From positions 13,702,001 through 13,766,000 of the forward strand of contig CM075103.1 in the NCBI GenBank assembly GCA_037576195.1: a stretch of 64,000 nt of DNA, written 5' to 3'. Under the pieces are notes generated by a model. The model was not told the DNA's origin. It saw nothing but the letters and a program-made list of their open reading frames with translations, and ran no database searches. Positions within the stretch are counted from its first letter, which is position 1. The number at the start of each line of letters is the position of its first letter. The DNA is from Phytoseiulus persimilis (lineage: Eukaryota > Arthropoda > Arachnida > Mesostigmata > Phytoseiidae). Made by a program: the position numbers and the translations under genes. Positions 1 through 64,000 of the stretch are shown piece after piece.

Positions 1-2
1 GT

Positions 3-92
3 TTTCCGATCACGGACTGGTTGGATTCTGCGGTCAATAATTCCCATCCGACGCTTCTGGAAAGGCTGGAAGCTCTCGGAAAAACAGACTAA
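3..92 (+). CDS. 3' terminal codons of an unidentified upstream gene
   Basis: Frame 3 is open from the window edge and ends at TAA (90-92). It gives 29 residues that end in LLERLEALGKTD. The composition (amphipathic, Leu/Glu-rich, no low-complexity stretch) looks like the real C-terminus of a soluble protein. A poly(A) signal lies about 250 bases downstream. The gene would converge on the minus-strand ZCCHC4 gene. I do not recognise the family from this short tail, and the rest lies outside the window. Confidence 0.45.
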   Translation, partial: FPITDWLDSAVNNSHPTLLERLEALGKTD

Positions 93-339
93 TCGAACTC
101 GACTACTTAGTCGAAGCTCAACCTGGCACGCGAGGTTCCCGCTCAAACGTTGTATCTACATTTTCCCATAAGAAATACAAAACACCTCGAGAGTTGGAGG
201 AGAGAAAGAGATGCGCTCAGTTTCCGCCGATGACAAAGCTCGCCATCGAATCAATCCTTACTACGAGTAAGCTTCGATCGGAAGCGAGAAATATTGTACC
301 GGTTCCGGGTGGAAGAAACGATTGCTCGGATGTACGATA

Positions 340-345
340 AATAAA
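340..345 (+). other. Poly(A) signal AATAAA
   Basis: A canonical AATAAA lies 248 bases after the stop codon of the partial gene at the left edge and marks its probable 3' end. From here to 847 I see no coding exon. The stretch holds the converging 3' flanks of two genes. Confidence 0.45.
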
Positions 346-847
346 ATCAATGAGACGTCTTGAGTCTCACTTGAGTGAGTTGTCACCTTTGAACTGTTGT
401 TCGATTGACTAAAATACAGTTTTGTCTGCGCTGCAGAGCGGACGGTGCCGCAGGGGACTGGGTAAGCCGAAGTCCTTACTGTTCCTTACTATCGATTCGA
501 AGCGACGCTCCAGCATCGTTCCGTTCTCATCACGTAAGATGGATCTCTGGTGTACTCAATTTCACAAACGAGCGGTCTGACCCGATGGGAGCTCGCTCGC
601 TCAATGAACCAGCCACATGCCCGCGCAGAACTCTGATCGAACGCATCATATTTAACATGAGAAACCCCTGATTGACCATCCAGCGATTTTACGCCGCTCT
701 CCGTGGTCGTGGGGCAGCGGCCCAACTACTGTTCCATGCGTACCAGGCTAATCTCTGCAAAGGAATTCTCAGCGACGCTAGTATCCGCGGAAGACAGCCG
801 GAAGCATCTCCCACCTGGACTTCGGAACACCAAATCGTCATCATTCC

Positions 848-2778
848 TCATTTGTATTTCCGTTTTTTATTTCGTTTCACCCCTTGCTTGAGGGCTTTTG
901 TTTTCGCGGGTTCCCTGTCAATGCCACGTCGTGCTCCACACTGCGCTTCGAGATGACATCTGTTACATCTGAAAATTTCGCAACAATAAGCTTTCTGGTA
1001 CGATTTCAATCCAGACGTCTCTGGGGACTGAAAATCGTCCTATGAAAAACAGGATTATTACTTTGCACAGTGGGTCCATTTCGACTTCACACATCGTCTA
1101 CATGAATCACAATGTCGGTATTCTTCGTGATTTTTCGAGCAGCAGTCTCTGCATTTTTCGCAGTGTCTGTTCCTTCTGTGGACCCATCGATCACACTGAG
1201 CGCAGAATCTGGGAGAGTAGAGTTTATTTTGATTCCCTGTTGGAAAAATTTCTAGACCCGCCAGAGGAGTTGGAGGTCTGAAGCGGGCTGGCTGGGTCCT
1301 GAAGCAAACTCTCACTTGTATTCATTGTCCGGCAGAGGAATCCAGTTCAGTGGGATGTTGGTGAACATTCGAACAGGACTTGAAGTCTTCATCTTGCGCT
1401 GATTCCGGTACCGGATCGAGTACTCACACATTTTCAATCCGGGGAAATGCAAGTTCACCTTGGGAGAGGAAGAGAAACGATGAATCAGCTGAGGAGTATC
1501 ATATCGGTCCATATTCGTGGCTCTACGCAGTATTTTAATCAGCGATGGTTTCGGAAAACCCCGTGCACTACCTGCGCTTCATTGAAATAAGGGAAGACGA
1601 GAACGATTTTGGGGGAGGCTGCCTTCTCGGTGATTTTTCGCAGTGTCAAACTTAGTGGTCCCAACAAGCCTCCAAATGGCGGATCAACGAGGACAAGGAA
1701 TTCGCCGAGAGACTTCGCCGGCGACGGGGATGCTCGCTCTAATTCCGAGCTCAGGAACTTCCACAATTCACTGTCTTCGCCTTTTCGGAAACAATGTGCA
1801 TTGAACATGTTGAACCAGGTGAAACTTTTTTCCCCGAAGAACGCCTCGAATCTCCGATCAATGTCAGCAAGGTGACTCCAAGTGTGGGGGAGTGGCTGGA
1901 TCCTCTCAAAAACTGTCGGCGTGCCGATGCACAGAACCTGCAAAACGACTCAATGCTCAAGATTCAGGGTGGAGTGTGAGGCTTCTTGATTCCGGACCTG
2001 GGATTGAGGATTGAGTATCTTAAAAGTACAACACTCACTTTCCTGAATCTCGATGCAAGATCTACAAGGAAATCCAATGTGTCGTCGGAGAAATGATACT
2101 GCGCTGTGGATTTGTTTGTTGGCAATTGATTCAGGAAGGTCGACGGGTTAGTCATTTGAGCTGCAGTGATCGCTTCGCAGCGATGTCCGCCTGTAAACTC
2201 AAGAACTATCAATCGGAACGGTCCCTCTCCGGAGGCTCCCCGGGATGATGATATGTGAGATCGGAACGATGTCCGAGCTCTCCATCCGGAACGCTGCTTC
2301 GAATCGTTCTCACATTGGGAATCTTTCATGATCTTGCAGCAGTCTTCACAGAGTCGCGATGAGTTGCTCAGCTCTTCCGGGGGGTCCGCATGACCTTCTT
2401 CGGGCAGAACGTCCTTCCGAATATCATCCCAAGTCTTACTTTTCTTCTTCGCTCCTATTGGCACGTACAACGGGCAGAGTTTTCTGTCACTGGAAATTTG
2501 AATAGGAAGAGAGGTATTTCAGAATGGTCTCATGAAATCTTGTGTAATTTATATTAGTCACAACTCCAATGAATGGGCTCAAAAGATCCCAGAGATGGCC
2601 AACATATCTCTTTAGGTCGGACGAATCGGCATGCGCGCGGAAACACTAACCGGCAAGCGGAGCAAGCGAAGAACTGTTTTCCGACTCGGTCGAACAGCAA
2701 CGCTGGGCCATGCGGACAAGCTGGCGAAGTTTTTGGGTCACTTTGTAGAACTTTGACAAACTCTGTTACATGAGACAT
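848..2778 (-). CDS. ZCCHC4: ZCCHC4 orthologue: 28S rRNA N6-adenosine methyltransferase
   Basis: Six exons, complement(848..968, 1062..1208, 1316..1458, 1572..1937, 2039..2489, 2651..2778). All junctions are GT-AG, the phases agree and the model gives 451 residues, compared with about 513 in human. In order: an N-terminal GRF-type zinc finger (CPHGPALLF, then FFACSACR, split by intron 1), a cysteine cluster, then a Rossmann-type methyltransferase with the motif VLCIGTP and the catalytic motif DPPF in LVDPPFGG. The C-terminal part is a treble-cysteine zinc cluster (FCAQC, HCEKC, HCDSC, HCAKC). The family methylates one adenosine of 28S rRNA in the nucleolus. The C-terminus ends in a lysine/arginine-rich tail (KRNKKRKYK), and I do not see the CCHC knuckle of the vertebrate protein. 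The start is the ATG at 2778, the first in the GRF exon. Confidence 0.9.
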
Positions 2779-5700
2779 CTGTAGTTACACAGGTTCACTT
2801 GCAGCGAAATCCGAAAATCACAAATACACCCCTCCCACGTCAGAACGAGTACAGCACTGGCGAGCGCATCGCTCTATAACTTGGAGAACTACGGAGTCTG
2901 TGTTGAGTCTACCGGAAAATTGTCGAGTTTCGCGTTCCAGACCATGCCACTGAAACCTTTTCTGTAGTGATTTTCGGCTAACGTGCTTCAGAGGTAAGGA
3001 ACGCGAGTCAGAGGTGGAGAGAATTTTTATGAGAGGGTAACCACTGTTTACAAAGCCACGTGGTTTCAAAATTGGCGCCAAGTGCTCGACCTGCGCGCAT
3101 GTTCCCGACTCCTCGGTCCTTGAAGGTGAATGTTCGATAATCCATTTGCGAATTCGAGTGCAGGGTTGAGGATTATCAAGCCACCTCTCGAGCCGCCGGT
3201 CCAGTTACTTTGCCCGCAACTCAAAATTCCCGTTCACAGATGATCACAAAAAAGAAGTCACCCCTGACACCGTAGACCGAGAAACAATGGAAATTCCACT
3301 CCATTCTTAGTTTCTCCCATAATATGGAGTTGGAAGTAGAAATCATAAAAGTCGCTCTCCCTGCATTGCGGTCAAATGGAAATAATAATATGGATGCTTT
3401 GCCAAATCACCGTTTCGAAGCCGTGCTAAGAGAACGCTACCCTAAGAGTTAACTAGGGGAACATTCACCGATATCATGTTCAGCAGTGATGTGAGATGAT
3501 TTTAGGAGGAAAGGGTCTGAGCGGTTTTTGTCCATGGTCCACGGATTTCGCTGAAAATTACACTGAGGCATCCCGACAAGGACTGGAACTACCACAGCAA
3601 GTTTCAACCTCCGGCGATCTTCCGTTCGCTAGAAACAATGAAGTTAAGTCTTTAAAAAAAAAACTTCATCTCGTCATATCTCGTCAAAAAAATCGTCATA
3701 TCTCGAGAACCACGAGGGCTACAGCGCCGATCGACTACTTTTCGGAATGCTCTCGCCAAGGGCCATGTTTTGACGTTATAGGATTTAAGATAGCAAGAAA
3801 CAGTGCAATTTCTTCTTGTCTCCGAGGCGTGCCGAGGTCCCTTACTTCGAAACAACGTTGTACAGCGAGCTCCAAGCAGCTTCGGTGACGCTTCGAGGCG
3901 ACAGAGCAAAACCCTGGTCTGATCGACATACTACTTTCATCAAATGAATAGGGAAGGAACACTTCGATCTCGCTGATATTTCCCCAGCACGTAGTAGGGT
4001 CCTAGGACTATATTTTAAGGTACTTACCGGAGTGGCCACTCGCCGGGAAGTAACACTTCGAGTACCAAAATCATAGAAGCGACCGACCGATCTTAAATCC
4101 TATAACGTCAAAAGATGGCGATACAGGGATACTACAGGCCCATTCGCGAGGCAATTGGTGCACATCGAGGTTCTGTTCTGGGATGGACAAAACCATCAAG
4201 GTAAATTTGGATGCACTCTTATCGCCGCACGCGTCTGAGCGAATGCAGTTACGAGCAGTGGCGGACTCTCAGATCAACCCGAACCGTAGCACCGGATGAC
4301 CAAGAGGCTGAAGAAGTTGAGCAACAGGATCAAATAAAGAAGCTGAATCATTGTTTCCCGAGAAGTTGGACTTTTTCGTTGTTCTGTACGTGGGTTTCCG
4401 ACCACTGCTCACGCGCCTCCCGTCTCGAATAATCAGGCTGACCCATTCGATCGAACGGAGATCTCGGTTAAGGCGAGCTCACGCGAATTGAGCAGATGAC
4501 GAACTTTTCACAATACTCATTCGATGGTTCCGTCCCGTTCTTCCTGTCTCTCGGCTCCAGTTTCACAGAGGGGATCCGGCTCCAAGCTTCAGTTGTACCG
4601 ACTCGCCAATGCTCGCCTTGAACCCTTGCACTTTGTTTTTGATGGGAACCGTGCTCGAGCCTCGACAGTCTGTCACTTCGGATCCCGTGTCGATAGTCAT
4701 CACCTCAGGGAAACTGATTCCCTAGAATGTTCTTCTCGAAGGGGTTCTCCCTGTATTTGAGAACTTTCCCGAACTCTCCCGAGCAGAGCTGACCGGAAAC
4801 TCTGCTCCTCAGTTCCTTCATGGAGGTTCCGCGCAGTCGCAACGGGACTCGTTAGCTAGCGGCTCCTACTTGGTCGCATTTGGACCGGAGCTCTTTGGTC
4901 ATGGGAATCGCCTCGTCTAGAGATTCCCGGGGTCGAAATTGTCGAGCCGAGTCCAGATATACGGGTTGAGTCGACAGTTCTTGCTGAAAAGCAATCACAT
5001 CGGAATCTGCGGCCAGCATCTCCACCACCATTCATTCCTTTTCTGATAAACACGAGGATGACTCCGGAACTAGCCCTACGATATGGATTCCAAATTTCCC
5101 CATAACCCGTGGAGAGGGATCACCGGAATTTTCGGCCAATGTCAGTGGGCAGCGTACCATAGCACGCGTCCTGTGCATTCCCTGCGTTTCCGGGTGAACG
5201 AGTTCGGAGTATGCTCCGTCGTCGACAGCAGTCTCCCGAACCAGGCCATGGTCTAGTCTGCCCATATAATACGCGAGCATGCATGGAGAGGTGCCGAAAG
5301 CCAGGTTCGACACATTTCAACCGCTGTGTAACGCCCCAAATGCGATGCTCGGTGTGATTCCATTCCGACTCGGTCAGAGAACTGTGTTCGATTTAATTGA
5401 GCTGCGAATGTGCAGCGACACCGCGCTTAGAAAAAATACCCTACTTTCCTGATGATCGGTCCATACTGACCCTCGTTTAAGGGTCGAGAGAATCCATCAT
5501 GTCTCTGCTACGTGCTTCAAACTCAGATAGAATTCAGATACGAGGAATGGCAAGAACGATTGCTCGAGCGTCGTGCAATTCAGGAGTCACCTCTCGTAGA
5601 AACGTATTAGTAGGACACAACCCGTCCGTTTCCGGTCAGTTCAGAGGTTTCGGGCTGTCCGGAGAACGTACTCCCCTGCTGCGCCAGGAAGCTCGGATCT

Positions 5701-6344
5701 TATCGCAATGCGCGGAATCACAAACGGGCTAATGAATTCGAGCCCACTCCATCTCACGTCTCTCTGCGGACTCGGGTTTTAGTTAAAAAAAAAAACAGAA
5801 GTTCCTGCTCGACAGCGAATCCATCGACAGCCGGGATTATCCTCGAATCGAGTCAGAATTGCGATCGATTCGCCCAGTTGTCAGACGAACACTGCTCAAG
5901 CACGGTCAAGGACTCAACAGATTTAGCCCGAGCCCCTCTCAAGCGTGTAATGCTCATAAGGTAAGTGTACGATCGTCCAACGACGGGAGCAACCGTAGCC
6001 ACTGGCTGCCGCCGGCTCAGCAACAACACTGAACGCTCTGTTAGCGAAGCGTGCATCAAACCGCACGCCGAGTACGAGTCGTGCAGCATTGGCGTGTGGG
6101 AGCTCAGAGCTCCAACAGTACCGCGTGTGTGCCTGCTGTAACGTCAACTTCATCTTGAGCTAGAAGTCTAGAAGAGCAAAGAACACTCATTCCAAAGGAC
6201 GTCCAAGGCTTTGCAAGGAGTTCTTCCATAAGGTTCGGCCTTCAAAGACCCTGGAGGGCCTCTCGGGCACCTGAAACAAACACCAAACTCATCAACGAAC
6301 TCATCAACTCGACCTCGAACACCATAGACTGCATCCAACTCGAG
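2779..6344. other. Gene-poor intergenic stretch
   Basis: Only short, unrelated open frames occur on both strands, none with convincing splice sites or family motifs. It holds a fold-back element near 3.8-4.1 kb and several A-runs. It separates the 5' end of ZCCHC4 from the first exon of the long plus-strand gene, so it probably contains the promoters of both. I find no clear TATA box at either start. Confidence 0.5.
3764..4119. repeat. Fold-back (inverted-repeat) element
   Basis: A perfect 24-base inverted repeat (TTTTGACGTTATAGGATTTA followed by AGAT) occurs at about 3769-3792, with its reverse complement at about 4090-4113. The similarity extends a few bases further on the outer side (GCCATnTTTTGACG). 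The arms enclose about 300 bases without coding potential. The layout fits a MITE or fold-back transposon remnant. I could not define a target-site duplication, so the ends are approximate. Confidence 0.5.
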
Positions 6345-9300
6345 ATGAGACGGACCAAGAACGTCGCTCTAACGGCTGTAGCCTTTTGGCTGGCTGTAGA
6401 AAGTGAGTAAGATTTTCGGGATATGATTCTGTACTTCCGACACTGTTCTTGAATGAACTTCCTTCCTTCCTCTCTTCTCCGGACCGAAGAAGACGAGAGA
6501 CAAAGGAGGTCGAGAGTTTCGGAGTACCGAATCGAGTGCAGGGGTCGGATCGGTATATGTATTCGTTTTCAGAGCATGAAGGAAAGCAGTATCGCTCAGC
6601 GTTCGGAAAACATCTTAGAAAGACCGCTTAGACGCTACAATACTGATTTGGTATCCATTTTGTTCCGGAGTTCCTGCTCCAACATAACAAATGCCCCCTC
6701 ATCTCCATCACAGGTGTGATCTCGACTCAAGTTGAGCTGCGGCCCGTTCTCAAAGGCGACGAATCGCGCCGGACTACGATGAAAATCTGCAAGAGGGCTC
6801 TCGTAGACTGTGACCCAAGCGCACGGAGCTGCCTACTGTAAGTTCTCCTCCCCGATGAATTCCCGGACGAGAGCCTGAACATGCATCCAAGAAATCCATC
6901 TAGGTATCGTGGTGTGTTTGTCATTCAGCTTCACTGCTCGTTCATTCGCGGCGAACACTCGCTAAGCGGTCCGGATACGAGGCGTTCATGTACCACTCAT
7001 ATAGGCAGGAACGGTGATGGTAAGAATCGGTCGCAAAGAGACGGCCGCCACGAAGTTCTTTCGAGCCCCGGTTCTGATGATCCCGCGGAAGAAACGGGAC
7101 TGTTCCGTATCTGATAGTCTCTGGATCAAATCTCCCACGGCAACGGAAACGGCGTAAAATCGCTCAACGCGATGACGTCATCGACATTCATTTGCGCCAG
7201 TGGTTAGCAGAGCGTGCAGCGGGGGCTCGGCACGCCCCGATGGCTTGACGCAGGTCGCGACCTTTTCAAGGGCGAACTTCCGATAATTGCTCTATTCGGA
7301 CGAGAATCGCTGCCTTGGCCCTTGTTGATTTCGGAGGATCTGTGAAGAATCAACGCTGTTTTGATTTCAACGGGACCAAATCTGAGCTTCAAACATTTTT
7401 TCTCATTCTAACAGGGAAATGCCATGTGATCATGGGACCTGCAACGATCTGGGTTACTGTGTATGTCATCCGTGCTGGGATGGCGAATCCTGCGATGATC
7501 TACGTGAGTTGAACTCATTCCTTAGTCTTGCTCTAAAATGCTCGGAATGAATCGAATCTATTGAGGACACAGTCCGTTACCCGCTTCCGGATGGGTAGGG
7601 GCTATCGGTAGGGGGAGGAGCTTCGATGATTGATTCTAAAAATTAAATTCTCAACGCTTCTCTTCTCTGTCCTCCTGAAGTGGATATGTGGGCTCCATCT
7701 TTCGAACAACGCGACGTTTCGATCACGGTTCTCAACCCGTGGAGTGACTCTCCCATTTATACGGTCAACGCTTTGGACAGGTAGGTCAGGACTCTTTGTT
7801 GCATGAAGACAGAGGAAAACGATTTCCCAAGTCTGTGACTCGTGGAATTTCCTCACGTCGCCGACTCCTCCCCATGACAGGGATATCAACACCACCTGCG
7901 CTGATGCTCAGGGAGCTCCCTGCAGCTGCGCCCAAGTCTCCTACGCTTTCATCTCGGGCAATCAGAAGGAGGTAAGTCCCACGAATCCCACGAATCCCAC
8001 CGCCCCCGCTCGGTGGGATTCGATGTTTCAATAACCCGGACATCTTGAATTTCCGTGATCTATTGACAGGTTTTCACCTTGGATGAATCTTCCGGACTCC
8101 TCTACATCTCGGATCCGACGCTATTCTTAGAGCGCGGAATTTTCCATTTGGAAATCGGGGCATGGAGTAAAATCACGGCTGAAAACGGGACAGACCCCGA
8201 TAGCGTGCTGAAGCTCCGAGTTGCTTCCCAAAAGGTTTGTCAGAATCGAACTACTCCCGGAACGAGGGTCGAGTCTTATTCCTCTGAATTCGCATCAGGG
8301 TGTGGCGTGAGTGAATGCTCGAACTGCATCGTCGTTTGATATTTGTGCTGAGACTCGCATCTCTGGAGCAGGGCGCGGCCGAGCATCCCCTGAACTCGAT
8401 TTCCGACCATCACCGAGGCAAGCGGGAAGTGCAAATCTCGCAGGACGAGCTCGTCCCAGACGAAGACACCCAGAATTACAAAACGGATTTCAAACTCACT
8501 CTCAAAAGCGGAGAGCCTGACGCCATGGAGATAGGCAAGGTTGGTCGTCTGCGTGGAATCTCCCCCCAGGTCATATCAACTGCTCCCTGGGCACCCGAAT
8601 CATTCGTCTCCAGAATCCGAATCTCTCGGAATAGACTCCGACCTCGAACTTCGTTTCAGAGTCTCCACTTCGAGCTAGTAGTCTCAGTACCTCCGACTGA
8701 GAGACTCGACCTCCAACTCGACATTTTCACGAAGGTCGGTGCTTCAGGTTTTGCTTCCGACTCAATGTGAGAGACTTGAAGTTACCGATATTGAGGACTT
8801 ATGACTTGTTTTCATATCAAGGATGTAGTCGCGGATTCATACAATCCGGTCCTGAACATTTTCAATATCGAAACGAAAGTACCCCCGGAGGTGACCCTCA
8901 GCTCTGGAGAGCCCCAAGTCAGCAAAATGCTAAGCAACCAACAAGGCAGTAATGTGGTGCGTATCCATCTAAGGAGGAGCTGAAATCACAGCCCGAGCTG
9001 AACCTCGAGTTCTGTTTCCCTGGGGGAAGGAAAGCTGTACTCAAGATCAAGAAACTATAAATCGAGGTGGTGACACTCTTTGCTCTCGGAGAAATGGTGC
9101 TGAAGCTCGGATGGATTGATAGATTGATATATTTTTTCTTGCAGTACGATCGGATCATGATAAATTTCGGTGACATCATCAACCCCGACACCTTCCGAAA
9201 AATTATCGTCACCTTCTCAGTGACGGCTGTTCGCGTCAAGTCGAACTTCAAGGTTTGGAAGTCATCAGGCTCGGCATGGTGCCTTTCTAACGAGTGCCCT

Positions 9301-12300
9301 TGAATCTCACCCGCTGCCCTGAATATTGTGACCGAGCTCGATTAGCTGTGGCCGAAGCTCGCGAACGATTAATTTTCAAACTTGAAGACATCTAACGAAA
9401 GCCATTCCCCGTGTAGATTCATTACGTGACCGTAGGAGCAGAATACGACTTTGAAAGATTCATCTGGATCTCTCAGACCGAGGTCTCGATGCAGAACGTC
9501 AAACCGGTGGGTAGTTGACGGCCACCCTTTGGATCGAAAAGCTATGATTCCTCTTCATCGCGCGTCAGCGAGCTGACGCGATCCGGGACGCCTCGGCACC
9601 TCATCTCACAATTTCTCTGATTACTGGGTCGATTCGAGATTCATTAGCCCTCAGTTTCCGCCCGCTTTTCTCGTATTCATGGAGATTTTCGGAATTCCCC
9701 GCAGAACGAAGACGAGAAACTAGTTGAAGCTGATTTCGACGGGCCGAGAGAAATCGCAATGGATAGCGCCGGGATCTACACTCTGGACGCGTTTATGAAA
9801 CTGAGGTGAGTCATCCGGATATTGCCAGCAGAAACTTGCGCATCGGCATCTATTCATCGGGAATGAAACAATGAATGACGAATCTGCTGTTCAACTGATT
9901 GTAACGGCTGCTTTCAGGTCGGATAAGGTTTCAATCAAAGTCAGCGGACCCACAGCGTTAGAAGATGTCCTGAGTGTTGGCAATCTCGGAGTCGCAGGTA
10001 ACTTGACATCGAATTCTCAACGGAGGACATAGTCAACGACATGAGGTTCTGCTCCTCCGTTGTCCTTCATTCGTTCGCTGGGAAGCGCTGAATACTTCGG
10101 AAACGATGACGGTTATCATAATCACAATGACAATAACAGCGAGGGAAACCACGCGAAACGATGTTCCTCCGACGAGTGATCCTTCTCCAGGGTTCGGGAT
10201 AAACTTTATGGCCGTGCCTCAAAATGTCGACCACTACAAAACTGAACGAGTTCAATCGGCCACGAAAGAGAGCTTCAAATCAGCATCGATCGATCTTGGA
10301 ATCATTACGAATATCGGCTCCGTCTACCAGAAGCCGCGAACGCCGAACAACGAAAATAAAGTGAGAACTGAAGAATGGCTGCGCTAGAGGAGGGAATCCC
10401 CGATGGTTCTTTTGGGGATATTCAGTCGGTGATCCGCGGAAAGATTAATGCCGAATCTCCCGTTCAAGGTGTCATTCACATTCGGTTTGTTCGCTCTGAC
10501 ACGGCCCGATACTATCGGAAACGAGGAGCAGTTTTCCGTCGCCATCGAGGGTTGCAGGAAAAGTCCTGTGCAAGACACCTTCCGAGTCAACATCACCGAG
10601 CGAAACGACAACGAAACTGTTAGTTTACTTCTCAAATAGAGAGAGATCCTCATGAGCGTTACCCACAATTGCTCTGCTGGAGCCAGATGCAGATTATACT
10701 GAAACAATAATCGTCGTTTCCAGCTGAGCAACATAGAAGATTCCAGAGTAGTCGCCGCCCCCCAGAGGGCTCTCTTGGGCAACCTCCTCCAGTACGAAGT
10801 ACACCTCAATCTCTCGAGCTCGGCATTCACAGAAATATTCATAGTTCAAGTGAGTTACCCCTGGATCCGGTCTGAGAGCCCTGGGAGTCGTCAGCGGCAT
10901 GTTCCAACAGGTTATTGCTGGATATCGGCGCTCGCAGAAATCATTTGAGCGGTTATCTCCATTCGAAGTTTATTCGTGCGGAAACTCCTATCGAACTCGC
11001 GGTCAAGTGTTCGATTGACCGTGTGGAGTCATCCGTCCGTCCTGTCGGAATTTTCAGCCTCTGTTGCATCATTTACAACTGTGATTCTTCGCCGACAGTC
11101 ACTCGAAGCGGGCAACCCAGTAACTCTATGTTCAGCTCGATTTGATCAAACAAAAGCGGATTCAACGTGATTTGGGCCAACAGTTCAAGCACGAGGGCAA
11201 CGAATGAGGGCGAGCAAGTCACAATCGACATGGGCAGGATATTCGTTTCGGACCAGGTGAGATCCTGGCTGCTCAGGGCGAATTTCATAGCGACGCTTCC
11301 TCCCACAGAAGGAAGGAGAAGAGCTGGAAAACAGACTTCGCGAAGCTGACCCGATTCAGGGTCGGGGCTGCTGCGCTCAGTTCTGATTACGGAGCGCATC
11401 TTTTCCTCTGATCCAGAGAAGCGGTGTTCAAGCCGCTGAGAGCACTGCGGTCCTGCACGTTTTCTTCTTCATGGATCCCGAGTTATCTGACGGTCCCAGA
11501 GGAGAAGCCAATCCGGCACCGGTGAAGCTGAAGATTGGCAAGCGCGAAGACCCAGTGATCGTCCAACCGAGCCGCTCATCATAGAGCCCAAGGTGAGTTG
11601 AAACAGCGACCATCCAGCTCTGCGCGGAGCTCCGAGTCACCCCGCGGCCATCGACGCGGAAGCTTCTTTCTCACGGTGGCTGCATGGTTTCCAGAGATAC
11701 ATCAATCCGCCGGAGGTGCGAACGGAGGACGCCGTCACCTGGAGAGAGATCTATGTGGGGGGCGCTGTAGCATTCGACATCATCGTGTCCCTCCCGCTAA
11801 ACGCGTTCTATACGAATCTGTCGCTGAGTGTCACCGATCTCAGCAACATCAATCTGCCCGGAGCGCACATCTGCCGAGCGCGGGTGTCCCATATCGGTCG
11901 GGGACTGCCCTGCGCGCAGGCTCAGCGGGATTCCCTCAACGAAAACGCGATAACGAAGATAAAAGTGTGAGGATAATTGCCTCGGATTCCCTCCTTTCCC
12001 CGGGGCCGGGGAGCTTCCCGAATTTCTAAACAACCAAGTCCTTTTCTAGCCAACCCGAACGTCATGACGAAGATTCCGTGTTCGTGCAATTCGACCGACT
12101 CTGTCACGTTGGCACATCCCCCGGCAATCAAACGGAATCTCAAGTGAGTCCGATTCATCGAGGACGAATATCGGAGTTGTCGGAAGATGTTGTCGTTGGA
12201 ATACTTCCTCACCCGTGCTCGATTCTTGACAGGTAATCATAAACGTGGTAGCAAACCTCCAAGGAGAGCAGAGTTTCACGAACGGTCAACCCTTCCCCTT

Positions 12301-15300
12301 GCACACGGTGCTCTCTCTGAACAACAAAGCCTTCTTCCAAGATGATCGGAAATTCATCATGGCTCGACCGCCAGCGAAAGATTTCCTCAAGGTTGGCATT
12401 GTTCGATTGATTGATTGATTGGGAGAACTTCAAGACCTCGGAAATGTGTTGACGATTCTCGATGAGAGCAGTCCGGAGTCTGAGCAAGATTCGAATCGGA
12501 AGAGATGGATCGCACCTCAAGACTACCTCGTCCTTGCAGAATCAAGCAGCGTTCGTATACTTCAACAACATCAGTCCAACATTCGCTCCGGGAGGCGTTG
12601 GCGAAATTGAGATCGTGCTCAAAACGCCTCCGAAGAGCATGGCGCTCTACCTCGTGGAGGTAAGTCCCCGAGATGTTCCCTGAGAAGGAAAGCTCAATCG
12701 GATGGTCGCCTTCTCTAGCGGGGTCGAAATATTCAACACCCTGAAAACCTCGTCCTCTCGCAGCTGTCTTCGAACGACCCGGACGTGAGCGTTTGTATTT
12801 TGAAAATAAAATCCATCGGCGACTCGATGCCCTGTGTGGAAGAATCCACGCCGGCCGACTACTTACTGCACTCCGACCCCGACAACGGCAACAAAAAGGC
12901 TTCTTTGGCCCTCAACGCTCTTGCCAACGTCGGTGAGTTGTGTTTGAAAGCATCCATGGTGGGGAAAGATTTGAGCGTTGAGTGAAATCAGAGCATTGCA
13001 GAGCTGTTGGGTTATTCACAATTTTCCCACCCGCAGGCACCTACCCGATGAAGCAGGGTCGGTTCCTGGACCCGAATTCGTTGGTTTTCACAGCGATCGT
13101 GAAAATCGGTGAGCGTGCCACAAGGAACAAGGCGCTGAAACTCAAAGTTTCCTACGGTTCGAAAGGCCAAATCGAGGACACCGTCATCCTTCCTGTCTCC
13201 ACTTCTCACAACACCACCGGACTCGTCACCACAAACGGAGTAAGTGACGTTGTCGAGTTCTGAGGTTTCATACTGGCAACGAGGGAAAAACGAAAGTTCC
13301 ACGTTATTGATCCAAACCCTTGGCGGATCCGCTCCCCACTCGGGAGATTCCAGAACATTCCTCCGCACCGGGCTCAAAAAGCCTTGTGCACTTCCAGGGG
13401 TCTATTCCACCACGCACGCTCCAATTGGCGCCTTCCGAAGCGGCCCTGACGTCAATCGCACCGGGTGCGATAGCCATGGTCACACTAACGACTGAACTGG
13501 TAGAGTTTACCTCGTCAAGGCTGCGTTTCGACCTCACACTGGACGAGGGTGTCGTCCGCACCACCGATTTGGAAGTCTGCCATGAGGGCATTAGTCACCT
13601 CGGCAAAAACTACCCCTGCTCCTCACCCGATCAGTGGAGCAAACATGGAGAAGGGTATGTTCCGATGTTACAACTGGAATCGTCTCACAGTCGTCGACAA
13701 CTTTCTCAAAAGCTCCCAAAACCTATTTGAAATTCCCTTCCAGTGAAAACCTCCTCGGACAGTACAACCTTGGTTTAGTCTGCAATTCGTTCATCGAACG
13801 ATCTAAACAGGAGGACAACTATGTAGGTTTTCTTGCGTCGACATCCGACATGATTCAGATCTGCGTTGTGCTTTTGACGCTCGAGTTCTCGATGAGCGAA
13901 TTGCTCAATACCGATACGTGTTCGATGACATCGACGAGAGCTTGAAGAGAGGAATGCTTTCCAGCTCCGGTTCACAGTCCCCGTGCTGTTGAAACCCGAA
14001 GCAAATACGTAGAAGGGACTCAACTTGCCATCACTTCCCAACTCGTCACAAGCGGCGGGAAAGAACAGAAGAGCCTGCAGTTGACAGTGGGCGAGAAAGC
14101 CGAGCAAACAGTCGGGAAGGTGAGCCTGAGAGTCGGTTTTCGAGCCAGCGGTTCGTTCCCTTCGCGGAGCAGCTGGGAAGAATCGGTTTCGCTTCAGGAC
14201 ACGGGAGCGTCCCTTTTTGTTCTCTGGAGGCCACATCAGTGCCTACGCGGTCATGTCAGGCCCCTCAGCTCGAGAGTCTCTACTACGTTCATTTCCCCTC
14301 AGTTCTTCGAGCCATCCGTGAAGCCGACGAAGACTGGAGAAGAAAGTATCGGTGTCCGGCAGCGAAGATGGATATCTTTCAACATCACGGTTCCGAAAGG
14401 CGCCATGACGGAGGTGGCCGTCAGTTTGCAGGGCGCCAAGACTGAAAAGGTGAGCGCCGAGCTGGAGCTCACTTGTGTCCCTTGTCAGGAAATTCTCGTG
14501 ACAATGTGTCTGAGGACCGCCAAGTTCATGCGCGCCGTAGTTCCCTTGCATGATTGGAAAGCACGAGCTTTGATGAGACTGTTTCTGTACGGGAACGATT
14601 CCCTCCAGATGGCGATCGTCGTTCTCCACGATCTCCGTATCTCTGCCGTCGGACGAAACATTCCGTGTTACCGAGCCAAAAAGCTCGACGTTAAATTGAG
14701 CTCATCGTTTGGGAACGTTCAGCATGACAAGGCTTCGGCACCTCTGGGATACTTTGCCAATCCTGGTGAGTTCATCGCGTGACAGGTCAGCCTGAACATA
14801 CTTGTTTGGCCTGTGTGAACCGAATGGTGAAGCGGGTTTCTTCATTCCCATCCAGGTTACAGTCATGTGCGAGGGCGCTTCCAACAAGGAGACGATGATA
14901 TCGTCCTCGAGACTCTGGTAGAAATGACGGATCACGAGACGACCGATGATGGGAGCAAGCATCCCATCAGTATCAAGGTGAGATCGAGTTCTCTTACAAC
15001 GTGGGGCTTTGTGGCTCGAACTTTCGGAATTCTTCACAACGAATCGAACCGATCCTTATCTCAAGGTCACAATGGCTGGATGGAATGGAGAGTCCCAGCA
15101 AGAACTCCTCGTCGTTCGTACCGGCAAAGAAGCGACATCCATCGACGTGAAGCTCACCGTTAACGATCGAGTTCCTTTCCAAAGGGGGTGAGTACCACGC
15201 CTTTTCTCAATCATAAGTTCTTGGAGACTATCTCGTGACGTCCTGCGCTGTCCTTCTCCAATCTCAAAGCTCTACGTTCCAGGGAGGAAATTCCCGTCAT

Positions 15301-18300
15301 GGCCGAGCTGAAGCATTTTGCGACATCCTTCATGGAGCCCACTCGAGTGGCTCTTCGCATCTTCCTACCTAACTTCGTTACTTTTGGAGGAGTCACCGAT
15401 GTACATTCGGGTTCGAACTATAAGCCCGAAATCAAGAACGCGACGAATGGAGTTGATATCATAGTGAGTTCAATGAGCCAAGTCCTGATTTGATCAGACA
15501 AGAAGCTTCCGGATATCTCCGCACTTGTGTTGGAATGAACCCGCTCAATTGTTTGGAGATCGGGCTCCGGAAATCTCGAGTCCGATGGTACCCCGCACTC
15601 GATCGATGATAGTTAGATCTGAGAAGCTCAGGCATTACCCATCAATCCATGGATCCATGGAAAGTGCATGGATAGATTAGTGAGTTTCAATCACTGCCGT
15701 GAGACCTGATGAAGTCAACCATCAAACACTCAGACATCCATCTCCTTATGTGGATTGATGGGGAGTATGAAATGATGAATGCCTGAACTTCCTAGCCTCA
15801 ATGACAATCCACAGCCGCGCCTGGTCGTCGGCTTTTGGTGCGGAACTTGCTGAGTTCTCCGTCGCTCGTTCCAGCTACCCAAACTCCTGTTCGCCGACGA
15901 AATTCGTGTGAATATGACTCTCTTGTCGGATCCCGAAAACCGTCGAGGCTACGGTACGGGCGTCATCGAAGCGACGTCTCCATACAGAGTGGAATGCGAA
16001 TACACGCCGAGAAAAGATCGGAGCCCCGAACCGTTCTGCTCGGAACAACATGCGTTGACATACAAGCTCAACTCAGAGGGTAGGCTTGGAAGAACTTCTG
16101 CAATTCGGTTGGACTATTTCCACCGAGCTGTATAGTCGCATTCACCCCAGCTACTTTGATATGAATAATTTCTTTTTCGCAGAGTGTGTCCTCAATCTCG
16201 GTTTGGAGGATAATACGATCAAGGACTGCCAAATCACTGCATCGTCTGCATCCGATTCGCAGCATGCGCCGTTCCACGTGCGTAAAGGCAGTTCTTCAGG
16301 TAAATTGCGATGCTCTGATGGGGTACGAAGTGGTTCAAGATTGTCACTCAACTCAACGGTCTGGAAATTGTGTCTGGTGTTCTTCGAGATAGTTCCAGAA
16401 TCTAAGTGAGTTACTGGCCGGTGAGACCTATGTTTGAATGACTCATTTCTGCTTCCAGCTTGGTCCCCCGCCATAAAAGACGGGATGGACGATCCGTATC
16501 TCAACATTGCATTCCTCAGGGTTACCCGAGTTTCTCAGCTCGAGGTAATCTATGTTCCCGGTACCCGAAGAGTACATAAATATCGACTCCAAGCCAGCAA
16601 TGACGGGAGGAACTGGCAAGAACATCTGGGGGTGAGCTATCTCGTGCTGCCTCGATTTTGTTGCGATTCCACGAAGTACTCCCTCTCTCCGAAGAACCCA
16701 CTTCGGTCTGTCGATCGAGGTTGTGGAATAGGTTCCATCGACCAGAAAGAGCTTTGCAGCTTTGGAACTTGATAGCGATGGAAGATTCACGCGATCGGCA
16801 TTCCACAGATCCGAACACTTTCGTACGAAAATGGTGTCGCGAAAGATAGGCTTCCGTTGGCTGTGCAAGCCCGGCATCTGCGGATCATTGTTGTTGAGGC
16901 CGCAGACGAACACGTCAAGGAAGATTTGAATATTGGGATGCAGCTCGAGCTCTACGGTTGTTACATCGGGCCCTTCTCTGAAAATGGTTCGTGCAGTTCT
17001 CTGGGTATCATTTTGAGACCTCCGCCAAGACGTTTGATTGAGTTCAAAACTGTGAGGACCGTAGAGTGGCGCTCATGGAGCTCTTTGGTCTTCCGTAGCT
17101 CTGCTGAGCGTAAGTCTCCAAAACTAATTCTGACGTTTTCCTCTCAGAAAACTGCCCGGTCGACACAACGTGGTACACGAACATTGAATGTGAGTCGGAG
17201 CGACCTTTTTTCTTCGAACGACGAGTTAGAGCTGTGAATAGAAAACAAGGTGGGGGATTCGAAACTCACCCTAAGACTCTTCGACCGAATTTCAGCGATG
17301 AGAGCTCGACATGTGACAGTAGACACAAACACCGACACAGTGTACTTCTGCGACTTCAGCGATTCGAGGTATGCACGGAGCAGGGGACGGGGGTTGGCTT
17401 GTCGCACTTCATATTCAAATCTGGCTCTAAATCGTTTCCCTGAGAACTCGGATACTCGATCGCACATTGTGATGTCTGCCGCCTCCAGCTAAGCTCTGAG
17501 CTTCCTGGAATGTTTCTGACGAAGCATTGATTCCGATTTCAGTGGGAAGCACTGCATGTCATCTTCTGATGGGGGCGTCACGTGGAAAAGTGAGTTGCAA
17601 TCATTTCGTGAGGAAACCCGCCTCGATCGTGTTGCGGGGTTTAATTCTTGGATTCGATTCGGGGGATCATATGCTTCAAGCAGAAACGCTCGTGAACGAG
17701 AAATCGAGTATCCTCCGAGATTCTCTCCCTCGATGGAATAAAGCCCCGTAGTGGACATGATGTTCTGTTTCACTGCATGTGGAAGATGAAATGGTTTTCC
17801 ATTCCTCGCAGTGCAACCGGCTTTCGTCGGCCGTCTAATCGGATTCGATCAGAGCAAAGGAGTCGTCTACGCTCAGGATAAAATGACGAACGGCTCGTTC
17901 ATCGCCACGAAGGACGGCATTCATTGGATGTCAGTCAGCGAGAAAGAGGTTTGAGCCCCACATCCAGAACCCGTTTTAGCAGTGCGATTTCACGGATCGC
18001 GATGGACGAGTCCACTGAGCTGCAATTCATGTGAGCGTGAGTGAAAATTTTCTCTTCAGGTCAACCCTTCGTCAATGGCGAATTCCGTCGTGGTTCCAGG
18101 GAAAGGACGAAAATCCTTGATCGGGAAAGAAGAGTTCAACTTCGGGAAGTGGAAAGGTAACAGCGAGGATTGCCAGCGGTCCGCTTGCCGGGAATGATGA
18201 CGCGATTCTTTGTCAATCGACAGCCCGCAGCATATCGCATCCGCGAGGAAGCTAAGACTTATAAGTTCATTTCCAGCGACATTCGATGGAATGTTCTTCA

Positions 18301-18425
18301 ACGAGGCAGAATCCCCCGCAGCTCGTTGGGGATCGTGCTGCGCGCCGCGAGGAGGAGCCACGACTCTACCCCCGACCACCGAAGACACCACAGCATCTTC
18401 ACCTGAGGAACCAGCTCAAGCGTAG
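6345..18425 (+). CDS. Large secreted multidomain protein (EGF, cadherin-like, repeats, F5/8C, Asp-boxes)
   Basis: About 43 short exons and roughly 1,900 residues. Exon 1 (6345..6402) encodes a signal peptide. Exon 7415..7503 is an EGF-like module (six Cys, PCDHGTCNDLGYCVCHPCW). Exons 7681-8234 are cadherin-like (VSYAFISGN, then FTLDESSGLLYIS). From about 8.4 to 15.5 kb come repeats marked by FGD, LGxxxN, IxxxGRxxPC and related motifs. An F5/8 type C domain spans about 16.18-16.98 kb (CVLNLGLEDNTIKDCQITASS to LELYGCYIG). The tail carries Asp-box-like turns (SSDGGVTW, ATKDGIHW) and a Thr/Pro-rich end. The stop is TAG at 18423-18425. No transmembrane segment is evident, so the product is probably extracellular and adhesive. 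At least three single-base frame breaks (11160, 11568, 14005) and one phase mismatch (near 12045) interrupt it. The exon set is incomplete between 10.85 and 11.69 kb. The gene family is not recognised. Confidence 0.75.
11156..11165 (+). other. One-base frame break in a repeat exon
   Basis: One exon reads NPVTLCSARFDQTKAD up to 11160 in one frame and continues FNVIWANSSSTRAT from 11161 in another. Both parts look like coding sequence of the repeat family. No GT or AG pair here would serve as an intron border. Adding one base at the junction would keep the frame. It is either an assembly indel or a real lesion. Confidence 0.55.
11563..11574 (+). other. One-base frame break near the end of an exon
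   Basis: The frame that reads KIGKREDPVIVQP stops shortly after 11568. The neighbouring frame gives EPLIIEPK directly before a good donor (GTGAGT), and the next exon (RYINPPEVRTED) follows it in phase. One base appears to be missing between 11568 and 11569. Confidence 0.55.
14000..14011 (+). other. One-base frame break in a repeat exon
   Basis: Coding sequence RFTVPVLLKPEA ends at 14005. The continuation YVEGTQLAITSQL is in the next frame, ends at a good donor and is in phase with the following exon. The uncorrected frame meets TAG within three codons. Confidence 0.55.
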
Positions 18426-18751
18426 ACTTCGCGATCCCGACCAACAAATCTCGTACGGGCGACCACTGAGCATACAACTTCATGAAAGCATCCGGAGAAT
18501 TCTAGAACCTTCAACGAGTAGTGTTTCAGTGACTTGAGGATTTGGAGCCAAACTAGGTGTTTGGGAGATTTCGAGCTAACTCTTCAGCCACAACGGAAAT
18601 TCGCTCAGTCGTTCATGGTCGAAGGAAGATCTCGCACCGTGAAGTCGGAAGATAAAGTCTAGGTTCAAGCCGAACATTTTCCGGACTAGGTTGATGGGGT
18701 GGGACAAGGCCTGAGACAAAATCTCAAGTGGTGGCCCGATCTTAGTGAATC

Positions 18752-18757
18752 AATAAA
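18752..18757 (+). other. Poly(A) signal AATAAA
   Basis: Canonical signal 327 bases after the stop codon of the long F5/8C-containing gene and in the same direction. It probably defines the 3' end of that transcript. Confidence 0.6.
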
Positions 18758-18899
18758 GACTACGTTTGCATTCCATGATTCCTCTTCTCTACCATCCATG
18801 GCTGGAGAGAAATTCGGGAAGAACTTTGATCGAAAATGAATCCAATGAATTCCGTTACATCGTGCAGAGATTCCGCGTTCTCGGCTACACCTAAATCTC

Positions 18900-19600
18900 A
18901 GGGAAAAAAATCTGCCTGCGACGAACTCCCCGGTGTTCGCAATAGGAACATCAGGTCATATCTCTGATGAGTCAGAACGGTGCTCTCCTCACGACGTATG
19001 TTTGGAGTCACGAAAACAAGGGCTTGTGTACGCGGAGCTGGGTCGTTGAGCTCTGTGCTGATTGTACAATCGACTGATTGCGAAAAATATGCCAAATACG
19101 CTGTTCTCAGCATACCCATGTGTCGGCCGCCGCTGGGGCAACCGGCCGACGAAAAGCTTTTGTGGAGCTCATCGTCTTGACAGTGTATGGTGAAAGACGC
19201 CACAAAGCCCCAACCTCGCTCTTCATTCGTGTTACGCTGCATGGAAATCGATGTTGTACACATAGACAGTGCTTCGAATCATTCATTTCCTCCCGACGAG
19301 ACCACGGTATTCGAGCTGCAACTCGACCGAATGCGCGCGCTCGGCCAGGCTGACACGTCGTCCTTCCAGAGCCAACAGTCGTGGGCTTCTGTGGGAAAAG
19401 TGACCGAAAAAACTGTTTCAAAAATGTTACGAGAGTCAAATGGGTGGGCTCACAGAGCATGCTGGCTCTCAACTTCGGCTGTTGCTATCAGTATTATGCG
19501 CATGGAGATGAGAACCCATTCCGAGCGTCAACTGGGCCGGCGAGGGACAATCGATTATTTCGAACTGACCGTGGGTCTTGATTGCGAAATGCTCTTGTGT
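18900..19600 (+). other. Unresolved stretch with coding-like segments
   Basis: Two plus-strand segments look like protein-coding sequence. One is cysteine-containing and includes TDCEKYAKYAVLSIPMCRPP (about 19.07-19.15 kb). The other includes GFCGKSDRKNCFKNVTRVKW (about 19.38-19.45 kb), which follows a pyrimidine-rich acceptor. The first is faintly like the middle of a Frizzled-type cysteine-rich domain, but I cannot build a continuous model or assign a family. They may be exons of a small gene or relics. Confidence 0.25.
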
Positions 19601-22600
19601 GTATTGACGGCCACTTGTGAGTAGAGCGGATCTCCTGCGCGACTCATCCTGAGCGGTGTCGTTCCTGGAAACATTCGACAACGCGAGAAACTCGACCACT
19701 CGCTCTGGGTCTGGCTCGCAGCGCGTAGAGATCCGAAGATCGAATCGCGATTGAGAGCAGTGCACAACCTCGTTCCGCCAACCATCCAGATCTGGCCACA
19801 ACCTCGTGTGTGTGCGCCACCGACGTCCTGGTCCTGCGGGATCCTTGTTCGATCCAGTCGAGCGACTTGTCTTCCCCGACCTCGAGCAGAAACTTCCCGA
19901 TCGAGCTCCTCTCGAGCTTCGATTGACGGAGGAGCCAGTGGACGACCTCAGCCCCGGCTAAACCAGATCGAGCATTCTGTGTCATCTGGCAGAGTTTTTT
20001 TTCGATGTTTATAGAGGAGAGAGAAATGCCCGTCGCACGCACCAGGAATCCAGGCGCATTCCTCCTTGCCGTCCAGGAAACGGATACCGACGAATGACAG
20101 AGATGTCCGAGCAGTCAGGATCGATACGTGTATTGATTCGCTCTGTGGCTCGTGGGCCTGATGTGACTCCTCAGGATATGCTTTCGCTCTACACGTGCAA
20201 GATCGCTTGGTTGACTCGTTCGTACCAGTTATTCGTTGAAGTTTTCCGGTCACAGCAAGGGATCCCTGGGATGGGCTCTCCGCGGGAGTGATTTTCGAAG
20301 ACTCACTTCGAACTATGACTTCGATTCTGATGCTACCACTCATAAATGTTGAGGCTATCCGACGAAATCGATATTGCAGCACGGAGAATTCCGTAATCCT
20401 GTCGCTGAGCTTTCCACAAACAAGTAGCTCCTAGTGCGGGTTATCAAGCGGCAAGCCACTTTGAGCCTGCCACCGACGACGAGGGAGGGTCTCTCTCATC
20501 GAACCTGGTCTGGGACACAAATCCTCCAATATCTAGTCTATGGAAGACACGAATGAGCTAGTTGATGGAGACATTCAATTCAGTAATCGAGCCATTCGAT
20601 TGAACATCAGTTCGCTCCCGGGAACCTTCTGCTGGGAAATTTTCCCGTTCCTGGAATATGATCATCAACAGTTTACCCTAAGATCCCCAAGATAACGAAC
20701 CCTTATTTTTCGATTTCCTCCGAGGGAAACTTGTCAGATAACAAACTTATCGGATAATGAAACTATCGGATAACTAACTCGTCGGAGACGAGATCGTCAG
20801 ATTGCGAACTCGGCAGATAACGATCGCGTCTGACGAGTTCCAGAGCTCGACGCGATTATTTCCACTCCAGCGTAGTGAATGAATTCTCATCGCAGGTGAA
20901 GGGTAACCCAATTTCAATTGAAAGGAAATTCAACTCAGTTCACTGGAGGGAATTCTCACATGTCAGCTCATGCTCAGCCGTCGCTAGGATGGAAGTTACC
21001 GGTACGGTACTGCGTCCACCCACCACTACTTTTCGAGCCGGCATCGGCATCCTTGCGAGTTGCGTAGCGTGCGCTAAGCGAGATAGTATTCGACCCGAAG
21101 TACGGAATGGCATTTTTCAGGCGGGAATCCCCTAGTCCGATTCTGCTCTGGGCATAACTTTGTCGATTCTTTGATTTTTCTGTAAAATCAAGGAATTATC
21201 GATAGAGGTATTCGAGGCGCTCATTTCGATTCATTTCTGATGTGCATATCATGAGAATCGCGGCCAGCAGATGGTTTTGAGGATGACTGAACTTTACTTT
21301 CCGAAATCTTCCTTGAAGTTATCAGGGAAAAGCTATCGAATTTTGTCGCACGGAACTCGTGGAGGTCGAATTCGCCTTAAAACCGATTGTGGCTACCTCG
21401 TTTCTACGAATATAGGCGACTGATCGTATCGAGGCTTCCTTTGAAGTTAAGGAGGACTTTGGCGACCAACGGCGGAAAACTGAATCAGGTTGACACCCAG
21501 TGCAAATCGAAAATCGTCAAATTGACAATGCAGCTCAATATTCGGATGATTCACCCATTTCTGACTAATTTCCAGCGGAGGAGATACCTTTGATCAGGGG
21601 TTACGAGAGGAAATGTGAGGAAAACCGAACTAGACGACGGGCAGCGCCTTCAAAAATGGGCGCTTGACCAGTCCGTTGTGATGGAGTTCTTTGTTCTGTC
21701 GATAACTTCTGGGAGGATCTCGAGGAAAAAATGGGTCCTTTTCAAGACCATCTTCTGGCCATGATTCTCATCAAATCTATTCCGAGAAAGGATCGGAATG
21801 ACCGCCTCGGTTACCTCTATCCACCACTCCCTGATTTTAGAGACGAAAACCAACAATTGAGAAAATTATAGCCAGAACAAAATCGGGCTCGAGAATTCCC
21901 GACTGAAAACTGCCACCCTCTGGTATCTTGGTCACGATTCATGGCTCCCGGGAACCGAGGTTCTATCGTGGTCTCCCTGAAGTCTCTGAATCCCGTCTCC
22001 CGCGAATAAAGATCACAGACAGGCTGTCCTGGTTGGAAGTTCACGGTACGGCGCTTCGAGTACCCGCCGGTACTTTTCGAGTCATGGCTTCATTTTGATT
22101 GGATGACGTTTTCGTGACGGCGCAGCTTACACACCGTGCGCTATGCGAGGTACCTTCTGACCCCAAGCTTCATGCTGAGTTCACCGTGAACATGAGCGTT
22201 ACGAATCGTCCACGGGTACACGGGTGCTCTTGGGGACCCGGCCGAACCTATGGTTAATTAAGGTCGGACTACGTTTTGGGATGGCATAGGCTACGGAGTC
22301 TATGGACACATCGCTGACGGAATGGTTCCAACCACATTTGTATTTCGAAACCCGGAATTATGCCTGCGGCGTATCCTAAGTCTGAGAGTTCGCGGTCGTA
22401 GATCATAACGGACTCCGATTTTTGAGACAAAATCGAAGAAAAGGTTCGTTATCTGTGAGGTTTTAGGGTACATCGCGTTCCTCCGCGATTTTTCGACGAA
22501 CTGTAGGCTTCGCGGACAATTCTTTGGACGAAATCTGTGGTCGAGATCCCACTGACGTTATGAGGGTGCCTCGAATTGGGTCGTGTGAGGGATGGAGCTG

Positions 22601-23307
22601 TGGATACTTTCATCTCTGACGTGTCCTCATGAAAGATTCAAATCTTGATCTCGAAAGGGGAGGGCGCCCACCGAGCCTCGACCATAACCCGCTCCCTAGA
22701 GGAAATAAGGATCCTCATTTTACTAGCTCTGTCGACATTTAACCTTCGATTATCCGGAGAAAGCTCAGCGGGGCGATCATGATCCGAAGTACAGAAGACG
22801 ACCATGATTGAATCTCGGTTCAATGCAGCATGTTCCATGCAGGAGTCATTCCATAATTCAGTGCTGCGCGCATAAATTCCCAACAGCGTGAGCTGCCCAT
22901 GCGGAAGCGAAGTATGATTTCACGCCCCGTGTGCGCGGCCCAGTCTGTCTGTAGAGCCGATTTCCGTGGCACCCGGAACAGCTGGTTTAGACCAGAGATC
23001 CAGCGCGAGAGATCAATTCAACGAGCGGAACAAAATAATGAGCCCTGTTCTTCCATGTGATTTCACAAGATATTCATTCGATTCTCTGAACTGAGAAATA
23101 GTCACCAATGGTAAGCTATGTGACTGGTGGAACTCCGAGTTGAAGCGAAGCCTGAGAATCTCCCCTCAATCATTCATCTTCTGCGATGCTTTTCAAGCTT
23201 TTTTACTGGGCGAATGAGCTAATACCCTCTACCACTGAATTCTGGTAACTTTGTAGGGGCCGCGGTGCTTCCGAGCACAGCGGACAAAATGGGTCCATGT
23301 CCAACGG
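19600..23307. other. Intergenic stretch without recognised genes
   Basis: I find no exon chain that I can defend. A minus-strand open frame near 19.64-20.04 kb has a helical, charged stretch (VVHWLLRQSKLERSSIGKFL) that might be part of a real domain, but no flanking exons were found. The remainder holds a degenerate tandem repeat and the 3' flank of the minus-strand PH gene. Confidence 0.35.
20690..20830. repeat. Degenerate short tandem repeat (CGGATAACnAACT type)
   Basis: A unit of about 20 bases resembling TCGGATAACGAACTTGTCAG recurs about six times with substitutions (CAGATAACAAACT, CGGATAATGAAACT, CGGATAACTAACT, CAGATTGCGAACT, CAGATAACGA). It looks like an old minisatellite. No function is evident. 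Confidence 0.5.
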
Positions 23308-26300
23308 CTATGTTTCGAACATGTCAGCGACGTTTCCATGGATACTGTGGTAGTCGCGGATGAGCTGCTCGAACAACTGGAGAAAAACGTCTCTTTAAAA
23401 GTTTGACTCTCTCTCTCTCTCTCGCCTCGCACGAGGGCCTCGAGTCTCCTGGCTCCCGCCGAAGGAGCAGTTGATTGCGAGTCTCACCTCAATTTCCTTG
23501 AAAACCCACGCAGGAATCTCCCCTCGCGTGGCCTTGGCCTCAGACTCTCGAGGCAGGCTGTTCGACGATGTGACTTGCTCGTGGCTGCGATGATGAGCGC
23601 CCATGATGGATTCCGCCAAAGCCATGGTCGCGCTGCCGACGGCCTGCTCGGCGCTCGTTTCTTTGTCTTGATCGATCGATGAGCTAGACGTTGTTTCGAC
23701 TTTATGCTTCTGAGATCCGCTGCAAGGAGGAGATCGGTTCCTCGTCTGCTCTCAATGGTCCGGATGGCCGCCAGTATCTCGCGAACGATGGAGCGCTCAC
23801 CTGAGGCTGGAAGGTTCCTTCTGACTTGCAGTCTTGCCACTGCCGCCGAATCTACCTCGCTTCGAGTCCAACAAGCTGCCGAAGACTCTGAACGTTCCCC
23901 GACGTTGCTTGTTCGCCATGCGCGAGCCAGCGTTCTTCTCATCAGTGTCCGAGTCTTCCTGGTTCGAGCCGTGTTTATCTGTGAATGATTTCAGGTTGAA
24001 ATTTTCGAGCCCGCGCGACGAAATATATCGGCATGAAAAATTGGCTGTAGGAAAGGAGAAAAATTTCCCCCTCACCGTGATCCTTATCGTGCTGGGACTT
24101 TTTCTTCGGCTTCGGACTCTGCATGAATTTCGCCGCCCTCACTCTCAGAGATCCCCCGCCAATCCGACGGCTCGAGTTCCTCCCCGTAGTGTTTTTGCGC
24201 TCGGCCCATTGCTGTGGTGTGTTTCAGTTAGAGAGATATCCTGGATCATGAATCGACGTCGTAGAAATCCTCTTACGTGTACTCTGTGATCTTGGAGAGG
24301 CGGTGCTTGCATTTTCAAAGCTGACGGTCTCGGGTGTAGGAATATGGCCACGACTTATTGTGAGTTATACTTGCGTCAATGTTGAGAATGGTCGCGGGGT
24401 CGTAGATGTGTTTGTAGACTTCCTCCATCTTCGAATCCCAGTTCCTCTTCGTCTTCTGCGCCTCAAGCTCTGTCTGACCGAGGTTGCCCTCCAGGGTTTT
24501 CAACGTTTCCGTCAATTCTTGGAGTTGTTCTTCGAATGCCAGCCTGTCGTTGCCTTCTTCGGGGATGGCTTTAGGTTGGGTTTTCTTAGCTCTGCGCAAC
24601 TGTTTCTGTATGGTTTCCAGCTGAGGAAAGAAGTCAGAGTTTGAGGGCTTTGTTTCTTGTCCTCTCGAGCACTGGCAGGAAGCGGCTGAAGGAAACAAAG
24701 CCGTCGATCGTGTCCGTGGCTCAGCTGGTGGCTTCGTCCCCCGAGCTTTTCATCCGACTCCCGTGAGGCTCCACTCCTTACAGACCTTGAGTTCTGTTGA
24801 GATTTTCCGCTGCCGCAAATGAGTGGCGCGTCTGAGAGCCTGCTGATGCGCCATGATGTTCGCATGTTGCTCCTTCTCTTCCTCGGACCAAGAAGTTATC
24901 AGTTTCGGTTTTGCGCCCGGATTCGTTGCTGGTGCGTCGTCTCCGAGACCTGAAACTAGATTGGACCGTCTTCGATCTCTCATCCATTTCTCCCGTCGTC
25001 AGGACTCTGTTTCCATGTCCCAGAAATATGAGCGAACGAATCTTTAAGATGAACAAGCTGAGCGGATGCATACCTTGGTTGTGAAGGGGCAATTTAGCTT
25101 GCGATGCCTCCGCATTGTCCATCACAATTACGGGTGCTTCCCTCAGCAGCTCGTTCAACAACTGCAGTGTCTGTGAGATCGCTCCTTGGTTGTCTGGGGC
25201 TGACTCAATCGGCACGAACGACGAGCAGCCTTCTAGGTTCAGGCCTTCGATGTCTAGGGAGGACGCCTGAGAGAAATATGATATGCGACGTCTCACTTTG
25301 TGCGTCGATCTCACTCGTCAGCTCCTCCGCTCACGAGATAGAAAGTTCCCAAAACATAACGTACGGAGATCCTGCTCTGAATAGCTGCTACCCACTCCTC
25401 GGCTTCCTGCAAAGTCTGGGTGGCCAGCTGTAGTTGATTCGGCGTACTTTGCGGCCTCAGCGGACAGGAGATGCAAACGGAGCCGAAGTTCGCACTCGAG
25501 GACTCTCTGGTGTCTGTTTTGTCGCTCAACCTCAAGTTGAGTAGCGGCTTCAGTTGTCCCCGAGGATTCTGTCCGAAAGAAAAGAAAATCAATTCATTGA
25601 TGGACCAGGATGCGTACAGTACGCGGCTCAGAGCGAGAGCTGATGAACTACTCGGAGACCTCATTCGTAAATAAGGTTGTCTCCGAATCACCGCGCAAGG
25701 TCTCCGCGGGACGTCTGAATGACCGTGGGGAAATCACCGCTAGTTCAAACATCGGAAGAACGTTCTCGGCGGTTTGATTCCGACTCGCGGCGATGGACGT
25801 TCGACCGAAGCCTCGACCAACGAAGCAGAATCCACATGAAGTTGACTCGTGGCTTCTCCTTCCGTTCACGCATATGGAGGTGCAACGCAGCTATTCGACG
25901 GTAGCTAGGAGAGCGAAGAATTAGGTGTTCGAATGCGATGAATCCATATGGAACGTTTAGCGAGAGAGCGATCGAGTGGAAACCTCCCGAGCGATCGACA
26001 TGGCCACAGCGAACGCCCAAAGGTTCGGCCAACCACCTCTGGAAAACCGACCCTCGGACAGATCTTCTCCCTTCCGGGGGTATTCGACAATGGCTCTGTC
26101 TGTTAAACACCAGAACATACTGAGGGTAGAATTCGAACGGTTTTCGCTCCGCTTGACACGAAGTAACCGACATTTTACGCTCGAACAGGCGACGTTCATG
26201 TGGTAGGTTCGGCTGCCCTTCTCGCTCCGAAAACCAGAGGGATCGTGATCGGAGACACCCACCTGGACCTCGGCTTCCAATCTCCGAGAGGAAACGCTAG

Positions 26301-28245
26301 ATCTTAAGAATGCGTGCAACTCAACGGCGGGGCAAAACTCGAGGCACGTCCCTCCAGGATGAGCGCGATGCGACTCGAGCCCCTCCCTCGACAAATGCTT
26401 CACATATTCGTAGTTGCGCAGAATATACGCAGCCTGTTTGGCAGCGCACATATTCCCCTCACTGAAATAGGGGACTCTCTCCCGAATGAAAGAGGTTTCC
26501 CTTCTAAGGTTGTCTGACTCGTGATCTCCCCGGTGTTCAGGCTGAATGCACGAGGCCTGATGAAACTTCGCTCGCTCTCTTTTTTACTAACCTCTGAATC
26601 CGACTGCATGAGGTAGCTTCACGGTCTCACTCACACATCCTGCCAATCATGACGTCCGGTGAGGGCGGATCTATCGAGAACCCAACGCTCTCGCCTTCGG
26701 TCACAGAACACTGAATCCGTGCGCTTGCTCTGGAGCAGTCCTTGCCGCACTGAGAACTTTCGGCCATCTACGCCTTGTTCCAAATATAACCGTTTAAATT
26801 TAGCGCTCCGACCATGGGAGGACAGCAGCTCCGGTGCCAGGGTCGAGAGGCGAACAACTACCGCGAGGAGAATTGAGCCATGATAAGTTGATTCTGCGGC
26901 AGCTCGAGCGAGATATGGAAGGCTCACTCCCATCGCTCAATGAGAGCACCACGATTTCCGCGCTAGGAGCGATTCCGTCCCCGTTTGGCCCGAATCGGAG
27001 TTATCTGCTAGACGGCCCTCGTGCGGAGGATGCCTCACGAGTCGCTGTTTCATAGGATGCCGAGGAATTGAACAAGAATCAGACTCGAGGAAGGGACTCC
27101 CGACAGAGTTGGGAACCATCCGAAGTCGGTGCAGGATGGCGCTAGAACCACTCCGGTTGGCTCTATCCCGACGGGTAGTCTTGAGTAGGCTATATCTGCT
27201 CATATTCACTTACGATGATCACGAACGGGTACAGCTTTTGCTCGGAGCACTGCGCCTCGAGTTGACACGGCTGCTGCTTCACTACTTTCGTGAGTGAGGA
27301 AATGCTGACTGTAATTCCCGGCAGAGGATCCAGAATGTTGTGATAGGCGTCCAAGTGCTTCGAATAAACGGCTACGTACAACCGGAACCACTCGTAGTCG
27401 TCTGAGAGCACGAAAAGGAAACCATCCTGTGAACATAAAACAGTTGAAACCTCGCTTGTGAACAGCTCGTGATGTCCACCATGAAGTCGGGCGAGCAGCA
27501 CTTCCACGGAATGAGCAGCGCAAGAAGCGTTGTCCGGTTGGAACTGGTTGCGTAGTCCCCGGAAACATGGGGAATACTCAAAGTTCGGCGACGGCCATTG
27601 GCAACATTCTTTTGAGAAAACTCTAGGACAAGGTCCCCCGATAGGCAAGCGCGTGTTCGTTCTGATCAGAGTCCCAAAATAGCTCAAAAGCTCTGCGTCC
27701 ATTCCTCTTTGATCGCTCAAAAGCTTCTGTAGCGATAATGGAGGCTCCAGGGAATGTTTTCACCGTAGCATGCCACACGGTGGCATTAGGCTATGCTCAT
27801 CAGGAAAGTGGGTTTGAGAGAATGGAAGGTCTAGATTCACCGTTACCGGATCGGACCGCCAGCCCGCTGCGCAAGAACACGTTTTCTCTCCTTTCTCTAC
27901 GATCGCGGTCGGAATATTGGCGTAGACTTTGTGGGCCGGACGCTGAGCCCACGCGCTCTCGGATGCCCATTTCCTTCTCGGATGCGATGCCGATCCAACA
28001 TCGGGCTCCGGGTTGCCCCACAGCTTCAGGGCGGGAACTCACCTTCAATGGGAGCTCTTTTCTGTAAGTGTGCGAAGACGGTAGGTCGGTCAACGAGTCC
28101 CTGGACTCGGTGAACTCGTACTCCATTTCCAGATCCTCGGTGCACTCCTCGATGAAACTGAGTTGAGATCCATCGAACGCGTCGCACAGCTTCTTGCTCT
28201 CATCCGACGATGCGGTGTCGTCCTCGCGACAGGTGGACGAAGCAT
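23308..28245 (-). CDS. PH-domain and coiled-coil adaptor, AFAP-like layout (5' end not found)
   Basis: Exons I can place on the minus strand are 28043..28245 (acidic, Ser-rich), 27214..27426, 25365..25568, 25074..25266, 24786..24949, 24371..24620, several Ser/Lys-rich tail exons, and 23308..23376 with stop TAG. The 27.2-27.4 kb exon has PH strands (EWFRLYVAVYSKHLDAYHN). The 25.4-25.6 kb exon gives the end of a PH domain with its conserved Trp helix (LATQTLQEAEEWVAAI). The 24.4-24.6 kb exon is a coiled coil (EEQLQELTETLKTLEGNL). Two PH segments, then a coiled coil, is the layout of AFAP1-type actin-binding adaptors, but I see no diagnostic residue match. A cytoplasmic scaffold that binds membrane or cytoskeleton is the inference. 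The 5' exons and those between 25.6 and 27.2 kb are unresolved. Confidence 0.55.
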
Positions 28246-31069
28246 CTGCAGAATTAGGCGGACACGTTGGTTGTACTGAGAAGCTCACCGACTCACTTTG
28301 CTGCGATTTTACCTCTTTCGTCTGCGTCCGTTCGTCTGAGTTTTTCCTTTATGTGCACCAACCAGTCAAGCATTTCGCTCACCACTCGGAGTCTGTCGAC
28401 GTCTGACTATTCTCGAACAGGCTCCCGACCAAGCCAATGTTTTAAATATAGCGCTCGACGCCGGGGCCACGTAGTCTCCGTGGATCATCCGGGGTTTATA
28501 CCTCTGTCCCTCTATCACAGGTGACATCGAATCAGGGACTCACAAATAAGGCGGGACAAGGTCCGAGCGAACGAATAGCGATCTTGTGTTCGCGCTTCGG
28601 GTGAGAACGCGCGACGTTGGAGCTCCGGTGTCCTAATAGTGAAACATACGAACAGGAAGCCAGGACAACTCCCAAGACCGACGGCTGCCAGAGTCCTTGC
28701 TGTGAGGAGCAAGTGAGAATCATCATCTCAGCGTTTGAGTCCGCCGATCGGAACATCGGGCAGCGAACTTGGTCCTACGCTTCTGGTAGGGGAGTAGGTT
28801 TGTGGAATGCGGGCCGTTCATCGCGGCCAATCCGTTCCAGGCCCGACAGCAATCAATGAATATCGGCGAGCGGGGCAACGGGTGCTTTGGACTTTCTGAT
28901 GTTGTAGCCAACACCATTGCAAGAAACTAAGCCCACGCATTCCTCGGATTTGCTCAATTCTAATTTCTAGTGATCCGGACACGGACAGGGATGTTAGATG
29001 CATGTTCCCGCTCAATGAGGCGAGGAGCCGCGGCGTAAGCTCCACGTGAGTGGAACGAGGACTTCAGGGCACGGCGTCCTGATTCTCGAAATGAGAAAAC
29101 GTTCGAAGCTCCCCATGGTTCAGCAGTGTCCCCTAACCCCTACGCTCAGCTTGCAATCGAAATATTCGTAGGAGTTCTGTCCGAAGAATATCTTGTTCTT
29201 AGTTATTGAACAATGATTTAGTCCGTTAGGCACTGCGAAATCTCGGTAGAATGGAACCGCGATGATCAAACCGCGAAGTAGCGGAGAATACTGAATCACC
29301 ATGAGTGTGCGACCAGGCACTCTGGGGGGGGGGGGGAGGCTGTCACGGAGGACGATTTCTCAAGCGTCAGCTCTGGACGAACAGGCCTCGAATCGAAACC
29401 CGACTGAACGGCTTCACACTGAGAGGGATTCAGAATCTAGGAGATTCTTTCCGTTTCGAATCCTCCTGACCGGTCTCTGAGAATCGATCCGGCGCTTTGG
29501 TTCGACGCTCTTGTGAGTGCCCGCGACGGAGAAGAAAATGGTTCATAGCTTCGTCAGACGTATCTGATTCAGAGCTGAAGATGGCGCAGCGGAGAAAATG
29601 AGGCTGAACGGGGGGCCGTCGGAACAATTATGAATATTCCTTGATCAATCCACGTCTCCGCATACTCACCCATCGCTGAGGCGGTATTGTCAACTTCACG
29701 GGATGGTGATCTGTCACACAATGTCTCGCTCGCTCGGACTGACATTCCGGATACAACCCACGGAGCGATGCGAGTGCGAGGTCATCACAAACGCTCATCT
29801 ACGAGTGCGGCGCGCGCCGCCCTCCAGTATGAACGTACACTCGATCGTGCAGCAGGTTGAGTGGGCTTCGCGTGCGAGCTTGATCCGCAAAACGAACACT
29901 ATGTATAGCTCTCACGGCATCGCAGGAGCGAAATGACTACAAACTGATGAAAAGAGGACTGACGAAGCTCGGGATGCCATCAGGGAGGGCCTCATGGTCC
30001 ATCAAGGCTCGAACGTCCATTTTCCGATTTCGAGAATAGTTTTTCAGCTTCAGGGTTTCATTCGAAATTATTGCGATCTCTCTGGACGTATGATTGCGAC
30101 CGAGATTATTTGGCGAACATGAGCCGCGGCTGCACGTCGAACTCGGCCTCGGAGTCCTCTCGAGCGATCGGGGTAGAGAACTTCCCCCGGTTTCCCCCGG
30201 AAGGAGTTGCGCTTGTGACTATCCCCTCATTCTTGACTCTGATCATAATCCCCGCATTGCCAGGAGAGCTCCGCAGCATTCGTTCCACTGTTGGCGATTC
30301 GGGGCAAGAAACGACGAGGAACCCGAGAGTTCCGACAGAAATCCAACACCATTGGTTTCGAACTTCGCGGGCTGAGATTCCTGAATCTGAGAATAGGAGA
30401 GCGGAATCCTCTGACGTGTCCGACGGGCTCGGCTTCTGGTAGCCTGACAGTCCCTTAAAACATGAGCTTCTCCATGGACGACGATAGAGACAATCCAGAC
30501 GCAACGTGGATGATGGATACTCGGAACCGTTCGACTCCGATCTGGATAGCAGCCCCGATAATTTTTGCCGACTAGAGTTTCCGAATGCTGTCAACCTCGC
30601 TTCTGTTTTTCTGAACTTCGAATCCCCTCACATTGCTCGAGAGCAATCCGGGGAGAATCCTCTGAGTTCTTGCGTAAATATGGCATCAGCTTCCGTTGCG
30701 GCGCCAAAAGAGAATACGATACTTCATAACAAATAACTGTCTGAGAGCTCGGATTACATTTCTCAGCGCGGCGGTGGAGCGGCAGATTCGTAGACCTCAT
30801 TCATTGAGTCCCCAGCCACCGAACCTCGTTGGAGAAATCGCTAGTGAGTAATATCCTGTGAATTTCACTCAATACAGATGAATTCGACTCTCGGATGCGA
30901 TATTTTATCGAATTCGAGTGCTTCGAGATTTCCGGGTCTCTCCAATCTCGTCGGAGTTCGACTCTGGGCTCAGCCGTCCTCAGTTTCGGCTAAAGTTTAA
31001 TGGTTTCCGTCTACACGCAGGTTTGGTTCCCGATTCGGAGCTACAGATCAATATTTCCGGACATCCACC
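28246..31069. other. Intergenic stretch, possibly holding missing 5' exons of the PH gene
   Basis: The acidic exon at 28043..28245 begins after an acceptor in phase 1, so at least one further 5' exon must lie upstream here, but I cannot identify it. Open frames up to 162 codons occur (for example minus strand 30106-30594) without recognisable motifs. A run of 13 G lies at 29324-29336. Confidence 0.35.
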
Positions 31070-31528
31070 ATGTTGGCTTTGTACCTCCTCGTCGCTCTCC
31101 TCGCTTGTGCTGTTGCAGAGAAGCCGTCATGCGATCCGAAGGCTCTGGGCGCTTCCATCGAGACGACTCTCCCTCTGACCTCACGTTCTGGTTGCATCTG
31201 TGTGTCGAACCAGGGTTGCGAGCAAGGGGAGCTGGAGGCCACCGCGGATTCTTTCACGTTCGAAGGCCCGGTTCTCGGTAAATGGGTTGGAAGCCGAAAC
31301 GACGATCATTGGAATATCGAAGAACCACAAACGGCAGTCGGACACGACCTCATCCCAATCAAAGAAGGGAATAACATTGTCCTCTTGCTCTGCGACAAGG
31401 ATAGAGTGCTAAAAGAGGTGCTGGTAGATTTGACTGAGCGACCAGAGGAGGCAGAGGTTGATGACCTCCGAGAAAAATACGATCTGGACATTGGCGAACA
31501 CATCGACAATTGTGAATTTTCGAATTGA
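31070..31528 (+). CDS. Small secreted six-cysteine protein, divergent family member
   Basis: Intronless, 152 residues. The start ATG has a strong Kozak context (CCACCATGT). Residues 1-16 form a signal peptide (MLALYLLVALLACAVA). The mature part has six cysteines in the same spacing as the close copies at 35.9, 38.2 and 42.4 kb (SC, GCIC, GC, LC, NC). It shares LGKWV, a D-L-I-P-I-x-x-G-N-N-I-V core and the C-terminal LxxKYDLDIxE helix. The protein is acidic and presumably extracellular. I do not recognise the family outside this window. It is the most diverged of the group and lies apart from the others across the hAT insertions. No clear TATA box. Confidence 0.75.
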   Translation: MLALYLLVALLACAVAEKPSCDPKALGASIETTLPLTSRSGCICVSNQGCEQGELEATADSFTFEGPVLGKWVGSRNDDHWNIEEPQTAVGHDLIPIKEGNNIVLLLCDKDRVLKEVLVDLTERPEEAEVDDLREKYDLDIGEHIDNCEFSN

Positions 31529-33353
31529 GAGTTCAATATAAACCTGCATTGATTCACTCGATCGGTCACATGTCCTTGGACGGCCAGACTTCTGTCAGCC
31601 GCCACATAAGTGCGGCGAAACGCAATTCCGGATGGGAAAACCACTCAAATATTCAAGTACCGAGTTTCTCACATTTCCAAACCGATTTGGGTCCCTGCTG
31701 CAGGATCAAAACACCGGACCAACTGAGGGAACAGGAATTTGAAAACTTTTGGTGAAGGACGAGGATAATTTGTTTCTTTGAACGAACTTCTCACTGTGGA
31801 AACTGAACCTCGACGAAAAAGCTTGGAACATGACTCGGAATCTGCCAATTAGCCGCTTGCTCATCCTGGTCCTCGATGGGCTCACACCGGATTCTCTTCA
31901 CTGTTGTTATTGAGGTCGGGTCTAGACTATTCGGTCCACAATGAGGCCGAGTTTGTCCTGGATCCCGATTCTTAATCCCGAACTCACTCCGCTGTGGAAT
32001 CTTGAGCAGAAACTCAAGCATATGGATCCAGACGAAATTCATTTTTCCATCTCGATCAGGCTGTTATCCATCGATTTCGAACTTGAGGCGCGACTCCATC
32101 AGCGAATATAAACAGCTGAGACTGAAGTTTCCGCAGGGTGGGCAGGTCGAATTTTATCCGGAAGAACAAGATCGGCGATCGGGCTTGGAGGCGATCATTT
32201 ATTGCAGCGTCAGAAATTCAAGTTGGATGAGCTGTTCCGACGATAAGATGAGTGGTGGCCCTCGTTCCGGCCCGGCTTTGACAGTGATATTGTAGGACTG
32301 TGAATGATATCGCTCTTGGAAGTTCTAGTCCTAGTTATCATTCATTGATACAGCTACCGAAAGAGAGCCTCGACCACCTCGAAAGAAATGGCGGGGGGCC
32401 GGACAGATAAATCTTGAAGGTTGCTTGGAAAGGAAAGATCATGGAGACATTCTGAGTTGGAACATCCGACTTACCGCTCGCTACGCGTTCTCCGGCGGAC
32501 GCAAGACTTGAATAACCGAGTCATCCGAGGAAGGTGCGTCTCCACTATACTATAATATCCAGACGAAGAAATCACAGGTTTTGTCGTTCAACTCCAGTGC
32601 GGGTCTCTGCGTTAGCGCCTGTCCCGAGTGAGAGCGACGCCGTCCCAACTGATCAAATTTTCCTCTAGTTCGATTATGTTTACCAGCTCAAGGAACATGA
32701 GGAAGGAAATCGGTATGGCGCCTACGCCCCCGGATACAGATGTACGTCATTCATCGTGTCAACGACAGGTGTGGTATATCGGCGTGATCTTTTCCCATTT
32801 AAAATAGCGTTTAGGCGCATTCTATGGTGTGCTGGACTATTCCATTGTTCGACGACATTCGCACCACCAAGTAATGGACTCTCTCCATATTCTCTCCTGC
32901 TTTCTCAATGTTGCCCCTGCAATGAACGTGACCCTAACGAAAGCTGTATTTCTTGAGACGCAGTAAATCGTGTTATCGATTTGGAGGCCCTCTTGTGTTC
33001 GATGGAGATCGTACACTCTGAATATCTTTGGAAAAGAGCTGCCGTATCCGTAGACTGATCCGAATGCCATTTCGGTCAGAACCATTCAAGCATGTAGCTG
33101 GGCAAGATTTTCCCTCGCGAGAAGGACCTCACAAAGGGAAGACCATAGGAGTTGCAAGAGGGATTCTGAGCGCGAAAGAGGGAGAATTGACAATGGGTAG
33201 AAAGCAGAGGAGCCATGGGAGGTGAACGCATCGACGGACGACCCAGAAGAGGGGAAAATTCAACTGGAGTATGGACCTCATAGATATAATAGTAAAAGTG
33301 AAGGAAAGATTGAAGAGATTTCAACCGAAGATTCTCCAGGAAATCATCTATAG
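31529..33353. other. Intergenic stretch
   Basis: I see no recognisable gene, RNA or mobile element between the divergent secreted-protein gene and the outer hAT element. Open frames are below 100 codons and lack family motifs or supported splice sites. Confidence 0.45.
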
Positions 33354-33401
33354 CAGAGGTCGTCAAACTGGGTGTCGCGACACACCAGGGTGCCGAGGAT
33401 G

Positions 33402-34242
33402 CAGAGATGGGCGTAATCATAATCATGATTATGACTATGATTATTAATCATAGTCAAAGTGTGATTACGAAAATAATCATACTTTGACTATGATTATTAA
33501 TCACATCTTGATTATGATTATGATTAAAAATCGTAGTCAAAGTATGATTATGAATATCCTCATGATTGTGATGACTATATCCATGTATATGATGACTATT
33601 CTTTTTATTATTGTGATTATTATTGTTTCTGGTATACTCAAGCACCCGGTGGAAGGATGACACGCACACGAGGTGCGTGCGGGACCGGGGCCCATGGACG
33701 AGGGATCGATCTTGACCGTACTTTTTGAAGTCAAGGGAAGTGATTCCGAGATCGATCTGGCCATACTTTTCTGAGTATGGAAGAGTGATTCCGGGATCGA
33801 TCTGACCATACTTTTCCGAGTATGGAGGAGTGATTTCGGGATCGATCTGACCATACTTTTCTGAGTATGGAGGAGTTATTCCGGGACCCATCTGTAACAG
33901 CCAGTTGGATTCTGGAGGAAGGCTAGCTCGGATCCCGGAATCTCGTCCATGGACCCGGGCCCCGCACGCACCTCGTGTGCGTGTCATCGTTCCACCGGGT
34001 GCTCGAGTATACCAGAAACAACAATAATCACAATAATAAAAAGAATAGTCATCATATACATGGATATAGTCATCACAATCATGAGGATATTCATAATCAT
34101 ACTTTGACTATGATTTTTAATCATAATCATAATCAAGATGTGATTAATAATCATAGTCAAAGTATGATTGTTTTCGTAATCACACTTTGACTATGATTAT
34201 TAATCATAGTCATAATCATGATTATGATTACGCCCATCTCTG
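33402..34242. mobile_element. Inner hAT-type element with very long inverted arms
   Basis: The termini are the perfect inverted repeat CAGAGATGGGCGTAATCATA, directly flanked by the 8-bp target duplication CGAGGATG (33394-33401 and 34243-34250). The arms extend nearly 290 bases inward as almost perfect reverse complements, first rich in ATAATCAT, then containing GTGCGTGCGGG. The centre holds a tandem repeat. It lies inside the outer hAT element and so inserted later. His/Asn-rich open frames over the arms are a by-product of the repeat. No transposase is present, so movement would need an enzyme supplied elsewhere. Confidence 0.9.
33730..33893. repeat. Tandem repeat inside the inner hAT element
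   Basis: About three full and one partial copies of a unit of roughly 55 bases that contains GATCGATCTGACCATACTTT and TCTGAGTATGGAGGAGTGAT. Copies differ by a few substitutions. It occupies the loop between the long arms and is the only internal part that is not inverted-repeat sequence. Confidence 0.8.
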
Positions 34243-34670
34243 CGAGGATGTCGCGGGTTGACGAGGGGAAAAATAGTGTTGAGGGGTGACAAGGGGTGTC
34301 GAATGAGGCCGAGCGACGTCTTTCTTCGTTCCGATCAAACTCCGGTGATGATTCCGACATCCTTCTCGGGACTCCATGCGGGTGATCCGACCACACTTTT
34401 CAGGTGTCATGGAGGTGATTTCAAGGTCGATCTGACCATTTTTCTTGGGGTCCGGTCGACCTAGGATTCATCTTCTTGGACCCAAAATGAATGGTCGTAT
34501 CGACCCCGAAATCACGTGTATATATCTCCAGAAATATGGTCAGACGGAATCAGCTTCGAAATGCGGTCAGAACCAGAAGAGGCATCCTTGGGCCCCGTTC
34601 GGCACCTCCTCGGGGAGATCACGGCTGCGGCTGCCAATGTCGGAAAAGTTCGACGACCTCTGATCTATAG

Positions 34671-35679
34671 CATAGACGGGCCATCTGTCGAAAGGAGAAA
34701 GATTCAGGACTTTATATATTAATTTATTGCATGTATCTTACATAATGGAACTTCCGTTCATCCGAGGTCTTCGAGCCTCGGTCCTGATTCACTTAATAGA
34801 GCGTGGTAGCGCGGGCAGCCTTGTCCAAAAAGAAGGCAAAAAAAGATTCGAGACTGAAGGACAGGCTCTTGACGCCGATAAGACGAACTTGACGAAGAAC
34901 TTGATTCGGTGTGGTCGATTCGATTTCATTTCTATGAGTAACGCTGACATTCTCCTGTTCTTCTCCCTACCTAACTTGTTCGAAAAGATTTTTTGCATTG
35001 ATGGTCAATCCCCGAAAAGTGATTCTGTCATCCAGGCTCATGATCATGACCTAATAGACCAGAATTGTTCGATGCTTCTGCATCACTATTAATACACACG
35101 TACCACTGTTGCAAAGCTCTCAAGAGGAGGAGATCCTGTGCTTCGGACTCGATGAGAACCGGGTAGATGTGACCGTTCGTGATTCGTTATTTCAAGGAGA
35201 GACACATTTCAAGGACACTTCGAACTTTTGATAGATTCCGGAATGACCTCTATGGACCCGCAGAGGGATGTGGTAGAAGAAGTAACTGTTCCAGAAGGAG
35301 AATGAAATTTTCATCTCTCGACGGCCTGGTAATGGATGGTCGAATCGCGAGGAGAGCTTTCGAAATCAGATCAGTCTTTCTGCGATGAATTGTCGGAGGA
35401 AGTTGAAGTCGTCCACGCCGAAAAGTAATCCGAAGAATACCCGTTTATCATCCCAAGTCCGCGCCAACGGCTCCTGTGCCGAATCGTCCAACGAAAGAGC
35501 TCCTACGAAATTGTTCTTTTTTCGGATGTTTTCGAGGGGAAATAACACGATTGGAATGCGTTTCGTTCGTTCAATATTTCCAATCATTTTGTGCATCGAC
35601 TTGAGTCCAACAAAAAGTTCAGGAGTAGCGGCAGCTTTGGATATGAACTTGAATTCACTATGACTCGCGACTGCTTGCC
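34671..35679. other. Intergenic stretch
   Basis: Starts just after the target duplication of the outer hAT element. There is a plus-strand frame of 121 codons (34727-35092) and a minus-strand frame of 137 codons (35366-35779), neither with a signal peptide, domain motif or supported splice sites. I see nothing that I can name. Confidence 0.4.
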
Positions 35680-35866
35680 GTATAGACACTAAAACCATCT
35701 GCGCCAAACCGTCCGCGCTGAATTGCCCATGCCGGATAGTCGATCGAGGGACTCCCCACGACCTCCGGAGTATTCTCAAGAAAGGAATGCAGAAAGAAGA
35801 GACCGCTCTCGGAATAAATATCGTTCATCACATTTCACACGATTACAGAATTCTGATGCTTTGCGC

Positions 35867-36322
35867 TCAGCAGCCCTTGAGGTCCTTCTCGCTGATGTCA
35901 ATATTGTATTTCGATTTCAGGTCAGCCAGAACTTCGGAAGTCGCGGCGTCTTTGGTCTCGAATTCGACGAAGTTGAACTCAGGATCCTTGCCCGTGGTGC
36001 AGAGGATGTAGACGATGTGGTCGCCTCTGTTGATGGGTAGGCTGATGGTATCCTTGATATCTCTGGGATTGTCGGCGAGCTCCAAGTGCTCGTTCTTATC
36101 CTTCACAATCCATGTTCCAAAGAATGCGGAGATGTACGTTATGGTGTCACCTTCCACTTCGGCTGTGAGTTTGTCGCAAGGACCCCCAGTTTCGCAGACG
36201 CACGATTCCCGGTTACCCAGATCGAAGACCGCCCTCGCATCAGCACCGAAGTCCTCAGGCTTGCACTTAGGGTGCGCGAGCACCAATGCTGCGAAAGAGG
36301 CGAAAGTGAATAGACGAAGCAT
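35867..36322 (-). CDS. Small secreted six-cysteine protein, copy 1
   Basis: Intronless, 151 residues, stop TGA. The signal peptide is MLRLFTFASFAALVLA, with cleavage predicted before HPKC. The mature part of about 135 residues has six cysteines (KC, SCVC, PC, LC and the terminal GC), so three disulfides are possible. It ends in a helix, ADLKSKYNIDISEKDLKGC. It is a close paralogue of the genes at 38165 and 42424 and lies head-to-head with the former. It differs from them by scattered substitutions (for example FFGTWIVKD for ALGTWVAKD), which suggests an expressed copy and not a dead one. The function is unknown. An abundant secreted, gland or cuticle protein would fit the TATA promoter and copy number, but that is inference. 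Confidence 0.82.
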   Translation of the reverse strand: MLRLFTFASFAALVLAHPKCKPEDFGADARAVFDLGNRESCVCETGGPCDKLTAEVEGDTITYISAFFGTWIVKDKNEHLELADNPRDIKDTISLPINRGDHIVYILCTTGKDPEFNFVEFETKDAATSEVLADLKSKYNIDISEKDLKGC

Positions 36323-36371
36323 GTTTCTCCAAGTTCAGGCTGTGCTTTCCGATCATACCTACAGGGCGCGC

Positions 36372-36380
36372 TATTTTATG
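36372..36380 (-). promoter_or_regulatory. TATA-like box of secreted gene copy 1
   Basis: On the minus strand the sequence CATAAAATA is followed by GCGCGCCCTGTAGGTATGA. The same arrangement (TATAAAA, GCGCGC, CTGTAGGTATGA) precedes copy 2. It lies about 50 bases before the start codon and implies a very short 5' leader. Confidence 0.65.
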
Positions 36381-37714
36381 CCCGGTCGAAATTTACGTCC
36401 TGTAAACGCAGGTTCCCATTAATCAGGTTTGCTGAGATTGTCGTAAACATGAGTGGTCTGATGTTCATCGAACTATTGAGCTGATTCGTCGTCGAACACA
36501 GACATGCGCACTGGAGACAGAGAGATTCGGGTTGATTGAGCATCCAGACACGATGACTCCGCGAGACTTGAGGGAGCCCGCACGTGGAGTGTTGTAAAAC
36601 CACGGTCATCTCCGAACAGAGTTCAATATGTGTGCCTAAGAGAACGTTGAGGACGTTTGGGGCGACATAGCTGAGCCCTGGCGTGATCAATATGATACTT
36701 TTGTCGAACGGAGAGGAAAGAAGCACTCCGATCTCTCTGATACTTTAACTGTACGTTGGGGAGCGCGATGGGGATTCCTAGGACTCCATGTTATCCTGAT
36801 AGTCTCGACGGATATGGTGTATTTCCCATGTGAATACTCAGATATGGCGATTTGCCGTAGTCTGTGGAAACGGGCTATGGGCAGCTAGGTCATAAGCTAG
36901 TTTTCTCGTCTCTGGGTGAGCTTCAAAACCCACTTCGATCGAACCTGCGACCATCAACTGGTGTAGGTCCCTTTGGAAGGAGCTGGATTACAGCCTTAGA
37001 CATGAATCTGCAAGGAGTAGCCTGACAGCTTCCACAGATATTTCCTAATAGTTGTATTTTGATTGTTGAACAGAGCTGAATCGTTCCTCAGTTGTCCCCG
37101 GAAACCCAACATGGAATGACAATCCGTTCGTGCTCGCAATGAGCGAGCTTGTCCGCAGATGAGAACCGGTACTGACTCCAGCATGGAAAGAAGTCAGAGT
37201 TTATCATAGATTGCGTTTCAGGGATAACATATCGCACATCCTACACAGCATTACCTGGTGGTCAAACGGTCTGATCACGGAGGTTAACTCGAGGGTCACT
37301 GTCCGAAATCTGGGGAAACTGGAATGCAAACCGCTCCTAGTCGATTCAAAGCACCGGAAGTCGGTGTTCCGAAGGGATTCTCAGGACGCGTTGGCTCTGA
37401 TTCATAGCACAGTCTGGGTTGTGTGTTCGTCTCGTTCGACTTTGAGAACGAACTTCGCAGATGCTTCGAGGTCAGCACCGAATTGATCAGCATTGGTGCC
37501 GAAAATGATCGACCGATGGCTAGGCCAAGGGCCGGTGAGGCTTGTACCGCAACCATGAACCCGCAAGGACGCATCAACGCTTCAGAGAGAACAAGCACGC
37601 AGTGTCAGTGAGCGTATCGATCCTTACCGCTCCACGTCCCTCTTTGTTGGTGTTCTCGTCATTGTTCTCTCGTAATCGTCCCGGGAGTTGGCCGCGTTGA
37701 GCCGATATTACCGA

Positions 37715-37773
37715 AAAAATGTTGGGAACCGCGGCACCTTGGGGTGTCACGACGCACAGTTCGACGACCTCTG
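37715..37773. mobile_element. hAT end remnant
   Basis: Reading the minus strand from 37773, CAGAGGTCGTCGAACTGTGC is followed by GTCGTGACACC and then by AAGGTGCCG. This closely follows the left end of the outer hAT element at 33354 (CAGAGGTCGTCAAACTGGGT, then GTCGCGACACACC and AGGGTGCCG). I found no matching second end or target duplication, so it appears truncated. Confidence 0.6.
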
Positions 37774-38122
37774 CTCTAGGCCTTTCTGAAAAATGTTTTA
37801 CTGACGACATCGCCCATTGTTCCTCCGAATCAATTGGTTCAACGTCCTCTTAGCCACGCACATTGAGCTCTGTCCGGAACTGCTCGTGGTTTTACAACTC
37901 TCCACGTGCGGGCTCCGTCAAGTCTTGCGGAGTCATAGTGTTCGGATGCTGAATCAAGCCGAGTCTGTCCGTCTCCAGTGCGCATGTCTGTGTTCGACGA
38001 CAAATCAGCCCAATAGCTCAGTGAACATCAGTCCACTCATGTATACGACAGTCTCGGCATTCCTAACTAATTGGAAACTCGGAGAAGGAACCTGCGTTCA
38101 CGGAACATAATTTCTGACTGGG

Positions 38123-38129
38123 TATAAAA
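38123..38129 (+). promoter_or_regulatory. TATA box of secreted gene copy 2
   Basis: TATAAAA followed by CAGCGCGCTCTGTAGGTATG. The first ATG in frame (38147) lies only about 24 bases after the box and so probably upstream of, or at, the transcription start. The ATG at 38165 is therefore the better start codon. The box and following motif are shared with copy 1. Confidence 0.72.
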
Positions 38130-38164
38130 CAGCGCGCTCTGTAGGTATGACAGCAAAGAGAAAC

Positions 38165-38620
38165 ATGCTTCGTCTATTCGCCTTCGCCTCTCTCGCAGCA
38201 TTGGTGCTTGCGCACCCTCAGTGCAAGCCTGAGGACTTTGGTGCTAATGTGAGGGCGGTTTTCGATCTGGGCAACCGGAAATCATGCGTCTGCGAAACCG
38301 GGGGCCCTTGCGACAAACTCACAGTTGAAGTGGAAGGTGACACCATAACGTACTCCTCCGCAGCCCTAGGGACGTGGGTTGCGAAGGATAAGAACGAGCA
38401 CTTGGAGCTCGCCGACAATCCCAGGGAGATCAAGGACACCATCGGCCTCACCATCGACAGAGGCGACCACATCGTCTACGTCCTCTGCACCACAGGCAAA
38501 GATCCTGAATCCGACTTCGTCGAATTCAAGACCAAAGACGCCGCTACTCCCGAAGTTCTGGCTGACCTGAAGTCGAAATACAATATTGACCTCAGCGAAA
38601 AGGACCTCGAGGGCTGCTGA
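38165..38620 (+). CDS. Small secreted six-cysteine protein, copy 2
   Basis: Intronless, 151 residues, stop TGA at 38618-38620. The signal peptide is MLRLFAFASLAALVLA and the mature protein begins HPQC. The six cysteines are in the family spacing. The core (KNEHLELADNPREIKDTIGL, then GDHIVYVLCTTGKDPESDFV) is nearly the same as in the copy at 41969-42424. It is divergently transcribed from copy 1, with about 1.8 kb between the start codons. No AATAAA is obvious within 150 bases downstream. Confidence 0.85.
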   Translation: MLRLFAFASLAALVLAHPQCKPEDFGANVRAVFDLGNRKSCVCETGGPCDKLTVEVEGDTITYSSAALGTWVAKDKNEHLELADNPREIKDTIGLTIDRGDHIVYVLCTTGKDPESDFVEFKTKDAATPEVLADLKSKYNIDLSEKDLEGC

Positions 38621-39499
38621 GCACAAAGCTTCCGAATTCTGTAATCCTGTGAAATGAAATGAACGAAATGCATTCTGAGAGCGGTTTCTTCCTTCTCGAG
38701 TAGTCCTCTGTAGAGAAAATTCCTAAGGTCGTAGGGTTTTCCCGATCGATTATGTGGCATGAAACAGTTCAGCGCGGGCGGTCTGGCGCAGATATTATTG
38801 GTGTCTATACGGAGTCGTCACTCAGTGGCGTGACTGAGCAGAATCAATCGACTCTCCACTTTTCCGACCCTCAATTTCAACAGGCTCGTGGATCGTCAAC
38901 TCTCAACAGATTTGCGACACACAAAATGAGTCCGATCTGTCTTCCCCTCTGATATGTACCCATCAGAGCGTGGACCCACCGAGAACTCGAAGTAAGCTCA
39001 CATTTTGTTCCTCCTCGCGAAGCCGCCCATGGCTCACGAAGGAGGCCGATCCCCAGGGTTCTCACGGCAGATAGAAAGCTCATTCTCGGGCGAAGTATCC
39101 GAAAACAATTAGGACTCTCATTCAACTCATCGACCCTGTGACGATCGAACATGCTTGGATAGGGTACGATACGGTGAAGGTATGACCAGCGGATCATCGA
39201 TGGAGTGTAAATTTTTTTGGAGTTCTCCGATTCAGAGCTGGATCCGCGTTTCATTGATCTGGTGATGGTTCTCAACGAACAGGATCTTGGTGCGTAGTCG
39301 GGGTTGGGCGGGTCGATTATCAATGGGGCCTGGAAGTCAAGGCATTATTCCAAAATAAACTTCGCTTCATGTATATAAGAGTGCATTCACATAGATCATA
39401 GGCGCCAGGATTACTGCTCCATGAACGCACGTTGAGAGCGACGAGGTATTCTGAGCTGAATCCACAGGCGACATTAGACAATATTTAGATCTGTTCGTT

Positions 39500-40605
39500 C
39501 TCTAGACTCGTGGGCTCAGATCGAACCTTCATCAGCTCGATGAATGATGTCTTCTCGACTGAAGAGTTGGGGCAATTTGAGGATCAGACAAACAACAGTC
39601 CTGTGTGGATAGATGGTCTTAGGATACAAGGATTACCAATGCCTAGGGTGGAATCATACAAATATCTAGGGATCGAACTGAACGCGAAAGCACTTTGGAG
39701 CTTCGACCGATTCGAAGTCTCCAAAATACTCTGGAGAGCTACAGCAGTCCCGCAGCTCACACACTGCTACGCAGTGATTGCCATGCCAAAAAGACCGAGA
39801 AACCACATAGAAGTCAGGCAGAGAGACGCGGGGAGACGGGCTCTTGGCATAACGCACTCCACTATAGCGAAGGAGTTCATCGAGGGAGAACTTGGATGGA
39901 GCTCCTTCGATGCCAAAGAAACCATAAGCAAAGTGATGTTCTTCGAGAGGATAAAACAAAGAGATCCACATAGATGGCCAAAACTTGTCCTAGAGACTAC
40001 CGAACTCGGCAAAACCAAAATCAAAGCATCCGAGAGACTCAAAAACCTGAGCATGCAATTTGAAGTTGGGGGCATCCGACTGGCCAAAATCAGATTCGAC
40101 AAGCCGATGTGGAAGACGTTCCGCAAAGAACTCAAACTGAGGGTGCGGAATAAATTGGACGCCACCCGGAGAGACAGGATGGAGTCCAAATCCACACTTA
40201 GTACATACCGACGACACAAAGAGACAAGAGGAATCAACTCCGGACTGTACGATAACTCCCACGGAAGTCAACTCTTAGCGTTAACCAGCGCAGGAATGCT
40301 AAACACCAAGACCCGGCAACATGACCGCGATTCCTCCATCGACATCAACTGTTCCAGATGTGGAGCACCCGAAACAGACAGACACGTAGTCTTGGGGTGC
40401 GAGGAAAGAACATTCCCCCTAGAGGAGTTTCCCTTCCGAATCGGACTCTCATCCAATAGCAAACATAAAGTTCTGCGAAAGACGAAGGTGACCCTAACTA
40501 ACGGGGAGCGACAAGATCTGTGAACGCAATACGACTCACCCCTGGAATGAAAGGGACCATATGTGCATATGGAAGATCAAAATAAATCCAATCCAATCCA
40601 AGTGG
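39500..40605 (+). mobile_element. 5'-truncated non-LTR retrotransposon (LINE)
   Basis: It contains only the C-terminal part of an ORF2-type protein, then a short 3' UTR and a tail of AATCC repeats (about 40585-40605). Loss of the 5' part with a retained 3' tail is the usual result of incomplete target-primed reverse transcription. I could not fix the left end or a target-site duplication. The endonuclease and the catalytic core of the reverse transcriptase are absent, so the copy is inactive. Confidence 0.82.
39510..40523 (+). pseudogene. C-terminal fragment of LINE reverse transcriptase ORF
   Basis: Open frame of 337 codons with no interrupting stop. The motif YKYLGIELN (about residues 49-57) is the post-catalytic motif of non-LTR reverse transcriptases. 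The distal part has a Cys/His cluster, CSRCGAPETDRHVVLGC, typical of the C-terminal zinc knuckle of these ORF2 proteins. The YxDD catalytic box would lie upstream and is missing. The intact frame suggests recent insertion. The apparent start codon is only the first ATG in the fragment, not a true start. Confidence 0.78.
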
Positions 40606-41968
40606 AGACTGCAAAGTGACTAAAACCCAACTTTCGAGGCTCTACTGTTCTCCATGCTGGCTCGTTCTCCCCGGTTCGCTCTCCTTCAAGCAGAACTCAA
40701 TGACCACCCTCCGGCTCGGTAAGCGAGCAACACGACCGCCGCGATTTGGTGAAGGGCTGCAGTTGCATGAACAGGAAATTCACGACAGAAGTTTGAATAC
40801 CGGCAAAAGAGAGGCTCCAGGGAGTTTTGACGGATCCTGTCAAAGAAGCTGAATCACTGCAACCGAAACCGCTGGGTTTTCCCAGGCACAATACTATGGG
40901 TCAAGGATATGATGCCGATGATCATCAACATCATCATCGCGAGTTTTTCATGACGGAATCAAGGTTTTCAAACCTGTGAATATTTTCCTGATAACACAGA
41001 ATCTTTGCGGAACGATTTCGTCCATCGAAGTGGGATTCGATCCACAATCCCCTCACTTTTCCGTCGCTGCAGCAGACGAAATCACCCCTTGCAAGGCGAA
41101 CAAGGATGAAACGTGTTGAAGTGACATTTCCGAGATGCTTTTGAGCGTACTGAGAGAAAGCCCAGCTGATCCCATCCATGGGACCGTTCAATTAGTGGAA
41201 ATAAATAACCCGAAAATCTTCCTGGGCCGATATCTCCGCTTTGCCGCGGCCGGAATGCTCGATTTCTATTATCATGATTATGGAGAGAAAATAGGAGGTC
41301 ATAATCTTGGTTTCGCCGAAATCGAAAGAACGCGATTCTCCAATCATCGATGATTTCAGTAAAATCACCCGTGTGAGCACTTCGCTTCTTGAATCATGTC
41401 GCGTGCAGGATTGCATCGGAGAGACGGCTGTATCCCGCGCATTCTGCATTTTCCATTACCTCCGTGCGTCCCACAGGAACGGAGCTGAAAGCGATTGAAA
41501 TTAGGGGCCCAGAACTTTTGCATCCAAAAAATACAAATGGATCTCTCCGTTCCTCTTCAGATCCTGGTGGAAAATGTAGTTTCGACCAACACAAGATGGC
41601 AATCTCTTTCTGGTGTACAACTATTCACGAGTTCATCCTGTCAACGGCGCCAATATGACTCGTTGTTCTTACTACAGGTGCCGCTGCTCAAGTAGCGGCT
41701 GTGCCCCGGCGAGGCGAACATCTTGTACCATACAGTTCTGCTCAGTCACGCCACTGGGTATCGACGACGGTATGTATCGCGCCTGCTTGCGGGGCTTTAT
41801 CTTATGGAGACCCGCGCTGAATTGTCCCATGCCAAATAATAGAACGGGAAAACCCCACAATCTCCGGAATCTTCTCTATAAAGGACTTCTCGAGAAGGAA
41901 AAGACCGCTCTCAGGATGCATTTCGTTCATTTCATTTCACGGGATCACAGAACTCGGAAGCTTTTTGC

Positions 41969-42424
41969 TCAGCAGCCAGCGAGGTCCTTTTCGCTGAGAT
42001 CAATCTTATATTTCGCTTTTAGGTCAGCCAGAACTTCGGGAGTAGCGGCGTCTTTGGTCTGGAACTCTACGAAGTCGGATTCAGGATCTTTGCCCGTGGT
42101 GCAGAGGACGTAGACGATGTGGCTGCCTCTGTTGATCGTGAGGCCGATGGTGTCCTTGATCTCTCTGGGATTGTCGGTGAGCTCGAAGTGCTCGTTCTTA
42201 GGCTTCACAACCCATTTTCCTAGGGCTTCGGAGAAGTAGGTCAAGGTGTCACCATCAACTTCAACTGTGAGTTTGTCGCAAGGACCCCCGGTTTCGCAGA
42301 CGCACGATTTGCGATTGCCCAGGGCAAAAACCGACTTCGTATCAGCACCGAAGTCCTCAGGGTTGCACTTGGGGTGCGCAACCACCAATGCTGCGAGAGA
42401 GGCACCTATAAGGAGACGAAGCAT
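41969..42424 (-). CDS. Small secreted six-cysteine protein, copy 3
   Basis: Intronless, 151 residues, stop TGA. The signal peptide is MLRLLIGASLAALVVA, followed by HPKCNPEDFGAD. It shares all six cysteines, LGKWV and the terminal helix ADLKAKYKIDLSEKDLAGC. Several lysine and phenylalanine changes (VKPKNEHFELTDNP) distinguish it from copy 2. The surrounding 1 kb is a third copy of the duplicated unit, with a substitution-rich promoter that still has a TATA box. Confidence 0.84.
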   Translation of the reverse strand: MLRLLIGASLAALVVAHPKCNPEDFGADTKSVFALGNRKSCVCETGGPCDKLTVEVDGDTLTYFSEALGKWVVKPKNEHFELTDNPREIKDTIGLTINRGSHIVYVLCTTGKDPESDFVEFQTKDAATPEVLADLKAKYKIDLSEKDLAGC

Positions 42425-42473
42425 GTTTCTTCAAGTCGAAACTTATTTTGTTCTGAGCCACGAGGCGTTCTGC

Positions 42474-42480
42474 TTTTATA
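42474..42480 (-). promoter_or_regulatory. TATA box of secreted gene copy 3
   Basis: On the minus strand TATAAAAGCAGAACGCC lies about 50 bases before the start codon. The box is at the same place as in copies 1 and 2, but the following GCGCGC and CTGTAGGTATGA elements are not preserved, so this copy may be regulated differently. Confidence 0.68.
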
Positions 42481-44065
42481 CGGGGCCGTGGATCACTCTC
42501 CGGAACCGCAAACTCCCGCTCGGAGTTTCGCATTGAGTAACTAGTCCGAGACTGTAAAACGTGAGTGGTCTGATGTTTGTGGATTTACTAAGCCAATCTT
42601 TCGAATGATCTGCGCTAGACACTGACGGATCAGATTCATTGAGCGTCTAGATCCGGTGCCTTCCGCGAACTTCAGAGAGCCAGCGCGTGTAGTGTCGTAC
42701 TACCGCACTCAGCACGTTGGCACATTTTTGGCACGAAGTCGGATACGAATCGAGGAACCTGAGGTGGAGGGCGAGAAAACAATGAGCGTTTCGAGGATTT
42801 CGTACGGCGAAACTTCGAAAGATTCCTGAAATTTGCCTGCCTGATCCGGAACCATCGTGAAGGACGGGGAATCGCCATCTTCGGATATGGATCCGTAGAT
42901 AGGTTGCAGCCCGGCGGCTTCTCAGCCTTCCTTTGGGACTCGCGTTGCCAAGGCCAACCCGAAATTATAACCGGAGCTTCGACCTTTGAGAGCTCGCGCC
43001 GGATGGTTCCCCGACCGAGTTGCGGAAAAAATGCATCATAGGTCTTGTAGAGCCACATCTGGAGAACACATACAATGTGGCGGTGGACAGACGATGCTAA
43101 CATGATCATGTTCTTCTCAAGTTTGATGACGTCGATCCACCACGTCTGTGTCGTGCCGGTTCCAAACGAGAAGGGATCGACTCCTCGCTGTTGGCGTGGC
43201 TTGAGCAGTGATATGTGTTACGATATGGAATCAATAACTGGCTCGACGGACTGTCCTGACGGTCCGAACACACTCGATGTCCCCGATAGTGCAATGCATC
43301 ATGAGCGCAGATCGTCGATTGTGCCAATTCCCAGAGGCACGCGGTACCATATTCCATGACACTGTAGGAATGTCGTTCAGAATTAGAACCTGGCACAGAT
43401 AATTTTGGGAAGAGGATTTTGGAATTTAAAGAGGATTCAATTTATATCAGAATTAAATCTGAACCATCTTAAGACCCAAGCCCACCGCCCGCAATGGGAT
43501 TTGCGAGGCGATAGGGAGTGTTACTGAAGCAATACCGAAAGCTGATTCCGGGACACTTCTGAGGGCTGGCTGAGAGGTTCAGCCGGAAAACAAAGAAGAT
43601 AATTTTGGGAACACCGTTCGACAAATACGTCCTGATCCTATTGACGGGAAAACCGCGACGATGACCTGAGCGGAACGCTCCGAAAAATAGGTATGTGGGT
43701 TCTTGTGTTCAGTAACATGAGTCCTCTACCCTTTCAGCCTCACTCTGCTCGTTTGCCGCAGCCCGACCGATCGATCGATCGATCGCTCGTGGTAGATGCT
43801 GCTCCCGTCGTCGAGAATGACCATCATCATAGAGAGGTAAATTCGCGAGGGTGCGGACCATCACGCCATATTCAGCGCCTCCTCCCCGCTCGTCCCCGGT
43901 CTTCGATATTGGGTTTCTCGGGGCGCTGATACCTTGCCTCCCCGTTTCATTACTGGCTGCGGAATAATGTGCCAGCGTGCTCACTGCGGTATCACCACAC
44001 CACATGCGCCGGCTCTCACAACTTGTGCGAAGGCATCGGATCTAGACGCTCAATAGAACCGGGGG

Positions 44066-44298
44066 TTGTGAAGGCTAAGCACGATCACATCGAACTCGCG
44101 GACAATCCAAGAGATATGAAGGACATCATCGGCGCCAGCATCGGCAGAGGCGACCACATCGTATACTTCATCTACACCACGGGCGAAGATCCTGAATCCG
44201 ACTTCGTCGAATTCGCAACCAAAGACGCCGCAACTCCCGAAGTTCTGGCTGACCTGAGGTCAAAAAACAAGTTTGACCTCAGCGAGAAGGACTGCTGA
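44066..44298 (+). pseudogene. 5'-truncated copy of the six-cysteine secreted gene
   Basis: Homology begins abruptly at VVKAKHDHIELADNPRDMKD and runs to the stop codon. The signal peptide and the first four cysteines are absent, and the end is shortened from SEKDLEGC to SEKDC. LC of the core is replaced by IY (YFIYTTGEDPESDF). It lies in the same orientation as copy 2 and about 1.6 kb beyond the promoter side of copy 3, so it is probably the broken partner of another inverted pair. Confidence 0.75.
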
Positions 44299-45053
44299 GC
44301 ACGGAGATTCCGAATCCTGTCCGGCTTGCCAAAAAGTTCCCCAGTCGATTTTCTGCATTATCTTTTCTTGAAGATTCCTCCTGAGTTTTTCCTTTCGATC
44401 AGGAATGTTTTGATAAGCCATCGATGTCTGCAGGCGTTCTCTTTTAAACAGAGAGAATTAAGGCCAACTCCGGGCAGACGACCATTGATAGCAGCAACGG
44501 TCCAAGCGAGCTGTAAAGTAGTTGAGCGTCCTCAGCGGGAAGCATCCGGGAGTGTTCTTAGTGAGAATTCAGGTTGATTCGCTGAGCATGTAATCATCCT
44601 AATCAAGACCCGAGGAGACAGCCGCTCCTAAATCTTGGTCGTTATTTGCGAGCCGAAATGAGGCCAGCTATATTGCGGAAGACGGGAGCATAGTGAAGCC
44701 AGATCTTTCATGGGAAACGGGCCTGCTTTTGGTGCAACTGTGAATGACGCCGTCGATCGGTGTTTGGAGCAGGGCATCCTGTACCCTAATGCGTCGCTCA
44801 AATCCAGAGCAGCGCAAACTCATTTCAGAAGTCATTCATCGTCTGCATGAACCGGATCAGAAACCCATCCTGATTCTCCTCACCGGCCCAGCAGGAAGTG
44901 AAAAAAAAATCACTCTGGAAGCTTCAATGGAAACTTAAAATCGGTATACTCAACAGCATAATCCCATGAGCAATACAGACAACGCAGAAGTCGGAAGATG
45001 CGGTGTGACTATTCATGCCGCGTCTCGTCTGATATATATCAAAACAGGCGAAC

Positions 45054-45998
45054 TCATAATCCAGTGATGCCAGTGCGATTGACCAAACGGAGAGTCAGCT
45101 ACTCTAGTCATGTTGGAGGAAGAATCCGAAAGGCAAAAATCGCCTTCGCTTCGATCCCCAGGCCATGGGAACTCTCGCTTCCAACCGCCTTCGCTCTCTT
45201 CGACATGAAACTGGCACCTATCGCATCGTACGGCCTCCAACTGGTCTGGAACCGTCTCTCGGGATCACAGCTCGAACAGACCAACAAACTAAAAGCCAAC
45301 TACCCTAAAGTCTGGTAGATAAGGGACTACTTTTTTGACTGAAAACATCACGGGAACTTCTGCTTGTGTGTACGCATGTGAATCCCGATGATTTTGCACG
45401 ATGTAGCAACGTTCCGTCAATCACGGATGAGTGCCAGATCTTGAAAATTCCATCGATGACTGTGAATTCTGGGTGAATTTATGGTTGAAAAAGTAGTCCC
45501 TTATCTCCCAGACTTTAGGGTACTCGAAACGCGCACTCGGAGTTCACCGATCAACGAAAAACCGCCTCGTATACTGGTTAACAGGCTCTCCATCGTTCAC
45601 AGAGCAGCTTCAGAAGACCTTCAACCTCACGAGGACTGAGGCCTTTGAGAATCATATCGAGCACTGTGTCACAAAAATTACCGACATCAACGAGGAATTT
45701 CTACGCACACCGGCGATGACAACTGATTGGTGGAAGGCACAAAACTGTAAGCTGAGACACCGGATTACACGGGGAGCCGTTCACGGCTTCCACCATTTGA
45801 TCTGTACCCGAAATTCTAGTCTCCATCAAGTTGACGAAAATTGTGTATGTGAGTTGTGTGATGGTCAATGTGATCAATATCATATTTACAACTGCCCTCA
45901 AGCCAGCAGGGTGAAATATGATTGACTGTATATTTTTAACGAAAGAGACACCAATTACAATTGGTAATGAATGGTTTTCAATCATAATCCAATGATGC
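45054..45998 (+). mobile_element. LINE fragment inserted in the Helitron helicase
   Basis: Flanked by a 17-bp direct repeat, TCATAATCCARTGATGC (45054-45070 and 45982-45998, one mismatch), as expected for target-primed insertion. Inside is the C-terminal part of an ORF2-type protein (WNRLSGSQLEQTNKLKA, RLVYWLTGSPSF, TDWWKAQNCKLRHRITRGAV) ending in a Cys/His knuckle, CELCDGQCDQYHIYNC, and a stop. The helicase sequence resumes right after the second repeat (QAHRQLIGNVKC). It is 5' truncated and is itself interrupted by a MITE. Confidence 0.8.
45303..45520. mobile_element. TA-flanked MITE inside the LINE
   Basis: 218 bp with terminal inverted repeats CCCTAAAGTCTGG(T/G)AGATAA, continuing GGGACTACTTTTT. 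It is flanked by TA on both sides (45301-45302 and 45521-45522), the duplication typical of Tc1/mariner elements. The LINE protein frame reads continuously if the element and one TA are ignored (ends in KLKAN, resumes SKRALGVHRSTKNRL). This confirms the insertion point and the order of events. It has no coding capacity. Confidence 0.88.
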
Positions 45999-46990
45999 AC
46001 TGCAGGCTCACCGTCAATTGATAGGAAACGTCAAATGCGTCATTATAGACGAATTCAGAGAGTGCAACTCACATCATCTCCATACCGTAAACTCAAGATT
46101 GCGAGGAATGACGGAGGGAGATCATAGTACCTTTGGCGGCTTTGATTTGGTTCACATTTTCTCGCGGAGCTCAAACAAATTTCGTCGGTCAGGAAGAAGT
46201 AATGCATCGAAACGACGTGAATATTTCTGCAGCCAGATACGCAAGAGGAAAACGAGATTCATTATCGATTCCGAACCCTCGACAAGGTGTAGAAGAAAAT
46301 TAGTGATGGAGTTATCCGATTTTACTTCAATGATAAGGATGTCAGATGCTATAATGAGAGCGCCATCACTATGGCGCTAAATATCGTTACACTCGCTGCA
46401 TCGGATTCCTGTGCTGTTCACGCCAAAGAGAATGACAGACGAGGAGCAATAGGAATCAGAGCCTGCGCTCCGTCAGTATACGAACGAGGGACTTTCAAAG
46501 GGACTTCCGAATTGTTCGTAGCAACCACGGGAATCATGAAAGCGAACTCATTCGTGCCGCTCTATCAAGAGTCACTAGTCTGTTGGCTTCTTCCCAACGA
46601 ATGCAACCGATGACTTGCAGTTTTATCATGGTAGCTGCTCGACTGCTCCCGTGATTCGGCAAGTAAAGGACGAGCACAGACGACTGGAGACTGATTTTCT
46701 GCCAACTATCGCAGCGGAAATGAGAGAATTCGTACAAAGCGACAGAAAATCCAGCGTGGCAATCATCTACATGAAGATGCAGAGGCTACAGGCTCTCAAG
46801 GACGAAGTGTCAACAGAAACCCTTCCACCCGAAGCAGATATCTTAGTCTCGCCAGGAACATGGTTGGATCCTTCCTCGACGTTCCCCGCTCTAAAAGGCT
46901 TCAGCCATGTATAAGATCAACGGTCGGGTGGCGTTGCTGTGTACAGGCGTACAAGTTGCACCTATTTGTACCATCAAAGAGACGGACGGC

Positions 46991-48309
46991 CCATTTCTAA
47001 CTGGGCCGTCAACATGCGTCGTATTCCTTCAGGTGTTATGATATCTATCTAGGCACCTCCGTGCGTGCGACACTGTCTCTTCCGCGCCGGGGACTTCCGT
47101 GCTTCACGAAGCTCTTTATCGACCGCTCCCTTCCTCCACGCCCGCCATAGTTCTCTCAGTTCGAGCGCCAGACTCTCAAATTGCCAGACACAACACTATT
47201 AATTGAATCGCAAATAATCGAGGCCGAGCAGTCAGATAAAGAATCGTATGTATCGTATTCCTCTCATCATCGCCCGGTCTTCGATAAAATTATACTATTT
47301 TCGATTTCAATGACGAAAATAGTTGAACAGCGCAACTCTTCTGTATCTCGCTCGGAGAGGATTATCGATCAAGTTGGCCTCAAAAATGAAACCGCATCAC
47401 TCTCAACGACGACGATTCTCTCCCTCCCTTAACAGGGTCTAAGCTGTACGAGGACTTCCCGGTGTTCACGGACGGATGCTTTCCACACTTATATATAAAC
47501 CCTGAACGAAGCAATGCTCGACGAGCTAGACGATTCCACCCACGAATCTCTATCTCATTATTCCGTGCCGTCATCTTCCAGACTCAGTGTATTTCCTAGA
47601 TCGTGTCCACCGCCCGACCCGATGGGTTGATACCACTCGATTCGAGCGCAGAATTGATTTGAGCGCGCCCTCTGCAAGCTCACGGTTCATGCTGGACCGT
47701 GAGGAGTGGACCATGGCCTCCAGGCTGAACGCCAGGAGACAGATATTCGCCACCGCCGCACGTCGGAAGCCTTCAGCTCAAAAGATTGTTGTGCTCCTTT
47801 AGCCCACCCTGGGCCAAGAAGAAGCATTTTGCCGGAATGTGGAGTGGGTTTTTGAGCGAAAACTGTGAGCTCCCTCTCCGCAGTCTCATGTGAAGGACAG
47901 ACATAGCCGCGGGGAATGCGTTGATTGATAGGGCAGCTCTCCGGTATTATCCGCCCATCGCGTATGCCGGATCCCGAAGGAAAAATTCGCATGTCGGAAG
48001 ATACCCTTCAGAAGGGGAGCTCGCTAGCATCCCATGGAGCTTTGTGGTTGAGTTCGGACAACGCGACCCTGACCCGCTCGTTGAACTCAAGGTGACGAAA
48101 GCCGACGACAACGCCACTCGAGAATGGATGAGCGATAAGTAAAACCTCGACTCGAATGTCATGTTGCCTCAACCACATCGAATGACGAAACGACCGCACA
48201 AGAATATTCGGTCGCCCAATTCTCAACGATTCCCGTCAGCAGTAAAAGGGCACGCCGAAATATCCGCGAAGACAAACCAAAAGCAAATCAGAGATTTAGA
48301 ATCCAACTG
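46991..48309. other. Unassigned part of the Helitron region
   Basis: Coding-like fragments occur (for example GCFPHLYINPERSNARRARR near 47.5 kb and YYPPIAYAGSRRKNS near 47.95 kb), which I cannot assign. They lie between the helicase and RPA relics in the same direction and are probably further decayed Helitron cargo. Confidence 0.3.
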
Positions 48310-49420
48310 GACTGGTGGTTCTTTCAGCGCCGAGTGAAATCCAGAAGCCCTCTCCGCACTTTCCCAAAAGCTACCGGGAAAAACCAAGTATTCAGTTTCG
48401 TCGTCAGCGATGATACAGCAGAAATAACTGAACCCGTGACTGATACGACGCTAAGCGATCTATTCAGCGATTTCCTAGGAGGACTTGGCCGCCGATTTGA
48501 CTTGTGCAAGACCAAACAACGGAGCGCCCAGTACAAGAGGAAGATCCGAAAAGCGGTTCTCCATGGATATTGAACGATGAGTCCCACATTGAAGAAGAGG
48601 GGAAGGAATCGCAATCAGGATGACCTCGTGAGCCCGACAGAACAGTTTTTCAATTGTGGGAGAAGGAGAGTTCTGAGGTATTGTCGAGCTGGCGACCCGA
48701 AAGTAGCGTTCCCGGTGTGAAGGTTCAGGAATAATGGGTTGATCCCCTTCCGCCTGTAGTGATAACTAGAGCCTGGGTGATTTTTCGATCGCATTGGATT
48801 GATTCGTTGCAATGAGGGGATAATTCCGAAGAATAAGCTAAACTCCCAGGCTCTAGTGATAACACATCATTAGACGCATTCGACACATGTTTCATATTAA
48901 GGTCAGGACGGACTGACCCACGATCAGCTACTGAACAACCATGTGAACTTGAGTTGGCAAGGGCAGGCACCCCACTATCAAATATCAGTTATCATTCAAT
49001 CCAGAAATCGAAGCAACGGCCCAGTGATAAAAAGCCCACTGATTTCAGATCTCTCAAATCAAAGAAATCGCGGGAGACAAGATTCCACAGATGAACTTTG
49101 GAAGAGCTGCTCTCATCGGAGTCGAGCAATGCAATTGACATTGTGGCCATCGTTTTCGGAGCCGAGCCACCACAAGACGTCAACTACCGGGGAAAGCTCG
49201 GAAGTCGAAAGTATGTTCGCGTCGTCCACGACAGTGAACGCATCGCCACAATTACTTCCTGTGGGGCTCACACGGACAAATTCGACGACAAGGAAGGCGA
49301 GCCCGTCAACCTGAGTCAGATGGAAACAGGCGAGCACCTTGGTAAACATACTCTGACGTCGACCCATGCAACCCCCAACGACACCGGAAGTCGGGAGGCC
49401 CGGGAAGTTGAAGCTCGCCG
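48310..49420 (+). pseudogene. RPA1-like OB-fold segments, part of the Helitron
   Basis: The segment at 48.31-48.48 kb reads RVKSRSPLRTFPKATGKNQV then FSFVVSDDTAEI, the start of an RPA70 DNA-binding OB fold. The segment at about 48.99-49.36 kb reads ISDLSNQ, IDIVAIVFGAEPPQDVNYR, KYVRVVHDSERIATIT and DKFDDKEGEPVNL, the next OB fold, but with SCG where RPA has LWG. A 91-bp MITE separates the two and the frames differ, so no intact protein remains. RPA-like genes travel with many animal Helitrons, and the helicase relic lies just upstream in the same orientation. Confidence 0.65.
48766..48856. mobile_element. 91-bp MITE in the RPA-like relic
   Basis: Terminal inverted repeats CTAGAGCCTGGG and CCCAGGCTCTAG are directly flanked by TGATAA on both sides (48760-48765 and 48857-48862). 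It is too short to code for anything. The superfamily is not clear from these ends. Confidence 0.72.
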
Positions 49421-49429
49421 GGGAACTTG

Positions 49430-51097
49430 AGGGCCCAAACAAGATTTCTATGAGTTGCTCTCGGCACCGCCCCCTCAAAATCGAGAGGAAAACCATTGTT
49501 CCTTGCACTCCGCTCTAATCCCACAAACAAATCAAACGATATCATCAGCAATAATAATGATCATTCGCAACTCACTACAAACAACAGCCGCGAATTTCTA
49601 GTGCGGACGATGACGGTTGCTCATGGTTGATTGGGTCGTACGCTGTGCAACAACCGGGACGAATATCTCTTCAAGAACCTCTGATGTTTTTCAGGAGTTG
49701 GGGTTTTGTGATCCACGACGTTGAGTGTCTACGCTTTCACCTGGTGAGTCAAGCCATTCGCTCGGTCAATCAAACAGGTTGGACTGTTCATTGTCCTGGT
49801 GGGAGTGCCATCATTCAGAACCAGGGAACAGTTTGTGCTGATTTCTTGCGAGTGTCCATCCGTCTGCCCCGTCGCGGACAGTACACATGGCTTGAGTCGC
49901 CCAGCAGAGTCCCGTTAGTCGCCTTGGCCACTTATCTGAGCCGCTGAAGGAGGAACGGAGGGGGAAAGACTTCGTCAGTAGAAAGGATTGGCGGCACATG
50001 TTCGTCACCTCACTTACTCACACATAAAGTCGGACAAATTCAGAAGAGGTCGTCGGAAAAGCTTTCAAGTGACTCCATGTGTGTTCGGACTTCGCAGGGC
50101 GAAGGAGAGATTGCCCGAATAATCCCAAAATTCTATGCAGTCACCCAAGGACAGGATTTCGCGCAGGAACTTGTGAGACTTTGAGGAGCTTGAGACTCGT
50201 CTTGCTGCCCACACGACAGATCGCCGTGATTCTCGTTCCGCATTTGGTTGGACCAACATTTAAATTCACGTGACAAAACTCGAGTCTCTGCTAGTTTTTC
50301 AATCGCTTGATCAGCTGTCCCCTGGTGCCCCATGCGTTCACTGATTCACGACCTTCGAGGAGCGTCCGATGAGAACTCCACTCAAGGGCACATGAAAAGA
50401 GGTCCCGAGTCCGGAATCGAAGATTCTGATAAGCAAAGTAAGATTCCAACCAGGAACGAGTGACTGCCGATAGTGCTTTAAGGCCCGACAATCGATTCAA
50501 AATGGCCGCAGGGAACCGCCCGGAGTACAGTGATGTTCCGAATGTTCTCAGCCCACGGAAAGATGATCGATATGCTACGAGCTTCGGGAAGGAGTTTCCC
50601 TGGAATTCAATGATTTCACGATAGCTGTACGAGCCCGCGCGCTCAAGGCTCTCCGGAGCTGATAGCATGCGAATTCGTTCATCCTTGTAGTTCAGCTGCG
50701 GGAGACGACTCAGGAGTCTTCCCGCCTTGGGCACGCCGTGGCCTTCTACCAGGTCAGGGTAGATACCAGCCACCGGCACACCCAACGACGCGGCGTCGGG
50801 AGCGCGAGATGAGTCCCCTCCCGGCGGAGCTGCCTCATGGGGGAGGGGTGAAGGCTGCAGGGAGTGCCTATGACTCAGACGACCACGCGCTCTCGTATAG
50901 TCACTCTGAGCTTAGCTGCAGAGTTCAGGGGACGACAAGCTTGAACGAGGAATGGAGATAGATATCCAACGGAATTGTTAGACTTTCCTCGGAATCTCGA
51001 TCTGCGCACCCGAAGAAGGGATCAGAACGGAACAGAAACGAGGGATTCGAAACAGAACACGAAAGTGACGAGCCGTCGTGTTTTGAGAGACGAAGCA
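49430..51097. other. Intergenic stretch downstream of the sDscam 3' end
   Basis: I found no supported gene. The largest frame (minus strand 50291-50785, 164 codons) has no signal, domain motif or splice context. By analogy with protocadherin clusters an enhancer for the cassette array might lie here or further left, but I saw no clear CTCF-like match. Confidence 0.35.
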
Positions 51098-51103
51098 TTT
51101 ATT
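51098..51103 (-). other. Poly(A) signal of the sDscam gene (candidate)
   Basis: AATAAA on the minus strand, about 1.04 kb after the sDscam stop codon, with no better candidate in between. It implies a 3' UTR of about 1 kb. Confidence 0.45.
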
Positions 51104-52143
51104 GTTTGTCATCTCATTCCGTTGAATCGATACAGTACCGTGTCCATAGATTAGTGCACGACACGTATGAGTATAAAGATGCAAAATGTGAGCTGTACTC
51201 AGTTGATAGAAATTCTTGGACTCATGTTTTGTAAATTAGGTTTTGGGATAAAGTTCACAATGACTAGATGTTCGGAAGTTTGTTCGGTTCCTCAATGTCT
51301 CAGGAAGATGACTGAATGCGGAAGCGGAGTCCGCGCCGCACCTAACCGGAGCTTCATAATTTGTGCTCCGCTGATGACTAGATTCGCATCCGGTTCCTCA
51401 AACTTTGGTGATATGAGAAAACGGTTCATGGCATGTGGGTCATACAGTCACACACCGTGGCACAGTTTCGCACAATGCCTACGTGAAGAGACGCTCCATA
51501 GGAGTGTCTTAGGGCTCAATCGCAGAGTTCAACCAAACGCAATTTGGCTCACAATTCAAGTAGGAGCTTACCTCCGGCGACTTCCAGACCGAATCTCGGA
51601 GCCGGGAGCAGCATTCTACGGGGATTTTCCAGAGCTCCGAGAGCTCCTTCTGATCCCAAAAATGAGATAAATATGAGATCATTCGTTCAGAAACGAGGAG
51701 CGAAAATCCGTGGGAATCGTCCCTCCAAGGACAATCATAACTCGAAGTTGAGCCCATGCTAGCTTCCTTCATCGAACGGTCGCCGACAAGAGGAGAGTTT
51801 CCGAATCATTCACTGCTCGTCTAGTTTGCATGGTTCTCGCAGCCGGGAATGTTCTCGCACACTCACACTCAAACTTAGAGGAAGAGTTGAAAGTTACCAA
51901 ATTCTACACGGAGAATCTATATAATGTTGACAGATGTCAGCACGGTGGACGTCGTGATTGATGAGTTGATATCGTGTTTGGATCAATGCGCCTGTTGAGG
52001 GGGCTGGTTTGATCTGAACGGAAAATTCCATGGCACTCCAGCTCGAGTTTCGCTGGAAGTTCGGCAAAAGTGATTTTCTTGAAGACCGACAGGCGAAGAA
52101 ACGTGAATGATGAGTGGGTGCTCGGCATGAAGTACTATTCTCT

Positions 52144-54557
52144 TCACTGGGCGCTGTCGTAAAAGTGTCCGGTTGCTTTGTCGGTCGCCTCGGTGGGGAT
52201 CGGCAGTGGTCGGTTCTGCAACGCGAATAGATTTTCCAGCTGGAGCGTACGCAAACCGAAAGTTCATGAAAACCACAGCTCGAGGTCTTCGACGCGACGT
52301 TACCTTGGGTGCCTCTTTCCGGCTCCATGTTCCCGTGGTGTTCGCTCCCGGAGCCATTGTGGCGCTCTGCATGGCCACAGCTGCTGGGTCCGGAACAGTT
52401 CCGTACGTGACCGTGAGCTCGTTTCCGGCAGCGTCGACGTATCGTTGTGGCATCATGGTGCCGTACAGCGCCATTTCTAGAAAGCAGACAAACGATTGCA
52501 TAAAACGAGCCAGGGCTGCCATACGACTCTCCTCCGGTCCTTTCGAGCCGATACCATACCTTGCGGCATCGGGGGTACGGCAATGTTCTTCATTTGTCGA
52601 CAGCAAATGCACGAGGAAACCACGATCACGATGACGGCGAGAGCCAAGGCCGCCGCGGGAATCACGAGATACATGTTCAGGTAGAGGGGGATGTCGTTCG
52701 AATCGAAAATTTCCACGAGACCGTTGTCCGCTGAAAAGGAACGGATTCCGTCAACTCCGACGCCGAGGGAGCCGAGGAGCGGGTTCGTACGGAAGAGTTT
52801 CTCACATGATCTCAGGGTCTGAACTTTGAGAATCTGCGAAGGATCGCTCCTGATCGCGCCGTTGATAGCGGTGAGGAATATTTCGTAGGTGGTTCCGCTC
52901 CGAAGGGCTTCGAGAGTGTAGGCGTTCTCCGTGGAGTTGATGAGCAAGTGTTCCAACCACGCACCTCCGTCGGCTTGGCGATGGTGTATGGTGTAATCTG
53001 CGGATGAGTTCGATGACGGGATGAAACATGAGTGATGCTGGGTTGGTCGTTGGTTCGGACGTTGGGGGCGAAGCCTCGACCTCGAACGATACTCACTGAG
53101 TTGTTGACCACCGGTGCGGAGCTGCCACCGTAGTTTTATGCTGTCTATTCCCACCGCGTCTACGAAGAGTCTAGGCACTTCCGGGGAATCCTCTGCAACG
53201 GGATTTCGGTCAGACAGGAGCTATCGATAAGCCTCCGAATGGGAGAAAAGGATTGAATTCCGCCGCGGGAGCCTCACCTCCGGCGCGCGTCATCACGAGA
53301 CTCTGAGGACTGCTTGGACCGGAGCCCGCGTGGTTGTAGGCCTGGACAGTGATGACGTACTCGGTGCCTCGGTTGAGGCCTTGCAGAATGTACTCGTGAG
53401 TGACGTTATTCTTTTGTTCGACCTGGAGAAATATCGAAGGCGTTCATTTTCCGTCGTCCTCGATTCTCATTCAAGATTTTCGAACCTCTTCCGTTGCATC
53501 GTTCGCAGCCAAACCGCAGAAATTTATTCGTTCACTGTAGCCGAACCAGAACCGACCCCGCTCTGTGGAATCAAGATCAACTCACTTTACGGAAAGATGA
53601 GGTTTTCGGTGAGGCTTTCGGCTTGAAGCCGATGTAGTACCCTTCGATATCCCCGTTCCAGGAGACTTTTTCGGGTGCTTTCCACGAAACCAGCACTGTT
53701 GTTGGGCCTTGAGTGATGGCGTTCACATCGAGAGGGGGAGCCTCAGGCTCTTCTTCATTCGTGGTGAACGTCACGGTTCTCGACGCCTCGCTCTTGCCGA
53801 TCGCGTTCTCGGCCACCACGTTTAGAACGTAATGAGTTCCGGGCTGCAGCTCTCGAACCAGCGTGAAGTGTTGTGCTGAAGAAACTTCGAGCTCTTGTTG
53901 CCGGAAGTTCTGACCCTGATCTCTCCAGTAGGTCACGATGAACTTCGTGATCGGGCTGTTGCCGTCGTATGACGGAGTCCAATGGAGGGAAATCGACCGC
54001 GACCAGATGTCTTTCACCTTGAACGTACGCCATCCAGTTCAAGACGAGAGCTCAAAGCTCAGGGACGAATTCTTCGCATATGAATTCTTCGACGCGATCC
54101 GAGACAACCGGTACCGCAGATGGGAGAAACCTGTTCATATTACCTTCACATCCTGAGGGGCGCCAGGCACGTCTTTTACCACCAGTTTGACTTTGCGGTC
54201 GTCCGTTCCATATTTGTTCTCTGTGTGGCACGTGTACAGTGCTGAGTCCGCTCTGTCTGTTTCCCGGATTCGAAGCTCCGAAGACATGCCATCGGTAGTG
54301 ATTGACTCGATAATTTCATATCTGATAGTAGAGAATCGTTATCAGAGATATCTGCTTCTCACAGAACTTCAGCGAACTCCATGCGGGCCCTGAGGAAGAA
54401 TCAACCCACCTCGAGCTGGTTCTTTTGTCGAGTTTTACGTTGCCCTTCGACCAAACAACGGATATGGGATGGTCTCCGACAGCGTAGCATTTCAGTGTCG
54501 TGGTATCCGAGCGTCTTGAGGTGACAACGGACGCTTTTTCTTTGAAACGGGCTGGAA
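52144..54557 (-). CDS. sDscam constant region: Ig3, FNIII 1-3, transmembrane, cytoplasmic tail
   Basis: Nine exons, complement(52144..52215, 52304..52476, 52560..52730, 52806..52997, 53097..53192, 53278..53422, 53586..54017, 54144..54321, 54410..54557). The lengths add to an unbroken frame of 535 codons plus stop. The first two exons form Ig3 (Cys in LKCYAVGDHP, Trp in VVWSKG, Cys in ALYTCHTENKYG). The next five encode three FNIII domains. A transmembrane helix follows (VIPAAALALAVIVIVVSS, then CICC). The tail of about 90 residues carries tyrosines in MALYGT and VTYGTV and ends GHFYDSAQ. Chelicerate short Dscams share this plan: two variable plus one constant Ig, few FNIII domains, one membrane pass. 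They mediate homophilic cell recognition. The first exon accepts phase 1 from every cassette. The alternative NAGNAG-like acceptor six bases on would drop two residues (VP). Confidence 0.92.
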
Positions 54558-54820
54558 CTGATTTTGGTACAGATGGTTAGATATTTCTTCAAACGGCCCT
54601 GGCTGTGGAGAGAATTTCGTTCGAGAAAAATAGAACCATCATCAGATGATTCTATTTTTCCGATGGAAGTTATTCCCAAGTATCATTCCACAAGAACCGG
54701 AACCGGATCGGAGCTATGGATGGTCCGATTCTCGAGGATAGATTCATCATCATTTGAAGGTTTGAACTCTTCCCAAAGTTCCACACGCCCCGCCGACTGC
54801 GATGACTTCGATTAAAATAC

Positions 54821-55618
54821 CAGTGAGGTGAACAGCGACTGTTTTACGGATGCTCCCGAGTTCGTTGGAAGCATCGCAGGTATATTCGCCCTCGTCAAAC
54901 TTCGAAACATGTTTTATTCTCAATAGACCATCTCCAACTCTCTGTTGTACATCGGTCGCTAGTGCCACATCGCCTGGAAATCGGAATCACAAAGTTTATT
55001 CCAGAGAAGCTCCTGCTCTCTGAGCCGGAATGGATCCGGAGGGAACCGGGCAAAGCCCCTTTCCAGGGAAAAACATTGACATACCTTTCGAAATCCGCAC
55101 GCTCGGATTGGGATGCCCGAGAGCTTTGCAGTTCACCACAATCTCATCGTCTAGAACTGCATCAACTCGATCGGTTTCACTTGCCCACTTCGGTTTGAAT
55201 TTCAACTCTACATTAACAGACATTTGATCAGAACCGAACGCGTTCTTGGCGGAGCATGTGTAGTTTCCGACGTGCTCAGAGCCGAGCTCGTTTATTTGCA
55301 AGCTGTTTTGATATTCATTCGAGTGCACGACTTGGACGCGAGGCAAACGGTCCACTGGATTGCCGTCTTTCGACCACTGGTAGGATATCGGTGAGGTTCC
55401 TACCGTCACTGAACACATGAGAGACAGCCGTCGTCCTTCGGTCAGATCCTCCACCACTTTGAAGGGTGAAATTTGGGGTGGAGCTGAAAAATGTTCCCGT
55501 GAGAAGGCCAGTCCGACAAAACAAGGGAGCTCAATATTCTCATCGGGAACCAACCTTGACCGCTGAGATATCCGACGAAAAAAGTCAACAGAATGTAATT
55601 CACAATCGCGCGCTTCAT
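54821..55618 (-). CDS. sDscam 5' cassette G (nearest the constant exons): signal peptide, Ig1, Ig2
   Basis: Three exons: 55555..55618 (signal peptide MKRAIVNYILLTFFVGYLSG), 55085..55483 (Ig1 and first half of Ig2), 54821..54973 (second half of Ig2). Ig1 has LMCSV, QWSKDG and GNYTCSAKNAFG. Ig2 has VNCKALGHPNP and GEYTCDASNELG. It is the most divergent Ig1 of the array, with HSNEYQNSLQI where the others have DDFQxxLQI. The start is the ATG at 55618. An in-frame GTG lies four codons upstream and is not used here. Its last exon is 263 bases from the Ig3 exon, the only cassette that can be spliced without skipping others. Confidence 0.88.
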
Positions 55619-55682
55619 GGCGTCGAGCACTTTACAGGAATGGCGTCTTCGAGCTTGCCTTCACGGTACCCCTTGCGGTACC

Positions 55683-55701
55683 GGTGGCGCCGTCTTGTGG
55701 T
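55683..55701 (-). promoter_or_regulatory. CTCF-like promoter motif of cassette G
   Basis: Coding-strand sequence ACCACAAGACGGCGCCACC, 65 bases upstream of the cassette start codon, the shortest spacing of the seven. It matches the general CTCF consensus CCRCnAGRnGGCGC in forward orientation relative to transcription. Confidence 0.72.
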
Positions 55702-55921
55702 ACACATTGAGACTAAACCTGACCAACAGTGCGTGTATTTTTGAATTTCTGCGCAACAATCTGGGCATAGCCGAATCGATGGTCGTTCACGATTCAGAAA
55801 CCTCAATCTCGAGACCGCTGCTAGACCTCATCCGGGGCCAAATTCGCAGACATAGTCGGCGAGGCCAAAACACAGCGTGGCCGTCGGATCCTGCGATACA
55901 AAGCAAGCGCGGGAAAGTTAC

Positions 55922-56995
55922 CACTCAGAGTGACGAGGACGCTTTTGGAAATTCTGCCGAAGGGATTGGAAGCTGCACAATTATATTCGCCGCGGTCTCT
56001 CCCGGAAGCTTCCTGAATCACTAGAACACCGTCCTGGACCGAAGCTTTCGGAACTTCGTCTGAACCTGGAAGGAAAATATCGGGAACGTCAAGGAGACTG
56101 TCATCTCCGATCGAGTGGGAACGTCCGGCGAGCGAACATGATATAATCATTCAGGTCGCAATTTCGTCTCGCTTCTCAATCAAACTGAAGAAAACTATAT
56201 TGATTGTCGCGATTCCCGAATTGCTCTGACATCAAAGTGAGGTCAGACCCGAGACATTCCCTCAAGTCTGCCTCCCTGAGAACGTATCGGTCGCCAAGAA
56301 CCTGAGAGAATTCGTAAGTTTTCTCCTTGGAACTCTAAAAGGAATCGAGCTCGCTCGCACTCGATTCGCTGTTTCAGTCCACAGTTTTCACGGCCCTCAT
56401 TGGTACTATTGGTTCCGCTACCATTGGTGCTACTCGGGAGAATTTGAATCTAACTCACCTTTGAAAAGCTCGAGCTGCGGTTCGGGGTGGCCAAGTGCTG
56501 CACAGTCGACCCGTATCAGTCCCCCAGCCACTCCCTGAACGATTTTTTCTCCCGACTTCCATTTTGGAGCAAACTTCAACATCACTTGCACGGCCATACG
56601 GTCGGAGCCGTACGCGTTTTTGGCGTTGCACGTGTAGTTCCCAGCGTGCTCGGCGCCGAGTTTCTCAATCTGGAGCTGGTCTTGGAAGTCATCGAGGTGA
56701 ACCAGTTTCACATTGGGCAAATCACCCAGAGGTTTACCGTCCTTCAGCCAAGTGAACGACATTGGAGGAGTTCCGAGGGTGACTGAACACACGAGTGAAA
56801 GTCGGCGACCTTCTGAGAGGTCCTCGGAAATTTTGAACGGCGAAATCTGGGGTGCCACTGAAAAAGCCTGGCCATCAGAACTGGAGTGACGCCACGCTTG
56901 GCCAGGTCATTCCCGGAGTGGTCAACAGCCATACCTTGAGAGAGGACTTGTGCTACAGAAGTGAGCGACGCAAACAGCCAGAATGGAACACACAT
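55922..56995 (-). CDS. sDscam 5' cassette F: signal peptide, Ig1, Ig2
   Basis: Exons 56935..56995 (signal peptide MCVPFWLFASLTSVAQVLS), 56459..56857, and 55922..56065. Ig1 has LVCSV, FTWLKDGKPLG, DDFQDQLQI and GNYTCNAKNAYG. Ig2 has VDCAALGHPEP and GEYNCAASNPFG. All joins are phase 1 and the Ig1 exon is 399 bases, as in most cassettes. The Ig2b exon is 144 bases, nine shorter than in cassette G, so the Ig2 C-D region differs in length between isoforms. The second intron is 393 bases. Confidence 0.9.
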
Positions 56996-57086
56996 AATGG
57001 GACCGACGCGGAAACACACCCAGCAATCGGAAGAATTCGCAGCGTCGAGCCTATTCAACAATCGTGGGGTAACAGACCACGGTGCA

Positions 57087-57105
57087 AGTGGCGCCGTCTT
57101 GCGGT
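57087..57105 (-). promoter_or_regulatory. CTCF-like promoter motif of cassette F
   Basis: Coding-strand sequence ACCGCAAGACGGCGCCACT, 92 bases upstream of the start codon at 56995. It differs from the motif of cassette E at one position. Confidence 0.75.
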
Positions 57106-57296
57106 CGGGCTCTGAGTTACCTCGGTATTTACAAATGGCAACGTTGGCCCGGGAGTGGAAGTCAGGGATTCCCGAACGGAATATGAGCACAACGTAAGAA
57201 GAGTACGGGCGAGACACAACATTCGAATAGGGAACAATGGAGACGGCGGCAATACGACCAACGAGGGACTTCGAGTCGGATAGGAGCACGATTTAC

Positions 57297-58516
57297 CGCT
57301 CAGGAGGACAGAGACAGTTTTCGTGATTTTTCCGAGTGTGTTGGAAGCTTCACAGAAGTATTCTCCCTTGTCGGACGATGAAACGGTTTCGATACGTAAA
57401 CGTCCGTGATCCGAGCGACTTTCGGCGATTTCGCGTCCATCTGGAAATAACGGAGAACGGAATGCTGAGTTAGTGCGATCGACTTCTGTATTCGTATTCA
57501 CGGGAGCGCTTCGAGCAATCGAGATTCTTTCTCTTGAGTTCGCAACCGTCGGCGAACTACGGTAGCCGTACAGAGTTGGGGTAGTTCACACCAGAAGCGT
57601 TGGGAGGGTTCTCTTAGTCCACACATCGGACCATTGCTAAAGTGAACGTCTGTCGAAAACTCGGTGAGCGGAATCGCTGCAGATGTTTTTTCAACGCTTT
57701 GAGATCCTCCGAGTTCCCTATTCGTCGATTCGACTCGCGAGTGAATCATCGATTGATTGCTAGGACCCACGCGAAGTTCCGGCCGTGTATCACAGCAACA
57801 TCTTTCACTCCATCAAATGCTTCAGTTCGTTATCTTGTGACGCCCTTTGCAGCTCACTACGGAAAGGATAGCTTGGATCATTCATCGTTGTTTCGCAAGA
57901 GATTTGGTACTTGAAAACTTTGGAAGATTGATGCTCGGGCTCGACAACAAATCGGAGAAGTCCTGGGACACTCACCTTTGGAAATTTTGACGATGGGTTG
58001 GGGATGTGCGATCGCTCCACAGTTCACATCCAACGCTTCTCCGGCCACGCCGGACACACTTATGCTGTCGGACTCCCACTTCGGAGCGAACCTCAACACA
58101 ACCTGAATCGACATCCGGTCAGATCCATAGGCGTTCTTCGCATTACACGAATAGTTCCCCATATGTTCCGCGTCGAGGGACTCGATTTGCAACTGGTCTT
58201 GGAAGTCATCGAAATGCACGAGTTTCACGCCTGACACGTTGCCGAGTGGCTTCCCATCTTTCAGCCAAGTGAACGAGATTGGGGCCGTCCCTGACGTGAC
58301 CGAACAAACAAGCGACACTCTTTTTCCTTCCGAAAGGTCTTCGAGTACCTTGAAGGGCGATATCTGAGGCGGGGCTGTAACAGCGTCTGGTAAGCTCAGG
58401 ACTACAAGTTAGGCCTCATAGACGAACACCGAGAACGATCGAAGCGTACCATTCGTTGCAGCCTGCACAAGAGCTCGAAAGCATACTAAAACCATGAGTT
58501 TCAACCTCGTCTCCAT
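57297..58516 (-). CDS. sDscam 5' cassette E: signal peptide, Ig1, Ig2
   Basis: Exons 58450..58516 (signal peptide METRLKLMVLVCFRALVQAA), 57976..58374, and 57297..57440. Ig1 has LVCSV, FTWLKDGKPLG, DDFQDQLQI and GNYSCNAKNAYG. Ig2 has VNCGAIAHPQP and GEYFCEASNTLG. It is closest to cassettes D and F in Ig1 (shared KLVHxDDFQDQLQI), which points to local duplication. The signal exon is the longest of the array (67 bases). A second ATG at codon 8 would leave a short but still usable signal peptide. Confidence 0.9.
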
Positions 58517-58613
58517 TTCACGATCCGGGCTATCACGCGTCTGTACGACACATGGTGCTTCAACGCAATAGTGAGCAGGATAAACGACGCTCAGCATCAA
58601 GAACCTCGGTACC

Positions 58614-58632
58614 AGTGGCGCCGTCTTGTGGT
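58614..58632 (-). promoter_or_regulatory. CTCF-like promoter motif of cassette E
   Basis: Coding-strand sequence ACCACAAGACGGCGCCACT, 98 bases upstream of the start codon, the longest spacing of the seven. It fits the motif consensus at every position. Confidence 0.75.
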
Positions 58633-58825
58633 CGGACATTGCGACTTTGCCGTCGACCAACCAGGGAAGCCGATTCGAACCTTCGAAACTTTTTTCCGCG
58701 CGAAAACTCAACACGAGTTGATGAACTCGAGATTCCGAGTGGAAGGACGGAGAACCGAGACGGAATGAAGTTATGGAACTCAGAGATCGTGAGCCAGGGT
58801 TGGTGACGGGGAGTTGTCAAATTAC

Positions 58826-60014
58826 CACTCAGAGTAACGGATAATGTTTTGGAGATTTTCGCAATCGCGTTCGATGCTTCGCAATGGTATTCTCCTTTGT
58901 CTGCCGCGGATGCCTGTTTTATCAAGAAGCGGCCGTTTTCGTTGGCCAATGGAACCGACAGAGGAGCACCTGAAAGAGGGGGAGGCGAGGGTTAAAAATT
59001 GATGAACACAGACAATCTAGTGACAATGAGATCACCTCGCAGCCTGCGACTGGGAGAACGCAGGGCTTCGAGCACTAATTCTCATCTTCGAAGGAATCCC
59101 GAATGCTCCACACAACTTTTTCCAAGGCTTTGAGACTTGATACAGAGATGCAGGACACGGACGCCTTCTCGGATCCGACAGGAACTATCCTCATGATTCG
59201 ACCCTGCATTATCTCGAGACAGCTCGGAAAATTCGATAATTCACCGCGACTCTACCCCGAAATCTTGAGGGAGAGGGAAACTTCGTTGCCGAAAGACTAC
59301 ATGTCGAGAGAATCATATTTACCGCACATAGTCTCAGACAAAAGTCATGTATCTGCTAGGTGCGCGACACGAGAGACTCTAGAGTAGGACACGAACGAGA
59401 GAGATGATTCCCAGGGAAGCATCGGATCCGTATCTAGCTTTCTCCACAGAGAAAATAAGGAGCAGCTATTGAGAGACCGTAGAGAGCAACTCACCCTTGA
59501 AAATTCTCACATCGGGGTTCGGGTGTCCTGCAGCCGAGCAATCGATTAGGATTTCATCACCAGCAACTCCAGGAATACTTTTGGCATCACTATTCCATCG
59601 TGGGGCGAATTTCAGCGCAACGGGAACAATGATCCTATCCGTCCCGTAGGCATTCTTCGCGTCACAGGTATAATTGCCAATGTGCTCGCCGCCCAAGTCG
59701 TCAATCTGAAGCTGGTCTTGGAAATCATCGATGTGGACCAGTTTCACTCTGGGAAGTTTCCCGATCGGGATGCCGTCTTTGAGCCACACGAAGGATATTG
59801 GTGGTGTGCCGGAATTCACCAAGCATATCAGCGAAAGCCGCTTGCCTTCCGCCAAACCTCCGAGGCTCCTGTGCTGGGCGATCTCAGGAGGAGCTGGAAT
59901 ATTCCTGAATGAGCGTCGTTCGTCTGGGTCGACCTGACCCTAAGCCTAGCCGATATACGAACCGTTGGCGACGCAGAAACGCACAAAGCCGACAACTAGA
60001 CACCACACGATCAT
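58826..60014 (-). CDS. sDscam 5' cassette D: signal peptide, Ig1, Ig2
   Basis: Exons 59963..60014 (MIVWCLVVGFVRFCVAN), 59495..59893, and 58826..58969. Ig1 has LICLV, FVWLKDGIPIG, DDFQDQLQI and GNYTCDAKNAYG. Ig2 has IDCSAAGHPNP and GEYHCEASNAIA. The signal peptide is the shortest (17 residues) and its donor GTTCGT is weaker than in the other cassettes. The frame is also open upstream, so a start further 5' (near MMASFSVW) is possible. The Ig1 N-terminus AQHRSLGGLAEG is unlike the PFKxxEDLxEG of neighbours. Confidence 0.85.
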
Positions 60015-60094
60015 AACCCCGTCTGAGCGGTGGCCAAACCACACCGAAAAGGAAGCCATCATTTCTACCGGCAAGCCATGTTCCCTGAAGCACA

Positions 60095-60113
60095 GGTAGC
60101 GCTCCCTCGCGGT
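60095..60113 (-). promoter_or_regulatory. Divergent CTCF-like motif of cassette D
   Basis: Coding-strand sequence ACCGCGAGGGAGCGCTACC, 81 bases upstream of the chosen start codon. The GGCGCCAC core has become AGCGCTAC, but the site still fits a relaxed CTCF consensus (CCGCGAGGnnGCGCTA). It is one of the two most diverged of the seven. Confidence 0.65.
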
Positions 60114-60322
60114 ACAATTGAGCAGCCATGTTCCTGGGGAACGATTCGAACTGGACGCGGAAACTCCGCACGGCCTCGAACGACTTCCTCGGCGACACGA
60201 AGGATGCATTTCGGAGGGCAGAAATCAGTCACAAAGGTGGCCGGAAGCTCCATCTGAGCTCACCAATATCGGAACTTCAAAACGCGCGCTAGACATTTAG
60301 GCTCGCATGGGGGAATCTTTAC

Positions 60323-61204
60323 CACTGAGAACCAACGAGAGAACTTTCGAAATTTCCCCAAATCCATTCTGAGCAAAGCACCGATATTCTCCCCGATCAT
60401 CCAACGCGACTTTCTGGATAATGAGGATGCCGTCTTGGACAGAATATCTTCCGTTAGGAGGAACCACGCGGTTGCCTGGAATGAAAGGAGAATTTCCTGT
60501 GGGGATATTCGGGAAACTCGATGATGATTTGCTGAGAAACCTTCGCAGATCCTGACGCATCAGGCGTTTCTCGACCGAACTATCGTAGAAAGCGACATGT
60601 GCACCAACGTGCTCAGGACTCGAAAACTTGAGTTTTTTTTGGAGTGCTTCGATGATGAAAGTTTACTCCTCACCTTTGAATATGTCCACTTTAGGCACAG
60701 GGTATCCTCTAGCTCCACAATCCAAAGTCACGGACTGTCCAACAAACGCGTTCACACTTTTCAGCTCCTCACTGTTCCATCGTGGTTTCAGTTTCAGCAG
60801 CACTTGGAGCACGAGGTGATCCGAGCCGTGAGAGTTCCTGGCGGTGCAGGTGTAGTTGCCGACGTGCTCGGCAGCCAAGCTTTCGATTTGGAGCTGATCT
60901 TGGAAATCGTCAATGTGCGAAATCTTGACTCCTGCTAGGGTTTTCATGGCATTTCCGTCCTTGAGCCAGGAAAATGCGAAGGGCGGTGTTCCTGAGCTCA
61001 CTGAGCACATGAGTGACAATCTTTTGCCTTGCACCAGGTCGCTGGGTATCCTATGAGGAGCTATTTCCGGCGGAGCTGAAACGATAGGGGTAAATACCCG
61101 TTCGGTTTTCCCGGAGGAGAGCGCATTCATGAGGCTTACTCACCAGATTTCGCAGAACTTTCAGAAAAATACAAAAACAGGAGGCCGATGAGGAAAGGTG
61201 ACAT
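60323..61204 (-). CDS. sDscam 5' cassette C: signal peptide, Ig1, Ig2
   Basis: Exons 61144..61204 (MSPFLIGLLFLYFSESSAKS), 60674..61075 (402 bases, one codon more than most), and 60323..60475. Ig1 has LMCSV, FSWLKDGNAMK, DDFQDQLQI and GNYTCTARNSHG. Ig2 has LDCGARGYPVP and GEYRCFAQNGFG. Residue choice in the Ig1 loops (NAMKTLAGVKISHI) differs strongly from the neighbours. All junctions are GT-AG, phase 1. Confidence 0.9.
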
Positions 61205-61277
61205 GATCCCGCAGTGTTGTAGATGACGCTCGCAGACTGAGGAACTGTAGGCTTACGCTGTACAAGAATCTTATCCT

Positions 61278-61296
61278 AGTGGCGCCGCCTTGCGGT
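61278..61296 (-). promoter_or_regulatory. CTCF-like promoter motif of cassette C
   Basis: Coding-strand sequence ACCGCAAGGCGGCGCCACT, 74 bases upstream of the start codon, the same spacing as in cassette B. Further conservation (ATTGT just before the motif) is shared with cassette D. Confidence 0.75.
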
Positions 61297-61751
61297 ACAA
61301 TTGGCAATCGTGAGGGTTGTACGCCTTTATTTGAAATCTAGGTACAGAATCTTTTCCCTACCGAACACAATCAATATTATCCGGTTGGGAATGCCACGGA
61401 TAATTCAGCTACGATGCTCCTCCGAAAGAAGGATTCTGCACAAACACTCGATTACGACACGGCGGTCGGTCACGCGGAAGTCCATCAGACTCTCGGTAAC
61501 AGCGGGTTCGAGGTAAATGAAATGTGTATTTGAGTGATGTGACGGAAAACATATTCGATATGCTTATGAATCACCTCCCCACACTAGAGTGGGGTGCCAA
61601 AAAGAATAGATGATATTGAATGGTTCGCTACCTATTCTGATCAAGGGTAATACATTTTCAGAGTAACGAAACAGCAGGAGTATCGAATAAATTATTCAGC
61701 AAAATTCAGCAATCACCGACACTCGCCCCGCGAATCCGTCAAGTAGCCTAC

Positions 61752-62571
61752 CGCTCAAAACAACGGACACAGTTTTTGAGGTCAATCCTTCAGAGTTCTC
61801 TGCCGCGCATCGATATTCGCCCCTATGAGAGGGAATCACTTCTCGGATTGTGATCAGTCCCGATCGCTCTTCCACGCCGCGTGATAGAAAGTTTCGCCCA
61901 TCTGAAAGCGTTGTGACAGTGCAAACGGTTGAGACTATCTCTCAGACGTATTCTTCCCCGTCGGCATGCCCGATCGCTGTGCAGAAATACTGCTATCTCG
62001 GGCAGCTGTCCGGAAGCCTCCACAGACCTTTGGTGGTGCTGAATACGGGCGTCGGGAAGCCGATATAGCGACAATCTATCTCGAGTCTCTGGCCCACAAT
62101 CGCCAGCATTGTTGTCTCGTTCGACAAAAACCTCGGTTTGTACTTCAGAGCGACAGCAACACTCATCTGGTCGGTCCCGAACGCGTTCTTGGCCGTGCAG
62201 GTGTAGTTTCCCACATGCTCGACGGACAGCGTTTCAATCTGCAAAACATTTTGGAAGTCGTCTTGCAGGGATATTCTGGTTCCTGGCAATGAACCGATCG
62301 GGTTGCTATCCTTCAACCACGTAAAAGAAATCGGTGGCGTGCCAACGGTAACGGAACACATCAGGGAAAGGCGGCGATTCTCGACCGGATCCGCCGGCAA
62401 CTTGAAAGGAGTTACTTCAGGAGCGACTGGAAGTTACGCGGTTTCAGTGGGGCTTGTCCTGTTCGAGGTCGGAGCGAGTTCGAGAAAAGTTTCAGGAATC
62501 AAGTTACCTTGAGCGATGGACCGACGAAGAAGCACACCAAGTACTAGCAGAAGCATCGACGCCATTTTCAT
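61752..62571 (-). CDS. sDscam 5' cassette B: signal peptide, Ig1, Ig2
   Basis: Exons 62508..62571 (MKMASMLLLVLGVLLRRSIA), 62028..62426, and 61752..61901 (150 bases). Ig1 has LMCSV, FTWLKDSNPIG (Ser for the usual Gly), QDDFQNVLQI and GNYTCTAKNAFG. Ig2 has IDCRYIGFPTP and GEYRCAAENSEG. The acceptor of the Ig1 exon (TTCCAG) directly precedes TCGCTCCTGAAG. It fits the common cassette plan throughout. Confidence 0.9.
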
Positions 62572-62644
62572 CCGATAACACTAATCCCGGTTCGGGACCG
62601 TGACCGCTTGCCTGCTCAAGGCTTTGTGGCAAAAGCCTGATATG

Positions 62645-62663
62645 AGTGGCGCCGCCTGGTGGG
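62645..62663 (-). promoter_or_regulatory. CTCF-like promoter motif of cassette B
   Basis: Coding-strand sequence CCCACCAGGCGGCGCCACT, 74 bases upstream of the start codon. The CCACCAGGCGGCGC part is close to the textbook animal CTCF site. Confidence 0.78.
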
Positions 62664-62931
62664 ACCGGTGGAGATTTTTCGAATTGCGTCAAATTTGAAA
62701 TCTCAATCCATATTCTCTCGCAGCGATACTCGATAGGGTCCGCGCGGGAGAGCCCGGTTATCGTCGGACAAAGAGTGATAATTACCCTGAATAACCGATG
62801 ATACCTATGACAGGATGTCTTGTATTTGTGCCCGCTTTTTGTCGTGGGCTCGACACTCCATGCTCCTCTGAGCAGGAGAACGTTCCAAGATCCGTAAACT
62901 AACTCGCCGTAGCTAGCGCTCATCCAATTAC

Positions 62932-63727
62932 CGCTGAGTATCACGGAGACGTTCTTCGAGATCCGCCCGAGAGCGTTTTCTGCTTCGCAACGGTAATCGC
63001 CCTTGTCTTCCGTGGTTACACTCTGTACCGTGATGACTCCTCTATCGAACGATAAGCGTGAATTTGGAACGATTTCCTGCTCGCCTTGAATGGAATTCCA
63101 ACCCTGAGCTTCCATCTTTCGTTATCCGAACGAATATCTCCCTCGTTCCGAACGGACTCACTGTGGAACACTCGCAGAGTTGGAGTCGGGTATCCAGCTG
63201 CAGCGCAGTCTATAGCTAAGACTTCGCCCGGTGCCACATTGAGCTCCCCCAGGACGCTCTTCTGCCAACGAGGAGCGAAATTCAACAACACCGGTACCGA
63301 GATGTGATCCGCGCCGTACATGTTCTTCGCGTTGCAAGTGTAGTTCCCCACGTGATCGACGGTGAGTTTTTCAATTTGGAGCACGTCCTGGAAGTCGTCC
63401 ATATGGGCTATTCTCACGCCCGGCAGGTCTCCGATCGGCTTTCCGTCTTTGTGCCAGACAAACGAGATCGGAGGGCTCCCAGAAGTAACTGCACACATGA
63501 CCGAGAGACGATTCCCCTCCGAGAGATCCTCCGGCACTTTGAATGGCACTATCGCTGGCCGTACTAGAAGTTGGACGAATCGAACATTGAAATTTCGCTT
63601 CGACAACTTCCCATTCCACTCCAGAATCAGAATGGAAGCGGACAGATCGGGAATCATGCTCACCTTGAGCCGCACAAACATCGCTGAGCAGCGACACAAA
63701 TGCTGTGACTACCAGGCAAAGGGCCAT
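62932..63727 (-). CDS. sDscam 5' cassette A (most upstream seen): signal peptide, Ig1, Ig2
   Basis: Exons 63664..63727 (MALCLVVTAFVSLLSDVCAA), 63162..63563 (402 bases), and 62932..63084. Ig1 has VMCAV, FVWHKDGKPIG, DDFQDVLQI and GNYTCNAKNMYG. Ig2 has IDCAAAGYPTP and GDYRCEAENALG. The Ig1 exon ends in A at the donor, so the split codon reads AGC (Ser) where the others read Gly. The acceptor chosen for the last exon (TTCAAG at 63085) is the one that keeps phase 1. Further cassettes may exist beyond the window edge. Confidence 0.88.
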
Positions 63728-63801
63728 TTCGATCACCGGATAGGCCTACCCAGCGCGGGACGCCATAGCCATTCTTGGGTTCGGCACTGGACAGCAGGAC
63801 C

Positions 63802-63820
63802 AGTGTGTCCCCCTGGCGGT
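63802..63820 (-). promoter_or_regulatory. Divergent CTCF-like motif of cassette A
   Basis: Coding-strand sequence ACCGCCAGGGGGACACACT, 75 bases upstream of the start codon. GGCGCC is replaced by GGGACA, yet CCGCCAGGGGGACA is still a good general CTCF match. The position relative to the start codon is as in cassettes B and C. Confidence 0.68.
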
Positions 63821-64000
63821 ACATTCGAGTATCTGCTCGGTCGCCGTCGATTCGAAATTCAAGCGTTCACAGTTTGGGATGGAATCGGCGGAAATTATTC
63901 CCGGAAAAATCGTCAGGACTCTCGGTTTCCGAGCAGGTGGGACGAATTGTGAGACAGCTCCCTCAGCACAGTGGGAAGCTCGTGCGGCTCTGGAGAGCTT

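Follow-up and report, generated by a model that had tools for sequence, protein, structure and literature searches.

A CTCF-like element at every visible promoter of an array of shortened Dscam (sDscam) cassettes offers a concrete, testable candidate for the way in which such cassettes are chosen. Here we analyze this element in a 64-kb stretch of Phytoseiulus persimilis DNA, referred to as the window. In the literature searched we found no description of a CTCF-like element at sDscam cassettes, and the accessible portions of two sDscam papers (PMC4835542, PMC5775551) report predicted promoter elements with no mention there of a shared CTCF-like motif. Also new are a second, weaker upstream block, a CpG observed/expected ratio of 1.1 and the probable continuation of the array.

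An array of sDscam-beta type

The minus strand of the window carries, between 54.8 and 63.8 kb, seven tandem cassettes of sDscam-beta type as modelled from the sequence (Table 1). Each modelled cassette begins with a signal-peptide-like exon 1 followed by Ig exons that are 53-67% identical among themselves in nucleotides, a comparison made with exon bounds one base off, to hardly any effect on these values. Pfam Ig matches were obtained in cassette V6. In the constant region Pfam detected I-set (E 7e-4, under its curated cutoff) and fn3 (E 4e-23), the latter in three frames, while FN3_DSCAM fell just short with 38.5 against a cutoff of 39; the transmembrane segment was read off the sequence near 52600-52670. 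A PDB search gave titin as first match, with Dscam chains such as 7y6o and 3dmk among the best. The combination of variable Ig1-2 cassettes with constant Ig, FN3 and transmembrane parts supports identification as a chelicerate sDscam-beta. The gene identity and cassette layout proposed in the first-pass annotation are supported by the cassette models, Pfam domains and Dscam matches.

Tandem 5' cassettes of signal peptide and Ig exons, joined to constant Ig/FN3/TM exons, are likewise described for other chelicerate sDscam arrays in the parts of PMC4835542 and PMC5775551 available to us. Two or four exons per cassette are usual, whereas the present cassettes have three, in keeping with the loss of cassette introns that has been reported in sDscam-beta1/2 of Metaseiulus occidentalis. 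The window ends 180 bp past the element of V1 and the array probably goes on beyond it; the earlier count of seven therefore holds for the visible cassettes and may not be the total.

Apart from this gene, a ZCCHC4 homologue is the sole unrelated gene recognized confidently in the window. Gene content was searched by six-frame Pfam for 15001-51999 and unevenly for 1-14998 (one frame by Pfam, five by PDB); a Pfam search of 30 of the 51 ORFs in the window returned no family. Searches for independent sDscam arrays found no chelicerate locus in a genome contig collection, where one Ig-like match of 27% identity from a Verrucomicrobia genome was set aside, and none among 140 candidate stretches from a viral contig collection.

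A 19-bp element before each cassette

The claim that a 19-bp element precedes every visible cassette in one orientation, 65-98 bp from the ATG, was reproduced for all seven, with gaps to the predicted ATG of 74, 79, 73, 80, 97, 91 and 64 bases for V1 to V7 (64-97 bp). All elements lie on the coding strand upstream of the ATG. Five depart from the stated consensus by one mismatch or none, the exceptions being V1 and V4. That the orientation is always the same stands as an observation in seven of seven cases and carries no evidential weight, because tandem duplication copies orientation.

Table 1. Features of the array in window coordinates
Feature	Positions	Strand	Basis or remark
CTCF-like element of V1, ACCGCCAGGGGGACACACT, 3' half divergent	63802..63820	-	held-out matrix; 4 mismatches to consensus
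CTCF-like element of V2, CCCACCAGGCGGCGCCACT	62645..62663	-	consensus search and held-out matrix
CTCF-like element of V3, ACCGCAAGGCGGCGCCACT	61278..61296	-	consensus search and held-out matrix
CTCF-like element of V4, ACCGCGAGGGAGCGCTACC, divergent	60095..60113	-	held-out matrix; 5 mismatches to consensus
CTCF-like element of V5, ACCACAAGACGGCGCCACT	58614..58632	-	consensus search and held-out matrix
CTCF-like element of V6, ACCGCAAGACGGCGCCACT	57087..57105	-	consensus search and held-out matrix
CTCF-like element of V7, ACCACAAGACGGCGCCACC	55683..55701	-	consensus search and held-out matrix
Second block ATTTCRAAT, V1	63850..63858	-	exact
Second block, V2	62693..62701	-	exact
Second block, V3	61329..61337	-	exact
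Second block, V4	60144..60152	-	1 mismatch
Cassette V1	62932..63727	-	runs from the predicted ATG up to the donor of exon 3, whose acceptor is uncertain (no CAG found by script)
Cassette V2	61752..62565	-	exons 1-2 placed by eye from sequence
Cassette V3	60323..61204	-	exon model from sequence
Cassette V4	58826..60014	-	exon model from sequence
Cassette V5	57297..58516	-	exon model from sequence
Cassette V6	55922..56995	-	exon model from sequence
Cassette V7	54821..55618	-	exon model from sequence
Constant region: third Ig, fibronectin III domains, transmembrane segment, cytoplasmic exons	51900..54560	-	Pfam and sequence

Several analyses show how rare and how well kept the element is. A consensus search allowing up to three mismatches on both strands of the 64 kb matched five of the seven elements (V1 and V4 were missed) and nothing else, while 100 shuffled controls gave 0.05 matches on average and one at most. 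In held-out tests, a matrix built from the other six elements ranked each element top, with none of 127,964 positions scoring better in any of the seven tests; neither approach revealed a further copy in the 64 kb. The best 19-mer common to the seven stretches before the ATG (up to 200 bp) differs from its counterparts in the remaining six by 19 mismatches in total, compared with a minimum of 41 in 100 first-order Markov random sets. Column identity averages 76% within the element and falls to chance level on either side, with 26% upstream and 27% downstream. This difference points to selection keeping the 19-bp element and away from recent duplication as its cause.

The statement that the DNA between cassettes is otherwise not conserved agrees with these flanks and needs correction further upstream, where a second, weaker common block (ATTTCRAAT) lies 38-57 bp beyond the element in most cassettes. 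Outside the sites in Table 1 it has two mismatches in V5 and V7 and three in V6. In a scan over 150 bp, 1, 10 and 3 of 60 random sets equalled the block at widths of 8, 10 and 12; the 58-bp region of a later analysis was picked after the block had been seen.

Resemblance to CTCF sites

Among 28 motif models compared with the elements, CTCF ranked top with a z of 5.5, followed by YY1 as best non-CTCF factor with 4.0. The CTCF score was reached by 2 of 5000 column permutations and by none of 5000 letter-randomized motifs. In CTCF matrix positions, CC at 4-5 and AG at 9-10 are kept in all seven elements, and the CTCF-like orientation is forward relative to transcription. The divergent V1 and V4 carry G at position 12, the base that CTCF prefers, and V4 also has GCGCTA. 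Per-site CTCF p-values range from 1.6e-6 to 1.7e-4 with one strongly disfavored base in each site: exactly one base per element lies under 0.05 in the vertebrate matrix, namely C at position 12 in five elements, C at 16 in V1 and A at 13 in V4. The resemblance to the animal CTCF site noted earlier is supported in so far as CTCF is the best of the 28 models, and this systematic off-consensus base makes it a resemblance and not a proof.

Taken singly, the elements are not distinguishable from chance in 64 kb under the vertebrate matrix, where the best of them (V5, 16.3) does not attain the highest score among 30 random sequences (16.9); V1 reaches 7.3. The fly CTCF consensus AGGTGGCG gave a z of only 3.0; Drosophila dCTCF sites share the AG-R-n-GGCG core with the elements and differ in having T where these have C (five of seven) or G (two of seven). 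CTCF itself is reported to be ubiquitous across arthropods (PMC5094011, consulted in part). Judged by its sequence, the element is probably bound by CTCF. The fuller reading is about as likely as not: a zinc-finger protein with a long motif, for which the species' CTCF is the likeliest candidate, would bind this promoter-proximal site, kept by selection at each visible sDscam-beta promoter. That the element also serves to choose or insulate promoters is slightly less likely than not. CTCF would then occupy one alternative promoter through the 19-bp element, and its occupancy would single this promoter out to be switched on by a shared enhancer, shield it from neighboring promoters, or both, with the outcome that one or few cassettes are used per cell.

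Alternative explanations

The element could instead belong to the core promoter or be YY1-like, located at the transcription start or a little downstream of it and bound by a non-CTCF factor whose only action is general activation of these promoters. We consider this unlikely, even with YY1 ranked second and the block upstream suggesting a two-part promoter in which the 19-bp element possibly sits at the start site. The YY1 motif is CAAGATGGCGGC; its ATGG core is broken in all seven elements by C or G at position 12, and the invariant CC at positions 4-5 and the 3' AC are left unexplained. The lack of a further copy in the window speaks against a general promoter element, with one other confident gene as a weak control. 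A lineage-specific multi-zinc-finger protein devoted to sDscam promoters would suit a long, non-palindromic motif whose position-12 C, present in five of seven elements, is disfavored by known CTCFs. It would require an additional unknown protein, and the other columns fit CTCF better than any model tried, which makes this improbable.

Dscam1 splicing is guided by RNA pairing, and the element falls within an intron of read-through transcripts, where, as a selector, it might base-pair with a docking site and so steer how cassettes are spliced or trans-spliced. For the seven elements, 24 to 147 of 200 shuffled versions paired as well with the intron that precedes the constant exons, no Rfam match to the element was found, and such a role, rejected here, is very improbable. 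A functionless relic of recent tandem duplication is compatible with the cassettes being tandem paralogues, but is contradicted by chance-level flanks beside a conserved element and has a negligible chance of being right.

Comparison with protocadherins and other known systems

For scorpion sDscam, the consulted part of PMC4835542 reports that each cassette has its own promoter, and that two of these promoters, assayed in fly cells, gave luciferase activity that persisted when they were shortened to about 300 bp. In contrast to the clustered protocadherins, to which the array had been likened, the reverse partner sites were not found here and CpG is not depleted. Matrix scans yielded no convergent CTCF partner above chance in the 52 kb downstream, and the best plus-strand candidates in the 64-kb window (14599, 18344, 41586) are at chance level; an enhancer could lie outside. 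CpG observed/expected is 1.10 in the window and 1.14 in the array, with no sign of germline methylation, which argues, indirectly, against the methylation gate of protocadherin promoters. Absence of Dnmt1/Dnmt3 is reported for phytoseiids (PMC6902594, in part). In the available portion of PMC13317027, CTCF motif orientation is reported not to organize domains in flies and echinoderms, and the sDscam survey of 2018 (PMC5775551) suggests that regulation differs in mode from protocadherin looping. Protocadherin-like looping at the sDscam array seems unlikely.

Other differences are the Ig rather than cadherin family, the 64-97 bp from the ATG compared with about 200 bp upstream of the start codon for mouse protocadherin CSEs (PMC4978886, in part), the one strongly off-consensus base in each element, and the CGCT box of the protocadherin CSE, present in the V4 element only. 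The part of the likeness that stands is the layout: in a tandem array of adhesion-gene cassettes, every visible alternative promoter has one CTCF-like element. It has a GCGC(C/T) core, keeps within a short, fixed distance range upstream of the start codon and has the forward orientation also reported for protocadherin promoter CTCF sites (PMC7811963, in part). It is unlikely, but conceivable, that chelicerates independently evolved a CTCF/cohesin-based choice among tandem oriented promoters, using an unrelated adhesion gene and no DNA-methylation gate, and that each cell thereby gains a surface identity of its own. Binding by CTCF would mean that two unrelated families of recognition genes had converged on one regulatory solution. 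The array would also bear on whether oriented CTCF function arose as a vertebrate invention, which the accessible part of PMC13317027 suggests under one of its alternatives.

Architecture of the array

Seven tandem cassettes (V1–V7, numbered from the top end of the window down) precede a set of constant exons, the arrangement that PMC4835542 and PMC5775551 describe for chelicerate sDscam-beta genes. Each cassette has three exons, covering a signal-peptide-like segment, Ig1 with the start of Ig2, and the remainder of Ig2; those of V2 were placed by eye (the script gave no model) and the exon 3 acceptor of V1 is uncertain. The aligned N-terminal proteins of the seven cassettes share 31 invariant columns. 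V6 matches Ig domains in Pfam and, in the PDB, Dscam chains including 7y6o (E 1e-29) and 3dmk, ranked behind a many-Ig titin chain. The constant region gave fibronectin III and Ig matches in Pfam, with a DSCAM-type FN3 match slightly below cutoff, and a hydrophobic transmembrane stretch is readable from its sequence. With three exons each, the cassettes are in keeping with PMC5775551, which reports that sDscam-beta1 and beta2 of the mite Metaseiulus occidentalis have lost cassette introns and have 21 and 33 cassettes in their blocks. If the present gene is one of these or a close relative, the visible array is only part of it.

Elsewhere, six-frame translation of 15001-51999, nearly 37 kb, gave no above-cutoff Pfam match and three below cutoff, the best a weak F5/8 type C match at 16458-16628. 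Germline CpG methylation leaves no sign in the window (CpG observed/expected 1.10).

Features located in the window
Feature	Position	Strand	Remark
Cassettes V1–V7	63.7 to 54.8 kb	minus	tandem, at the top end of the window
Constant exons	54.56 to about 51.9 kb	minus	after V1–V7
ATTTCRAAT-like block, V1–V4	60144-63858		38-41 bp upstream of the 19-bp element
ZCCHC4 homologue (rRNA methyltransferase)	about 1037-2751	minus	pieces in three frames; confident
GGTACCGCAAGGGGTACCG	55660-55683		directly after the V7 element; repeats the element's left half (ACCGCAAGG); possible second half-site
Inverted repeat AAAAATAGAATCATC...GATGGTTCTATTTTT	54560-54700		intron ahead of the constant exons; possible hairpin
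Tandem repeat	33702-33894		45-bp unit, 4.3 copies

A conserved element upstream of the cassettes

The first-pass annotation placed a CTCF-like motif at every alternative promoter. All seven 19-bp elements were confirmed at its positions on the coding strand, 64 to 97 bp from the predicted ATG; "every" holds for the seven visible cassettes and not beyond, because the window ends 180 bp past the V1 element, too close to reveal a further cassette. Five elements differ from the consensus at no more than one position, V1 at four and V4 at five. In leave-one-out scoring each element outscores all 127,964 other positions in the window, narrowly for V1 (13.9 versus 13.0) and V4 (14.1 versus 13.0). In a separate scan of the window, the top match outside the sites (18344, plus strand, score 14.2) was at chance level (0.66 expected). 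Mean column identity is 76% within the element; it falls to 26% between 150 and 6 bp upstream and to 27% downstream (onward from 24 bp after its first base), with intermediate values in the directly adjoining bases (35% and 50%); exon-2 DNA is 53-67% identical among cassettes. That the element was kept while the surrounding non-coding DNA diverged to chance level argues for purifying selection. It may also be a general promoter element; the ZCCHC4 homologue, the sole confident other gene in the window, lacks it, but one gene is a poor control.

Upstream of the element, no more than 60 bp away, lies an ATTTCRAAT-like block. V1, V2 and V3 carry it exactly and V4 with one mismatch; V5 (at 49 and 57 bp) and V7 (at 46 bp) have two mismatches, V6 three. 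Random sets of seven stretches from the window equalled it in 0, 1, 1 and 4 of 500 cases (widths 8, 9, 10 and 12). The block is suggestive only, because the region was picked post hoc, once an initial test had given a weaker result, and because 12 places in the window carry the 8-mer TTTCRAAT; together with the element it hints at a two-part promoter.

Candidate binding factors

Compared column by column, the vertebrate CTCF matrix aligns with 17 of the 19 positions in forward orientation, a fit equalled by 2 of 5000 column permutations and none of 5000 letter-randomised motifs. Among 28 motif models (three of CTCF; a small set that does not replace a full motif library), CTCF ranked top (z 5.5 and 5.0), with YY1 next at 4.0 and the fly CTCF core at 3.0. 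YY1 could be the factor behind the element, being next after CTCF among these models, but its ATGG core is broken in all seven elements, and all seven retain a CC pair that falls outside its motif; the G at position 12 in both divergent sites (V1 and V4) was likewise counted for CTCF over YY1. Counting against CTCF, every site carries exactly one base strongly disfavoured by the vertebrate matrix. With this matrix single sites are unremarkable in 64 kb (V5 16.3, V1 7.3; random sequences up to 16.9), and 12 hits exceed 10 in the window (4.4 expected by chance), five of them cassette sites. Judged by motif resemblance, CTCF probably binds the elements, a reading we favor with some reserve.

The matches listed in our literature search, which covered openly available papers and few of their supplements, hold no closer description of a CTCF-like element at sDscam promoters. 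In the one paper of the searched literature that mentions both sDscam and CTCF, CTCF appears solely within a cited title; "CTCF" and "motif" are absent from PMC4835542, and "CTCF" from PMC10154414. This is consistent with novelty of the element at sDscam cassettes and is not proof of it.

Comparison with clustered protocadherins

PMC4835542 reports separate promoters for sDscam cassettes, and the first-pass annotation drew a parallel to clustered protocadherins. There, according to PMC7811963, forward CTCF sites at each promoter find reverse partners at a downstream enhancer, besides insulating neighbours; a similar arrangement here would account for the conservation of the element. No reverse-oriented partner site beyond chance was found in the 52 kb downstream of the array. 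CpG observed/expected is 1.10 over positions 1-64000 and 1.14 in the array; these values, as indirect evidence, make a protocadherin-type methylation gate unlikely, in agreement with the absence of Dnmt1 and Dnmt3 reported for phytoseiids in PMC6902594. The common orientation of the elements is inherited through duplication, and in flies and echinoderms domains are reportedly not shaped by CTCF orientation (PMC13317027). For these reasons, a role of CTCF in marking promoters or in local insulation is more likely at this array than the looping-based promoter choice of protocadherins, which we regard as rather unlikely here.
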